A DNA stretch of 64,000 bases, taken from NCBI GenBank assembly GCA_963691705.1, contig OY829543.1, positions 33,131,523-33,195,522 on the forward strand, written 5' to 3'. Origin of the DNA: Viola odorata (lineage: Eukaryota > Streptophyta > Magnoliopsida > Malpighiales > Violaceae). Every line of letters starts with the position of its first letter. Position 1 is the first letter of the stretch. The translations under genes were made by a program, and so were the position numbers. Below, piece by piece: positions 1 to 64,000 of the stretch. The notes under the pieces are model-generated. The model was not told the origin of the DNA. It made no database searches and saw only the letters and a list, made by a program, of their open reading frames with translations.

Positions 1-485
1 TTTCCGTGTGCGGGATTGGTTGACATGCTTCAATGGTTTATTCATTTTTCGTGTTAAAAATAATCAAAAAGTGGCCCAATTTTTGTAACAGGATTTCGGT
101 TGACGCTTTACGATCGTTTACCTTTGTAAATGATTGGAAAGTGGCCCGTTTCTGTGCGCTAGATTGGTTGACATGTTGTGATTATTTATTTTCATGTCAA
201 AAATTAAACATAGTAACACCTCTCAACCTTATAACCGGTAACCTTTTTGAGGATGTGACTCGGGTGCCTAACACTTTCCCGAGTCCATAATACGACCCCG
301 AACTTTCGTTCTTAGGTTTAGACCACATGTGCCTTAGTTTTTTCATTTTTTATGCCATGACACTTAGGTTCCCTAAACCTTAGAAAATAGGGTGGTGACT
401 TCATTTGCATTATGCGAAGCATCCATTTATGCTTAGCATCCGTCCCGAACCTATACTCGTTTTCAATGAGAAAGGGGATGCGACA
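1..485 (-). repeat. RepB repeat copy 1 (inverted, runs off left edge)
   Basis: This stretch is the reverse complement of the sequence from 49941 to about 50420, with moderate divergence. Shared landmarks are the terminal TGCGACA (here ending at 485, there starting at 49941 as TGTCGCA), a block about a genomic C-to-T-rich segment with the words ACCGGTAACC and CCCGAGTCCATAAT, and the segment near 110 with ACGATCGTTTAC. It ends in CA on this strand, as an LTR edge would, but no primer site, coding region or target duplication was found. The family is not recognised. Confidence 0.6.
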
Positions 486-1489
486 CTATGGGTTTGATCA
501 AGGAATTCGGTGCTTATGAGGATCCTTTCATTTACTACATTCCTAGACAACATCATACACTTCTAGTGATGTGCTCCTTGCAAGTAATGTTGAATTGTGT
601 GCGCCCAAGTCATGATCACAAATTTAAAGCAATGGATTCGACGACGAATCCTTTCGAAGGGAAAGGTGATGATGCGATCACACATGGCTTCATTTCGGTG
701 ATGAATGAGCACACATTCAGAGGCCAAGAGACATGCCTAGAGTCACCAAAAGTGGGCGAGATTCGTGTCAACTCGAGGCCACCCGCGTGGTCGAGTTTCT
801 TTTGCGAAAAACCAAGTTTGGCATTTTTGGAAGCAACTGGCGTGATCAAGTTATCTGGTAGGTGTGATCACGCTATCGTGTGTTGGGATTGGCAAAAACC
901 TTCTATTTTGGGTGTGATCACATTATCTACTAGGCGTGATCACGCTATCCCCTCGTCAGAAATCCGAAACTATATTTTAGACCTAATTTTGAAGCTCCTA
1001 TAAATAGCTTCATACTTCATTTTCTGTAGTTAGTTTTTGATGAGTTTTTATAGCTTGAGTTAGAGAGTACTCCTCCCTCTAAACTCCCTGAAATCTCCTT
1101 GTAAGGATCAAGCTTAGGAGGCTCCTTGATTCATTGCAAGTAAAACTCCTTTTACCTTCAATTTTTAATTACTTGTTCTTGTTGCAATTGAATATAACTT
1201 TGGGATTATTGTGTTTATTGAATATTATGGATTCCTATGAATGGATGATTGATTATAAGTTGATTTAGATGTTTGCCTATTGATTGATCATTTTCGATTG
1301 GATTATTAACCACAAATTGTCTCTTAAATTAACAGATTTTTATTCTTCTTTCTCTAAAATCCATTGTGTTTCTACTCTAATCCATCTCCGATTCTTGTGT
1401 TTCTTGTTTGAAATTGATTGGGTTTTGTCAGGTAACTCAAGCTAGATCTATTGGCATGATTCGACTCATTAAAACGAGGTCGGATCGCA
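486..1489 (+). other. Promoter-like, non-coding block between RepB and RepA
   Basis: No protein with family character is visible; the long open frame at 488-1003 has no recognisable motif. The block holds a duplicated GTGATCAC module (839-953), a TATA box at 999-1006, a stretch of short purine and pyrimidine words (1060-1150) and a T-rich tail. This looks like the U3-R-U5 order of an LTR on the plus strand, but neither LTR end could be fixed and no second copy is in the window. Confidence 0.4.
839..1006 (+). promoter_or_regulatory. Duplicated GTGATCAC module plus TATA box
   Basis: Four copies of GGYGTGATCA lie at 839, 861, 911 and 933. They form two pairs with the same 22-bp internal spacing, 72 bp apart. 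Three of the four contain the palindrome GTGATCAC, and two are followed by CGCTATC. TATAAATA follows at 999. The order of repeats then TATA resembles U3 enhancer repeats of an LTR. Confidence 0.45.
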
Positions 1490-2765
1490 TCAGGTTCGAT
1501 CCACAAAGAATGGGTAGACTTAAAACAAGATAAAAGGCCAGAATTAAAAACTTAGGTGAAATTGGGGGTTTTTATTTAAAACAAAAAAAAAATAGAAAAT
1601 AAATAAAGCAAGTAAACTGTCTTGGCCAAGAATGAGGTTCTTGGTCAAGACACAGATCATGACGAAACTATCAAATATGAGAGAAATTCCTAGTAGAGGT
1701 TTGGCAAGCGATGAGATATGAGTTGCAATCATGGAAGCATGAGTATTTATCTTTAATGTACAAAGTTGCTATAGGATCAAGGTACGCTTATGACCCCTGC
1801 TTTCCTCCTATATCAACACCACCTCAAGTACGCTTAGAGATGATGCCTAACCAACTAGCACCTTGATGGTTAAAGGGTTTACTGAATTGGTTGATGAACG
1901 ATCAGGGAAGACAACTCTAGATTAGTATCCTCAGGCATCAATCGAGACTGGATCTGATTAACCTTTCCCCTACCATTTCACGGATGTTACGCTAGTGTGT
2001 AGGTGTCTACTTCGATCCTCTTGGTCAATAATCCATGACCAAGAACAATGACTGCTGCATTATCTATTCAACTCTAAATTAGCTAGATCTAAAATCTATT
2101 AGAAAACACATTAAGATTATAACGAGATTCGTTAAATACATATTTAAAGATTAATAAGATCAGATAGGTCTCATGCAAGCTCATACTCATGTTTTAAACA
2201 CCTCTACTAAGAACAAGAAAGATTAGTTAAAGCAAGACAAGAAAAGTAAAGAAAATAGTAAAACTATTTAAATATGAGGAAAGGCAATTGAACGAAATAA
2301 AATTGAACTGGAAGAAGAGATGTCTCTCTAGGGAAGGTAAGAGAGAGTATTTATAGTGTTCTTTCTCCCTTAAAATACTCTAGCAAATCCTAGTTTTAAA
2401 AATTATAATTTGAATCTAAATTTAAATTCTAAATAACTAACCAAATCAAATCAAATAACAAATCCCTCAAAATTTGATTCCGTGATTTGAATTGAAATTC
2501 AAAGCTATGTCCAGTTGCGCCTTCTAGAAGTAGTCATGCAAACACACGTCTTCAGCTAAGTGGCCTAAGCCCAAGCCCACTACTAGCCAAGAAGGATCTT
2601 CTTGGCCAAGAAAGGTGTCTGCTCCATTCTACCCAGATTTTGCTCCTTATTCTCCCCTCTTCGCTTACTTCCTCTAGATCTATTTTCTGCACATGTAGAG
2701 AAATTCATCTCTAATTAGTAGAATCACCATCTAAATTACATGAAAATAGATAGTAAAAGCATCTA
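1490..2765 (-). repeat. RepA repeat copy 1
   Basis: Same family and orientation as 48225-49940. Both copies start near GGTTCGATCCACARAGAATG (1494 and 48234), then have a GGGGGTTT word, a CTCTGCTAAGAA-like segment, and near the far end a TATA box on the minus strand (TATTTATAG at 2348-2356 here). That suggests a minus-strand LTR or other promoter-bearing repeat. No coding motif is visible. The right edge abuts the truncated integrase of G1 near 2766. Confidence 0.5.
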
Positions 2766-4707
2766 CAATTTTAGCTCAATCACGTTCTCTAACCTTGCGG
2801 TTGTAGTATTTGGCCATGTGTCATTTGTATATCATTATCTTTAAGGTAGCTACTTCTCTTTTTTCTGGCAAGAAGTCTAGAGTCATTTCAAGGCCCTTAT
2901 TGCTTCATTCTTCTTGGAAGTATTTGACTCGAATACTCATTGCGCCAATTTCGACTAGTGTAACGGCTTCTAAGCCAAAGGCCATGGTGAAGGGTGCCTA
3001 TAACAGTTTTTTCAGTCATACGATATGCCTAGAGCATGTAAGGAAATTCTTCTATCCAAGAATTTATTGTGATCTTTAATTTCTTCTTTAGACCGTTTAG
3101 GATGGTGCGATTGGTGACTTCCGTTTGGTCATTTGTTTGAGGATGAGCAACAGAACTGAAGCGCTGCTGAATTTTGAGCTCATTACACTTCCCTTGAAAA
3201 AATTCACTCTTGAATTGTGTGCCCTTGTCACTGACTAATACTCTTGAAATTCCAAATCGCATGATGATTTGGTTGAGGAAAATTTTCCATACAGCTTCTA
3301 CGGAGATAGTGGGTAGTGGTGTTGTTTCTGCCCATTTAATGAAATAATCAATGGCTACAACTACATAGTTGATGGAACGACCTCCCTTGCTGAACGGCCC
3401 GGTGAGATCAGACTGCGACATGTATGTGCTCACTTGTGATAAGTGCTAGAAGTACGCCAAATTCATACTATCGGCGACCACAAAAATATCTAACTTAGTT
3501 AGCCCATGCCCGTTCGCCACATATGTGCATGCCACATATGTCTTCGTGGATTTCCCAAAGGATGTATTCGCCTTCAGCTTTAGTAACACACTTCACCATT
3601 ATGTTATCATGGAGCTGTTTGAGTAATTCTCCTTCGAATATGATGCAGTGAGCTACTTTTTTTCCACTTTTTTGGCCAGTTCGGGGTCGTTTGGGAGGTC
3701 TTTTGTTTCTATGAAAGTTTTCACAGCAACTCGCCAATCTTTGATGTCTTGTGCGAAATAATTGGTTGCTTCTCCCCAATGGTGAGTGTAGATAACTCTT
3801 CAACCAGAACGTCCTTAGGAACGGGGAAGGACGGGCCAGCCACTATTTTAGCAATTTCATTTGTTGTAGCGTTGTGCTCTCATTCATTATAGACTAGCTA
3901 AACTGTGATGCCTTTTGCTTCCAGCTGTCGTTCAGTACCACTGCATGATTGGGGTCTTTTGCTTGGTAATCGTCGTTTACTTGATCAATTACAAGTTTGG
4001 AATCTCCTTGCAGTTTCATATTGATTGGCCCTTGAACTGTGAGTTTGCTAGCTAACTATAATGTTGCTCCAAGACGGATCTCTGCTAGCAATGCTTCATA
4101 TTCAGATACATTGTTAGAGATGGGCTCCAAGATGCGAATGGCATAGCGAAATATTTCACCTTCTAGACTTTTCAAGATGACACCAGCTCCTACCGAACGA
4201 CTATTCTTAGCACCATCAAAATTCATGTGCTATTCTGGTTCAATGGGATGTTCAAGATAAGTCTCATTCAGCTTTTGGATGACATCCTTTTTTGCCCATA
4301 GTCGCTCTACGCCACTGGGGGTATCAAGGAAAATGCATTCAGCTATGCAATTTGCCAAGGTTTGTGCTTTCATGGCCGGTCTTGAATCATATTTGAGCCC
4401 ATACTGGTTAAGCTCGACATTCTATAGTAACATGTATCCCGAACGATCTGGATTGCGAAGAATGGCCCTAGTAGGTATATCAGTGAGAACAATGACAGAG
4501 TGGTCGTGGAAATATGTGGGCATCTTTCTCTCTACAATGATCAGGGCATATACTCCTTTCTCAATGTGAGAGTAATGTGTTTCTGCATCCCGTAGGATTT
4601 TACTGACAAAGTAAATGGGTCGGTGAATGCAGTCATCGTTCTTCACAAGAACAGAGCTCACCACTTCATCTGTTATACCCAGATATAGGTACAAGTTCTC
4701 TTTCTAA
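2766..4707 (-). pseudogene. G1 Tat-type gypsy pol, RNase H and integrase part (broken)
   Basis: This is the distal half of the outermost gypsy pol, read on the minus strand. From high to low coordinate: the end of the reverse transcriptase region (LYLYLGITDE at about 4690), RNase H with its three acidic sites (NFDGAKN near 4230, SEYEAL near 4100, QGDSKL near 4010), the integrase zinc region (near 3510-3560) and the integrase core with VAIDYF, VSDKGTQF and TEVTNR (3029-3433). It decays with stops and frameshifts to about 2766. It carries more damage than the nested elements, consistent with being the oldest layer. Its proximal half is at 43319-43798; the two were separated by Harb1. Confidence 0.88.
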
Positions 4708-4820
4708 GGCTCTGTTTGGCGTTCCGGTTCTAGCTGGAAAAGTTCTGTGCAAAAAAGTTCTGTGGGAAAATGACTTCTAGGAAACAGAGTGTGTTGTTTG
4801 GTAAAAACATTGATAAGTTC
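4708..4820 (+). repeat. Harb1 left terminal inverted repeat and subterminal region
   Basis: It begins GGCTCTGTTTGGCG and carries repeated AAGTTCTGTG words at 4739, 4755 and 4815. The same layout occurs in Harb2 from 61944 with AAGTGTTGTGGG words. The boundary with G2 lies between 4811 and 4826. Confidence 0.85.
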
Positions 4821-4907
4821 TGTGGCTCTTTCATTGAGAGCTTTGGTTTAATTAAGTGAGCATCCTTAATAGCCAAGCTCTAGTCTACTTCTGGAGGTCG
4901 AAAGACC

Positions 4908-6640
4908 ATGGCTTCTAATTTAGATTCCACGTCACCCCAGTCATGTGGTATTCCTCTTATTTCCTATAGAGAGTTGTTTCCTTCCACGACTGTTGTTGTT
5001 TTCACTACAATGCAAGGAACTCCTTCTGCACCAACGGATTTCCTCTTTAGGCTAACGATGGGAGTGGTATCCTCCCAAGTGAGTGTTTCGCCTTTCCAGG
5101 TCGCAGGTTCTAGTTTCTTTACTCCTCCTCCGGAGGGAACTATGGCGCACGAATCAAATAATACTTATGTAGACTCTTTGATAGCTTTACGTGCTCAGAT
5201 AGAACATTTGACTGCATTAGCCACTGGATCTACTCTTAATATTTCTAGATCTATGATTCCTTTTCATGTATTATTTACCCCATCGATTATTACGGATTGA
5301 CCTTTGTGACCTAGGCAACATGAAAGCATGCCTTTGGCTCTGTCTACAATAGTGGCTCCCGTCAGTCTTGCGCAACCAGCATCTAGACAATTGGAATCTT
5401 CAGTGTAGGTCATGCGTGAAATTCCTACATTCCCAAGTGAACAAGGACGTGTGGGAGATAGGGGTTATTGGGATGATAGATGAAATAAAATGGATGGGGA
5501 TATGTCCCCTCGACACGATGACAGATCTAGCAGCAAAAGGTATCGAACCCGTTCACCAAGAAGTCACAGCTGGTCTCCTAGGCGATATCATACACCCGAG
5601 TATCAACAATATAGGCGTCATTTGGATGCTTCTCCTCCCCGTCATGCTCGAAGAATTCAAGAAAGTAATGCTTCCCACCCGTTTAGCTATCGCATACGAC
5701 ATCACAGAGTCAACCAACATGTGAAACTCCCTACGGAGTCTTATGACGGCACGAAAGACCCCATCTCACACCTTAACAAGGTAAAAGACTTTGTACAATT
5801 CCAAACTCATAGAGACTCAGCCTTGTGCCAGATTTTCGTGATGACACTGTCAGGGGTCGCGCGTCTTTGGTTTGAGGGACTCCCTGCCGGGTCGATTGAC
5901 AGCTTCTCACAGTTAGAAGCCAAGTTCAGAAGCCGGTTTAGTACGGAAAGTCCTATCAGGAAGTCTGTTGCAGCTTTATTTGATATACATAGGAAACCTC
6001 AAGAATCTTTGAAGGATTTCCTTAGTCGCTTTGATCTTGAGATATCATTAACGCCAGACGTTACCGTTGATTTCGCTGTGGAAGCGTTAAAGCGAAATTG
6101 TTGCTATGGAAAATTGCGCGACCAAGGGGAGGAAAGCAGGGACCAAGGTCAGGGTTCAACGCAGAGTGCACCTGTAGCTCATGATTCACATGCAGCATCT
6201 GACACTCACTACACCGATGATTACGCCCAGCGGAAGGATTATATCCCTAGAGTGACAAACCGACAGAGAGGTAATTTTCCCAGGGGAAGGCCTGGAAATT
6301 CCTCTGCCCCGCAACAAGCAGAACCACCCAAAGGCCAAGTTTAGAATCCTGATCTTCCTTCTCTCATACTCCCGAGAGCAAAAATCCTAGCGATTGTTCA
6401 ACAACGGAAGTTACCTATCCGTTATCCACCCCCTAAGAAACCAGGGGTAATCATGGGAGGAAGAGAAAATGCTTTTTGCAAGTTCCATAAAGTGAAGGGA
6501 CACCCTACCGAGTTATGCAGGGAATTGAAATTTGCAATAGAACGTCTAGTAGAAGAAGGTTATCTCACAGAATTTGCTACCAAAGCTAGGGAAGAAGCTA
6601 TGAGAAATCCAGTAAACAGAGTATAAGACGACAGGCAAAC
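4908..6640 (+). pseudogene. G2 gag (broken)
   Basis: Gag of a Tat element, which would package the element RNA in cytoplasmic particles. The ATG at 4908 sits at the same place after the primer region as in G3, G5 and G6. An N-terminal low-complexity part is followed by an arginine/serine-rich stretch (5520-5600), the conserved gag core (DPISHLNKVKDFVQFQTH near 5760, LWFEGLPAGS near 5870) and the knuckle-like CKFHKVKGHPTELC near 6480. Stops occur at 5298 and 6342. Compared with G5, a segment after YGKL (about 6112) is missing and replaced by unrelated residues. It is inactive as written. Confidence 0.85.
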
Positions 6641-6851
6641 GCCCCAACACCTAACTGGGAATGATAACGTCCCTGCCGGAAGAGCTAAAGAAATGTTAAC
6701 GGTCCATGATGAAGACATTCCCATCATCAACATTATAGCAGGGGGAATGTCATACCTTGATGAGCTTACACCAACGATATCTGCAACTGGAGACGAAATA
6801 AAATGTGAAGACGTACAGAGAGAGGGTAATGAGATTTCTGCGTTAGATTGA

Positions 6852-7709
6852 ATGGTATTATCCTTCTCGGAAGAAGATGAAAAAGGTGTAGTGTTCCCGC
6901 ATAACGACGCGTTGGTAGTCACTCCCGTTATTAGCAATCATGGAGTTAGGAGAACTCTTGTTGATAACGGTAGTGCGGTGAATTTATTCTCTCTAGAAGC
7001 CTACAATCTCATGAAACGGCCTGACTCCGAGCTAACGCCTTGTAAGAAACCAATAATGGGACTAGACGGAATCCCAATTCCTATAATTGGAGTCACCCTT
7101 TTACCCATATACTCCAGAGAGGATACCTCTAAAAGACAAGAAGAACTATTGTTCTTGGTGGTAGACCTCACCTTGCCCTATAACGCTATACTTGGGCGGC
7201 CATTTCTTAACCACTTTGGTGCAGCAATTTCTCAAAAATATTTGAAGTTGAAATACCCTTCTTGGGACGGGGTGGTGTCGATAAGAGGCGATCAAAAGTT
7301 AGCAGTTGAATGCTATTTGCTCATGACGCGAGGAAGTTGTGACAGATATGTCTGTGTAACTATAGACCCTTTTGAACAGAAGGATGAAAAACGTACTCAG
7401 CTAGTAGACAAGATGATATTAATGGATGTAAACGGGGTACAAGGGGCAAGTTTCTTAGTCAGTGAGAAATTAAATCCAGAGGAAAGGGTGCAGCTGGCTC
7501 AATTATTAAATAAATGCAAAGGAGAATTTGCTTGGAAGCCTTCAGATATGCCAGGCATCGCTCGAGAAGTTGCAGAGCATCGACTTAATGTCGACCCTTG
7601 TGTGAGGCTTGTTCAGCAAAGGAGACGCGTATTCTCGCCCGAGAAAGTAGAAGCTATAGAGAAGGAGATATCGAAACTCCTTCAGATAGGGAGGAACTTG
7701 GAGGTTTAG
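6852..7709 (+). pseudogene. G2 protease and start of reverse transcriptase (truncated)
   Basis: Aspartic protease of the pol polyprotein, with the active-site motif LVDNGSAVN at about 6957 and the flap-side motif ILGRPFLNHFG near 7190. In G5 the same DNGS replaces the more usual D-S/T-G. The frame runs into the first residues of reverse transcriptase (KEISKLLQ) and then jumps to IGRNLEV followed by a stop at 7707-7709. About 370 bp that encode the fingers and palm in G5 are absent, so no functional reverse transcriptase can be made. Confidence 0.87.
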
Positions 7710-9730
7710 GTAGATGACCTGTTGGTCACAAGCAAAATATTTGAAGATCATTTGACGGACTTGCAAGAAGTATTTAACGTAATGAAGAAATACCAAATGA
7801 AGTTAAACCCCCGCAAATGCATGTTCACGTTCCAAACGGGAAAATTCCTGGGGTATGTCGTCAGTCAGAGAGGTATTCAGCCCAACCCGTCGAAGATCAA
7901 AGCCATACAGGACATGGTATCTCCCCGAACTGTTAAGGAAGTTCAAAAGCTCACCGAGCGTGTTATTGCATTGGGACGATTTATCTCTAAACGAGGGGAG
8001 GTGTTTACCCTTCTTCAAAGTCATACGGAAAAAGGCTCCTTTCGAATGGATAGATGAGTGTGAAGAGGCGTTTGTCGCCTTAAAAACTTATCTCGCATCT
8101 GATTTGGTGTTGACAAGACCAGAGCCAGGTGATACATTATACTTGTATTTGGGTGTTGCTGATGAAGCAGTCAGTGCTGTCCTCGTAAAAGATTACAACA
8201 GTGTTCATCGCCCGGTATTCTTTGTTAGCCATGTCCTGAAAGATGCCGAATTACGATATGCTCGAATTGAGAAGGTAGCGTTTGCGTTAGTACAAGCCAC
8301 ACGGAAGATGTCACGATATTTTCAATCCCATCTTGTTGTAGTACTCACTGACCAACCATTGAAGTGAATCTTCAGAAGGCCAGAATCTTCCGGAAGGATG
8401 CTGATTTGGGCTATTGAATTAGAACAATTCAGATTACAGTACAGAAAATGCCCATCTGTGAAGGCGCAAATTCTTGCGGATTTCACCGCCGAGTGCACCT
8501 TTACGCCAGATACCTTGATGGATATAACCGAGGAAGAAAGAGCAGGCGTGGATCTTCCGTTCCTTGAGACCTACACTGATTTATGGATTATTCGAGTAGA
8601 TGGAGCAAAGAACCAAGACTCAGCTGGAGTAGGAATAGTAATAAACGGGCTAAGCGGTATACAGATGCGATATGCCATTAGAATCTTACAGTCGTTGACT
8701 AACAACGCTGCGGAATACGAGGCGTTATTGGCAGGACTCCGGATAGAGAGGAGTCTATCCACAAAAGTCATACATGATGCTATAGAATTGGGAGATATAC
8801 GACTCCTAGTATATGGAGACTCCAAACTAGTGGTGGACTAGGTTTTAGGCAACTCCCAAGCAAAAGACCCAATCATGATGCAATATCTTGCCAAAGTAAA
8901 ACGCGAATTGACAGAAATGAGAAAATATGGCATACAAGTGAGTATCGAGCACATCCCTAGAGAAGAAAACACCGAGGCAGATATCCTCACCAAGACAGCG
9001 GCGGACCCCAACACGTTCTTACCTACCGATGTATATTATGAAGAAATATCCATGCCTTCCTTCATGGAAGAACAAGCATCATTGTGTGTGGAAGAGACCG
9101 AGCAAGATTGGCGTATCCCCGTAATAAAATTTCTCAAGCATGAAGAATTGCCTGTAGATAATAAGGAAAAGAAGAAAGTATTGAAATGCGTGGTACGATA
9201 CACGTACTATGACGGCGAATTGATCCAAAAATGTTTTTCACACCCTGCCGCAAAGTGTATAACGGAACAAGAAGGCCTCCATACCCTGCGAGAGATTCAT
9301 GAAGGAATCTGCGGCATGCACTTATCGGGCGACATGTTAGCCGTATAAGTCTTCCGGACAGGTTTCTATTGGCCCACTATCCACAGAGATTGCGAGAACT
9401 TTGTTAAAACTTATAAGAAATGCCAAGAGTTTGCTAAAATCCCTCAAAGACCTGCTACAGAGATCTCAGAAATCATAGCTCCTTGTCCTTTTGCTAAATG
9501 GGGGATTGACATCCTAGGTCCTTTCTCGAAAGCCAGATCTCAATTGAAGTTTGTGGTCGTAGCAGTGGACTATTTTACAAAGTGGGCCGAGGCAAAAGCG
9601 GTAGCCGTTGTCACAACGGAGAGAATATGGCGTTTCTTCAAACATCAAATCATTATGCGATTCGGCGTACCGCGCGTATTAATTAGTGATAACGGGTCAC
9701 AATTCACTAGTCAGTTCTTCAGAGACCAAT
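7710..9730 (+). pseudogene. G2 reverse transcriptase end, RNase H and integrase N-part (broken)
   Basis: The remaining pol continues after the deletion with VDDLLVTS (the YVDD Tyr codon is now the stop at 7707). A frameshift near 8000-8020 is followed by RNase H with IRVDGAKN (8589), AAEYEAL (8710) and YGDSKLVVD (8815); stops replace residues at 8365 and 8839. The integrase zinc region (HEGICGMH, 9300; KKCQEF, 9415) and the first two catalytic Asp motifs (VAVDYF, 9565; ISDNGSQF, 9682) follow, with a stop at 9346. The frame is cut by the G3 LTR at 9731, before the catalytic Glu. Confidence 0.87.
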
Positions 9731-10242
9731 TGATAACCATTGACACCACTCTAGCGACATCTCCGCCATCGCACCTGGCGACAAGGCCAGAACACTGTAC
9801 ATACCAAGGGGGACATGGCACTGCTCCTACCGCCCCTAGCCCGGTGACCGACCCTGGGATGGTCGACATCAGCGGGGGGCTCTCACGCGACATCTGCACA
9901 GCGTCATCCCATCCCATGTCACGCATGACGTCACTCCGTATGACGTCACCTCGCATGACGTCACTCCCTAACACACAAGCGACATCTACTAGGGATAACG
10001 CCTACCCCCTGTAGGTAAGGTCCTTCCTTTACCTATAAATACCCCCACACTTCCAGACAAGGGTAAGCCTAAGACAGCGTGCTGAACCCCTACCATTTTC
10101 ACCGCTCATACTGACTTAAGTATCAGAGTGTTTACGCCGGAGACCCCCTTCGGCGCTTTGCAGGTAACGAAGACACCGGAATAGTGTTCCCGACCAGCCC
10201 CTCATTGGCCGATCTTGCTCAACAAACCTCAGACTCTTATCA
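9731..10242 (+). repeat. G3 5' LTR
   Basis: Begins TGATAACC and ends CTCTTATCA, followed at once by the primer-binding region. Contains three TGACGTCA boxes (9926, 9941, 9956), TATAAAT at 10034-10040 and the conserved hairpin at 10135-10155. CCAAT (9726-9730) would be its 5-bp target duplication, but the right end of G3 is missing so this cannot be confirmed. The solo LTR at 32467-32981 is a reverse-oriented relative with the same three boxes. Confidence 0.9.
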
Positions 10243-10244
10243 AA

Positions 10245-10262
10245 TGGTGCTTTCATTGAGAG
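10245..10262 (+). other. G3 primer-binding region
   Basis: TGGTGCTTTCATTGAGAG lies two bases after the LTR end. The same word lies two bases inside the G5 LTR (28038 to 28021 on the minus strand), and close variants lie in G6 (52904) and G2 (4826). The matching tRNA was not identified. Confidence 0.8.
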
Positions 10263-10326
10263 TCTTGGTTAATTAAGTGAGCTTCCCTGATAACCAAGCT
10301 CTGTTCTTTCTGAGAGTCGAAGGATT

Positions 10327-10936
10327 ATGGCTTCAGATTCAGAATCTACACCCCCTCATTCTCGCAGTACCCACACGCGTAGGGAACTTTTTCCCACATC
10401 TTCGTCTAGTATCTTCACCACATCGCATGGAACTTTCTCTGCACATACGAATTTCCTTTTTGGGCTGACAGGAGCTGCCCCATTTTCTCAGACGGGTGCC
10501 CCGTTTTCTCAGACGGGAGCCCCATTTTCTCAAACGGGCACCCCACTTTCTCAGATGGTCGGACCTAGCCACTCCGTTCCCCCACCTGCGGGTTCCGGAA
10601 TGGGCGGTGCTAACAATCCTTTGGCAAGTTCAATCTTAGCTCTCCGTGCCCAGCTAGATTACTTGACTGAGCTAGCCACAGGCTTTACTTCTAGTGCCCC
10701 GGCATCGGGTGTGCTTTCTCAGATTGTTTTCACCCCGTCTATCGTCACCGAACGACAGGTATCGCCTCAACGGCAGGTGAGAGTTCCTCTAACTTCACCT
10801 ATGATAAGCATGCCATTCAACTTTGCACAACTCGTAGAGGGACTATAGGGAACGCTCGGACGGTAGGAGAGAGGGGGCCGACAGAGAGGTCTCCCTGGAG
10901 CGGAGTGAAAGATCGAGCAGTAGAAGGCATCGAACC
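10327..10936 (+). pseudogene. G3 gag N-terminal part, cut by G4
   Basis: The frame starts with MASDSESTPPHS, as in G2, and carries a four-fold seven-residue repeat (APFSQTG and variants, 10476-10559). A conserved segment LRAQLDYLTELATG aligns with the same region of G2, G5 and G6. A stop lies at 10846; in another frame the Arg/Ser-rich segment SERSSSRRHRT is recognisable to 10936, where the G4 LTR begins. All later gag and pol of G3 are absent from the window. Confidence 0.82.
10475..10560 (+). repeat. 21-bp coding tandem repeat in G3 gag
   Basis: Four units of about 21 bp encode A/T-P-F/L-S-Q-T/M-G/V. The aligned gag regions of G2, G5 and G6 have only one or two dispersed SQ words here, so the expansion is specific to G3. 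Confidence 0.85.
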
Positions 10937-11506
10937 TAATAAGAATTTGTTTGTTGCCGAAGGGTAGAAGGTGAAAGGGCTCCTCGGATTCAGTTTCCGC
11001 GGCGGTCCAATGTACCTGCAAGACGCCGAAGGGGGTCTCCGGCGTAAACACTCTGATACATAAGTTAGTATAAGTGGTGAGAATGGCAGAGCTTGGGCCA
11101 GCAAATTCTGCTTACCTTCCTCCTTCGTGGTGGAGGTATTTATAGACGAAAAGGAGCATTTCTGCGTAGTTTGGATTACTAGGGGCTATCGCTCCTGTCA
11201 GGGGTTATAGTTCTCCCATGGTGCGATATGCCATCATGGCGTTAGGTGTGGGGGTAGTCGTTAACTAGGTAAGGTAACGGCTACGTTCTTCTCTCAGACA
11301 TTCATTTTACACTAGGATGGGATAACGCCTTTGGTCATCACAAAGCGTCGTGCGGGACCCCCCCGTTGACGTCGACCATCCCGGTGTCAATCTCCTAGGG
11401 AGAGATGGTAGCTTCGATGCTGCTGTGACGGTAGGAACAACAACAATTTTCTCTCCACGCGGGGTATGATATGAAAATACCCTTGTCGTCAGGCGTATTG
11501 TTATCA
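10937..11506 (-). repeat. G4 3' LTR (minus-strand element)
   Basis: Runs from TAATAAGAAT (family start TGATAAG with one change) to GTTATCA. A TATA box on the minus strand (TATTTATAG near 11147) and the hairpin at 11024-11044 fix the orientation. Directly after the LTR comes TAAGCCCAACTGAAAA (11507-11522), as in G5. GAACC (10932-10936) is the candidate target duplication; the partner at the right end has been lost. Confidence 0.85.
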
Positions 11507-11707
11507 TAAGCCCAACTGAAAATAAGCCCGAGTGTTTACCAAGGGCTAACGCTCCCTCTTCAGCTTATCTGTCTTTTATATGCCAGAGTGGCTCTTTGTT
11601 AGGAAATGGGCCTGCCCTGACCGCCGTTCTTCTGAGTCTATAAATTGAAGCTTTCCTCCGTGTAAGTTTCTCACATCTTTTTCACTTTTTCCTCTTATAT
11701 TTTCACC

Positions 11708-12091
11708 ATGGATGAGCTGACCAGAAATTTCCTGATCTCCAAAGCTTTGACCCTGAAGAACCTCACTGAGGGTGACATCGGATTCCTAGAGAGGATGATC
11801 ACCAAGACCTTGGAGGATGTCCTGGAATTGCAAGGAATGTCAACCCCCATTCTGTCTAGGCAGCTGGGAATGTCACTGGGGGATTTCAGTCCTTTGGAGA
11901 GCTTGGCGAAGTTGGCCGCCACCACTTCCCGCATCGACGTGGTTACTTCTATGCTGCAGTAGAGGAAGGACTTACTAGCCTGCTGCTTGAAGGGTATGAG
12001 GGCCTGTTCTGCCGAATTGACCTCCGTTGTTGATGCCTTGAGAGAGGTTCCCGTCGTGCCAGGAGAGGATGATGCTGGGTCCAACGCTTGA
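11708..12091 (+). pseudogene. A' (G4): antisense gene A, one stop
   Basis: Copy of gene A in G4, 127 codons with one in-frame TAG at 11960-11962 where the other copies have CAG. Conserved blocks are GDIGFLERM, LEDVLELQGM, DFSPLESLAKL and CCLKGMR. It has its own TATAAAT at 11639 and an AATAAATAAA polyadenylation-like word near 12131. I do not recognise the family. It lies 0.2 kb from the G4 LTR, as A does in G2 and G5 (0.2-0.8 kb). Confidence 0.75.
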
Positions 12092-12560
12092 CTGCTGTCT
12101 TCGCTTCCTCTTGTTTCTTTTTCTTATGCCATAAATAAATAAATGGTTGTTTCTATCACCATCAAGTCTTGTTTTTCCTTGTTTGATTTCTTGTTGTGTT
12201 AGTTAGAGGCACTCGTTGTAAGCCCAACCGAAAATGAGTCTTCCTCGGGACACAGTACTACAGTGGTTATGTCCCGGGAATCAACAATGAATGTTCTGCT
12301 TCAACTGTTTTCTAGGCCGCCTTCCCAGGGGTAGGTGGTTGGGCAGTTTTTTGGTGTCCTCTGATTGGCGCAATTAACGAGCGGGTATGCCTGTGCCGGA
12401 TCGGATTCTGCAATTAGGGTTACTTTTCCCAGGCGCCTTAATTGTTTTTCAGGGGCACGCGAGAGGATCGGAGCGCCTTCTTAGCTATTTAAGGGAGTTA
12501 CTTTCCCTTTTTCTGTTCATCTTCATCTTCTTCTTTCTCTTTTACTCATTTGTGAATTGA

Positions 12561-12747
12561 ATGCCAGATTTCTACTTTTTGGGTACCGCGGATCGCGACT
12601 CCCTGCCAACCCCTCCGACTTCACCGGACTCAGATCATCCTCCTCCGTCACCACCATGGAGCCCGCCAGCCCGCCTAAAGGACCGCAAGAGGCGGAGGGA
12701 TAAAACCTCCAAGGTGTCTATCGTGCCTTTTGATTTTTCTGGCTCTG
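12561..12747 (+). pseudogene. B' (G4) first part, interrupted by G5
   Basis: The frame encodes the B-type N-terminus (FLGTADRDSLPTPPTSPD, then PPPSPPW and the basic KDRKRRR). After 62 codons plus one base it meets the G5 LTR. The second part starts at 28590. Taking out 12748-28589 (G5 plus one CTCTG copy) keeps the frame exactly, giving 140 codons before the terminal stop, with one internal TAG (28595-28597). TATTTAA at 12486-12492 is at the same place as in the other B copies. Confidence 0.85.
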
Positions 12748-13278
12748 TGATAAGATCCGAGATCTCTTCTGGTCGGAAACGGCTGCAGCAGCTAGTCGGA
12801 TGGGAGGCGATCGGCGTCGGAGGTACCTGCAAGGCGCCGGAGGGGGACTCCGGCGTAGACACTCCGATGCTTAAGTCAGTTCGAGTTTTCAGAATGGTAG
12901 AGGTTCTCCAAGATGATCCCAATCTTACCTTCTGTTTGGAATTCGTGGGGGTATTTATAGGCTTAAGATGGCGATACCTTACAGCGATAGGGGTAGGCAA
13001 CGTTTGTAACCATCGCTTCGGGCGATATCAGTTCCGTCATTGGGGCGATAATCATGTAGGGTCTATCGGGAGCGATATCCTCCTTGGTCCCCTAGGATGG
13101 GATGACGCCGTGCGCATAAAGGTGCATGAGATCCCCCCCCCCCGCTGTAGTCGACCATCCTAGGAAATTTCCGCTGGCCCAGGCGATAGGTTGGCATTTC
13201 AGGGAAGCGTATAGAAACTTGTCCGGGATTGATGCCGTAGCCCCAATGTTGCCGTCAGGAGCATTCCAATTGTTATCA
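12748..13278 (-). repeat. G5 3' LTR
   Basis: 531 bp, TGATAAGATCC to TTGTTATCA. Minus-strand TATA at 12952-12960, hairpin at 12835-12855, GGCGATA words (TATCGCC on the sense strand) at 12970, 13021 and 13044, and an 11-base C run near 13133-13143. Confidence 0.95.
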
Positions 13279-14040
13279 TAAGCCCAACTGAAAACTAGCC
13301 CGAGTGTTCACCAAGGGCTATCCACGTCTGATATCTTAGAATAGGGATCTGCTCGGTCATGAGGCGATATTAATCTTCTTGGCCTCTCGATAGGGCTTAT
13401 GAAGTCTCCACTTCGTTCAAGTCATAGTAGGACCGTTGTTGGGTTACGTGCGGCGTCAGTACGGATATTCAACCAGGCCGTTCCCTAGGCTGGCATATAT
13501 TCGGGGCTATCGTCCTTTCGAGTGTACTGCAAAGACACAGAGGAGATAGATACTTATACAGAGGTTAGCAAACCTTATACTTACAGAGGTCTGAGGTCAC
13601 ACGAGCCCCGATTTATTCTTTACGCCCGAGAGAGTAGCGGTATCAACGCGGCTTTACGCCATCAGCTACCTTATGGTTATCGCGGCTTCATACCACCAGA
13701 CGCCTGTGATGCCAACGCGGTTTTACGCATCTAGGGCCACCGGTGACATCAACGCGGCCTTATACTGTGGATATCGGTAACATTATGGTTTTAGCGTCAG
13801 GGCTACCAGTGATATCGTGTCTTTCGGCATTTTTTCAGACTCTGCCTCGTACTCCTTCCAGTATCTATATCGCGACCGTTACCCCTTTCTTCCGTTCTAG
13901 GCTTATCAGTCCTTGAGGATATCGGGATGGCTCGTCTTTTGAGGACCTCAATTTCTTTTTCCAAGGCCTCCCTTCAGTGGAGCCTATAAATCGGAGAACT
14001 TTCTCCATCCACGTTCTCCTCATCTCTATCAGTCAGCATC
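13279..14040 (-). other. G5 3' end: LTR-proximal motif and gene A promoter
   Basis: On the sense strand the last bases before the 3' LTR are TTTTCAGTTGGGCTTA (13294 to 13279), where a polypurine tract is expected. The rest (13295-14040) has no supported gene; the open frame at 13522-13734 shows only CGCGGTTTTACGC-like repeated words. A TATA box (TATAAAT, 13985-13991) precedes gene A by about 50 bp. Confidence 0.65.
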
Positions 14041-14418
14041 ATGGATCATTTGACCAAGAATTTTCTTCTCTCCAAGGGTCATTCACTCAGGAACCTCAAC
14101 GACGGTGACGTCGGTTTCCTGGAGAACATGCTGGTCAAGACTTCTGAGGATATTCTGGAGCTGCAGGGGATGCTGACTCCGCTCTATTCCCGGCTGGGAG
14201 CCGTCTCTCTGGAGGACTTCAGTCCTTTGGAGAGTGTTTCAAAGCTGTCTGCCTCCATCTCTCGGATTCAAGTGGTGATCGCTATGCTGCAGCAGCGTAA
14301 GGACATGTTGGGGTGCTGCCTGAAGGGGATGAGGGCCACTTCCCATGATCTTATCCTGGTCATGGATTCCTTGAGGGACCTTCCTGAGGTGCCCGAGGAT
14401 GCTGGTTCTGACGCCTGA
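14041..14418 (+). CDS. A (G5): conserved small protein, antisense to gag-pol
   Basis: Intact frame of 125 codons starting at the ATG 50 bp after a TATA box. The protein is rich in Leu, Ser and acidic residues and probably helical, with no signal peptide, membrane segment or known motif. Conserved in all three copies: GD/ADVGFLENM, TSEDILELQ, DFSPLES, SRIQVV, MLQQRKDMLGCCLKGMR and an acidic C-terminus. The pair of cysteines in GCC is invariant except for ACC in G4. AATAAATAAA follows at about 14490. Function unknown; retention in three diverged elements argues for a role in the element. It could instead be a captured host fragment. Confidence 0.75.
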   Translation: MDHLTKNFLLSKGHSLRNLNDGDVGFLENMLVKTSEDILELQGMLTPLYSRLGAVSLEDFSPLESVSKLSASISRIQVVIAMLQQRKDMLGCCLKGMRATSHDLILVMDSLRDLPEVPEDAGSDA

Positions 14419-14746
14419 TAACGGTGGCTCCCTTTGGGCCTTTTTCTTTTCCTCTTGCCTTGTAAATGTATCTTTCGGCCGGTAGGCCATAATAAATAAA
14501 TCGTTTCAATCATTTCGCTTTGTAACTGTTCTTCTTCTTTACTGCGCTCTTTGTCATTTTCCAAGGAATATTCTTAGCCCAACTGAAAACAGTCTTGCCA
14601 TTGGGCGGTTTTTCTGTTGATCATTCTGCCTTAACTCCGCGCCGTCCTCATTATAACAACTGATCGGCAGATATTAGCATTATTCTTGATTTGCGCGAGA
14701 TTTCAACAGGCATGACTGCAAATCTACATTTGTACTTCAGACTGTA

Positions 14747-14816
14747 CACGTGCCAATCTTCAAGAGTCGGGTTGGAGGATCGAAGAGTCTCTTTTCTTCT
14801 TTTCCCGGCTATTTAA
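14747..14816 (+). promoter_or_regulatory. Promoter of gene B (G5)
   Basis: CACGTG at 14747-14752 and TATTTAA at 14810-14816, 77 bp before the B start. The CTATTTAA word is also present before B' (12485) and B'' (37170-37162, minus strand). Confidence 0.5.
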
Positions 14817-14892
14817 TGAGGCTTTTCCTCCTTCATTCTTATCCATTTCTTTCTCCTTCATTTTTCTTCGTTATAGATCCTCTGCGAGTCTC

Positions 14893-15351
14893 ATGGCTGA
14901 TTCTTATTTGCTAGGTACGGCTTCAGGGAATTCACCGCCAACTCCTCCGACTACCCCTGACACAGATAATCCTCCCCCATCGCCTCCTTGGAGGCCGGTT
15001 GTCCGCCGGCGAGGTCGCAAGAGGCGGAGGAAGGAAGTTGAACAACGAAGGAAGGAGGCTGCCAAGGCCTCTAAGTCATTTTTCGACTCTCTGGCTTCTC
15101 TGGCTATGGAGGAGAAAAAATCGTTTCCTCCTTTGAGTGATTCGCCTCCGTGGGTTCCTTCTGCTGGTTCAGCCGTTGATGCAGTATCGCCAAGCGTTAA
15201 GGAGAAAACAACCGGGTCGACTACTGCCGCTAGAAAGAGGGTCGGTGAGTCTTCTCCCCCTGCTGTTGTGGATTCACCATTCTGGGGTGGCGATGACGAA
15301 GAGGACGTAGTCTATTGCTACGGCATTACTTGGTCCGACGGTGAAGAGTAG
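14893..15351 (+). CDS. B (G5): small proline-rich, basic then acidic protein
   Basis: Intact frame of 152 codons. The N-terminus has YLLGTASGNS followed by PTPPTTPD and PPPSPPW, then a strongly basic block (RRRGRKRRRK, about residues 36-50) that could be a nuclear localisation signal, a Ser-rich middle, and an acidic end with YGITWSDGEE. The ends are conserved in B' and B'' (YHYGIYWPDED in G4). A G-box CACGTG (14747) and TATTTAA (14810) lie upstream. The family is not recognised; a nuclear, DNA- or RNA-associated role is only inferred from composition. Confidence 0.72.
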   Translation: MADSYLLGTASGNSPPTPPTTPDTDNPPPSPPWRPVVRRRGRKRRRKEVEQRRKEAAKASKSFFDSLASLAMEEKKSFPPLSDSPPWVPSAGSAVDAVSPSVKEKTTGSTTAARKRVGESSPPAVVDSPFWGGDDEEDVVYCYGITWSDGEE

Positions 15352-15556
15352 GGCCTAACCCTTCTTTTTGTAGATGCCGTATGGCCTTCCTCATAATAAT
15401 GAATGATGGTTTTACTTCCTTTTCGCTTCTCATCGCTTACTTATTGTTTCTTTCTGAGCGTTCCGGGTTATCGCGGAAGCGTCCCTTTCGCTACGGGTAA
15501 CTGCCTTCAACTTCTAATCGGTAACTGTCTTCTTTCAGAAGGCACAAATGACTATC

Positions 15557-15628
15557 CACGTGTCTTTTTCTGTTCTGCACGTGTTTCATTTTTACAGGCT
15601 GTCTCTTCTTTAGGCTTTTCCTTTATAA
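15557..15628 (+). promoter_or_regulatory. Promoter of gene C (G5)
   Basis: Two CACGTG boxes (15557 and 15578) and TTTATAA at 15622-15628, about 190 bp before the proposed start. CACGTG also lies before C' (29055) and C'' (36398-36393). Confidence 0.5.
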
Positions 15629-15818
15629 GGAAATCATCTCTCTCTTTTACTGCTTTTGCTAATATTTTGAGTTTTTGCACATTTTCTCTCTCTTCTGCAC
15701 TTCTTTTCTTCGAGAGGTTTTACCGCGACCGCTCACTGGTGCCGGCGACCGGCTCACTGGCTTTTTGCTCCAGGTATTTACTCCTTCTACCGCCGTAGAT
15801 TTACTTTCCCTGTCCCTT

Positions 15819-18025
15819 ATGTCTTCAACTGCTGAAAACCCCATAGATCCCGAAGCTAGGAGAACTCGCAGCATATTCAATTGTAATGAGGTTTTGAGGG
15901 TTGAATTAGAGGAGAGTGGTATTACTTTTCCCACGGGCTATCGCCCTTTTGTCTCTTTGAAGGACACTCGGCTGCCTGACGCCATGTGGGGAACATTCCG
16001 GTTAGTTTATTTCAAGATGTTTACTTACGGATTCCGTTTCCCACTCCATACTTCTCTGTTGAAACTGCTAGATCATTATGACCTTAATCCCGTCCAGATT
16101 ACTCCACCCTCTTGGTGTGGTATTTACGCTTTCCTTCGTTCGTGCGAGATGAAGCGTATATTTGCTCCATCGCTTGATCTATTCCGCACGTTCTTTGTCT
16201 TGAGTTGTCGCAACTGCCTGGTAGATATTACCCCCAGATGGGATGATGTCATTGTGCAACTGTTCTGGCGGAACTTTCAAGGTTTTGAGGAACACGTAGG
16301 TGACTGGAAGTCTGGCTTTTTCACCCTCCGTTTGCCGTCACGACTCTGGTGCGGGGGTTTCAATCGAAAAATCAATAGTGGCGTTTGGAAAAGACCGGAC
16401 GCGCTGTCAAGCCAGGATGTTTCCAACGTTAGCGCCTTGTTAGAAATAGAAGGGTCTTTCCGTATCCGGGAGTTTGCTCGGTTCAGGCCCTTGTCAGAGT
16501 GCGTTGTGGGTGAGTTCCCTTTTTCTTCTTTATCGCTTCAATCTTCTTATTTTGCTAATATGTTTTGTTGGCAGGTAACGCTGAGAGTAGTTCTTCTGGG
16601 GAAAGTGACGCCCCTTTGAACGTAACACCTCTCCAGTCTCTGCCTCCTTCTCTTTCGCCTGAAAATTCCCGCCGCCCACCCATTCCGCCTGGAAGGGAAG
16701 GGACTAAAACCGTCACAACTCGCAGAGCCTCCACTCGACCTTCTTGTTTCCTTGAAAATTGGCTTCCGTCCCGTGGCAAGAGGGTAGCTCAAGGCGATCC
16801 TGTGTTTGAGAAAATCGACAGCGATAGCGAGAGCATGGACACTGGTCCTGAATTACGTCATGCTACTATTGCCCAAAGGATGAAACTTAGGTCGAGGAGG
16901 AATGATGACACGGCGGAATCGGCTGAGGACGATAGCGAAGAAATTGCAGAAGAGACGGAGCGTCTCGTAAAGAAGGTTCGCACAGAGAAAACTAACCCCC
17001 CAGTTCCCCCTTTGAAGGGAGTTAACGCGGTCCCCCTCGAGAATATTAACGCTTCTCATGCCGCGAGTACTTCGCAAGTGGTGAAAGATATCAAAGCTAT
17101 CAGGGTGCCTTCCGTCGTTTCTATCGAAAACAATGAGACCTCGGCAGCCGCGACCTCTCCTTTGTCGTCGGGCCATCCTGCTTCCCCGATAGGTTCTTTT
17201 ATCCTAGAGGCAACCCTACCGGTTTCGAATTTAAGCGTTCCTCCTGAATTTCTCCCACGGAAGCCTCATCTTTTGTTTCTGTCTTCAATTTCGGGCGTTG
17301 GTGATTGCGCAAAAAGTTGTTCCCCTCCTTATATCGCCAACCTTTCTCCTCAGAGGTCCCAGGGCCCCACTGGATATCAGCTGGATTTGTCCTCTTTCGG
17401 CACTGACGGGCTTCGTGCCTTAGGAATATCGGATCCGTTATCGCGAGAAGAGCCCGTGGGTCCCATAGTGGGACAGATGTTTACCTCTTCCAAGGACAGG
17501 GAAGAGTTTTTACAGCATGCTCCCGAGACACGACAGTCACACATCATGAACGACATGCTGGCTAGCTTTCGAAAATTTCATTATTTTCTTGGAGATCAGC
17601 GTAACAAAACTCGACCCTCTTCGGATTTGCAGGAACAATTAGACGCGGCCTTGGCGAAGGCGAAGGAGCTATCGCAGTTGCAAGAACGAACTCGGGCGGA
17701 GTTGGAGGATTGTCGCGCTGAACTTTCTCGGGAGAAGTCGAAGGGGAAAGCGAGAGCAGAGCTAATAGAGGCGGAACTGGTGGTGGCTGATAAAAAGAAC
17801 GTCTTCCTCCGTGAAGAGTTGTCATCTCGTGATGCCGATTTGGCCAAAGTTCCTTCGAGGATAGCCTGGTGGAAGAATAAGACCATCGAGGTTTGTATCG
17901 CAGGATTTATGGATCTCCATATCCGAGGCGCCGTCGATTCATCCATGCTGGCCGATTACGCTTCCCAAAAAATTAAAGATCTTAGTGAAGGCGAAAGGGG
18001 TTTTCCTTCCTCTGGGGAAAAGTAA
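15819..18025 (+). CDS. C (G5): Transposase_28-like protein with coiled-coil C-terminus, spliced
   Basis: Two exons, 15819-16509 and 16575-18025, joined across a 65-bp GT-AG intron in phase 1, give about 713 residues with no stop. The start is MSSTAENP; an upstream in-frame ATG (15675) is less likely because the relatives align only from here. Residues about 15-230 resemble the 'putative gypsy type transposon' family (FRLVYFKMFTYGFRFPLH, then WCGIYAFLRSCEM). The middle is Ser/Thr/Pro-rich and acidic; residues about 560-660 are heptad-like with many Glu, Lys and Leu (coiled coil). The biochemical role of this family is not known to me; despite the Pfam name no DDE triad is visible. Supported by C' and C'' copies. 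Confidence 0.82.
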
Positions 18026-18680
18026 GGGAATGATGACGGCGAGGCATGCGATGACTCTTAATTGATCCATTGAAGAACATTGCTATTTGTTTTCCATGTC
18101 TTGTAATAACGTCCTATCTCGCGGCGATATCGGTACCTTGCTCTTCGGGCGATATCTTATTTTATTTCGCTCTCTTGTACTGTCTTGAGAACTGTTCTTT
18201 TATTCAACGCCGATTTGCATCATTTCCTTTCTTGTGATATCGCTTTTGCTTTTTATCAAAAAGTCACATCTACTTTTCAGAGCATTTAATGCTCGCGACC
18301 CTTCCGTCGGTGCGCGGGAAAAGTCATGATGGTGCAGACACACGTGTTCGTTTCTTCTGCCACTTTACCTTAGCGTGTTTAGAAATTTTAACAAGATCGA
18401 AGCGTTTGTCGCGCTTCTTCTAGAGTCGTACTCATTGCTTGAGTCTTATCCCTCATGCCGCTTCGACACAACGACTGCAGCATCCGTCGTTTCCTTTTAA
18501 TTACTAGGGTTATAAACCCTCTTTATTTCTTCCCTTTTCTTTTTCACTCCACTTTTTCATATTATCTTTCGGCCGTCTTGTCCTTCTCACCTCCATTCAA
18601 GGCTTTCGAAGTTCTTTCCTTTCAAAGGTATTTCCCTTCTTTTCCCTCGTCTTCTTCATTTCTATTTCCTTAGTCCTGCC
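18026..18680 (+). promoter_or_regulatory. C-D spacer with gene D promoter (G5)
   Basis: Holds GCGATATC words (18126, 18152), the 24-bp element CTACTTTTCAGAGCATTTAA-TGCT at 18270-18293 with an interrupted palindrome (AGCATT-T-AATGCT), CACGTG at 18341 and TATAAAC at 18511. The 24-bp element recurs upstream of D'' in G2 (33772 to 33749, minus strand) with one change, although the surrounding sequence has diverged. Confidence 0.6.
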
Positions 18681-21036
18681 ATGGCAAAGACTCGCCGTTC
18701 TGAGTCAAGATCCATCGATGAGAAGAAAATGGATACCACGGTCAGTGTTATTACCACGGAGGCCATTCTCCAGGAGCATTTGGCTACTCACGGTGCCGTT
18801 ATTCCTGACGGTTACCAAGCTGTTGTTGCCCCTAGGTCAGTTCGTTTAAACAGCGTTCTGACCGGCAATCAAAGGGTCTTATATGCCCAGATGTTTCGCT
18901 ACGGTTTCCGGCTCCCTATCGATTCTTTCGTCAAGGGTTTGCTTATTGCTGGCAATTTCAATCCTGCCCAGTTAGCCCCAAATGCATATTGCTGTGTTTA
19001 TGCTTTTTTGGAACTCTGTAGATATAAGGGGATCACTTCCCCTTCTCTTTTGTTGCTTAGATCCCTTTTTAAATTGATGAAGTGCCGGGGTGTGATAACC
19101 ATATCGCCTCGCTTTGACGATGATTCTCTCAAGTCTTTTACTTGGAAGTTGCTCCATATTGAGTCTTCTGTTGAGGCTTGGAAAAAGGAGTTCTTTCTGA
19201 TAAATCTTCCTGACGCTCCTGGTCCCGAGTGGCGTTCTGGGTTCAACCAGGACGTCCAAGATGGCGTTTGGAGTCGACCAGGGACACTTCCCGCTCGTGA
19301 ACAAGGATGGTTAAACACCTTACTCCAACTGGAGATCAGCGTTCATATTCGACTCACGACCTGTAGAATGGCCATTCAGGAGTGCGTTAGACGTGAGTAT
19401 CGCGCTACCTTTCCCTTTCATCACTGATACTAACGCTGACGTTATTTTGTGATTTTGCAGCGACGGATCCTGATTATAAACCCGAAAGCGTAAGAAGACG
19501 CTTAAGGAGAGCTCAGAATAGAGAAGAAAGGGAAAAGCTCGATTCAGAGGCCACTGATAATCCTTCTGAGCTTCCGGCTACTTCCGCGAATCTCGCTCAA
19601 GTATCCTCCTCCTCGGTTGGCGAAGGGGATACTGACATCCCTGAAGGTGTTCCCATCGTGACCGTTGCTGCTCCCTCGTCTTCTCAGGCCCCTAAGGCCA
19701 TTTCCAGAGGAAAAAAGAAGAAAAGAACACGGAGTATCGCCACTCTTACTCCTTCTCCCGACGCTGCGGGTTCTTCTGAGGCACCACCTTCCCTCAACAC
19801 CGCTACCGTAAGCTTTTTTTTTTTTTTTTTTCGCGATATATTGTGCCTCAATATCTGTCGTCATTTGATCTATTTTTCTTTTTTCTCAATTTGTACTCCT
19901 TGCAGGAGACCGTTGTAGTTACTGCTTCCGCTCCTTCAGGCGATATGAATCTCACTTATGTGCTGAGGGGTTCCGCGAAGAGGGCCCGGATAGAAGGCGA
20001 GGATGAGAACATACCCTCCTCTAACATCGCGGGGGAAGGTGGTTCCGTTAACGTTCCTAATTCCGCAGTGGTTCCTCCAGGTGGACATTCCGCGGAAGTT
20101 TTGGGGGACCTAGGAGGTGCGGACCCCTTTGGTGCTTCGCCCAGTTCCTTTGGTGGGCCTGTGCATCATTATTCCTCTTCTTTAGGCTATCAAGACGTCT
20201 TGCAGGACCTTTCGGGCTATCAGCATCATGGTACCTTCCTGCCCCCGGGCAGTTCTTCTTCACAGGTTCGCGCCCCTGGGCCTCTGGCTTTCGTTCCCTC
20301 TAGCGTTCCTTGGCGGTAACGCTATAATGAAGTCGGAACCTCTTTCAATTTTGTGGCGGATCTTTGTCCATTAAACGGGCTCGGCGAAGTGACCCATCAG
20401 GTTGAGTTGTTCGACTTCCGTGCCCGTGGTTTGGCAGCCATCGGGGGCGATGGTTCAGATGAGGTTTCTGCCCTGCTGGCTTCTCAAATTCTGGCCTCAT
20501 CTGCAGAACGGGAAACTTTCCTTTCCCAGGCGGAAGATGACAAAGTGAACTCCTTCCGTGCTAGCCTTTTCTCCAATATGATGAAATTTCACTACTGGGC
20601 GGAGGAGGTGAAGCATCAGACTGTTTCCCTCCGTTCTGTTTCGGCGGAGCTGTCCAAGGAGCAAGATGAAAGGAAAAAGGTGTTGGCAGATCGTTCCAAG
20701 ATACTGCTGGTTCACCACAATTTACAGAAACAGCATTCCGCTCTGGAAACAGCTTTGTCAGAGGAACAGGCCAAAGTGACTGCTTTGGAGAATGAGAAGT
20801 CCTCTTTAGAAAAGGAGAAGGCAGCTTTGGCGGAAGAGTCAGTCGATATGGGCTGGTGGCATGCTGAACAGACCGCCCGTGTTCTAGTTAAGTGTTTTGA
20901 AGAAATTCATGGGGTGGATGCGTACAAGGGCGAAGATGTCGCGAAGGCCTTTCTACAGAGTTCTGCCCATATCAACGAGGCAGGCTATGGCCAGGCCAAG
21001 GCAGCGGGCTGGAAACGAAAAGACCCCGAGAGCTGA
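18681..21036 (+). pseudogene. D (G5): Transposase_28-like spliced gene with one in-frame stop
   Basis: Three exons, 18681-19392, 19461-19807 and 19906-21036, give 730 codons with one internal TAA at 20317-20319. The D'' copy reads through the equivalent site, so this looks like a nonsense change; a shortened product of about 545 residues is possible. Residues about 20-235 resemble domain C (LYAQMFRYGFRLPID, then YAFLELCRY). Exon 2 is basic (RRRLRRAQNR, RGKKKKRTRS). Residues about 600-690 form a Glu/Lys-rich coiled coil. The first intron interrupts the same GAGTGCGTT context and phase as in C, so C and D are paralogues. A T-run marks the second intron. Confidence 0.78.
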
Positions 21037-22139
21037 TATGTCGCGATATTTTGCCATTCCCTCCAACGATCAAATATCGCTTGGCTTTTATCTTTTGTCT
21101 TTGCGGCATAATTATTTTGAACATTGAATCTTTGTAAATCCTTGAGATGCCTTTAATATTTCTAGACAATCCCTTTATCGATATTCCTCTTTTATTTTTC
21201 TCATCGCGAGACTTCTCTCGTCACTGGGGTTGCCTTATCCTCATGGTGCGTTTACTTTCTTGAGCAGATCCTTGGTGTTTATACCAAGATGACCAAGATC
21301 TATGTCGGGTTGGCCTTTCGATAAGCCTATCGGTATCATGACCACCGCTCCTTCCGCTGCTCAGAAGTATTCTGCACATTTCTAATTGTAGATCATCAGT
21401 AACAAAACGAGATTTGAGAGATAGTGATTACCCGTAGGAGCCTGTTCGCTGCCATCATTAGGCTTTATCATGGAACCCGTTTCGAATCGCGTTTTCCCTC
21501 AGCTCTATACTTCGCCAGGGATTACTCATCCGGTTACTAGCTGGAATTACGCGATCCTTCACGTTTCCCTTATCTCTCGTTCGGCCTTTCTGAGTGCCTC
21601 ATCTCGTGAGCTGTCGGATCGGGACGGCTATCACAAGGCTAGGGAATTTTCACTTTTCTAGGCGTTGTCCTCTTGTTTAGAACCGTGTCCTTACTTAATG
21701 GTTTAGCTGCACCAGCCCGACCGTTAAGATAGGATTCTTGTTTCTAAACAGAGTTTCTAACTCTTTGGGGCGTGTCTTGTCTTGATGTACCGTCTCCACG
21801 AGATCGGTTATCATTAAAGAACTTTTCACTCCCAAAGATACCGGGCAGTGCCCTCACTTAGTGAGCCATCTGATCAAGATCGGTCATCACAAGGATAGGA
21901 CTTTTCACCCCCGGGGGCGTCAAGGATCTTTCAATCCGACGCTAATCAAGGATACACTGGGGTCGTGCCCTCACTTAGTGGGCCATCTGATCAAGACCGA
22001 CCATCACAAGGAGAGGACTTTTCACTCCCAGGGTACCCCCCTTTTTACCTGCACAAAAGCAACCACAAACCCACGAAAACTCTCCTATTGAGCGTTAGCC
22101 ACGGTTAGGGTCGTTATAATCCAAATAGTGCAGATAAAA
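21037..22139 (-). other. G5 spacer between integrase and gene D, with 117-bp repeats
   Basis: Non-coding on both strands as far as I can see. The part nearest the integrase (21780-22050) has a repeat unit of 117 bp marked by CTCACTTAGTGAG at 21853 and a variant at 21970. The segment 21340-21600 is the reverse-complement counterpart of G6 58800-59010. The spacer is therefore ancestral to both elements. Confidence 0.7.
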
Positions 22140-23597
22140 TTAAACTCTAGGATAATATAACTTCAAACGAGCGATATTCCAGGAGTTGGATAAGGGCGTA
22201 CCGTCAAGTGTCTCCAGGCGATAGGCCCCTCTTCCGACAACGTGGGTTACGCGATACGGTCCTTCCCAGTTAGGACTAAGCTTTCCCATACGTTGTCCGG
22301 TTGCTCGCCTGTCTCGGAGCACCAGGTCACCGTTTTTCAACAATCGCTCTTTGACCTGCCTGTTATGATAAGGGGCCATTTTTCTTTTGTAGTGTTGCGT
22401 TTTCAGTAGGACTTCTTCTCGAACCTCTGGTAACGCGTCCAGGTTAGCACGTAACCGTTCCTCGTTCAGTTCCTCACGAAAGTGAGCCACCCGTAGGCTC
22501 ATGGCCCCAATTTCCACTAGCGTAACGGCTTCAGTTCCAAAAGCCAAAGCGAAAGGCGTTTCTCCAGTGCTAACTTTTACGGTCATGCGGTATGCCCACA
22601 TCACATATGGCAATTCATCAGCCCACTTCTTCTTAGACCCCTCTAGGTTTTTCTTAATACCGCTGAGGATGCTCCTATTAGTTACCTCTGCCTGTCCGTT
22701 GGTTTGTGGGTGAGCCACGGAAGAGAATCTCTGCTCAATCCCGAATTCTGAGCATTGGTCTTTGAAGAATTGGCTGGTGAACTGGGTCCCGAATCTCATG
22801 ATAACTTGATGTTTGAAAAAACGCCATGTTTTTTCTGCCGTGATTGTGGCAACCGCTTCAGCTTCCGCCCACTTCGTAAAATAGTCCACAGCCACTATCA
22901 CAAATTTCAGTTGGGACCTTGCCTTTGGAAATGGACCCAGGATGTCAATCCCCCATTTGGCAAAAGGACAAGGGGCGATGATTTCCGATATTTCCGTGGC
23001 TGGACGTCGAGGAATTCTAGCAAATTCCTGACATTTGGGGCAAGCTTGTACATAATCGTGGCAATCCCTTCGTATGGTGGGCCAGTAGAATCCTGATCTG
23101 AAAACTTGTGACGCCATGGTGCCGCCTGACGCGTGCATTCCGCATATCCCTTCATGGATTTCGCGTAAGGTGTGAAGGCCCTCTTGTTCGGTTATACATT
23201 TGGCGGCGGGGTGAGAAAAACATCTTCGAATTAGATCCCCGTTATAGTACGTGCAACGAGCAGCCTGTCTTAGCACTTTTATCTTTTCAGCGTTACCGTC
23301 AAGCAGCTCTTCGTGCATCAGGTATTTTATTACCGGAATCCGCCAATCATTCTCGAGCTCATTCACACACAAAGAGGCTTGTTCCTCCATGAAGGACGGC
23401 ACCGATAGCTCACGATAATACACATCTTTAGGTATAGATGCTTCAGGATTCGCGGCCAGCTTGGCAAGGTAATCGGCTTCAGCATTTTCCTCTCGGGGAA
23501 CGTGCTCGAAGCTGACTTGCATGCCCTCTTTCTTTATTTCCACTAGTTCTCGCGTTACCTTAGAGAGGTACTGCACCATAATAGGTTCTCGAGCCTA
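22140..23597 (-). pseudogene. G5 integrase (second catalytic Asp deleted)
   Basis: Integrase would insert element cDNA into the nuclear genome. Read from 23597 down: end of RNase H linker, the HHCC zinc region (HEGICGMH near 23160, CPKCQEF near 23045), first catalytic Asp in VAVDYF (about 22885), catalytic Glu in QAEVTNR (about 22690) and a GPYRVT C-terminal motif with no chromodomain. Relative to G2 and G6, 30 bp are missing near 22788, exactly the ten residues around the second catalytic Asp (SDNG). The frame stays open to 22140, but the enzyme should be inactive. Confidence 0.9.
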
Positions 23598-25196
23598 AGA
23601 GTGTCTTGAGACCTGGTCAATTATCAGTTTGGAGTCTCCACAAATTTTTAGACGCAGATCTCATGTTTGGCCGGTATCGCGCCTTCCCTTGGAAGAAAAC
23701 TCTCTTCCTATTCTGAGTCCAGCTAGCAACGCCTCATATTCGGCTGCGTTATTGGACAAAGGTTGCAAGATTCGAATAGCATACCGTATATGCATATCGT
23801 GCGGCCCATTTATGAAGACTCCGGCCCCCGCCAGTTCTTGGTTTTTGGCTCCGTCCACATGAACGATCCAAAGATCCGTATATGTTTCTGGGAACGGGAG
23901 ATCCATATCGTTCCATTCCGCTTCAGGTACACCACTCAAAGGGTCCTCTGTGAAAGTACACTCCGCTATAAAATCAGCAAGGACCTGAGCCTTTACGGAT
24001 GGCCGGGACTGGTACCTCAAACCATATTGTTCGAGTTCTAGGGCCCAGATCAGCATTCTTCCTGAAGATTCAGGCTTTCGAAATATCCTCTTCAAGGGTT
24101 GGTCTGTAAGTACAACGATAGGATAAGACTGGAAGTATCGGTCCATCTTGCGGGCGGCTTGTATAAGGGCGAACGCTATTTTCTCAATACGAGCATATCG
24201 CAGTTCCGCGTCCTTTAAGACATGACTCACGAAGTAAACTGGGCGATGAGTGTGGTTATCGTCACGAATAAGGACGGCGCTGACCACTTCGTCTGCCGCG
24301 CCCAAGTACAAGTACAGGGTATCGCCGGACTCGGGCCTTGTCAATAATAAATCGGATGATAAATAGTCCTTTAAGTCCACAAATGCTTGCTCACATTCTG
24401 GGGTCCACCCGAACGTGGCTTTCGGTCGTATGACTTTGAAAAAAGGGAGGCACTTTTCTCCTTGCTTGGAGACGAATCGTCCCAGAGCGATAACGCGCCC
24501 CGTTAGCCTTTGCACTTCCTTAACGGTTCTCGGCGATATCATATCATGTATAGCTTTAACCTTGGAAGGATTAGGCTGGATACCTTTCTGGCTAACTACG
24601 TAGTCCAAGAACTTACCCGTCTGAAATGCAAACATGCACTTCCGGGGGTTTAACTTCATGCGATACCTTTTCATCACATCAAAAACTTCCTTTAGGTCCT
24701 GCAGGTGATCACGAAAATTCGCACTCTTCACCAGTATGTCGTCAACATATGCTTCCACATTTCTCCCTATTTGTTCCTCAAAAATCTTATTTGCCATTCG
24801 CTGAAACGTGGCCCCCGCGTTCTTTAGTCCAAATGGCATCGCTGTGTAACAATACGTGGCTTTAGGAGTAAGGAAGGTGGTCTTCTCCTCATCCTCTAGG
24901 GCCATAGGGATTTGATGATATCCGGAATTGGCGTCCAATGAGCTTAGATATGCGTACCCAGCGGTTTGATCAACCAACTGATCTGTGCGAGGAAGCGGGT
25001 AGCAATCCTTAGGACAAGCATCGTTCAAATCGGTGAAGTCAATGCACATACGCCAATCTCCATTGGGTTTAGGAACAAGAACCGGGTTGGCTAACCAAGT
25101 GGGATACTGTACTTCGCGAATGAAACCCGCGTCAAGGAGCTTTACAACCTCCTTTTCCACAGCCGACGCTTTTTCGGTGGAGAACGCCCGTCAGGG
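23598..25196 (-). pseudogene. G5 reverse transcriptase and RNase H (two stops)
   Basis: Reverse transcriptase has CIDFTDLNDACPKD, SLDANSGYHQI, AMPFGLKNAGATFQR and the active-site YVDD (24749 to 24735). RNase H follows with VHVDGAKN (about 23855), AAEYEAL (about 23735) and CGDSKLIID (about 23635). Two stops break the frame: TGA at 23661-23659 and TAG at 23597-23595, both where G6 has sense codons. The upstream frame is separated from gag-protease by a deletion at 25196. The RT motifs themselves look complete. Confidence 0.92.
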
Positions 25197-27955
25197 TCAA
25201 CGTTAAGCCTGTGCTCGGCTATTTCTCGTGATATACCTGGCATATCGGCGGGCTTCCATGCGAAATTTCCTTGGCATTTGTTCAGCAGCCGTGCTAGTTG
25301 AAGATTTTCCGCTGGGCTGAGCTTATCGCTGACCAGGAAGCTGGCTCCCTCTTTGCCTATCACTGATACGGGTACCATCTTGTCAAGGGGTTGAGCGCGC
25401 TTTTCATCACCCTGCTCGTAGGGGTCTGCCGCTATACACACGTATCTATCGCAGCTTGTCTGAGTCATGAGCGAATAGCATTCTGCCGCCAATTTCTGAT
25501 CACCTTTTATCGATACCACCCCGTCCCAGGAGGGGTATTTCATCTTTAGATGTTTTTGTGATATCGCCGCTCCAAAGCGATTGAGGAAAGGCCGTCCGAG
25601 TATGACGTTATAGGGCAGATTCAGATCCACAACAAGGAACAACAAATTCTCTGACCGTTTGTAAGTGTCTTCTCGGAAGTATACGGGTAAGGTGATTACT
25701 CCCGTAACAGGGATAGGGGTCCCATCCACTCCGACTATGGGTCTCTTACTAGGCGTTAACTCATCGTGGGGGCGTTTCATGAGATTGTAAGCTTCCAGCG
25801 AAAAAAGGTTCACGGCACTCCCGTTGTCCACAAGAGTCCTTCTTATACCATGACTGGCGATGACAGGTGTGACTACCAAGGCGTCATTATGGGGATAGAT
25901 AACGCCTTTTTCATCCTCTTCTGAAAAGGATAAGATCATGCGATCAAGTATGTCTATCGCTCCACCTTTCTTTGTTATGCCGTCTCGCGTACGCTTTTCC
26001 CCTTTCGCCACCATCGACTGTTCTGATTCATCTGCGTAGGGGATCCCTCCCGCTATGATATTGATTATGGGGATGTCGTCGCCATCTATCGCGAAGGTTT
26101 CCCCACCCTTTCCTTTGGGAGCGTTATCCGGCTGTGGGACTGGAGGGGGACTTGGTCGTTCGTTTGCCGCTCTTCTTATCGGATTGTTTCGGGCATCTTT
26201 CCTTACTTGAGTCGCAAATTCTCCCAGATATCCTTCCTCCACCAAGCGTTCTATCGCCCACTTTAATTCTCTGCAAGCCTCTGTGGAATGTCCTCTGGCT
26301 TTATGGAATTTACAGTAAGCGTTTTCTCTTTTGCCTAAAAGCACTCCAGGTTTCGTGGGTGCAGGATAACGGATAGGAAGATTTCGTTGTTCCGCTATCG
26401 CCAAGATCTCCGCTCTTGGTACATTCAAGGAGGGAAAATCCGGATCATACGCCCGATTTTTGTTAGCGTTCCCTTGACGTTGATGAGGGGAACTACCTTG
26501 TTTTCCTTTCGAGGAATTTCCTTTTTGCTTATCGTAGGTCTTTGGGATGTAATCTTTCCGTCGAGCGTAATCATCAGTGTAATGATCGTCAACCAGAGGA
26601 TTTGCGGGAGCGGCAGGGATGTGAGGTGCCCCAGGCGGCATATTAAATGTTCTATTTCTATTTTCTTCTTCTTCCATTTTCGCATAATTATGGGCTTTAA
26701 GTCTTAGTGCGTCCAAGGATATTGGAGGATCCACCATCAATGCATCTTTCAGTTTTCCATAGTGGCAGTTTCTTTTCAGAGCTTCTATGGCGAAATCAAT
26801 AGTAACGCCCGGCGTTAATGACATTTCCAGATCGAATCGGCTGAGAAGTTCTTTCAATGTCTCTTGGGGCTTCCGCTGTATGTCAAATAACGCTGCGGCA
26901 GATTTCCGAATTGGAATTGCTGTACTAAATCTGCTCCGAAATTTGGATTCCAACTGTGCGAAATTACTAATGGATCCGCCAGGAAGACCTTCAAACCAAA
27001 GACGAGCAACTCCCGATAAGGTCATAACAAATATCTGACATAAAGCCGCATCACTGTGGGTTTGAAACTGGACGAAATCCTTCACTTTGTTGATGTGCGA
27101 AATAGGATCTTTAGTACCATCATAAGTATCAGCGGGAAGCTTCACTCGCCTACTGACCCTGTGACGTCTTACACGACGACTGAAAGGGTGACCTGAGGTA
27201 TCATCAAGAATCTCACGCGCATGACGTGGGGGAGATATGTCTCCTTGTCGCCCTCCTTCCCTTGGTTCAGGTATATGATGTCGCCTGGGAGACCGACTGC
27301 GACTCCTGGGAGAACGACTTCGATATCTTCTGCTACTGGATCTTTCACTGTATACGGGAGATAAACTCCTGTTTGTTCCTTCCCTCCGTCCGGCCCAACG
27401 GTTTCTCAACGCCTCAAGCTGCCTGTCTTCCTGCAGAAGAAGTCTTTGCGGCATTTGTGGTACATAAGCCTCTACTCCTCCTTGAGTGAGCTGTACATGA
27501 CCAACCGGGGGATTTCCTGCGGATAAAGGCACTTGGGGGTTCTCTGGAAACAACGGGGGCAGAGGTCGATCAGCAACAATAGATGGTGTGAACATGACGC
27601 GAGGAGGAACGCTAGATCCAGAAGCACCAGGCGTGACTCTAGTGGCCATTTCAGTCAAATATTCCAAGCGGGAACGAAGGGCCGCTATTTCCATAGCAAA
27701 GGGATTTTCATTGTTAAGCACAGATCCTTCTAAAAGAGGAGTGTAAAGATCAGATCCCACCGTCTGTGATGAAGAAATGACCGTCTGTGAGGAGATAGAT
27801 CCTCCGGCGATCCCGACCAAGAGGTCCAGAGGTCCCGAGATAGTCGATTGCGTCGTCATAGAGAGATCAGCAGTAGCAAAAGGAAATAACCGCCTGCGAG
27901 TTGAGAAAGGAATATTGGAAAATGTAGACCGGTCTGGCTCCGATCTGGCTGTCAT
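25197..27955 (-). pseudogene. G5 gag and protease (frameshifted before RT)
   Basis: Start chosen at the ATG at 27955, at the same place after the primer region as in the relatives. About 920 codons stay open. Order: low-complexity N-terminus, Arg/Ser-rich block (about residues 215-240), gag core (DPISHINKVKDFVQFQTH near residue 283, LWFEGLPGGS), knuckle-like CKFHKARGHSTEAC near residue 546, protease LVDNGSAVN near residue 709 and ILGRPFLNRFG near residue 790. A 25-bp deletion relative to G6 after NVDP (about 25196) shifts the frame, so pol could not be made as one polyprotein. Confidence 0.92.
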
Positions 27956-28020
27956 AACCGTTCCGATCTCCCAACTAAACAGAGCTTGGCTATTAAGGAC
28001 GCTCACTTAATACACCAAAG

Positions 28021-28038
28021 CTCTCAATGAAAGCACCA
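28021..28038 (-). other. G5 primer-binding region
   Basis: TGGTGCTTTCATTGAGAG on the minus strand, two bases inside the right LTR. It fixes the orientation of G5 and makes 28041-28584 the 5' LTR. Confidence 0.85.
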
Positions 28039-28040
28039 TT

Positions 28041-28584
28041 TGATAAGATCCGAGATCTCTTCTGGTCGGAAACGGCTGCAGCAGCTAGTCGGATGGGAGG
28101 CGATCGGCGTCGGAGGTACCTGCAAGGCGCCGGAGGGGACTCCGGCGTAGACACTTCGATGCTTAAGTCAGTTCGAGTTTTCAGAATGGTAGAGGTTCTC
28201 CAAGATGATCCCGATCTTACCTTCTGTTTGGAATTCGTGGGGGTATTTATAGGCTTAAGATGGCGATACCTTACAGCGATAGGGGTAGGCAACGTTTGTA
28301 ACCATCGCTTCGGGCGATATCAGTTCCGTCATTGGGGCGATAATCATGTAGGGTCTATCGGGAGCGATATCCTCCTTGGTCCCCTAGGATGGGATGACGC
28401 CGTGCGCATAAAGGTGCATGAGATCCCCCCCCCCTCCCCCCCCCCCCCCGCTGTAGTCGACCATCCTAGGAAATTTCCGCTGGCCCAGGCGATAGGTTGG
28501 CATTTCAGGGAAGCGTATAGAAACTTGTCCGGGATTGATTCCGTAGCCCCAATGTTGCCGTCAGGAGCATTCCAATTGTTATCA
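28041..28584 (-). repeat. G5 5' LTR
   Basis: 544 bp, same content as the left LTR: minus-strand TATA (28252 to 28244), hairpin (28128-28147). The C run at 28425-28449 has grown to 24 C interrupted by one T, against 11 in the other LTR. It is followed by CTCTG (28585-28589). Confidence 0.95.
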
Positions 28585-28589
28585 CTCTG

Positions 28590-28825
28590 CTACTTAGGAG
28601 GGTAGCAAACGCTTTCCTTTGTCTGATTGTTCGCTAGAGAAAACTTCCTCCATTGATGCTGGTGCTGGAACGGTAGTGTCATTTACCAAGGAAAGGTCAG
28701 GCCCGTCAGGGCTCGGCTCGGAGAGGGGAGTGGATGAGCCCTTTTCACTCGCTAACGAGAAGATGCCGTTCCTGGATGACGACGGGGTTTATCATTATGG
28801 CATCTACTGGCCCGATGAGGATTAG
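28590..28825 (+). pseudogene. B' (G4) second part
   Basis: Continues the B' frame after the G5 insertion. It carries one TAG (28595-28597) and ends with the family signature (VDEPFSLANE, then YHYGIYWPDED and stop). AATAAAG near 28872 could be its polyadenylation word. Confidence 0.85.
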
Positions 28826-29314
28826 TGCCCTCATGTTAGGCATACTGTATATGCCTTTTGGCATCTTATGAATAAAGTGATGCTTTCTATCTTTTTCTCT
28901 TTGTCATTATCTTCCCGTCAGCGTGTTGGTCTTGTGGATAACTAACGCGAGGGGTTAGCCTTGCTGAGGTAACCATTTCTCGATTATTTGACTGTATCAA
29001 CTTTGTCGCCATGCGACGAATAACTTCTCTTTTTAGATTCTTTTAATATGTTTCCACGTGGCCGCCTTCTTTTTACACGCGTCTTAGCATGGTTGGTAGT
29101 TCAATTAATGCGGTGGCATTTGACCCTTTAAGAAGGGACCATTTTCTCTTTCCAACACATTTTGCCCCTGCTTTAAATTTTCTCTTTCGTCTTCCTTCGT
29201 CTTTTTCTCAGAAGAACTTCCTGGTCGCCCGCCGTCATCCGCCGAGTCACCCATAAATCTTCCCTTTTAAGGTACCCCTTCAATCCTTTCAGATTTCCTA
29301 TTTGTTGATTTATT
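28826..29314 (+). promoter_or_regulatory. B'-C' spacer with C' promoter (G4)
   Basis: No gene. CACGTG lies at 29055-29060 and a TTTAAG word near 29128, the same order as upstream of C in G5. Confidence 0.4.
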
Positions 29315-30740
29315 ATGGTTAGGAATAGGCCTCGCCAGGTTCTCTGGAGACCCGTGGATCCAGAGGTCGCACAATCACCCAGTATTTTTACGTACGATGT
29401 GGTTCTAATGGCCAAACTGGAGGAACACGGTGTTACCTTTCCCCCCAGATATGAGCCCTTTGTTCCTGAAAGCTACATGTGGCTTCATAATCCGGCGTGG
29501 GGTTTCTGTAGGCTAGTTTACTTTAAGATGTTCCTCTATGGTTTTCGCTTTCCCGTCCATGATTCAATACTAACGCTGCTGCAGGAGCACAACCTTAATC
29601 CTGCCCAGATAACTCCTTCTTCCTGGTTTGGGGTTTATGCCTTTCTTCGCGCTTGCAAGTTGAAGAACATTCTCACCCCATCCCTTAATTTATTTCGCAA
29701 ATTCTTTAGTATGAATTGTCACAATTGTTTAATCGGCATCACTCCTCGATGGGATGACGCGTTCGTGCAGTCATTCTGGCAGCGGTTTCGCGGTTTTGAG
29801 AGGGGTGTGGCTGACTAGAAAAGTAGTTTCTTCATTCTCGAGCTACCGTGCCGTTTGTGGCGCATTAACTTTAACCAGGAGCTCATAGGCCCCATTTGGA
29901 CAAATCCCACGGTACTGACCAGGACTGAGCTAGAGCAGGCTAATGCCTTGTTGGACGTGGATACCTGTTATCGTATCCGTGAATTTTCTTTGTTCAAGCC
30001 TCTGGAGGAGTGTGTTATGGGTGAGTCTGCCTTTTCTCGCATTTTCTTTACATACGTTCCTTGTCTTAACACGCTTCTTTTTTAGGAGACACTAACGGTC
30101 GATCATCTGGTAATGCTAACGCTTCTTTGAATGTAACGCCGCTCCAAACTTTACCAGCCTCTCCCCCTGACGAAGGCTCTACTCACCAAAGCGCTCGGCC
30201 CAAAGGGGAAGGACCAAGACAGTTGCTCGGGGAGGGCGAAGGCTCGGCGGCTCTGTCCGAGCTTCTCGTTTCATCGAGAATTGGCTACCAAATCGTCGCG
30301 GGATAACAGAATCAAGCCGACCCATAACAAGGGTATTTGATAGTGACAACGAGGATATGGATGTTAAACCAGACCTCCGCCATGCTTCTTCCTCTCACTG
30401 GAAAAAGCTTCGAACAAACACGAGTGGACGGGCTATCGGAGTTTCTTCTGTTAGTGCGGCGGCTGCTTCCATACCTGTCGTTTCATCCAAGGCAAGTACT
30501 TCTCAGTTGGTGAAGATTATTGAGGCGTCGGTTGCCACCCGTTCTACCGAGGCGGGGACCCCACCGGTGGCAGGCTTTCCTCCTACAACTATCGCTCCTG
30601 ATTCTCCAATTTCTCACTGTATTCCCGATGTAGTGGCCCCGTCTTCCTCTGCGGATTCAGTTGCTGAGTTGCCGCCTAAAGCCCTTCCACAATTGTTCTT
30701 CACTCCTGAAGAAGTGGATAACTCTGTATTTCTACACGGC
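29315..30740 (+). pseudogene. C' (G4): Transposase_28-like gene, truncated at a junction
   Basis: Starts MVRNRPRQVLWRP. Exon 1 (29315-30020) has FCRLVYFKMFLYGFRFPVH and FGVYAFLRACKL; a TAG at 29816-29818 replaces Trp. The intron is 65 bp (30021-30085), with the donor at the same codon as in C and C''. Exon 2 keeps the NVTPLQTLP start and the acidic ED-rich segment, with a frameshift near 30240-30300. Similarity stops near 30735, and the coiled-coil end is absent; beyond lies gene D'' in the opposite orientation. Confidence 0.8.
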
Positions 30741-33352
30741 GTTAAGAGCAATATTGCTGCCCTCTTCTTCAGAAAGACGCGTCTCTAGAGTGACTCCTTT
30801 CTGCTTCTCACCATCCAGGGTGAGTCTAGCTTCCTCCGTTTCCTTTTTGGTATCCTCTGTTTCCTTCTTGGCAGTTGCCAGAGCGTCTGATAGTCCTTGA
30901 CGCTCGCTCGTCAATTTTTCTATCTCCCCTTGCTTTTCCGCAGTTATCTTCACGTTATCCTCATCCCAATAATGAAGATTGCAAAATGAAGATAATAACT
31001 GAGAACGGATGAAATTTATGCGCTCTTGATGATTTTTAGCCAAAAATACACCCCTTTCCCCTTGATGCGACATGACACGAGCCGCCAAAAGGGAGGAAGA
31101 GGTGAGGGCATTGTCTTCACCTTCAGCCCCTGAAATATGGAAGGCTTCCTCCCGTAGGGCACCCAAATTAACTTGGTGGGTAACATGCCTAGAAGGAGAG
31201 AACGCACTTAAACTGACCATCACATCAGAAGCAGCGTTGTCCCTTTCCTCAGGAGTCGGAGACACAGGAATAAGAAACAAAGTAGCCGGAGAAGAAGGGT
31301 GATTAGAGGAACCTCCCATTTCAGGTACAAAAGACCCAGGTGCAGCGAACACTTCAAAATTGGGGCCCATCACATCTGAAGAAAAACCAATAGGGATGGA
31401 GGAAGAGTGAAGAGAAGAGGACTCAACAAAAGGATGAAAATCACCATCAACGTTAGTACCCCTTGATGATTCATGAAACGGACCGCCTTCTACAGAAGCT
31501 CTCGGGGAAGAGTAAACATCGAATGACGTCTGACCGACCGGGTTACTCTGAAGGTCATGTCGAGCCTTCTTTTGATGATTCTCGAGAAAATTTAAGAAGT
31601 TCATATTCTCGTTAGGAGGGGAACGAGTGAGAACAGTACTGGTTTCCTAAAGAAATGAAAACGCACTTAGAAGATAGTAAGGGAATAGAAGAAAATGGTA
31701 TGGACAAAGAGTGAAAGTACCTGAGCAGATGCAGAAACTAGGGGAATTCCTGTGGGAGTTGTATCAGCAACTGTCACTTCTGAAGAAGTAGCACCCTGAG
31801 AAAGAGCAGAACGTACGCCGCCTATGTTTCTACTTCTCTTTTTTCTCACAACGCGTACTCGTGAGGAAGACGCTTGAGCAGTGTCAAGGGCGGCAGCAGC
31901 CTCCTGAGAATGCGGTGTGACTAAATTAATAGTGATAGTCCCTCCTTCAGTAGGTGCAGCAACAGTAGCAGCGGCAGCAGCAACGGCGGCTTGTTCTCTT
32001 TTCTGTTGGGCCCTTCTCCTTTTTCTTCTTATATATTCTGGTTCCCAACCGAGTGGAGGCACTGCATATTCACAAAATAATGTTAGTGTTAGTATTTCTC
32101 TAAAATATAAAGAAAATGGGTTAAATACTCACCAACAGTACACGCGTGAATATCCATCCCATTAGCCAGATCACGGGTATCGACACTAAAGTCCAGTTGG
32201 AGCAGTTTCTGTAACCAGCCGTCCTCTGGAGAAGAAAATGGTTTTCTACTACCCTAGGCTCCGTCCCTAATCTCATGGTTAAAACCCGTCCTCTACCAGG
32301 GACCGGGTAGATCGACAACAAAAAATCCCGTTTTCCAGCCGGCAATGGAAGACTCAAGGTGCATGAGTTTCCAAGTGAATGGTTTTAATAACTCATCGTC
32401 GTAACGGGGTGCTATCACTATCACCCCTCTGCGGGAATACAATTGAAAAAGATTTTGAAGCAACAGTGATAAGAGTCCGAGGTTTGCTGAGCAGGATCGG
32501 CCTATGGGGTCTGGTCAGGAATACTGTTCCGGTGTCTTCGTGACCTGCAAAGCGCCGGAGGGGGTCTCCGGCGTAAACACTCCGATGACTAAGTCAGTAT
32601 GAGTGGTAAAAATGGCAGGGGTTCAACACGCTATCTTAGGCTTACCCTCTTGTCTGAAAGGGTGGGGGTATTTATAGGTAAAGAAAGGAATGTACCGACA
32701 GGGGGTAGGAGTTATCCCCGGTAGGTGTCGCTGGAGTGGTAGGGAATGACGTCATGCAGGGTGACGTCATACGGGGTGACGTCATGCGTGACCTGGGATG
32801 GGATGTCGCCGTGCGGGTGTCTCGTGAGAGCCCCCTCCGCTGATGTCAACCATCCCAGGGTCATCCGCCAGGCTAGGGGCGGTAGGAACAGTGTCGTGTC
32901 TCCCTTGGCAAGTACAGTGTTCTGGCCGGGCAGCCAGGTGGGATGGCGGAGATGCCGCTACAGTGATGTCAATGGTTATCAAACAGAATAGAAGAAGACT
33001 CGATCCCTTTAAACCTACATAATTCTATGAAAGCATAGACAATGCAGAACGCGTTGGGACTCAGCTGGGCTGGGTTCAAGTCAAACTGGGTTAACAGTTG
33101 TTCTACTAATGGATCGAGAGGAAGCCGGAACCCATAATTGAACATTTTGGCATACAATATCCTACTATTATTGGGTAATTCGTTGTTAAGGCGAAAAGAC
33201 TCAGAAGCAACCCGAATCGTGCAACCAGCAGGAAATTTTGCATTGAATTCATCTAATCCCTACTGAAGCATGGGCAAAGAATAAAGAGAAGTTGGGGTGT
33301 TTTCAATCTTTTCTTCTCCAATGGCTTTTGTAGAACGACGGGTTCTTGCCAT
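30741..33352 (-). pseudogene. D'' (G2): Transposase_28-like gene, truncated and split by a solo LTR
   Basis: Starts MARTRRSTKAIGE at 33352. Exon 1 carries YAKMFNYGFRLPLD and the WKLMHLESS segment, split by the solo LTR (32467-32981) and damaged by several stops. The donor near 32130 and a basic exon 2 (RRKRRRAQQKREQ, 32062-31720) match D. Exon 3 (31640 down) has a Pro/Ser-rich part, HVTHQVNL and the coiled coil. The last about 70 residues are missing at the junction near 30740. TATATATA near 33520-33528, CACGTG at 33600 and 33786 and the 24-bp element at 33749-33772 form its promoter. Confidence 0.8.
32467..32981 (-). repeat. Solo LTR, G3-like family, in exon 1 of D''
   Basis: TGATAAGAG to GGTTATCA, 515 bp, flanked by AACAG on both sides (32462-32466 and 32982-32986). 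It has three TGACGTCA boxes (32747, 32762, 32777), a minus-strand TATA near 32670 and the hairpin at 32553-32573. It resembles the G3 LTR in reverse orientation. No internal sequence remains, as expected after recombination between the two LTRs of one insertion. Confidence 0.93.
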
Positions 33353-34029
33353 GATTGAACACAGATGAGAAGTTAGAAAGAGAAAGAGAAACAATTGTAC
33401 CTTCGTCAAGAAATGCTAGAAATCCCAGACAAAGGAGAAAGAGCAATGCAAGTTGCTTTTGGGAATGGTATTGTGTAGGAAAAGAGATAAAAAAGAAAAA
33501 AAGAGGCGCGAAGAATGTTATATATAACCCTAAAGGGGTTAAGAGAAGCGACCAGTGGGCAATCGACACATGGCAGGGTGGCGTGTCAGAAAGACACGAC
33601 ACGTGCTAGGGATATAACCTTTGAAAAGGGGAAGACGTTTCAGTTCTTGTTACTCCCTAGGGGGCGTTTCTTCAAACACCTCCCAAAAGTAAAGACACAT
33701 GTCCTTTCTCATCATGACTTCTTCAATCACATTAATGAGGGGATCTCTAGCATTTAATGCTCTGAAAAGTAGCGCCAGCTTTTAACACGTGATCTCTGAG
33801 AAAGCTCAAGATAACGCCAACGATAACGCTATAAGAGCGAGTAGTAATTAATAGATATGATCAGCATTAACAACAAAATAAACCAAGACTCAAGATCTAC
33901 GAGAAGAAAATAACAGTTTCGCAGCATACGCGTTATTACGAATAAATAGCGTTAAGTGGTTTTACGTTACAACCTTTGGAAAAATAAAGGAAAAATAAAC
34001 GAGGATTAAATCAAGCTTGGGACAAAGAT
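33353..34029 (-). promoter_or_regulatory. D''-C'' spacer (G2)
   Basis: Holds the D'' promoter elements (TATA, two CACGTG boxes and the conserved 24-bp palindromic element). No gene is visible; the remainder to 34029 is A-rich and has the expected place of the C'' 3' end. Confidence 0.5.
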
Positions 34030-36138
34030 CTATAAGTCCCTGGTGGCATTTGGATCGTCCGATAATGGGAATCGTCGAGCGCCATTGCTATCACCTGTGT
34101 CTTCCTCCTCTGAAGAAAGCTGACCTTCTTTACATCCATCAATTTTATCCATCATTGTAGAGGTATAATCGGCAATCTTAGCTGGATCGAAAGAACTACT
34201 CCTATGGTAATCTGCAAAACCAGAGTTAAAGGTTGCATGGCCTTCTTCTTCCACCACTCTATCTTTAATGAAACCCTGGCAAGCTCCTCATCTCGAGCTA
34301 GTATTTCTTCATGAAGAAGAAAGTTCTTCTTCCTTTCTGTCATTAACTCTGCCTCCAAAACCTCGACTTTTGCTTTCCCTTTGGATTTCTCTCTACTCAA
34401 CTCCTTTTGCGTTTCATTTTGGAGTTGCGTTATAAATTTCACTTGGCTTAACGCTAGGTCAAGTTGTGCCTTTTGAGCACACATCGCGTTGGAAAAATCT
34501 TGCAATTTCCTGTCATAAGCCTCGATAGCATAGTCCAAATAGCGGAAGGCGACTAAAGAATCATTCATAATGCGCGCATATCGAGCCTTTTGAGAAAGTT
34601 GTAGAAACTTTTCTCTTTCTTCAGAAACACTCATCATCTTGCCTATCAAAGATGGCGTTAATTCATCTCCTGAGAAGGCCATTGATTCCAAGCCCTGTCA
34701 AATCTAGTCGATAGGATGAAACTCCCTTAGGGCCGTGAGAAGAGAGATTGACCGTTAAGACCGGAGAAGAAGCTTTATCACCTGCTCCAGTAACAGAAGT
34801 GAAAAACAATCGTTGAGGGGCCTTGGGCAACGAATCAGGAGGTGGGCTCATAAGGGAAGTCGTTGTTTCCACGTCTAGAATACAACAAGAAATAGGAGAG
34901 TCGAGGGGGTTAATTGGCGGAAGCGAATCTGCTGTTAATGGAACTTCAGTGGTAGTTGGAGGAACTACAGTTGTCGCCTCCATAACCTTGGTCAATTGAG
35001 AAGAACTTGCCATAGTAGAAATGTCAACCCTCACGGTAGGGACCTCGCCAGCATTTCCAGAAGAAATCCCGGTAGCCTGCCCATCTTTCTCTACTCTGAG
35101 TTTCTTTCGTTGGACTATGGAGGCTTGACGAAGATCTGTTTCAGTATCCATCTCCTCGCTATCGCTGTCGACTATCCTAGTTATGGGTGGGCGCAAATTT
35201 ACTCCTCTGCCCCTGTCCCTTTCCTGCAACCGCTTTAGTTCTCCTATTCTTTAACGGGACATTCTGACGACTGGAGCCCCCAGATGGTGGAGAAGTCGGT
35301 AGTGTTTGGAGCGGTATCACATTTAGGGGAATGTTATTCCCTCCAGATGATTGACCCTCAGTGTTTTCTGCCAAGGAACTATGTTAGAACAACGAGCAAA
35401 TCAAAGCGATAACGCGAAAAGAAGAAAACTCACCTATAAGGCACTCTTCCAAGCGTCTGTACAAAGCGAACTCCCAAATACGGAAGGACATATCTATCTC
35501 TAGCAGAGCGTTAGCCTAAGCCAACTCATCTCTAGATAACACTACTGGTTTTACCCAACCGGCACTAGTAATTTCTCGATTAAAACCCCCACGCCACAAA
35601 CGAGAAGGCAATTCGATAATGAAGAAACCGTTCTTCCATTCAGCCACAGTCTCCTCAAAGCCCTGAAACTTCTACCAGAATGACTGTACGTACGCGTCAT
35701 TCCACCTCTGGGTAATATCGACCAAACAGTTATGGCACTTTAAGCTAAAAAAATTACAGAATAAATTGACGGACGGATTAAAGATACCCTTCATCTCCCA
35801 AGCACAAAGGAAAGCATAAATCCCACACCAGGAGGAAGGAGTTATCTTACCTGGATTAATATCATATCAACGCAACAATTTTTCTACAGAACTATGAATT
35901 GGGAAACGAAAGCCATAAAGGAAAATCTTAAAGTAAACCATTCTATAGTTTCCCCATAACAGATCATGAAGTCGCAGGCCATCCTCAGGAAGGATAACAG
36001 AATAACCAGGGGGGAAAGAGATACCCTGACTCTCTAATTCAGCCTTCAGAACTGTTTCACAAGAAAAAATGCTAGGTGTTTTATCGACTTCTAGATCTAA
36101 AGGCCTATAAAACCCCTGTAAGCTCTAGTCCTACGCAT
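34030..36138 (-). pseudogene. C'' (G2): Transposase_28-like gene (broken)
   Basis: Start near 36138 (MRRTRAYRG). A one-base shift precedes RPLDLEVDKTPSIF, then YRMVYFKIFLYGFRFPIH and WCGIYAFLCAWEM. Exon 1 ends at 35434 and a 66-bp intron (35433-35368) follows, as in C. Exon 2 has the IPLNVIPLQTLP start, DSDSEEMDTETDLR, and a coiled-coil end with SREKSKGKAKVEVLEAEL and IEWWKKK, then a shift into an acidic tail ending at 34030. Stops replace residues such as Trp in exon 1. CACGTG lies upstream at 36393-36398. Confidence 0.8.
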
Positions 36139-36627
36139 AATGAACCAGCGAAAAAAAAATCTGAAGAAGATGGAGTGAAATACCTTGAAAGAAAAGAATC
36201 ACAGACGATCCAGCGGTGGACAGTGGACGAGCAAGGAATTCTTCGTGATAAAGCAGAAGGAAAAGAAAAAGGAAATTTGAAACGAGAGTAAAAAGAGTAA
36301 GGAAGAGAAACTAGTCTCCTCTTAAAGGATTGAGTGCCACCATATTAATTGAGCGACCTATCGTATGCAGACATGTGTAGAAAAGAAGAGGCCACGTGGA
36401 ATCATATTATAGAAGAATTTAAGACCAAGCAGTTACTAGTCACGTCTTTTTGAGAGGTGATTAATTTGGACCAAGTTAGACGGTTACGGAACAGTTACTT
36501 CAAAAGGACTGATGCGTTCGCGTTAACTATTAAAGAAAGTCGGGAGAAAATGCAAAAATGGTAGCAAAGGATAGTTGCAAATAATTCATAAAGCCATACG
36601 GCATCTACGGGACGTTTGACACACAGA
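36139..36627. other. C''-B'' spacer (G2)
   Basis: No gene seen on either strand. It contains the C'' G-box and A-rich sequence where the 3' end of B'' is expected. Confidence 0.4.
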
Positions 36628-37091
36628 TCAATCTTCGTCAAGCTCATAAGAAGGCCAATAGAAATTGTCTCCATCTGAAGACGGCAGCCCATCATTGACA
36701 AAAGGGAAAGGCTCATCAACCCTTCTCTCTTGACCTAGCTTTGACGGGGGGTCCTCCAAAGGACTTTTCCCCTTTGTAAGAGTAGTGCATGAATTCTCCT
36801 TGACGACGGAGGTCGTAACCTTAAAACCGTCATCTCCCGCAGGGACTTCCCCCTTGACATAAAACGGTTGATATGTGGAAACAGCTCATCACCTCTTTGC
36901 ACAGGGGTGGTGTAGGTGTCACGGTTGGCATCGAATGTTCCAGAAAGTTTCCTTTTTGATCTCTTACAACCCTTGCGTAGGTAAAACCGTCTTTTAAAGC
37001 GCAGCGGAGAAGGATCGTGGGAATCTGGGGAAGTAGGAGGAGTTTGTGGAGAATCACGTTCTGCAACGTCCATGGAGTATGAATCAACCAT
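36628..37091 (-). pseudogene. B'' (G2): small proline-rich gene with frameshift
   Basis: Begins MVDSYSMDVAERDSPQ, then PQTPPTSPD and a basic stretch (RKGCKRSKRK). The family C-terminus (VDEPFPFVNDG, then FYWPSYELDED and stop) is present but in another frame, so a small insertion or deletion lies between about 36740 and 36900. TATTTAA is at 37169-37163 on the minus strand. Confidence 0.75.
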
Positions 37092-37580
37092 GAAATTACG
37101 AATAGTTTTCACAAAGAAATAAGAAGAAGAATATGAATAGGAAAAAGAGAGGAAAACCCCATTAAATAGTTGCGGCAAAAAGGCTATCCCGCCTTTTTGC
37201 ATACCCCTTGGAGAAAATTAATGCAACTTGAGAATAATAATCATAGCTGCAAAATATAATCCCACGAACACGCCTGTTGGAAATCTACACCAATCAGAAG
37301 GCGCTGAAAACATCGCCCAATCAGTTACCATTGAAAAGCGGCGTGGAATTAATACAAGAAATGGTTAGCAAAAATATTTATTATCGTCCGGCGAACGTTA
37401 AAAGAAAATACTATGGAAGTACGACCAGTGGCGAACTCATTTTCGGTTGGGCTGATAGATGCGTCAAAGCAGAATATCACAAGCGAATTCACAAAAGTCT
37501 TTTTATTTATAGCCTGACGGCCTGAACATACATCCGCATACATAGGAAAAATAAAAGAACACAGGGACGGTTGCAAACAG

Positions 37581-37961
37581 TCAGGCGTTGGACCCAGCGT
37601 TGTCATCTGGCACGGAGGGAATCTCCCTCAGGGCATCCGCCACAGAAGTCAGTTCGGAGGAGGAAACCCTCATGCCCTTCAAGCAGCATCCCAGCATATC
37701 CTTCCTTTGTTGTAGCATGGTGATGACCACCTGGATGCGGGAAACAGCAGCAACCAACTTAGACACGTTCTCCAGAGGACTAAAATCCTCCATTGAAGTT
37801 GCACCTTGCCTGGACAAAAGAGGGGTCATCATCCTCTGAAGCTCCAGAATATCCTCAGAGGTTTTGGTTAGCATATTTTCTAGAAAGCCCACATCGGCCT
37901 GGTTGAGGTTTTTCAGAGTGTGAGCCTTTGAGATCAAGAATTTCTTTGTCAGATCATCCAT
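37581..37961 (-). CDS. A'' (G2): conserved small protein, open reading frame intact
   Basis: Open frame of 126 codons from the ATG at 37961, after the same MDxLTKxFLxSK start as A and A'. It shares VGFLENML, KTSEDILELQ, MEDFSPLENVSKL and MLQQRKDMLGCCLKGMR with gene A of G5. It is the only antisense gene of G2 still open, although neighbours B'', C'' and D'' are broken. A longer upstream in-frame extension exists (to 38204) but crosses the LTR edge and has no family match. Function unknown. Confidence 0.7.
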   Translation of the reverse strand: MDDLTKKFLISKAHTLKNLNQADVGFLENMLTKTSEDILELQRMMTPLLSRQGATSMEDFSPLENVSKLVAAVSRIQVVITMLQQRKDMLGCCLKGMRVSSSELTSVADALREIPSVPDDNAGSNA

Positions 37962-38155
37962 GATGAAAATGCCGAGATAAATGCAAAAAAATGTGAAGAG
38001 CCGAAGCAAAGGAAGATTCAAGGCCCCAAGGAATGATGGTGCAAAAGAAAGAGTTATCAAGTCACCCTGTTGTCTTGAAGATTGTAAGGTAGACAAGGCC
38101 GAAAATGAAGCGGCAGCCTTTGGTAAACACTCAGGCTCGTTTTCGGTTGGGCTTA

Positions 38156-38610
38156 TGATAACTATAAATGAGACTTCAAGGGCGTTATCGTCCATAAACC
38201 ACACGACGGGGACCAGAGTACTGTAGCTGTCGGCATGATCACTATAGCCGTCACCTTATACAAGGATCTAGGGATGGTCGACATCAGCGCGGGGCGGGGG
38301 GGGGGGGGGGGGGGTCTCCATCAACACGGCGTTATCCCATCCTTAGATAACGTGCTACGATAACATGCTTCATTAACGGGGAACCCCAACCGTCTGTCAA
38401 ACCCGTCATCACCCTCAGATAATGGGGTTCTCCAAGGTAACACCCAGTTTCTGCCTATAAATACCCATAAGATCAAAGAGAAAGGTAAGCCTAAGATTGC
38501 TAGTAAAAACTTTGCCATTTTCACTACCTTTACTAACTTAAGCAACGAAGAGTCTACACCGGAGACCCCCTCTGGCGCTTTGCAGGTACACCGGACGACG
38601 AGGGTCAGCG
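38156..38610 (+). repeat. G2 3' LTR (3' edge truncated)
   Basis: Starts TGATAAC after TTTTCGGTTGGGCTTA (38140-38155). It has a G run of about 18 at 38296-38313, a plus-strand TATA (CTATAAATA near 38456) and the hairpin at 38559-38575. The usual TTATCA end is missing; similarity fades near 38610 and Harb1 sequence follows. Confidence 0.8.
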
Positions 38611-38649
38611 ACCCCAGGAAGTCAATTTACCCTTCTGCCCTCCAACAGG

Positions 38650-40040
38650 AGCCTGAATCTTCTCACTATTGAGTTACGAACTTCATTCATAGGCAAAATT
38701 TCCCTATGGTCCCATTCATTTTGCACACTTCCTTCACCCATATGCATTGCATCTTGCGAAATTCCCTCAGAATCTGGAAATATATCTTCTGGTATAAAAT
38801 CTGAATTCTCATCCAATCTTTTAGAAGCAAAATCCTCTAAAGATTTTCTTCGTATAAAATTGTGCAAAACCATAGAAGCGATTACAATTTTAGCTTGCGT
38901 TGGGAATGGATACAATGGTATGTCACGTAATATTTTCCATCTTCTCTTCCATACTCCAAATGTTCATTCTATACAACATCTTAATGAAGAATGAGCCCGA
39001 TTAAAGATTTACTTACGACCCCTGGGTGGTTGGCCTCGTCAAAAATTAGGTAAATGATACCTTGTACTCTTGTAAGGTTTCAGATACCCATTAACGTTAG
39101 GATATCCAGCATCTACTACATAATACTTACCTAATATCACAAATAAGTTAAGGTTATTAATACAACAATAATTACTGGTTTAAATAAATAAACATTGTGA
39201 ATATAACAATTTAACCTGCAGGTGGTTGAGGGAATTTCCATTCTAGATTGTTCACTATAGAATTGAAAATGCGAGTATCATGGGTAGTGCCTTGCTATCC
39301 AATGCAAGCATAGATAAATTGCATGTCAAAACTACATGCTGCTATAACATTTTGAGTCGGAATACCTTTTCCGCCAATGTACCTAATTTGATCTTCTGTG
39401 CTGACACAAGCATGTACATGTGTTCCGTCTATGGCTCCAATACAATCCTAAAAGAAATTATAATCAATTTATTTGTATTTAACCGAGATGCATAACATAA
39501 ATATTATTATAAAATGTAAATAAAATGAATTACTAAGTATACCTTAAAATATGGCATATATCTTGTATCATTTAAAATTTCTGGCGAGACAATATTGAAA
39601 TCTCCAGGACAAATTATGTGCTCTGATAATGACCATACAGCGTCTAATACCTGATTAAAAATTCTACTAGTAGTTTCTGTAGAGTGTTGAAAATGTTCAC
39701 AGACGTGCCTGTTTAAAGCACCTAAGCCGATGGTATATAAAAATATACGCACTTTCTCAATAACTGATATTCTTCGCGACGACTGCAAATTGCAAGATGA
39801 TTGCAATGTGCCCACTAGTTCTAATATTGTATCTTTATCCATCCGGAACATGTTGATAGATCGTGAATCTCTTCCAGACAATATCTCAGTCAACCAATTC
39901 ATTCCTATTTGGTACGAGGTCATACACAACTCTTTATATATGTAAGTGCAGAAATACGTACTGATAGATGCAGTCGTAGCCGTCATTAACCACCAAAATT
40001 CTTCGTCATTGTCCACGTGCAAATCATTCTCTTCATTCAT
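38650..40040 (-). pseudogene. Harb1 transposase (PIF/Harbinger, DDE)
   Basis: Cut-and-paste transposase related to plant HARBI1-type nucleases. Proposed exons on the minus strand: 40040-39543, 39447-39216 and 39130 to about 38650, with GT-AG introns of 95 and 85 bp. Catalytic residues are visible: Asp in GAIDGTHVHA, Asp in YYVVDAGYPN and Glu in SLRCCIE before TFGVWKRRW. The C-terminal part has VLHNFIRRK. Stops are present (Trp lost in the second exon, Arg lost after the catalytic Glu), so the copy is dead as read. Confidence 0.85.
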
Positions 40041-40080
40041 TTCTAGACAAAATATTACATGAATGAATAGATACAAAATA

Positions 40081-40879
40081 ATACATAAAAACCAATATCT
40101 AGAAATATAACCAAAAAAAAAAGAAGACGAAACATAATAAAAAATACTTCAATTTTGCAACTCGAATCATACAATCATTCTCAAAATATATTTGATAAAG
40201 ACATGTAATATTATTCTCTCCATTGTAATGTTTTAGTATTTCACTATATTGTTGTCAGCATTTATATTAGGAGTTGCTATAAATTTGCATTCAATGTGTA
40301 AGAAGTGACAAAGGGTGGTAGTTTGAAAGAGGTGATATGTGGTTATTACTGGTTGGTGGAAGTGGTTAGCCTTCATAAATATCTGCATTGTTTAGCAGTT
40401 GATAACTTGACATTGTTTAGGTTGATTTCTTTTTTATATGATTTTTTTTGCCCGTGTATGGTAGGCCTAGGTGTATTTATTTGTTTTGTCTTTTTGTTAT
40501 TTTCAGATTGCTAAACATTTAATTTCATTTTATTTAAGATGCAATGTGTTGTTAAAAAAAATCATATTTATTTAAGATGCTAAACATTTTATTTCATTTT
40601 ATTTAAAATAAAACACGACCATATAAACTAATAAATGATTAAACACAAAACGCATACATAATAACTAATAAAAGGTAGTTCACTACTAATATTGTCATAC
40701 AATATTGCAATACAACAAATATAACAAAGCTCACTACTAATATTGTCATACAATATTGCAATACAACAAATATAACAAAGCTCACTACTAATATTTTCAT
40801 ACAATCTTGCAATATAAAGTTCACAATTTATTTTGGCCCTTTATGAGTAAAATGATACACCAAATAGTTCAGCTTGTGT
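40081..40879. other. Harb1 intergenic region with a 51-bp tandem repeat
   Basis: AT-rich, no gene seen. About 2.8 copies of a 51-bp unit starting CACTACTAATATT lie at 40681, 40732 and 40783. The region separates the transposase from the Myb/SANT-like gene. Confidence 0.65.
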
Positions 40880-41865
40880 GCTGGTGAATCGAGCTCAAAA
40901 TAAACCTCTCTTCATTTTGTCTTCGAGAAATTCAGTGGCAAACATAAAAAGGTCTCCGTGGATGTCCAGCCCAGGTATGGTTTTCATGTCTGCTACACAC
41001 GCTCTCAAGCTAGGTACTTCAGGTTCAACAACCTTAGAGCTCACAGTTGAACTCCTAGAGGCCACCGCACTGACCAACGTATCCAGGTGTCTAGCTAGCA
41101 TTGCTGCGCCCCTAATTGCCTCTTTCCTTTCTTCAATCGAAGGCTTGGATTGGCACTCCCCCTTCCGTCAACAGTTCTCTTCCGATTACTTGGTACATCC
41201 GCTTGAGAATTTCCACCCTCAAACAAATCATCCAAACTTTGATCAAGAGGAATTGCTTCATCTGAATCACCAGAACCTTCAACATACTGGTGTTGGTCCT
41301 GCGACGTAACGTGCACATCGCATCCGAGCGATATAGCAAACTCTTTGGTAGCTACTATGGTGGAAAATATCACGTCTAGTTTCTATTCAAGTTCTGGTTC
41401 AATTCCACATATTCTGAAGTTTGCAAAACTCGGGTTTACCTACACATAAAGATATAAAAACATCCATCATGCCATAAACTAACCAAATATTATGATAGTA
41501 GAGCAAACTAGTTTCAAAAGGCAAGAACTAACCTTGATTTTTTCTTCCCACCAACCATCATCTGCACCAATTGTATTTTTATGCGTATCCCATCCTAACC
41601 CTGTCTCATTACGCATCAAATCTTTCCACTATTTATAATCCTTTTTTAAAGCATCCCATTTGTTCTTAAGTTGTTTTTGCTCATAAGACAATCCAGTTTT
41701 AGTCCGGAACTCATTCGTGATAAAGTCCCACCCTTGTTTGTTGAAATGAGTGTATGGCCTAAATATTTTTTCAATAGCAACAATGCACAAATCACAAAAT
41801 GTATGCACTATACTCTTGTGCCAAACAGCCTTCGATATTCTACTTCCAGTTCCTTGGGTTGTCAT
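40880..41865 (-). pseudogene. Harb1 Myb/SANT-like DNA-binding protein
   Basis: Second protein of PIF/Harbinger elements, which helps bring transposase to the nucleus and to the ends. The N-terminal segment from 41865 has the plant Myb/SANT-like trihelix pattern (FRPYTHFNKQGW, EFRTKTGLSYEQKQLKNKWD, ALKKDYK, then GLGW). A stop at 41631-41629 and an intron near 41530-41440 follow, then an acidic, Ser-rich second half with a Lys/Arg cluster (LRLKKGKRQ) and a C-terminal segment down to 40880 in another frame. It resembles L10-interacting MYB domain proteins as well, but the place inside Harb1 favours the transposon protein. Confidence 0.75.
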
Positions 41866-43287
41866 CTACAACAAACACAATGCATTCATAGCATGATTTA
41901 CAATTAATTTCATCTTGCATATGCTGTCACCATGGATATCAGAATGTCAAGAAAATAAATAAAAGACAATAAAGCCAAAAACACCAATAATAGCTACTCA
42001 ACAACACGCAGATCCAGTACCAAGATCATAAATCAAAGGACCAACAAATATAGTACCAAAAATCAGCAATAACAGTCGTAAAAAACAAGCATTTACAGTG
42101 CCAAAAACCAGCAATTACATCCCAAAAAACCAGCAATGAAAACGTCAATCAAGCATTGAAGAAGTTTTAATTCAAACAAAATTTAGATACTAGATTGTTT
42201 AAAGGATGTATAGCCTCTATTAACCATGTGAAGCAGTGCACAGTCAATACAAGACAATCCGAATAGCTTCACACACTCAGAATAACATCCATAAGAATTT
42301 GCATACACACACGTAGAAGTTCATAACATTTTTTGAAACCACTCAAACATAGTCAACATGTTCAGCAACAATCAGTCTTAACTTGAACATTAAGAGTTTA
42401 CACCCAAACTCTTTTCCAACCCTACAATCACTACCCAATTTAAAGCTGCTCAGTTGTAGTTAAGCAAAAATCCAGACAAAATTAAGCAAAAATCAGCCAC
42501 AAAATCATTCTGAAATCAAACACAAAATCAATCTGAAATCAACCCAACAATGAAACCCAATAATTAAACCAATAATTAAACCAAAAATTAACCCAAAATC
42601 AGCCACACAATTTAACGGAAAAAATAGGTTAAAAATTTAAATAAAAATTGATTACCTACGGGAATTTATTTCGAGGATGAAGAGGAGATTACCTGTCGGC
42701 CGGTGGGTGAGGAAGTGTTGGATCGGGGGTTTCTGGAGATGTAGGTTTTAGTCTGAGAGGCTGGACAGAGGTAAAGGTCGTTACCATTCTTCTTCTGCTT
42801 CTATTTCTCCTCTCTTCTCTTCTCTTCTATTCTATTCTCTTCCTCGATGCTTTTTCGATTTCGTACGCAAGCGAGAGGAGGATGCCGCTGGTGGTGGAGG
42901 ACCGCGGTGGTTATGGTTGAGCTGATGTTTGCTACTAGTGGTGGAGGACGACGATGGTGGAGGAGATGAGAAGAAGAATGAGGTGCAGATAATTTGAGAA
43001 GAACAACGATGAAATGAAGGAGCAAGAGTAGTTAAGTTGAGTTTTTATACCAAGTTTTTTCGTAATTATTTAGAATTTGGCTGGACATTTTTGTCCACTA
43101 ATTGTTTAGCCCTCCATCCCGACAACGCCCAAACCCCCTATTTCTCCCACTAGTCCTTGAGCATCCAATGTCAAAACTAGCAAAAATACTGGTTTGCAAA
43201 ATGGACTGGACTTCTTGAGAAGTCCATTTTAAAAGGGTGTAACAAAACACCTAGGGGTTGGTTTTGGGTTTGGGAAAGGCCTTTTGG
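41866..43287. other. Harb1 right subterminal region
   Basis: Non-coding, with repeated CAGCAAT and AAATCA words (42000-42600) and a pyrimidine tract of TCTTC/TTCTA units at 42800-42840. This is 5' of the Myb/SANT-like gene. The last 110 bp (from about 43190) match the right part of Harb2. Confidence 0.6.
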
Positions 43288-43315
43288 CCACTGGACCGGA
43301 ACGCCAAACGCATAC
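43288..43315 (-). repeat. Harb1 right terminal inverted repeat
   Basis: Reverse complement begins GTATGCGTTTGGCGTTCCGG. It shares GTTTGGCGTTCCGGT with the left end and is followed by TAA (43316-43318). Confidence 0.88.
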
Positions 43316-43318
43316 TAA

Positions 43319-43798
43319 ATAGGACTAGCCAGCAAAGGTTTGAATTGGAGGTAATCTTTTAATTTCTCGAACAACTATTGGCAATCGCATGTCCATCCAA
43401 ATGACTTTCTTTCTAATGACTTTAAAGAACGGAAGACATTTCTCTCCAAGTTTAGAAATGAAACTGCTCAAGGTGATTTTTCTGCTTGTAAGTTGTTGGA
43501 TCTCTTTCTTACTTTGTAGGGCACGCATGTCATGAATGGCCAGAATCTTGGCAAGGTTGGGTTATATTCTTTTACTGCTCACAATGTAGCCTAGAAATTT
43601 CCCCTTTTGGAATGCAAATGAACACTTCTTTGGATTAAGCTTCATTTGATACCGTTTCATGACAGTGAACACTTCTGCTAAATCAAGCAAATATTATTCG
43701 AACGAATGACTCTTTACTAGGATGTCGTCAACATATACCTCGATGTTCCTTCCAATAAGTTCCTTGAACATCATGTTCATTAATCGTTGATAAGTGCC
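43319..43798 (-). pseudogene. G1 reverse transcriptase part, between Harb1 and Chr1
   Basis: From 43798 down: TYQRLMNMMFKELIGRN, YVDDILVKS (about 43735), the FAFQKGKFLG-like segment, SKLGEKCLPFFKVIRKK, then a LKDYLQFKPLLASP segment ending at the TAA of Harb1. The next residues of the same frame (KENLYLYLG) are at 4704 on the other side of Harb1. Frameshifts and stops are present. The upstream part of the domain is cut by the Chr1 LTR at 43799. Confidence 0.88.
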
Positions 43799-44571
43799 TG
43801 ATACGAGCACGACCCGAGACGGTTGGCTGACTTGTGTGCACGCCAACATGCTCACTCTCGAACCTCTACGGACATTCCCCACGAGCCATGGAAGAGCCTC
43901 TCCGAAAGCCCAAGTCTCAGTTTCTGGCGGCATACCGACTCATCCCTAGTGCCATAGCGCTAGCTTCGACCAAGATGCATTTTGGTGCAAGCGTCTCTGG
44001 CGGCATAACGCCTCCCCCCTAGCGTTATGTCGTTAGCTTCTACGTGGAGAGGGTTCCGGAGCAGCGAGCCTAGTGGCATATCGCCAGACTCCTTTTGTGA
44101 CTTATCCATGTCCTCTTCAAGCCAACGACGAGGTGTTTCAAGCCCCTTTGTCCAAGGGTGATTTAGGGTTTTTCCCTATGTAAATAGCCTCCCTATAAAT
44201 AGGCTTAAACCTACTCTTTTATGCTTGTCTTTGAACTTGTGAGCATTCTCCTTCTTAGACCAATTTTAGGGCTAGTTAACTTAGGGTTCCTAGAACCAAA
44301 ACACTTATCAATTCTGCAAATTCAAGTAGGTTTCACAATTAGAGAGTGAAAGGGTTGAGTTTGCAAATTTGAGATCCTTTCAATCACCTATTTAGTTTAT
44401 CATCAAAACATCTTGTACCTTTCTTCCATATAATCCGCTGCAACTTACTCCATCTTTTCCCTCATCCAATCCATCCATCAACATCACCATTCGTCCATCA
44501 TCAAGTCATCATTCAACCTCCCAAAGAGGACTAGGTCCATGCACGCCTTAAGTGAAACCGGGATCATACCA
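43799..44571 (+). repeat. Chr1 5' LTR
   Basis: TGATACGAGC to ATCATACCA, 773 bp, with TATAAATA near 44192 and the primer region two bases after its end. Candidate duplication GTGCC (43794-43798) cannot be tested because the right end is gone. Two copies of a GGCATA-CCCTAGYG-GCTAGC motif lie at about 43926 and 43998. Confidence 0.85.
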
Positions 44572-44573
44572 TG

Positions 44574-44585
44574 TGGTAGTAGAGC
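44574..44585 (+). other. Chr1 primer-binding site, tRNA-Met-like
   Basis: TGGTAGTAGAGC, two bases after the LTR. It resembles the TGGTATCAGAGC primer site complementary to initiator tRNA-Met used by many plant gypsy and copia elements. Confidence 0.7.
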
Positions 44586-45827
44586 AAAGGTTGTCCTCTA
44601 GGTTGGTAATCTCATATTTTTTATCATTTTTGTGGTCAAAATCATCTCCCCCCACGTCCTTTTCATTTTTGAGTTTTTGGAAATTTTTGATTTTGGGCAA
44701 AAAAAAATCATCTTTTTGTGTTTTGATCTTGCTTGAACCAAAAATCTGGTCAAGTTGGTGTTTAAATTCTTCATCAAGCTTCAAATCTTCATCTCCTACC
44801 TCCAAAAACGTTCATGTGTTCTTCATGTCCTTCATGGCCTTCAAGTTTTCTTATTTTTGCATGAACAAGGAGACAAGTGTGTAAGTGGTCCAACCTTGTT
44901 TGTTTGTGCAGCTGTCTTGCATTACCTCCTAGCCTCCAAATCTGTCCACATCTCACATTCTCCACCTAGTATTTCTTTTAGCATCATCCTAGGATATTCC
45001 TTTAGATATTTGAGGCAAACTTGCTCAGCACACACCTACCACAATCACTTGCCACATCACTACACAATCACTTGTCACATCAGCACTTTGCCACCTCATC
45101 AATTTTTGGCATTTAGTGAAAACATTTCTCTTGTTTTAAACTACTTGTCACACACTTTTAGAATTGAAATACTTGTCATCCATACTTTTCTTGAGAACTC
45201 TTGCACTCATTAAAAAAACAAAAAAACAAAAGAAGCAAGGAACAGCTAGAAAAGAGACTAGAGGCATAGCGCCTCACCCTTAGCGCTATACCGCTAGCCT
45301 CGGCTGGGAACACCTTCGACTTAAAAAAAAAAAAAAAAAAAACAAAGAGTGAGTCAAAAGCCAAGAGTTCCATTGTGTGTGATCATTAATGTGTGTATTT
45401 AGTCTATACTAAGGTGCATTTGAAGTGATTGCATTTTCGGTTTCAAAATTTCTTTTCTCCTTCCTTAAACACATTCTCTTATTTGTGTCTTTCTTTATTT
45501 TGAGTCTTATTTTTTCTTCTTTGTTTCCCTACATCACCTTTCTAATCCAAGTCTATTAGTGCTCATTTGTCTAGCATCTTGCATTTGATCACTAGTTGGC
45601 TTTCTTTACCTTTCTTTCTAGCTCTTGTTTTCATTGTCTTCCTTATGCCTTCTTAATTCTTAGAGTCTTTGCTAGCTTCAGAGTTGGTTTATACTTGGAC
45701 AATTTGAGAGGGTAAGGTGGTGAGCTTATTAGAGTGATTGGGCGAAACACGAGAGAAACACGTGACGAAGGGACTAACCCTTTATTTATACCACTTGCGT
45801 TTGTTCATTTTGCAGGAACTTTTCTCT
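44586..45827 (+). other. Chr1 leader
   Basis: Long non-coding leader before gag. It has a third copy of the LTR motif (TAGCGCCTCACCC then TAGCGCTATACCGCTAGC, 45266-45299), an A run at 45322-45341, and TTTTGCAG (45807-45814), a good splice acceptor just before the gag start. Confidence 0.6.
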
Positions 45828-47480
45828 ATGTCTAACCAAGACATACCCTCGAGTGATGGCTCCGATGAGTCCTCCACACTCAATCCCGCTATGGCATCTC
45901 TAATGGTTCAAGTGGCTGATATGCAACGCCACATTGTGCAACAAGAGCAAGCCAATAAAGACATCTTGGCTGCCCTTGCTGCCTTGACGGCAAAGGTTTC
46001 TACACCCTCACCCCCACCCCAAAATTATCCACCAACAACACACTGTCCACCCACCCAACACTACCACCAAACCACATAGCCAAATGACCCTCAAAGCCTT
46101 GAGTATTATGGTTTGCCACGCACGAGTGTGTATGTCTAAGGTGGGAGAGCCTCAAGCCACCATAGTAATGAAGAGGAAGTACAAGGCATTCCTTCGCACC
46201 ATAGTGCTCCACCGATGCTTGATCACAACCGTAGCACTATTCTTATGGATCACAATGGTGTAGCATTTTCCCGTGAGCCTAGCTACCCCCAAGTACCAAT
46301 CCCTCCACCTGTTACACACTCATTCGAGCCAAGACAACCTTATTTCCACAACCCCCGCCCGTTAGCCCCACCATATGTACCTAGACAACCACACATCCCA
46401 ACACAACACCAAATAGCAAACCATCTCACCGTTCCCCTACACCGAGCCAATGCTTATGTGCCTCCGGTGTATGAGAGGCAAAGGCCACCCCCACCCCCAC
46501 CCCCACCCCAACCTCCTTTCTATGAGCATGCCAATGGAGATCACCGCTTTGAGTATGAAGAGCATTTTGAGCTAAGGGGCCGCTAGCACCATGAAGAGAG
46601 TGGATAGCAACCTCTCTAATCTTAAGATCTCTATTCCTACATTTGAGGGTAAGGATGACCCGAATGCTTATTATGAGTGGGAGGGCAAAGTTGATAGAAT
46701 CTTTCCTTGCTATAACTATGCCGAAGAGAAGAAGGTCAAGGTTGCTATTGTAGAATTTGCGGGAATGGCTACCCAATGGTGGGATAGAGTGGTAGCCAAT
46801 AGGCGGATTGAAGGGATTCCACCCGTGGCAACTTGGGAGGAATTAAAGTATGAGATGAGCAGGAGATTTGTGCCAAGTTACCACATACAGGATCTTCACC
46901 AAAGGTTGCAATGTTTGTGTGAGTGACTACTTCCATGAAATGCAAACATGTCTTATGCGTGCCAACGTGACAGAAAGTGTGGAGGCTATAATGGCTAGAT
47001 TTATGGGCGGATTGCATAAAGATATAGCATACCAGCTGGACTTCTAAACGTACAACACCTTGGATGACATGTTCCACTTAGCCTTGAAAATTGAGAGGCA
47101 AGTCAATTCTAAACCGAGATTTCCTTTCAATTCTTCTTCTACTCAAGTCAAGCCTTCGTAGCAATCCTCTTCCTTTAACCCCAAACAAAACCTAGACACC
47201 AAAAAGCCTACATTCACACCTAAACCAAACACGTACCCAAATTCCAAACCCCAAACAACCACTACACCAAAACCTACCCCAAGCACAACCTCAAACACCC
47301 GTACCCTTACTAGAACCATTGAGTGTTTCAAATGTGGTTGTAAAGGGCACATGAGGGTCGAATGCCCTAATAGGAGGAGTATGGTGTTGCGTGATAGTGG
47401 GGAAGTAGTGAGTGAGGATGAAGAAGAGGCTTTGAGCCGAGGAGAGGAGTCGGTTGATGTGTGTGATGATGTTGATGATG
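45828..47480 (+). pseudogene. Chr1 gag (broken)
   Basis: Starts MSNQDIPSSDGSDE. A helical, Gln-rich N-terminus and a Pro/His-rich spacer are followed by the gag core (LKISIPTFEGKDDPNAYYEW near 46624, QWWDRVVANRR near 46776, YEMSRRFVPSYH near 46848) and a true CCHC knuckle, CFKCGCKGHMRVEC (47324-47365). An acidic tail ends near 47480. Stops and shifts lie at 46077, 46584, 46924, 47045 and 47158. The pattern fits non-Tat Ty3/gypsy elements such as chromoviruses, but no chromodomain region survives to decide. Confidence 0.82.
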
Positions 47481-47518
47481 GATAAGACTACGCTTGTGTT
47501 GAGGTACCCCATTGTTTA

Positions 47519-48031
47519 GTGGTATGTAGGAGTTTGAGTATCAAAGCAAAGAAAGATTCAGCTCTAGAACAAAGGGAAAATTTATTTCACACCCGCACCC
47601 GCGGTATTTCCAATGGTATGACGATTTTTATCATTATTGATAATGGTAGTTGTGCGGATGTAGCTAGTTCTCTTCTTGTTCATTGTTTGGCCTTGACCAC
47701 CACTAGACACCCTCACCCGTATGTCCTCAATTGGTTTAATGATGGGAGCTCCATCAAGGTTACACGACAAGTTCTTGTTCCCTTCAAGATCGGTGCATAT
47801 GTGGATGAAAGAATTTGTGATGTTGCTCCCATGGATTCTAGCCACCTCCTTCTTGGACGGCCTTGGCCATTAGATAGAAGAGCCATCCATGATGGTTTTC
47901 GCAACACTTACAAGCTAGAACATCTCGGCAACAAATTTATTATTCCTCCTTTGCCTCCACATCATGTTTATGAGGACCAACTTAAGTTGGAGAAAGCTTG
48001 TGCCACTTTTGATATTACTACAAAGCTTTAA
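47519..48031 (+). pseudogene. Chr1 protease, 3' truncated
   Basis: Aspartic protease with IIDNGSCADVASSLLVH (about 47635) and HLLLGRPWPLDRR (about 47845). DNG stands where DxG is usual. The frame is open to the TAA at 48029-48031, and reverse transcriptase, RNase H and integrase are absent: sequence similarity to an element ends near 48160, where RepA begins. Confidence 0.8.
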
Positions 48032-48159
48032 AAAAAAAGATGAGTGGTGTGGAGTGAAGAAAGTAAGTAGTGAGAATGAGGAAAAGAGCGGGCATGAAAA
48101 AAGAGAGCATGCACCGAGTGGAGTGAAAAATGTGAGTTGTGTGCATGAGGAAAACAACA

Positions 48160-49940
48160 TGTGATGTCGAGGACATGATCAAATAATTACAACTTATCAC
48201 ATGCAACAAAAAAGGATTGAAGACAGTGGCAAGAGGTTCGATCCACAGAGAATGGTGAAGACATACACTAGACAAGACCAGATATAAAATGAAACAATAA
48301 AAGAAACAATGGGGGGTTTGGTTGGTTAATCTAGTTAACCAAGATAGAGATGGTTACTAACAAGACAATTAATAAAAATAGAAATCAAAGGCACGAAAGT
48401 AAAACACAATCAGGGGCAAGACATGCAAACAGAAATCAAGGGCACGACATGCAAACATAAATCAAATAAAGAAATAAAGTCAAAAGAGAAGAAATTAAAG
48501 AAATAAAATCAGAAGAGAAGAGATCTTAGCAAAGGACATTCTCGGGTTGCGTCGAGGGCATGATAATCATTGGCGCAGAAATATTCTATTCCTATTTCAT
48601 AGACATGCTATAGGGGCCATGTTTCCACGTAGGCCCCCTACTTACCTTCTTAGATAAAAGCTACCCCCCGTTTCCACATATGAGGTGGCCTTGACGTTTC
48701 GCCGTCCTCCCAGGCACAAATGTGGGGAAGCACTACTCAAAATGCCCATGAAATGGAGGTAAGACATATCTAGGGTGTGACATCTCAGTGTGTCAAGCTC
48801 GCATCACATACCCTAAACGACCATTTACCCCTAGACGAAAGACCTCTTGCGATGTCCCCACTAGGTGTCTACTCTAACTCAAGGATTCACATCAGTTATA
48901 ACCAAGAGAATGACAATAATCATCTAGCTCTAGATATTAGCTGGACAGACTACTAATCTTGCCTTAGACGAATTAACAAGAAACTGACAAACAATCGAAT
49001 ACAACAATAAGAATATACTAAACACGTTTAGGCCTCTTAACTACCCATGCAACCCTCAAAATACCTCTGCTAAGAAGAGAGAATCTAGCTACTCATACCA
49101 CAAAATAAATAAACAAAATAGGAAAAGAAAGATTGCATAAAAGAAGAAGAACAAGAAGAATAAAACTATTAAAATGTTACCGGTCGGAGCAAAGCTCCGG
49201 TTAAATACAGTGGCTGCTGGATGAAGATGCCTCAGCCACCACCCAAAAGAGGGAGGAGAGAAAAGGAGGAGGCTCCCAAAAGAAGAAAGTGGAAAAATAT
49301 TTACAAGACGGTCTAAACCCTAAAAACTATAGGTTTATACAGTGTCCAACCCACAAGGAGACAAATTCCAGCTAAGGGACTACAAAAAGACAAATTCCAG
49401 CTAAAGCGAGAGAGTGACAGCACATGGAGCATGCTCCTTGGTCCAAAAGGGGATATTCTTAGAATATTCCAGGAGGAATCTGCATGGAATCCCATGCGGA
49501 TCTTTGGGAATCGAGGAATCTGCATGGAATCTCATGCGGATCTTTGGGAATCTTTCTCAACTGATGCAGAAGCGTCGCGGGCACGAGACTGCTCACTGGT
49601 CTGGTTAGCATCACGGGCACGACGACTAAAGAGAATATTCTTGCGGATCTGCGCGGAGCCTTCTAGAAGACATCAGAGGTGACACATGGGATCACGGCAA
49701 CGAGGACACGTGGAAAAACATTTTTGGTCTGTCCAGGGCTCGATGAGGGAAACCATGGCAAGGCCTCGACGACAAAGTTGGTGTCTTGCCCTCGATGTCA
49801 GTCTTGAAGCTTGAAATCCCAAGAATTACTTCAAAAATGCATCTTTTCGCTCTTTTTCTCCTTTTGGCGTTGATCTGCAATAAAGATGGAAATATGGGTC
49901 AAATAGCAGAATCATGCCCCCGAAAAGGCTAGAAAAGAGG
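48160..49940 (-). repeat. RepA repeat copy 2
   Basis: Starts TGTGATGTCGAGGACATG. It shares with copy 1 the GGTTCGATCCACAGAGAATG start (48234), the mid landmarks and a minus-strand TATA-like word near 49196. A 39-bp direct duplication (GAGGAATCTGCATGG at 49472 and 49511) lies in the right half. CTCGAGG/CCTCGACG words recur. No coding motif found. Confidence 0.5.
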
Positions 49941-52348
49941 TGTCGCACCCCCTTTTTCATTGAAAATGAGTATAGGTTCGGGACAGATGCTAAGCATAAA
50001 TGGATGCCTCGTATAATGCAAATGAAGTCGCCACCCTATTTATTTTCTAGGTTTAGGGAACCTAATGTGATGGCATAAAATAAAAAAACTAAGGCACAAT
50101 TGGTCTAAACCAAAGAACGAAGGTTCGAGGTCATATTATGGACTCGGGAAGGTGTTAGGCACCTGAGTCACATCCTTAAAAAGGTTACCGGTAAAAGGGT
50201 GTTTGGAAAATAATTTTTAATACAAAAAATGAATAAACTATCGCAGCATGTCAACCAATCCCGCGCACGGAAACAAGCCACTTTCCAATCATTTACAAAG
50301 TAAACGATCGTAGAGCGTCGACCGAAATCCTGTTACGAAAATTGGGCTACTTTTCGATAATTCAAACATTTTTCACAAGTGATTTGGGCCCTTAGAGGTA
50401 TTCATCGCTTTAATAATTTTGTTATTTCTTATCGGGACTGTTTACTAAAGCGAGCGCCCTCTTTATCATCATCGGGCCATGCATGATTAATTAATACGTT
50501 ATTCTACCATGGATAAAACTAACATATTACCAATTTAATGAATGCAAATAACCGTGTGGGATCGAAGCCACCATGCTCATGTATCAACGCATAACAATTA
50601 ATTTCATGGCATAAAAAGTGAGTCTTTTAAACAAGTTGTGCATGTGGGTATTTTCAACGATTTTTAAAAGTCATGGATACGAATGTACGAGTTCTAGTTT
50701 AATATTTCTAAATAAACAACCATACGAATAATATTTGAGGAAAATATCGAATAAAATAAAAGAGGGGTAGAAAGTGTACTTGCGTTGCGTGAACTGAAAT
50801 TTTACCCTATAAAGTGAGAGTGTTAGTAATAGTTTGAAAAATAATAAATAATAATAAAAGCGCATACGAACCTTTAATTGATTTCTAACAACCGAGCAAT
50901 TAATTAAATACGCATAGCAAACAAGTAAACATATTATTTCATTTCATTGCATACGAATAATTTACGACAATTAGTCATGGCATAAATTACAAAAATAGCA
51001 TACGAACATTTCATACGATTTAAACATGGCATAATTACGAAAAAAGAGCATACGAACATTTCATACGATTTAAACATGGCATAATTATGAAAAAGAGCAT
51101 ATGAATTATTAATTAAATACGGCATACAAGTTATTAATTAAATATGGCATACGAGTTATATCGTTAAATAAACACGAAAATAAAATGACTCGAACAATTG
51201 ACGAAACTTCAATGGGTTGGGCCCATACATGCTGAAATTAATTAAAAGGAGACAGATGGGCTTGGCCAAGCCAAAGCCCATCACTTAAAAAAAAGAAAGA
51301 AAATGAGCTTGGCTAAGCCAAGGCCCGTCACCTTTCCTTTCTTCTTTCCCGCGCCAAAAAACCCATCTCCTCACTTCATCCCCTTCCTTGCGTCGCCGGC
51401 GCCATGGCCGGCGACCAAGGAAGCTTCAATCCGGCTAAATGGCCGGATTTCAATCCCCAAAACAGCCCCAATAATTCCCTCTACCCCACAGTGATAAAAC
51501 CCAACAAAAATAGTAAGTATAAACCAAGTAAAAATCAACAAACGCAAGTTGCATTTTTTACATGAAATGGGCAATTTGATTCGACCAAAACAGTGAGCAA
51601 ATAATTAAATTGAAAGCATGCAAATTATCTTAAGATTGAGCATCAAATCACGGGATTAAAACAAGCAAACGATTTGCAAATGAAGACAAGAAACAATTAA
51701 TGAAAATAATGCAGTAAAAATGAAAATGGAATAAATAAATTAAAGCGTGTAACTAGTGCTTTGCTTACTATTTTTTTCGGAAGGGGTTGAGAGTGCGTCA
51801 ACTCGTGTCTTTTAAGGGTGAAGAGCAAGGCTATTTATAGGGGATTGCCGCGAGGAGTATGTGCTGAAACGGGTGCGCGTGGGCGTACGGCGAGTGGAAA
51901 AGGAGCAGTGTCCGGAGTGGTGAGCAAGTTTGGGTATGTGGCTGGGTGATGAGCAAGCTTCAGCTGAAGTGAAAGGAAGCGATCGGTCTAGGCGGGAGGT
52001 GATGAGAAAATGATTTAATGGTCTTAATGGGTGATGGTAAGGGTTGAAAGGAGAGAATGAACCATTGATCTTGCATACTTTGAGTCAAAGTATGTTGATC
52101 CAATGGTTGTGATCAAAGTGAGTGAAAAAATGCTTAATGTTTAAATAATTGGTTTGAACTATCAGTACAAGAAATCTCGTAAAAACTGATAATAAATTCA
52201 AACGAAAATGACTACGACGTGTAATAAAATACAAGGAACAAAATGACGCGAACGAAAATTCGAACTCAACTCCCTAAATAGAAATATTTTAACTAAAGTC
52301 TAAAAGGCTCATTCGGGCCTAATAGGGGTCTGGCTACAAACCGATAAT
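49941..52348 (+). repeat. RepB repeat copy 2, interrupted by G6 at its right end
   Basis: Begins TGTCGCACCCCC, the inverted counterpart of 1-485. Further right, similarity to copy 1 is outside the window. Contained features: two or three copies of an about 51-bp unit with GCATACGAACATTTCATACG (50999-51110), a duplicated CTTGGCYAAGCCAARGCCC segment (51259 and 51307), a minus-strand TATA (CTATTTATAG, 51831-51840) and a 155-bp tandem unit from 52188. This could be a long minus-strand LTR; family unknown. Confidence 0.5.
52188..52348 (+). repeat. 155-bp tandem unit, left of G6
   Basis: The unit starts GATAATAAAT at 52188 and restarts at 52343, where G6 is inserted. The array continues at 59730 with a shortened unit and at 59828 with another, so G6 landed in a tandem array. 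Confidence 0.8.
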
Positions 52349-52901
52349 CGATAACAATTAAGACAATCCTAAGGGCATTTCTGTAATTATGACCTCTGCC
52401 GAGGACGGAATCCTATAGCCCTATCGGACATCTAAGCTATCGCCGCTAGACTATGAGGTGTTTTCTGGGATGGTCGACATTTGCGGGGGGGAGGTCTCAC
52501 GCGTATCTACACGCACGGCATCATCCCATCCTAGAGCAGCCACGGCATCCTCCTCGGAGTTATCGCCCTCGGCACCCTCCTCGGAGGTATCACCCGTGAC
52601 GTCAGACCCAGGTATCACCCATGACGTCATAACAGAGCGTTATCTTTCCGAGCTATCGCCTTTCTTGCCCAGATATCGCCCCCAGCGGCCTATAAATACT
52701 CCCTCATTTTAAAACATCAAGTAAGCCTAAGACTGCCTTCTAGAACCTCTGCTATTTTTTGAACCGCTTACTGACTTAAGCATCGGAGTGTCTAAGCCGG
52801 AGCCCCCCTCCGGCGCTTTGCAGGTGTGTCCGACACCAGCTATAGAGACTCTGACCTACAATATTCATCGTCCCGATTGTCTGAAAACTCGAATCATATC
52901 A
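52349..52901 (+). repeat. G6 5' LTR
   Basis: CGATAAC (family TGATAAC with one change) to CATATCA, 553 bp. TGACGTCA boxes at 52597 and 52622, TATCGCC words at 52439, 52561, 52654 and 52674, TATAAATA near 52691 and the hairpin at 52796-52814. Confidence 0.92.
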
Positions 52902-52903
52902 AA

Positions 52904-52922
52904 TTAGTGCTTTCATTGAGAG
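52904..52922 (+). other. G6 primer-binding region
   Basis: TTAGTGCTTTCATTGAGAG, the family primer word with one G-to-A change, just after the LTR. Confidence 0.75.
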
Positions 52923-52988
52923 ACTTGGTCCATTAAGTGAGCGTCCTTAATAGCCAAGCTCTGTTTTACCCGGAGATCAGAACGATCA

Positions 52989-54470
52989 TGACTTCTGAGT
53001 CAGAGCAGGCGCGACCCTCATCCTCTAATATTCGTTTTCGATTCGTAGACAGTTATTCCCTTTTGCTACTGCTGATCTTTCTGTGACAACGCAACAAATC
53101 ACTCTGGAATCCCCGGATCTTTCGGCCAGGTCGGGAGGGGAAGCCTCCTCCTCTCAGACGATCATTTCGTTATCCCAGATGGCGGGATCCAGCTTTTCTA
53201 CTCCTCCTCCGAGGGCATTTGTGTTGAACAGTACAGATCACCCTTTTGCGAGTGAAATAGAGACCCTTCGTTCTCGATTGGAATATTTGACTAAAATGGC
53301 TGCAAGAATCACACCTGATGTTTCTGGGTCGAGCGTCCCTCCCCGTGTCATGTTCACGCCATCTATTGTCACCGAGCGGCCCTTGTCACCGTCGTTACAG
53401 GGGAACCTCCATCCGACTTTGCCTACAACAGATACCCCGATTAGTTTTGTGCAACTCACTCAAGGACGAGTGGAGCCTTGTGTGCCACAGGTGCCACAAG
53501 TTCCCATCCCTCAGGAGGATCGGTACCTCGATGAGGTCAGAAACCGTTGGGACGGTCGAAGGGAAGGAGTGAATAGAGGTTTATCTCCCTAGTACAGTGA
53601 AATATCCAATAGCAGAAGATATCGAACTCATTCGCCCAGGAGCCGCAGCCAGTCTCCTAGGCGGCATCTTACGCCAGATCGGCGGAATCGGAGGCGTCAC
53701 GCTGAAATATCTCCCCCGCGCCACGCGCGTGAAATCCTTGATGACACATCGGGTCACCCATTGAGCCATCGTATAAGGCTCCATAGGGTCAGCCGACATG
53801 TGAAGCTTCCCACTGAGATTTATGACGGCACCAGAGATCCCATTTCCCACGTCAATAAGGTGAAAGATTTTGTTCAATTTCAGACTCACAGTGATGCGGT
53901 GTTATGTCAAATATTTGTTATGACATTATCAGGAGTCGAGCATCTCTGGTTCGAGGGCCTTCCTGGCGGGTCTATTAGTAACTTCTCACAATTGGAATCT
54001 AAGTTCCGGTGCAGATTCAGTACAGCGATTCCAATCAGGAAATCCGCTACCGCGTTATTTGACATACGTCGAAGGCCTCAGGAAACTTTGAAAGAATTTC
54101 TCAGTCGATTCAATCTGGAAATGTCACAAACGCCGGGCGTTACTATTGATTTCGCTATAGAAGCCTTGAAACGGAACTGCCGTTATGGTAAATTGAAAGA
54201 TGCACTGATGGTGGACCCTCCAGCGACTTTAGACGCGTTAAGACTTAAAGCCCATAATTACGTGAAGATGGAAGAAGAGGAAAACAGAGATAGAGCCTAT
54301 AACATGCCGCCTGAGGCGCCTCTAATTCCTAACGCTCCTGCAATTACCCTTCTCAGAAGAGGACGAAAAAGGCGTTGTCTATCCGTACAATGACGCATTA
54401 GTGGTTACGCCCATCATCGCCAGTCACGGAATCAGAAGAACTCTTGTTGATCGCATGATATAAGCATCCT
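52989..54470 (+). pseudogene. G6 gag (knuckle region deleted)
   Basis: Start MTSESEQARPSSS with a frameshift near 53045. The Arg/Ser-rich block (YRTHSPRS) and the gag core (DPISHVNKVKDFVQFQTH, LWFEGLPGGS) are present, with a TAG at 53590-53592. After NMPPEAPLIPNAPA (about 54340) about 170 residues that in G5 hold the knuckle CKFH...GH....C are missing, and sequence from the later protease region follows twice as a 104-bp duplication (54348-54451 and 54488-54591). Confidence 0.88.
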
Positions 54471-54477
54471 AGATCGC

Positions 54478-55200
54478 ATGATATTAGCCTTCTTAGAAGA
54501 GGACGAAAAAGGCATTGTCTATCCGCACAATGACGCATTAGTGGTTACGCCCATCATCGCCAGTCACGGAATCAGAAGAACTCTTGTTGATAACGGGAGT
54601 GCGGTGAACCTCTTCTCGTTAGAGGCCTACAATCTCATGAAGCGACCCGACAACGAGTTAACACCTTGCAAGAAACCCACAATTGGAGTGGACGGGGTCC
54701 CGATCCCTGTCACAGGGATAACTACTTTGCCTGTGTATTTCAGAGAAGATAGCTCCAAGCGATCGGAGGATCTGTTATTCCTTGTCGTGGACTTAAACTT
54801 GCCCTACAATGTCATACTCGGACGACCCTTCCTCAACCGCTTTGGAGCAGCGATATCTTAGAAGCATCTAAAGATGAAATACCCCTCCTAGGAAGGAGTG
54901 GTATCGATAAAGGGCAACCAAAAACTGGCGGCTGAATGCTACCTGCTCATGACTCAAAAGAGTTGCGATAGGTATGTATGTATAACGGTGGACCCGTACG
55001 AACAGGGTGATGAGAAGCGCGCTCAACCTCTGGACAAAATGGTGCCCGTACCAGTAATAGGCATAGAAGAAGCGAGCTTCCTAGTCAGCGAAAAGCTCAG
55101 TCCAGCGGAAAACCTTCAACTAGCCCGGTTATTGAACAAATATCGAGGAGAGTTCGCGTGGAAACCCACAGACATGCCGTCTATATCGCGCGAAATAGCA
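54478..55200 (+). pseudogene. G6 protease
   Basis: FLEEDEKGIVYPHNDALVV, the active-site LVDNGSAVN (54584) and ILGRPFLNRFG (54820) match G5 closely. Stops at 54859-54861 (in place of Gln) and about 54892 (Trp) interrupt it. Confidence 0.88.
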
Positions 55201-56900
55201 GAACACCGGCTCAATGTTGACCCTAGCGTCAGGCCGGTCCAGCAAAAGCGACGCGCATTTTCTACGGAAAAATCTTTTGCCGTTGATAAAGAAGTGATGA
55301 AGCTCCTTGATGCGGGGTTCATCCGCGAAGTTCAATACCCTACTTGGTTAGCCAACCCAATTCTCGTTCCTAAGCCCAATGGAGACTGGCGCATGTGTAT
55401 CGACTTTACCTATTTGAACGATGCTTGCCCTAAGGATTGCTACCCGCTTCCCCGTATTGACCAACTAGTCGATCAGACTGCCGGGTACGCATATTTGAGT
55501 TCACTTGACGCTAACTCCGGATACCACCAAATTCCCATGGCCGTTGAAGATGAAGAAAAGATTGCCTTCATCATTCCTAAGGCCACTTACTGTTATACGG
55601 CGATGCCGTTTGGGCTAAAGAACGCTGGGGCGACGTTCCAACGTATGGCTAACAAAATATTCGAAGAACAGATAGGCAGAAATGTGGAAGCATATGTCGA
55701 TAATATATTGGTGAAGAGTGCAAACTTTCAGGATCACTTACAGGATCTGAAAGAAGTCTTTAACGTAATGAAAAGGCACAGTATGAAACTGAACCCCCGA
55801 AAATGCATGTTTGCGTTTCAGACGGGGAAATTCCTAGGCTACGTAGTCAGCCAAAAAGGAATCTAGCCTAACCCATCGAAGATTAAAGCCATACAAGACA
55901 TGATATCTCCAAGAACCGTTAAGGAGGTACAAAGACTAACAGGGCGCGTTATCGCCCTAGGATGATTTATTTCCAAACAAGGCGAGAAGTGTCTCCTTTT
56001 TTTCAAAGTCATACGCAAGAAAGCACCGTTCGGGTGGACCCCAGAATGTGAAGATGCGTTTGTTAGCCTAAAATATCACCTATCGTCTGACCTACTGCTG
56101 ACAAGGCCGGAGCCGGGTGATACTTTATATTTATACCTCGGCGCTGCCGATGAAGTGGTTAGTACCGTCCTCGTTCGCGACGATAGCCACGCACACCACC
56201 CTGTATATTTTGTAAGTCACGTTCTGAAAGATGTGGAGCTGCGATATGCCCGAATCGAGAAAATAGCATTTGCACTAATACAAGCCACTCGAAAAATGGG
56301 CAGATACTTCCAGTCTTACCCCGTTATCGTGCTTACAAACCAACCTCTGAAGAGAATATTTCAAAAGCCTGAGTCCTCAGGAAGAATGTTAATCTGAGCT
56401 CTCGAACTCGAGCAATACGAGCTGAGGTATCAGTCCCGGCCATCCGTGAGGGCTCAAATCCTGGCAGATTTTATAGCGGAATGTACCTTTACAGAAGATC
56501 CGTTAACAGATGTACCCGAAGAGGAGTGGGGCGACGATATGCGAATACAATACGCCATCCGAATCCTGCAGCCATTATTCAATAATGCGGCAGAATACGA
56601 GGCGTTACTAGCCGGACTCAGGATAGGGAGAAGCCTTTCTTCCAAAGGTAGGCACGATACCGAAAGAACAGGAGACCTACGTCTAAAAATTTGTGGTGAC
56701 TCCAAACTAGTAATCGACCAAGTCTTGGGGTGCTCTCAGGCTCGGGAGCCCATCATGGTCCAATACCTCGCCAAGGTAATGTGAGAGCTGTTGGAAATAA
56801 AGAAAGAAGGCATGCAAGTCAGCTTTGAGCATATTCCCCGATAGGACAACGCCGAAGCTGACAATCTTGCCAAGCTTGCCGCGAACCCGGAAGCGTCCAT
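55201..56900 (+). pseudogene. G6 reverse transcriptase and RNase H (active sites damaged)
   Basis: Reverse transcriptase keeps CIDFTYLNDACPKD, SLDANSGYHQI and AMPFGLKNAGATFQR, but the active site reads YVDN (about 55696) instead of YVDD. Stops lie at 55864, 55963, 56395 and 56782. RNase H has lost 111 bp relative to G5, including the first catalytic Asp (VDGAKN); the two break points in G5 share the 8-mer ACGATATG. AAEYEAL and CGDSKLVID remain. Confidence 0.9.
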
Positions 56901-58224
56901 ACCCAAAGGTGTGTATTACCGTGAGTTATTTGTACCTTCCTTCATGGAAGAGCAAGCGTCTCTGTGTGTGGAAGAACTCGAGAATGACTAGCGGGTCCCC
57001 GTAATCAAATACTTGAAACACGAAGAACTGCCTGTGGATATCGCTGAAAAGAAAAGGGTGCTGAGATAGGCAGCTCGTTGTATGTACTATGACGGGGACC
57101 TGGTTCGGAGATGCTTTTCTCACCCAGCCGCCAAATGTATAATGGAGCAAGAGGGTCTTCACACCTTGCGCGAAATTCACGAAGGGGTGTGCGGTATGCA
57201 CGTGTCGGGTGGCACCCTGGCTGCCCAAGTTTTCAGATCTGGATTCTATTGGCCCACCATCCGGAGAGATTGCCACAACTACGTGCAAACTTGCTTGAAA
57301 TGTCAGGAGTTCTCTAAAACTCCTCGACGTCCCTCCACTGAAATATCTGAGATTATCGCTCCTTGCCCTTTTGCTAAATGAGGGATCGACATCCTGGGCC
57401 CATTTCCAAAGGCAAGGTCCCAACTAAAATTTGTAATAGTGGCAGTGGACTACTTTACAAAGTGGGCAGAAGCTGAAGCGGTCGCCAACATTACGGCGGA
57501 AAAAACTTGGCGTTTCTTCAAACACCAAGTTATCATGAGGTTTGGCGTACCCCGCATCGTAGTCAGCGATAATGGAACACAGTTCACCAGCCTATTCTTC
57601 AAAGACCAGTGCTCAAAATTCGAGATTGAGCAACGATTCTCTTCTGTGGCTCACCCACAAACCAATGGGCAGGCGGAAGTGACCAAGCGGGGCATCCTCA
57701 ACGGCATTAAGAAAAACCAGGATGGGTCTAAAAAGAAGTGGGCCGATGAGCTGCCGTATGTGATGTGGGCGTACCGCATGACCGTTAAAACCAGTACCGG
57801 AGAAATACCTTTCGCATTGGCCTTCGGAGCTGAGGTTGTTACTCTAGTAGAAATCGATACCATGAGCCTGTGAGTGGCTCACTTTCGGGAGGAGCTGAAT
57901 GAGGAAAGGTTACGAGCTAACCTTGACGTGTTACCAGAGGTCCGAGAAGAAACCCTCCTGAAAACACTACATTACAAGCGAAAGATGGCCCGTTATCATA
58001 ACAGGCGCGTCAAAGAACGGTTGCTGAAGGCAGGCGATCTGGTGCTCAGAGACAAGCGAGCGGCTGGTCAACGCATGGGGAAGCTCAATCCAAACTGGGA
58101 TGGGCCGTATCGCGTTACCCGCGTCATCGAGAAAGGAGCCTATCATCTGGAGACACTCGACGGTACTCCCTTACCTAACACTTGGAACATCGCTCGTTTG
58201 AAATTATATTATCCTAGAACTTGA
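56901..58224 (+). pseudogene. G6 integrase
   Basis: Zinc region HEGVCGMH (about 57180) and LKCQEF (57295), catalytic motifs VAVDYF (57438), VSDNGTQF (57565) and QAEVTKR (57670), then GPYRVT. The whole triad is present, unlike G5, but stops at 56986, 57067, 57379 and 57871 break the frame. It ends at the same Leu-Tyr-Tyr-Pro segment as G5. Confidence 0.9.
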
Positions 58225-59150
58225 TTTTATCTGCACCATTGGCTGATGCCAACCCTAACCTTAGCTAACACTCGGTGAAAGAGCTTTCTTGGGTGTTTGT
58301 GGTAACTCTTGTGCAGATAAAAAAGGGGGATCCTGGGAATGAAAAGTCATATCCTTGTGACGGCCGGTCCTGATCAGACGGCTCACTAAGTGAGGGTACG
58401 ACCCAGCATGCCTTGAACTAGCGTCGAGATTGAAAGGTCCCTGACACCTCCGGGAGTGAAAAGTCCTATCCTTGTGATGACCGATCTTGATCAGATGGCT
58501 CACTAAGTGAGGGCACTTCCCGGTATCCTTGGGAGTGAAAAACCCTTTTCTTGTACTGACCGTTCTCGTGGAGACGGTACATCAAGACAAGGCACGCCCC
58601 GGGGAAATAGTAACTCCGTTCTAGAAATGAAAAGTCCTATCCTAGTGACCGGGCTAATATAGACGGCTCATTAAGTAAGGGCACGATTCTAGACGCGAGG
58701 ACAACGCCTGAAAGTGAAAAACTCTAGCCTTGTGACTGCCTGTTCTGATCCGACGGCTCACTAAGATGAGGCACTTTCCAGGCCGACTGTGAAAATATGG
58801 AAACGCGAAGAATCGCAAGATCCCAGCTAGTAACCAGATGCGTAATCCCTGGTGAAGTATAAAGCTGATAGAAAAAGCGATTACGCGGTTTCCGTATTAA
58901 CACCCTATGACGGCAGCAGAAAGGCTCCTACGGGTAATTACCGTCTCTTATAGCATGTTATGCTACTAATGATTTACAATTAAGAATGTGCAGAATACTT
59001 TTCGAGCGGCGGAAAGATTGATGATCGCACAAATGGCGATATCATGAAACTCGTCAGGAAAGCTGACTCGATACCGACCTCAGCGATTTCTGTTGCCAAA
59101 ATGCTAGGAGCATGCTCAAGAAAGTAAACACATTATGTTATCGGGGCGGC
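58225..59150 (+). other. G6 3' untranslated region with 117-bp palindromic repeats
   Basis: Contains repeats marked by CTCACTAAGTGAG at 58382 and 58499 (117 bp apart) and weaker copies near 58667 and 58757, with the linked words GTGAAAAGTCCTATCCTTGTGA and CTGATCAGA. The rest (58800-59130) matches the G5 spacer. No gene. Confidence 0.8.
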
Positions 59151-59724
59151 GAGTAATTAAGACAATCCTAAGGGCATTTCTGTAATTATGACCCATGCCG
59201 AGGACGGAATCCTATAGCCCTATCGGACATCTAAGCTATCGCCACTAGACTATGAGGTGTTTTCTGGGATGGTCAACATCAGCGGGGGGGGAGGTCTCAC
59301 GCGTCTCTACACGCACGGCATCATCCCATCCCAGGGTAGCCACGGCACCCTCCTCAGAATTATCGCCCCCGGCATCACCATGGGTATCGCCCTCGGCACC
59401 CTCCTCGGAGGTATCACCCGTGACGTCAGACCCAGGTATCACCCGTGACGTCATAACAGAGCGTTATCTTTTCGAGCTATCGCCTTTCTTGCCCAGATAT
59501 CGCCCCCAGCGGCCTATAAATACTCCCTCATTTTAAAACATCAAGTAAGCCTAAGACTGCCTTCTAGAACCTCTGCTATTTTTGAACCGCTTACTGACTT
59601 AAGCATCGGAGTGTCTACGCCGGAGCCCCCCTCCGGCGCTTTGCAGGTGTGTCCGACACCAGCTACAGCGACTCCGACCGACAGTATTCATCATCCTGAT
59701 CGTCTCAAAACTCGAATCATATCA
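59151..59724 (+). repeat. G6 3' LTR
   Basis: Alignable from about GAGTAATTAAG to CATATCA. TGACGTCA at 59421 and 59446 (same 25-bp spacing as the 5' LTR), hairpin 59618-59638. A 24-bp insertion with CACCATGGGTATCGCC near 59377 is absent from the 5' LTR. Confidence 0.92.
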
Positions 59725-59985
59725 ATAATAAATCCGAACGAAAATTCGAACTCAACTCCCTAAATGGAAATATTTAATTAAAGTCTAAAAGGCTCGTTCG
59801 GACCTAATAGGGGTCTGGCTACAAAATGATAATAAATCCGAACGAAAACCACTACGACGTGTAATAAAATACAAGGGATGAAATGATGTGAACAAAAATT
59901 CGGACTCAACGCCCTAAATGTAAATATTTTATTTAAAGCCTAAAAGCTCGTCCGGAACCTAATAACAGTTCGAAATGACCAAAAA
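59725..59985 (+). repeat. 155-bp tandem unit, right of G6
   Basis: Duplication ATAAT, then a unit shortened by loss of sequence between two CGAACGAAAA words, then a fuller unit from 59828. Continuation of the array at 52188-52348. Confidence 0.8.
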
Positions 59986-61943
59986 AGGCGAAAAACTAAA
60001 ATAATGCGAAATGAAGCAGAATAGTAAGATAAACAACAAATGATCAAAAATCGACAGAGATTCGATTTAAACAAGCTAATAATTCGATAAACGAAAAAGT
60101 GCTAAAAAGTGTTGTCAAAAATCGAGTATCAACAAGAGGATAAAATCACATCCAATAAACATGTTATCAAACATCCCCACACTGCCCAATGCTCGCCCTC
60201 GAGCATTAACAAAATTGAAAAATCACCTCATGCAGTGACATACATCTTCAACCTCATAACACACAGAATAGACAAGTCATTCGACAAACTACACCTGACC
60301 AAAACACATCCAGCCCTAGAAAAGCACCTGCATCAGACTAATAGGATAATGACCCTATCAATCAGAATTTTCCAGACCAAGCCTATTCACCAGCAGTCCT
60401 CACCTAGATATGTGTTTGCACTCACGCTCACAACAAAATACATGTTTAGGCTAATCACTCAAAAATGCAATTAACACAACACGAGGCAGAGTTTGCACAT
60501 CAATCCAAGTACATTAGTACACATGCGAGGGAAATCTAGCGATCAGAGACGACTTTGCAAAAAGAAAAAGAGAAAAGGGAAAGAAAAAGAAAAGAGCAGG
60601 AGAGAGTATGGGGTGGAGCGAAGGAAACGAAAGAGAAAAGAAACAGAAATGAAGGGATAAAAGGAAAAGAAAAGAAAAACAGAGGAGAAGGAAACAAATC
60701 TAGAGGTGGAGAATTTGTTGGCTTGAAAGAAGGCGAGACGGCGAGTAACACCCGCTGAAGAGGGCTGAGGGCGAGGGCTAGACGATGGCTTCGGCTTTCT
60801 TCAGTGGGGAAGATCTTTTGTCTGTATCGAGGGCTCGAAATGGTTGCCTTTTGTTATGTCTACTCTGCTTTTATCTGATTGAATTTTTTTCTTTTCACAG
60901 GAAATGAAATTGTAGCAGGCAGGCACGAATTTTTCTTTCTTGGCTCACTCTTTAAATTCTAGGAGCTGGAGCTGGCAATCTTTCACATTTCTTCTTTGAA
61001 CGATCAACTTCGAGGGCTTGATACTTTGACTTCACTTCCCCATGCTTAGGCTTTGTTGTGGTGAGGAAGTAATCTAGCGTTGCTGTCTTGGCCTCGATTT
61101 CTGATTTCCACATTTTGCTTTGTCTTGCCCTTGATCTATATTTTTCTCCCCACACTTATCTTCTTCGATGTCTAGCCCTTGCCTTTCGAATAAAGAGTGT
61201 TACTCACCTGCCAAGGAAAGATCAATGAAAAGGCTCAAGTGGTTAGAAGAGAGAATAAGGGTGTCGAGGGCATGAAAAAGGAAAGAAAAATGAAGAAAGA
61301 AGAAAGTAGAAAAATAAAAAGAAAAGAAGGAAAAATTGCAAGTCTCTTCGTCGTTTCGTTGCTTTCCCCCGTCTAATGGTGCTATACCTAGGGATATTAT
61401 GCAAACCTAGCCAGTGCCTAGTCAAGCATTAAATCACACATGAATAAAATGGCATGAAGCTCAATGTGCTCATGGGTACTAATTGTGACTACTGGTGTCT
61501 AGGGCATGACTGGTCATAAGGGCAAGCAGATCAAGATGTGCATGGTAGGGCATAGATGCAATGAATGAAAAGTTTCTTCCATGCACCAGAAGTCAAAAAT
61601 GCATGTCCATTTTTAGGGTTTTAAAACTGGGCAGTGGCAAAATTCCTAGCAAAGTCTAAAAATAAAATCCAAAAAAAATTTAAAAATCCAAAAAACATGC
61701 AATCATGCAACAAGCGGAAAATTAAACATGCAAACAAACAATAATAAACACAAATAAATCCCTCCCCACACTTAAGCAGCGCATTGTCCTCAATGCGAGA
61801 AGGGCACACACAAGAAAGTTCTGAAAAATAAAGAGTGAAGCAGAAAATAAAAAAGGAAAGGAACGTGGGTTGCCTCCCACGAAGTGTCTTTGTTATCGTC
61901 GAGGCACGACGTTGGTTGTTCAAACTTCAACCAATCCTACTAA
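59986..61943 (-). mobile_element. Old gypsy 3'-end remnants (minus strand)
   Basis: No open frame is convincing. Two segments resemble the sequence that commonly follows pol in plant gypsy elements: on the minus strand CATTGAGGACAATGCGCTGC then TTAAGTGTGGGGAGGG (61806-61760) with GGGAGGCAACCCACG (61882-61868), and CTCGAGGGCGAGCATTGGGC then AGTGTGGGGATGTTTG (about 60208-60168). Between them are a purine-rich tract and low-complexity sequence. Lineage not resolved. Confidence 0.5.
60556..60705 (+). repeat. Purine-rich tract
   Basis: About 150 bp almost entirely A and G, made of AGAAAAG and GGAAAGAAA words. No longer repeat unit is visible. Confidence 0.8.
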
Positions 61944-62434
61944 GGGCCTGTTTGGCGTTCCGGTTCTAGTCCAAAACGTGCTGTGGGTAAAAGTGTTGTG
62001 GGAAAAACACTTTTGCGCAAAGTAGTGTGCTGTTTGGTTAACATTTCTTAAAAGTGTTGTGGGAAATGAGAAGTTGTTTTTGGTGTTTGGTAAAACTATA
62101 AAAATGAAAGAGTTGGAGAATAAAACCCATTTAAAAAAAATTAATAAAAATAGAAAAAGTGGATCTATAATTACTTATCTTGAGATGGAGAATTTATTGT
62201 GGTAGTTTTTAATTTATTTTGTTCATTATATAAAGTAAAAAAATAAAATTAAAATGAAAAAAAAAAGGACAGAGAGGGTGCCCAACGCAAGCTGCGTTGG
62301 GCTGCTGGAGCAAAATGCTCCAGTGAGGAAAGGAGGGGGCCAAGGCAAAATTTTAAAAGTGCTTTGTAGAAAGCTGGGCAGCAATGGTGTTACCAAACAC
62401 CTTCTAAGTGGTTTTGGGTTGGGAAAAGTTGGGT
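61944..62434 (+). mobile_element. Harb2: Harbinger-like non-autonomous element, right end lost
   Basis: Starts GGGCCTGTTTGGCGTTCCGG after TAA (61941-61943). The left 110 bp and the segment near 62390-62425 (GTGTTACCAAACACC then GTGGTTTTGGGTT) match the two subterminal regions of Harb1. No coding sequence lies between. The expected right inverted repeat is absent; LTR-X begins there. Confidence 0.75.
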
Positions 62435-63751
62435 TGGGTACCTTATACGATCCTAGCCACGAGGCTAACCCTAGCGCGCACCCAACGCGCACACGCCTTG
62501 CGACCAAGGCCAATCAGCCCAAAGCATCGAGCCCAAGACGTTCCAAAGCTTAAAGAGAGGTTACAACAACCTCTAGACATGGAAACTAGGCAAGGATCAT
62601 TGCTGGATCAAGTCCTTAGACAAAGGATGACATGGAAGGTGGCTTGGAGGCTCTTAGGGCAAGACTTTGCATCCGGCCAAGCCATGACATGGAAGCGAGG
62701 CTTCCATCAAAGCCCCAACACATATACAAGACCTATTGGGATCTTAGGAATTCTGTGTCCAAGTTTCAGAACATTTGGACGAGTATATCTCAAGAAGGTT
62801 CGAGATGACAATCAAGCATGCAAGTGTCCTAAGCGCAAACGTGACGGACAACTTCGTCGAACCATATCTCGATCATCAGAATTCAGACTCGTGTGATCTA
62901 TATCAATTATGAAACCTCAGGATGTCTTCTTCATTGTGTCCAACTTTGGGGTCAAACGGACAAGCCTTTTGTTTGTTATCGGTCGAGACATTTTCGCTGA
63001 CAGTAATCATACGCGAATGAGGACTTCAAAACGCGTCCGTCAACGCCAACGACCATTCTTCGGACCAGTCAGGCCCGGACCAGGAATAGGAGCACCCTCC
63101 TACTATTTTTGGGTCTTATCTATCGAATGGGGTAAGTTTCAGCCCAATTGGACAAGCCAATCAACAGTTAGGGCGGGGAGACATTTTGACGCGCAGTGTG
63201 AACGCGAGCAGCCCGCAACTTGGAGAATTCGGCCCAAACCTTGGTCTGATGATGTGAATGCTTCTAGGAAGTTCTAGAAGGATTTATTTGTATTTATTAA
63301 TTAGTTTTTACAGTTATTAGACTAGTAGAAGTTCTATTTCGAAGTTACTTAGGAGTTCTAGTTAAAATAGGTTTTCTAGTCTTAGTTAAACTTGTATTGT
63401 TTATGCCTATTTAAAGGCAGCCGCTTGGCTTAATAAAATAAGATCTTTTTCAGCCAAACACTTGCGTTAATTGATCTCACTAAGAACCTTGAATCCTTTG
63501 AGTCCGAACACTCAAAGAACAACTCAAGTAAATCGAAAGTTCATTCTATTGTTCGCCTATCTAGGTTGCTAACCTCACCAAGGGTTAGAGGGTTAGAAGT
63601 TCGAGCAAGATCCTTGATTGCGTAGCTGGGTTCGTTGGATAATCACGTCCAACAGGGTCAGCGCAAGATTGAGTTACTATTCCGCACGAATCCACTCTTG
63701 GACAACGATCGCTTAAGGAGAAACAATTCACGCCTAGTGAGGATCGTATCA
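62435..63751 (+). repeat. LTR-X 5' LTR (left edge uncertain)
   Basis: The right edge is well placed: TATCA at 63747-63751, then GT and a primer site. The left edge is only bounded by the end of Harb2 similarity (62425-62460). A TATTTAAA word near 63410 and AATAAAATAAG near 63433 give a promoter and polyadenylation order. Open frames inside (62254-63277) have no family character. Confidence 0.65.
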
Positions 63752-63753
63752 GT

Positions 63754-63765
63754 TGGTAGCGGAGC
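63754..63765 (+). other. LTR-X primer-binding site, tRNA-Met-like
   Basis: TGGTAGCGGAGC followed by GAAGG, two bases after the LTR. It is close to the Chr1 site. The internal region (63766-64000) continues off the window and shows no coding motif yet. Confidence 0.7.
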
Positions 63766-64000
63766 GAAGGCCGTTCAAGTTTGGTTAGTTATTTATTTAA
63801 ATTCTGTTTTCGTTAAATTCTTGTGTCGATTTACTCTAGTCCAGAGTCAATCACCCTTCACCCATTTAGTTATTTTCGTTTTTAGTTGAGTCGGTTTAGA
63901 AATCAATTTTCTAAATCAAGTTTTCCTTTGCGTTTGTGTTTTTATTTCAACAAATCTAGTCCGATTTATTTGTCTTATGTCTACCAAATAGAGTCACAAA

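What the first reader, a model, noticed from the sequence alone, without database searches (positions are those of the whole stretch)
13279..21240. Four-gene antisense cluster (A-B-C-D) carried by a Tat retrotransposon
Between integrase and 3' LTR, G5 carries four genes on the strand opposite to gag-pol. The same order appears in G4 (A', B', C') and G2 (A'', B'', C'', D''). Two genes are spliced, and several have TATA and G-box signals. Extra ORFs in Tat-type elements are known, as is the Transposase_28 name for such proteins; a four-gene module including the small A and B proteins is, to my knowledge, not a standard description. It suggests an element that makes accessory proteins from its complementary strand.
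Basis: partly seen in the sequence, partly recalled or inferred. Interest (0 to 1): 0.88.

Follow-up and report, generated by a model that had tools for sequence, protein, structure and literature searches.

The report
Retrotransposon's four-gene complementary-strand module
A plant jumping gene carries four extra genes on its opposite strand, kept together in relatives, and its DNA is dotted with a short sequence tag that differs between subfamilies, which makes the old puzzle of what such extra genes do testable.

Summary
G5 (12748-28584, minus strand) is a young Tat/Retand-type LTR retrotransposon; its 8.9-kb pol-3'LTR region carries genes A, B, C, D on the plus strand. Diverged G2 has A-B-C-D, truncated G4 A-B-C; 19 of 20 fetched genomic copies are collinear (D seen to its end in 18). 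C and D are TRP28 (PF04195) paralogues sharing an intron position; promoter-like motifs and splice sites are largely kept. A, C and D show purifying selection; B is weakly constrained. Antisense TRP28 ORFs are a published Retand hallmark; A, B and the spliced C-D pair were not described in the papers I saw (supplements not readable). New here: GCGWTA (extended GGCGWTATC) is strongly over-represented through these elements, coding sequence included, and densest in LTRs, with no excess in other stretches examined. The prevailing form is GGCGATATC in the G5 family and GGCGTTATC in the other subfamilies sampled. I propose that a module protein is a nuclear DNA-binding regulator of the element's own LTR, VANC-like in logic. 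No RNA, no binding and no direct link between module and motif is shown.

The parts
12748..13278 (-). 3' LTR of G5; six TATCGC (GCGATA) sites upstream of the sense TATA box, all in one orientation
28041..28584 (-). 5' LTR of G5
12743..12747 (.). target-site duplication CTCTG (other copy 28585-28589)
13281..13295 (+). 15-mer AGCCCAACTGAAAAC at the LTR edge, in the polypurine-tract position
   Evidence: exact in 19 of 20 copies
14041..14418 (+). gene A, 125 aa, predicted two-helix hairpin; TATA box at 13985
14576..14590 (+). second exact copy of the 15-mer, between A and B; near-copies there in G4 and G2
   Evidence: exact in 17 of 20 copies
14893..15351 (+). gene B, 152 aa, basic and proline-rich; TATTTAA at 14810, G-box 14747
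15819..16509 (+). gene C exon 1, TRP28 domain; G-boxes 15557 and 15578 upstream
16575..18025 (+). gene C exon 2; intron 16510-16574
18681..19392 (+). gene D exon 1, TRP28 domain; G-box 18341 and TATA 18511 upstream
19461..19807 (+). gene D exon 2
   Evidence: borders GT/AG in 19 of 20 copies
19906..21036 (+). gene D exon 3, with an in-frame stop at 20317-20319 in this copy
22140..28006 (-). gag-pol ORFs: gag 25142-28006, RT-RNase H 23661-25160, end of RVT_3 plus integrase 22140-23579; in-frame stop at 23661-23663
18123..18156 (+). two exact GGCGATATC motifs 25 bp apart in the C-D spacer, examples of the 44 GCGATA and 19 GCGTTA sites in 12748-28040

Best explanation
G5 is a full-length Tat/Retand-type LTR retrotransposon whose long pol-3'LTR region is a four-gene accessory module on the complementary strand. 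SHOWN from sequence: module order and its conservation, conserved promoter-like motifs and intron borders, C and D as paralogues, purifying selection on A, C and D, and an over-represented motif GGCGWTATC that is densest in LTRs and whose prevailing form differs between subfamilies. INFERRED: each gene is transcribed from its own promoter and C and D are spliced; the proteins act in the nucleus; a TRP28 protein (C and/or D, possibly with B) binds GGCGWTATC sites across the element, above all upstream of the LTR TATA box, and so raises LTR transcription or protects the element from silencing; A is a coiled-coil partner. Antisense placement lets the introns survive reverse transcription, since they are not introns in the sense genomic RNA.
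For: Same order in three diverged elements and collinear in 19 of 20 copies. pN far below pS between elements for A, C exon 1, D exon 1 and the start of B; dN/dS 0.04-0.05 (A), 0.18-0.41 (C), 0.19-0.43 (D) against four less diverged copies. Shared intron site in C, C', C'', D, D''. 8 of the window's 12 CACGTG lie in the 450-nt upstreams of the 11 gene copies; shuffle mean 0.4, 0 of 500 reach 8. C and D match PF04195, predicted to bind DNA in PMC11963269. GCGATA is the top 6-mer of G5 (44 vs 6.8) and E (19 vs 3.6); GCGTTA is first, second and third in G2, EL and G4; no excess in three other window stretches. G5 coding sequence: 26 vs 6.2 (sd 2.3) after synonymous-codon shuffling. LTR arrays. 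Type difference Fisher 5.6e-6 in the window; ten further copies GCGTTA 61 vs 10.8, first of all 6-mers.
Against: No RNA, protein or binding data. Nothing ties the motif to the module except co-occurrence in one lineage: motif type follows whole-element relatedness, and E carries the motif without the module. In coding sequence the excess is carried by gag-pol and C; A has no site and D is not significant (78 of 1,000 shuffles reach it). The motif is not concentrated at the antisense promoters. Of the eight LTRs the solo LTR has no site and F has one. The C-domain model failed (pLDDT 43), so no DNA-binding fold is shown. B is near neutral in sublineages. The 20 copies were chosen by their A protein, which biases A's ratio downwards.
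Confidence: 0.42

Rival explanations
1. The module encodes real accessory proteins, but the dispersed motif is read by a host transcription or chromatin factor; module proteins do something else (nuclear import of the pre-integration complex, RNA handling, insertion-site choice).
For: The motif persists in E, which lacks the module. Grande GENE23 is nuclear and roles like retroviral accessory proteins are proposed (PMC7264820).
Against: A host factor explains LTR sites but less easily the excess inside gag-pol and C coding sequence and the one-base difference between subfamilies.
Confidence: 0.33
2. The antisense transcripts matter as RNA (dsRNA, interference with the sense transcript); the ORFs are incidental.
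For: Antisense LTR transcripts can form dsRNA and trigger silencing (PMC7264820, PMC12786077).
Against: Protein-level constraint in A, C and D with synonymous sites near saturation; conserved intron borders.
Confidence: 0.05
3. The module is a captured host gene block or a nested element carried by chance.
For: Promoter-like motifs and introns look gene-like.
Against: Same position and order relative to pol, the 15-mer and the LTR in diverged elements and many copies.
Confidence: 0.03
4. The motif excess is a by-product of mutation or composition (CpG retention, shared ancestry) without function.
For: G5, E and the fetched copies share ancestry, so sites are not independent; site conservation is only borderline in the second pair tested (13 of 30 vs 115 of 455, p 0.051).
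Against: Second-order Markov and codon-shuffle controls; GCGCTA and GCGGTA not clearly raised in G5 and E; G5-E sites kept more often than other NCGWNN sites (9 of 30 vs 55 of 564, p 0.0026); different prevailing type in other subfamilies.
Confidence: 0.17

Closest known systems
Retand-lineage elements with antisense TRP28 ORFs (PMC11963269; maize Grande gene23, rice RIRE2, Silene Retand as reviewed in PMC7264820)
   Same: [quoted passage not shown] antisense ORF with PF04195; an own antisense promoter is reported for Grande
   Different: pol-3'LTR 8,861 bp against 2,933-6,566 bp in that survey; two paralogous TRP28 genes with introns, plus A and B. A (378 nt) and B (459 nt) fall under the ORF limits of PMC11963269 (600 bp) and PMC6317226 (250 codons)
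VANDAL/VANC anti-silencing system of Arabidopsis (PMC5735166, passages)
   Same: 9-base motif enriched in the element with one-base type differences between subgroups (C-type/T-type there, GGCGATATC/GGCGTTATC here); one tandem array carrying the motif near the window (L030)
   Different: VANDAL is a DNA transposon; VANC has DUF1985/DUF287, not found here; VANC motifs lie mainly in non-coding DNA, here also in coding sequence; no binding shown here
Retroviral antisense or trans-activator genes (HTLV HBZ, as cited in PMC11963269; foamy-virus Tas, recalled)
   Same: accessory regulators with antisense coding or LTR-binding logic
   Different: no sequence relation tested or claimed; four genes here

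Membership tests
Retand lineage (Tat clade, Ty3/gypsy) | antisense ORF with PF04195 between pol and 3' LTR | tested here: met
   C 8.1e-12, 45.6 bits; D exon 1 7.6e-7, 29.7 bits; cut-off 26.2
Retand lineage (Tat clade, Ty3/gypsy) | archaeal-type RNase H between RNase H and integrase | tested here: inconclusive
   RVT_3 tail next to integrase, E 8.5e-4, 19.7 bits under the 21.6 cut-off; the ORF is cut by an in-frame stop there
Retand lineage (Tat clade, Ty3/gypsy) | long pol-3'LTR region | tested here: met
   13279-22139, 8,861 bp
Retand lineage (Tat clade, Ty3/gypsy) | RT groups with Retand in a tree | not tested
   no reference RT set was built
VANC anti-silencing proteins | DUF1985/DUF287 domains | tested here: not met
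   only PF04195 above cut-off among A, B, C, D exon 1 and the end of D; the middle of D was not scanned
VANC anti-silencing proteins | element-specific short motif with subfamily types | tested here: met
VANC anti-silencing proteins | encoded protein binds the motif and removes methylation | not testable with these tools
   needs binding and methylation data
Ogre-type plant-mobile-domain ORF | PF10536 domain | tested here: not met
   not among hits at E up to 1 for the five sequences scanned

The most novel reading that the evidence does not exclude
Retand-type LTR retrotransposons carry a self-recognition system: antisense-encoded TRP28 proteins read a 9-base tag, GGCGATATC or GGCGTTATC by subfamily, spread through the element and clustered upstream of the LTR promoter, to activate or de-silence their own family, and tag and reader change together when subfamilies split.
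Probability: 0.3. Interest if true: 0.9.

Novelty: new variant of a known kind. Interest (0 to 1): 0.7.

Why it matters
Antisense ORFs of Retand elements are widespread but their function is unknown. A conserved multi-gene module plus a candidate target sequence turns the question into simple binding and reporter tests. If tag and reader co-evolve, LTR retrotransposons would have reached the same solution as VANDAL DNA transposons, which bears on how plant genomes are filled by a few families.

Tried and rejected
Homologue search of A (18 candidates) and of C (7,986 candidates scored) in 5.8 billion proteins: none at E 0.001. As C belongs to a known plant family, that database seems to hold few plant element proteins, so this is no evidence of absence. 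Viral-contig scans with A and C exon 1: none confirmed. Rfam at gathering threshold and tRNA scan: none. Structure of A: helical hairpin (pLDDT 88.6); best fold matches E 0.12 (PDB) and 0.071 (viral), none at 0.001, so uninformative. Structure of the C domain failed. The module-less relative E was considered as a replicating element without the module; the region before its 3' LTR is too altered to tell a loss after insertion from one before, so not used. C' ratios used a wrong frame and were replaced. 'C intact 0 of 20' came from a wrong end criterion; over G5's C length 8 of 20 have neither stop nor frameshift. dS differs between A, B, C and D of one copy, pointing to mosaics, so no age per copy is given. 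Searches for a plant LTR element encoding an activator or anti-silencing factor of its own LTR: 0 papers, 4 papers, listing only.
Full report
What is there. G5 is bounded by LTRs at 12748-13278 and 28041-28584 with a CTCTG duplication; the LTRs differ by three substitutions and 15 gap columns, so the insertion is young. Gag, reverse transcriptase/RNase H and integrase lie on the minus strand. Between the integrase stop (22140) and the 3' LTR lie 8,861 bp with four plus-strand genes. A and B are single-exon; C has one predicted intron and D two, with GT/AG borders. D has an in-frame stop in this copy, and pol one at 23661-23663 (read from the ORF coordinates).

Relatives in the window. tblastn finds A, B, C in G4 and A, B, C, D in G2 in the same order; B is the weak one (B'' E 1.5e-6, halves of B' 0.048 and 0.10). 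G5 is inserted in B' of G4, and a solo LTR (32467-32982, AACAG duplication) sits in D'' of G2. C and D are paralogues (33-35% over about 218 columns, 23% over a second stretch) and share the intron position with C', C'' and D''. Both match PF04195; A and B match nothing above cut-off.

Constraint. Between elements synonymous sites are near saturation (pS 0.61-0.82) while pN is 0.15-0.34 for A, the first 48 codons of B, C exon 1 and D exon 1; for the rest of B pS is 0.67 and pN 0.44, and codon positions do not differ there. For G5/G2, A is 69.8% identical, the A-B spacer 54.9%, C upstream 51.6%, the C-D spacer 47.6%, shuffled sequence about 43-44%. A pol control (G5 against E) has dN 0.06 and dS 3.1.

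The family in the genome. The genome held is 699 Mb in 26 contigs. A gives 6,772 loose first-look candidates, of which 150 were scored; 149 of these 150 have no stop. They are the best matches, so this share is biased upwards. I fetched 20 of them with 9 kb each. 19 of 20 are collinear over the module; in L018 the fetched stretch ends inside D, and L016 keeps A, B and part of C. Kept in the 20: TATA of A 20, B 19, C 17, D 19; G-box of B 17, C 17 and 10, D 19; C intron borders 20; D intron borders 19. Open: A 19, B 13, D 11, C 8 of 20; one of 20 has all four open. Against L020 dN/dS is A 0.05, B 2.15 (3 synonymous, 19 nonsynonymous changes, Fisher 0.31), C 0.18, D 0.19; against L025-L027 A 0.04, B 0.91-1.04, C 0.35-0.41, D 0.36-0.43; pooled over 13 of the 20, all close to G5, A 0.24, B 0.41, C 0.51, D 0.56.

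Promoter-like motifs. TATA-like boxes sit at -56/-69 (A, A'), -83/-75/-77 (B, B', B''), -195 (C) and -170/-174 (D, D''); none near A'' (one at -299), none for C' and C''. G-boxes sit at about -260 in C, C' and C'', upstream of D and D'' and of B; none for A, A', A'', B', B''.

The 15-mer. AGCCCAACYGAAAAY lies at the LTR edge and again about 130-160 nt after A in G5, G4 and G2. In 10 other copies 9 have the first and 9 the second at up to 3 mismatches. In sense orientation it takes the place of the polypurine tract, so the inner copy may be a second plus-strand primer site, a relic of an older 3' end, or a promoter element of B; undecided.

The dispersed motif. Looking for possible target sites, I ranked 6-mers against a second-order Markov model. 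GCGATA is first in G5 (44 vs 6.8) and in E, 52349-59725 (19 vs 3.6); GCGTTA is first in G2 (12 vs 2.5), second in EL (7 vs 1.3), third in G4 (7 vs 1.4). Three window stretches outside the elements I delimited (21.9 kb, one of them holding a gypsy RT fragment) sum to 3 vs 4.6 and 3 vs 3.9. The 20-kb left flank, without hits to G5 proteins, shows 3 vs 5.2 and 5 vs 4.8; the right flank, with Tat hits and a motif-bearing tandem array, 10 vs 4.6 and 20 vs 5.0. In G5 coding sequence 26 sites stand against 6.2 in 1,000 synonymous shuffles (largest 13); GCGATA led all 6-mers in a second run of 200. By gene: gag 7 (4 of 1,000 shuffles reach it), RT 6 (0), integrase 3 (11), C 6 (1), B 1 (38), D 3 (78), A 0. 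Sites occur on both strands in sum, but all six in the G5 LTR point one way, the nearest 17 nt from the sense TATA box. LTRs of E have 5 and 6, G4 4, G2 2, F 1, the solo LTR none. Density per kb is 11.3 in the G5 LTR against 2.9-4.6 in its other parts, with the same direction in E, G4 and G2.

Motif type. GGCGWTATC has 16 exact matches in the window, 0.52 expected. G5 and E have 63 GCGATA and 28 GCGTTA, EL, G4 and G2 8 and 26, Fisher 5.6e-6. Exceptions exist: among exact 9-mers EL has one GGCGATATC and G5 one GGCGTTATC. In all 20 G5-family copies GCGATA prevails (23-29 vs 3.2-4.4). For ten divergent copies picked from the second search (150 scored of 6,885) the totals are GCGTTA 70 vs 11.5 and GCGATA 15 vs 10.0; with the tandem units of L037 removed GCGTTA is 61 vs 10.8 and first of all 6-mers. 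Copy by copy GCGTTA ranks first in 5, second in 1 and 13th to 218th in 4 of the 10. GGCGATATC: GGCGTTATC is 56: 1 in the 20 G5-family copies and 1: 18 in the ten. In 6 of the ten an LTR stretch between TATA and the 15-mer could be delimited properly and holds 3-5 sites; a seventh (L034) was misread by my pattern and three could not be delimited. Copies share ancestry, so none of these counts is a set of independent events. G5-E sites are kept more often than control sites (9 of 30 vs 55 of 564, p 0.0026); the L020 comparison is borderline (p 0.051).

Reading. The module is a coding, conserved feature of this lineage. The published hypothesis for TRP28 is a DNA-binding regulator (PMC11963269). 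The motif offers a candidate target. I therefore favour a self-recognition regulator at moderate confidence, with the link between module and motif unproved. VANC is the nearest model; membership fails on the protein domains.

Literature. PMC11963269: parts 1-3 of 5, main text without figures. PMC7264820: parts 1-2 of 3. Passages only: PMC6317226, PMC12786077, PMC12844716, PMC11728184, PMC5735166. Listings. Steinbauerova 2011 and Gomez-Orte 2013 are used here only through these papers. Supplements were not readable, so a figure or table showing small or spliced antisense genes cannot be excluded.

Noticed in passing
L037:1201-3741 (G000:C4 near 33184215): Three A genes in tandem about 1.08 kb apart, each preceded by motif sites and the 15-mer.
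   Followed up: partly
L030:221-569: Tandem array of a 26-bp unit (GATAACGCTGACGGTGAACCCGAACA), about 13 copies, carrying GATAACGC, in a flank with Tat hits.
   Followed up: partly
window 13281-13295 and 14576-14590; 11509 and 12221; 38139 and 37439: 15-mer in polypurine-tract position duplicated between A and B in three elements; possible second plus-strand primer site.
   Followed up: partly
window 52349-59725: Relative E, about 80% identical to G5 in pol and just downstream, lacks the module between its pol end and 3' LTR.
   Followed up: partly
window 32467-32982: Solo LTR with AACAG duplication inside D'' of G2, 86.5% identical to the LTR at 9730-10252.
   Followed up: yes
L020, L025-L027: Synonymous divergence differs strongly between A, B, C and D of the same copy, suggesting recombinant modules.
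   Followed up: partly
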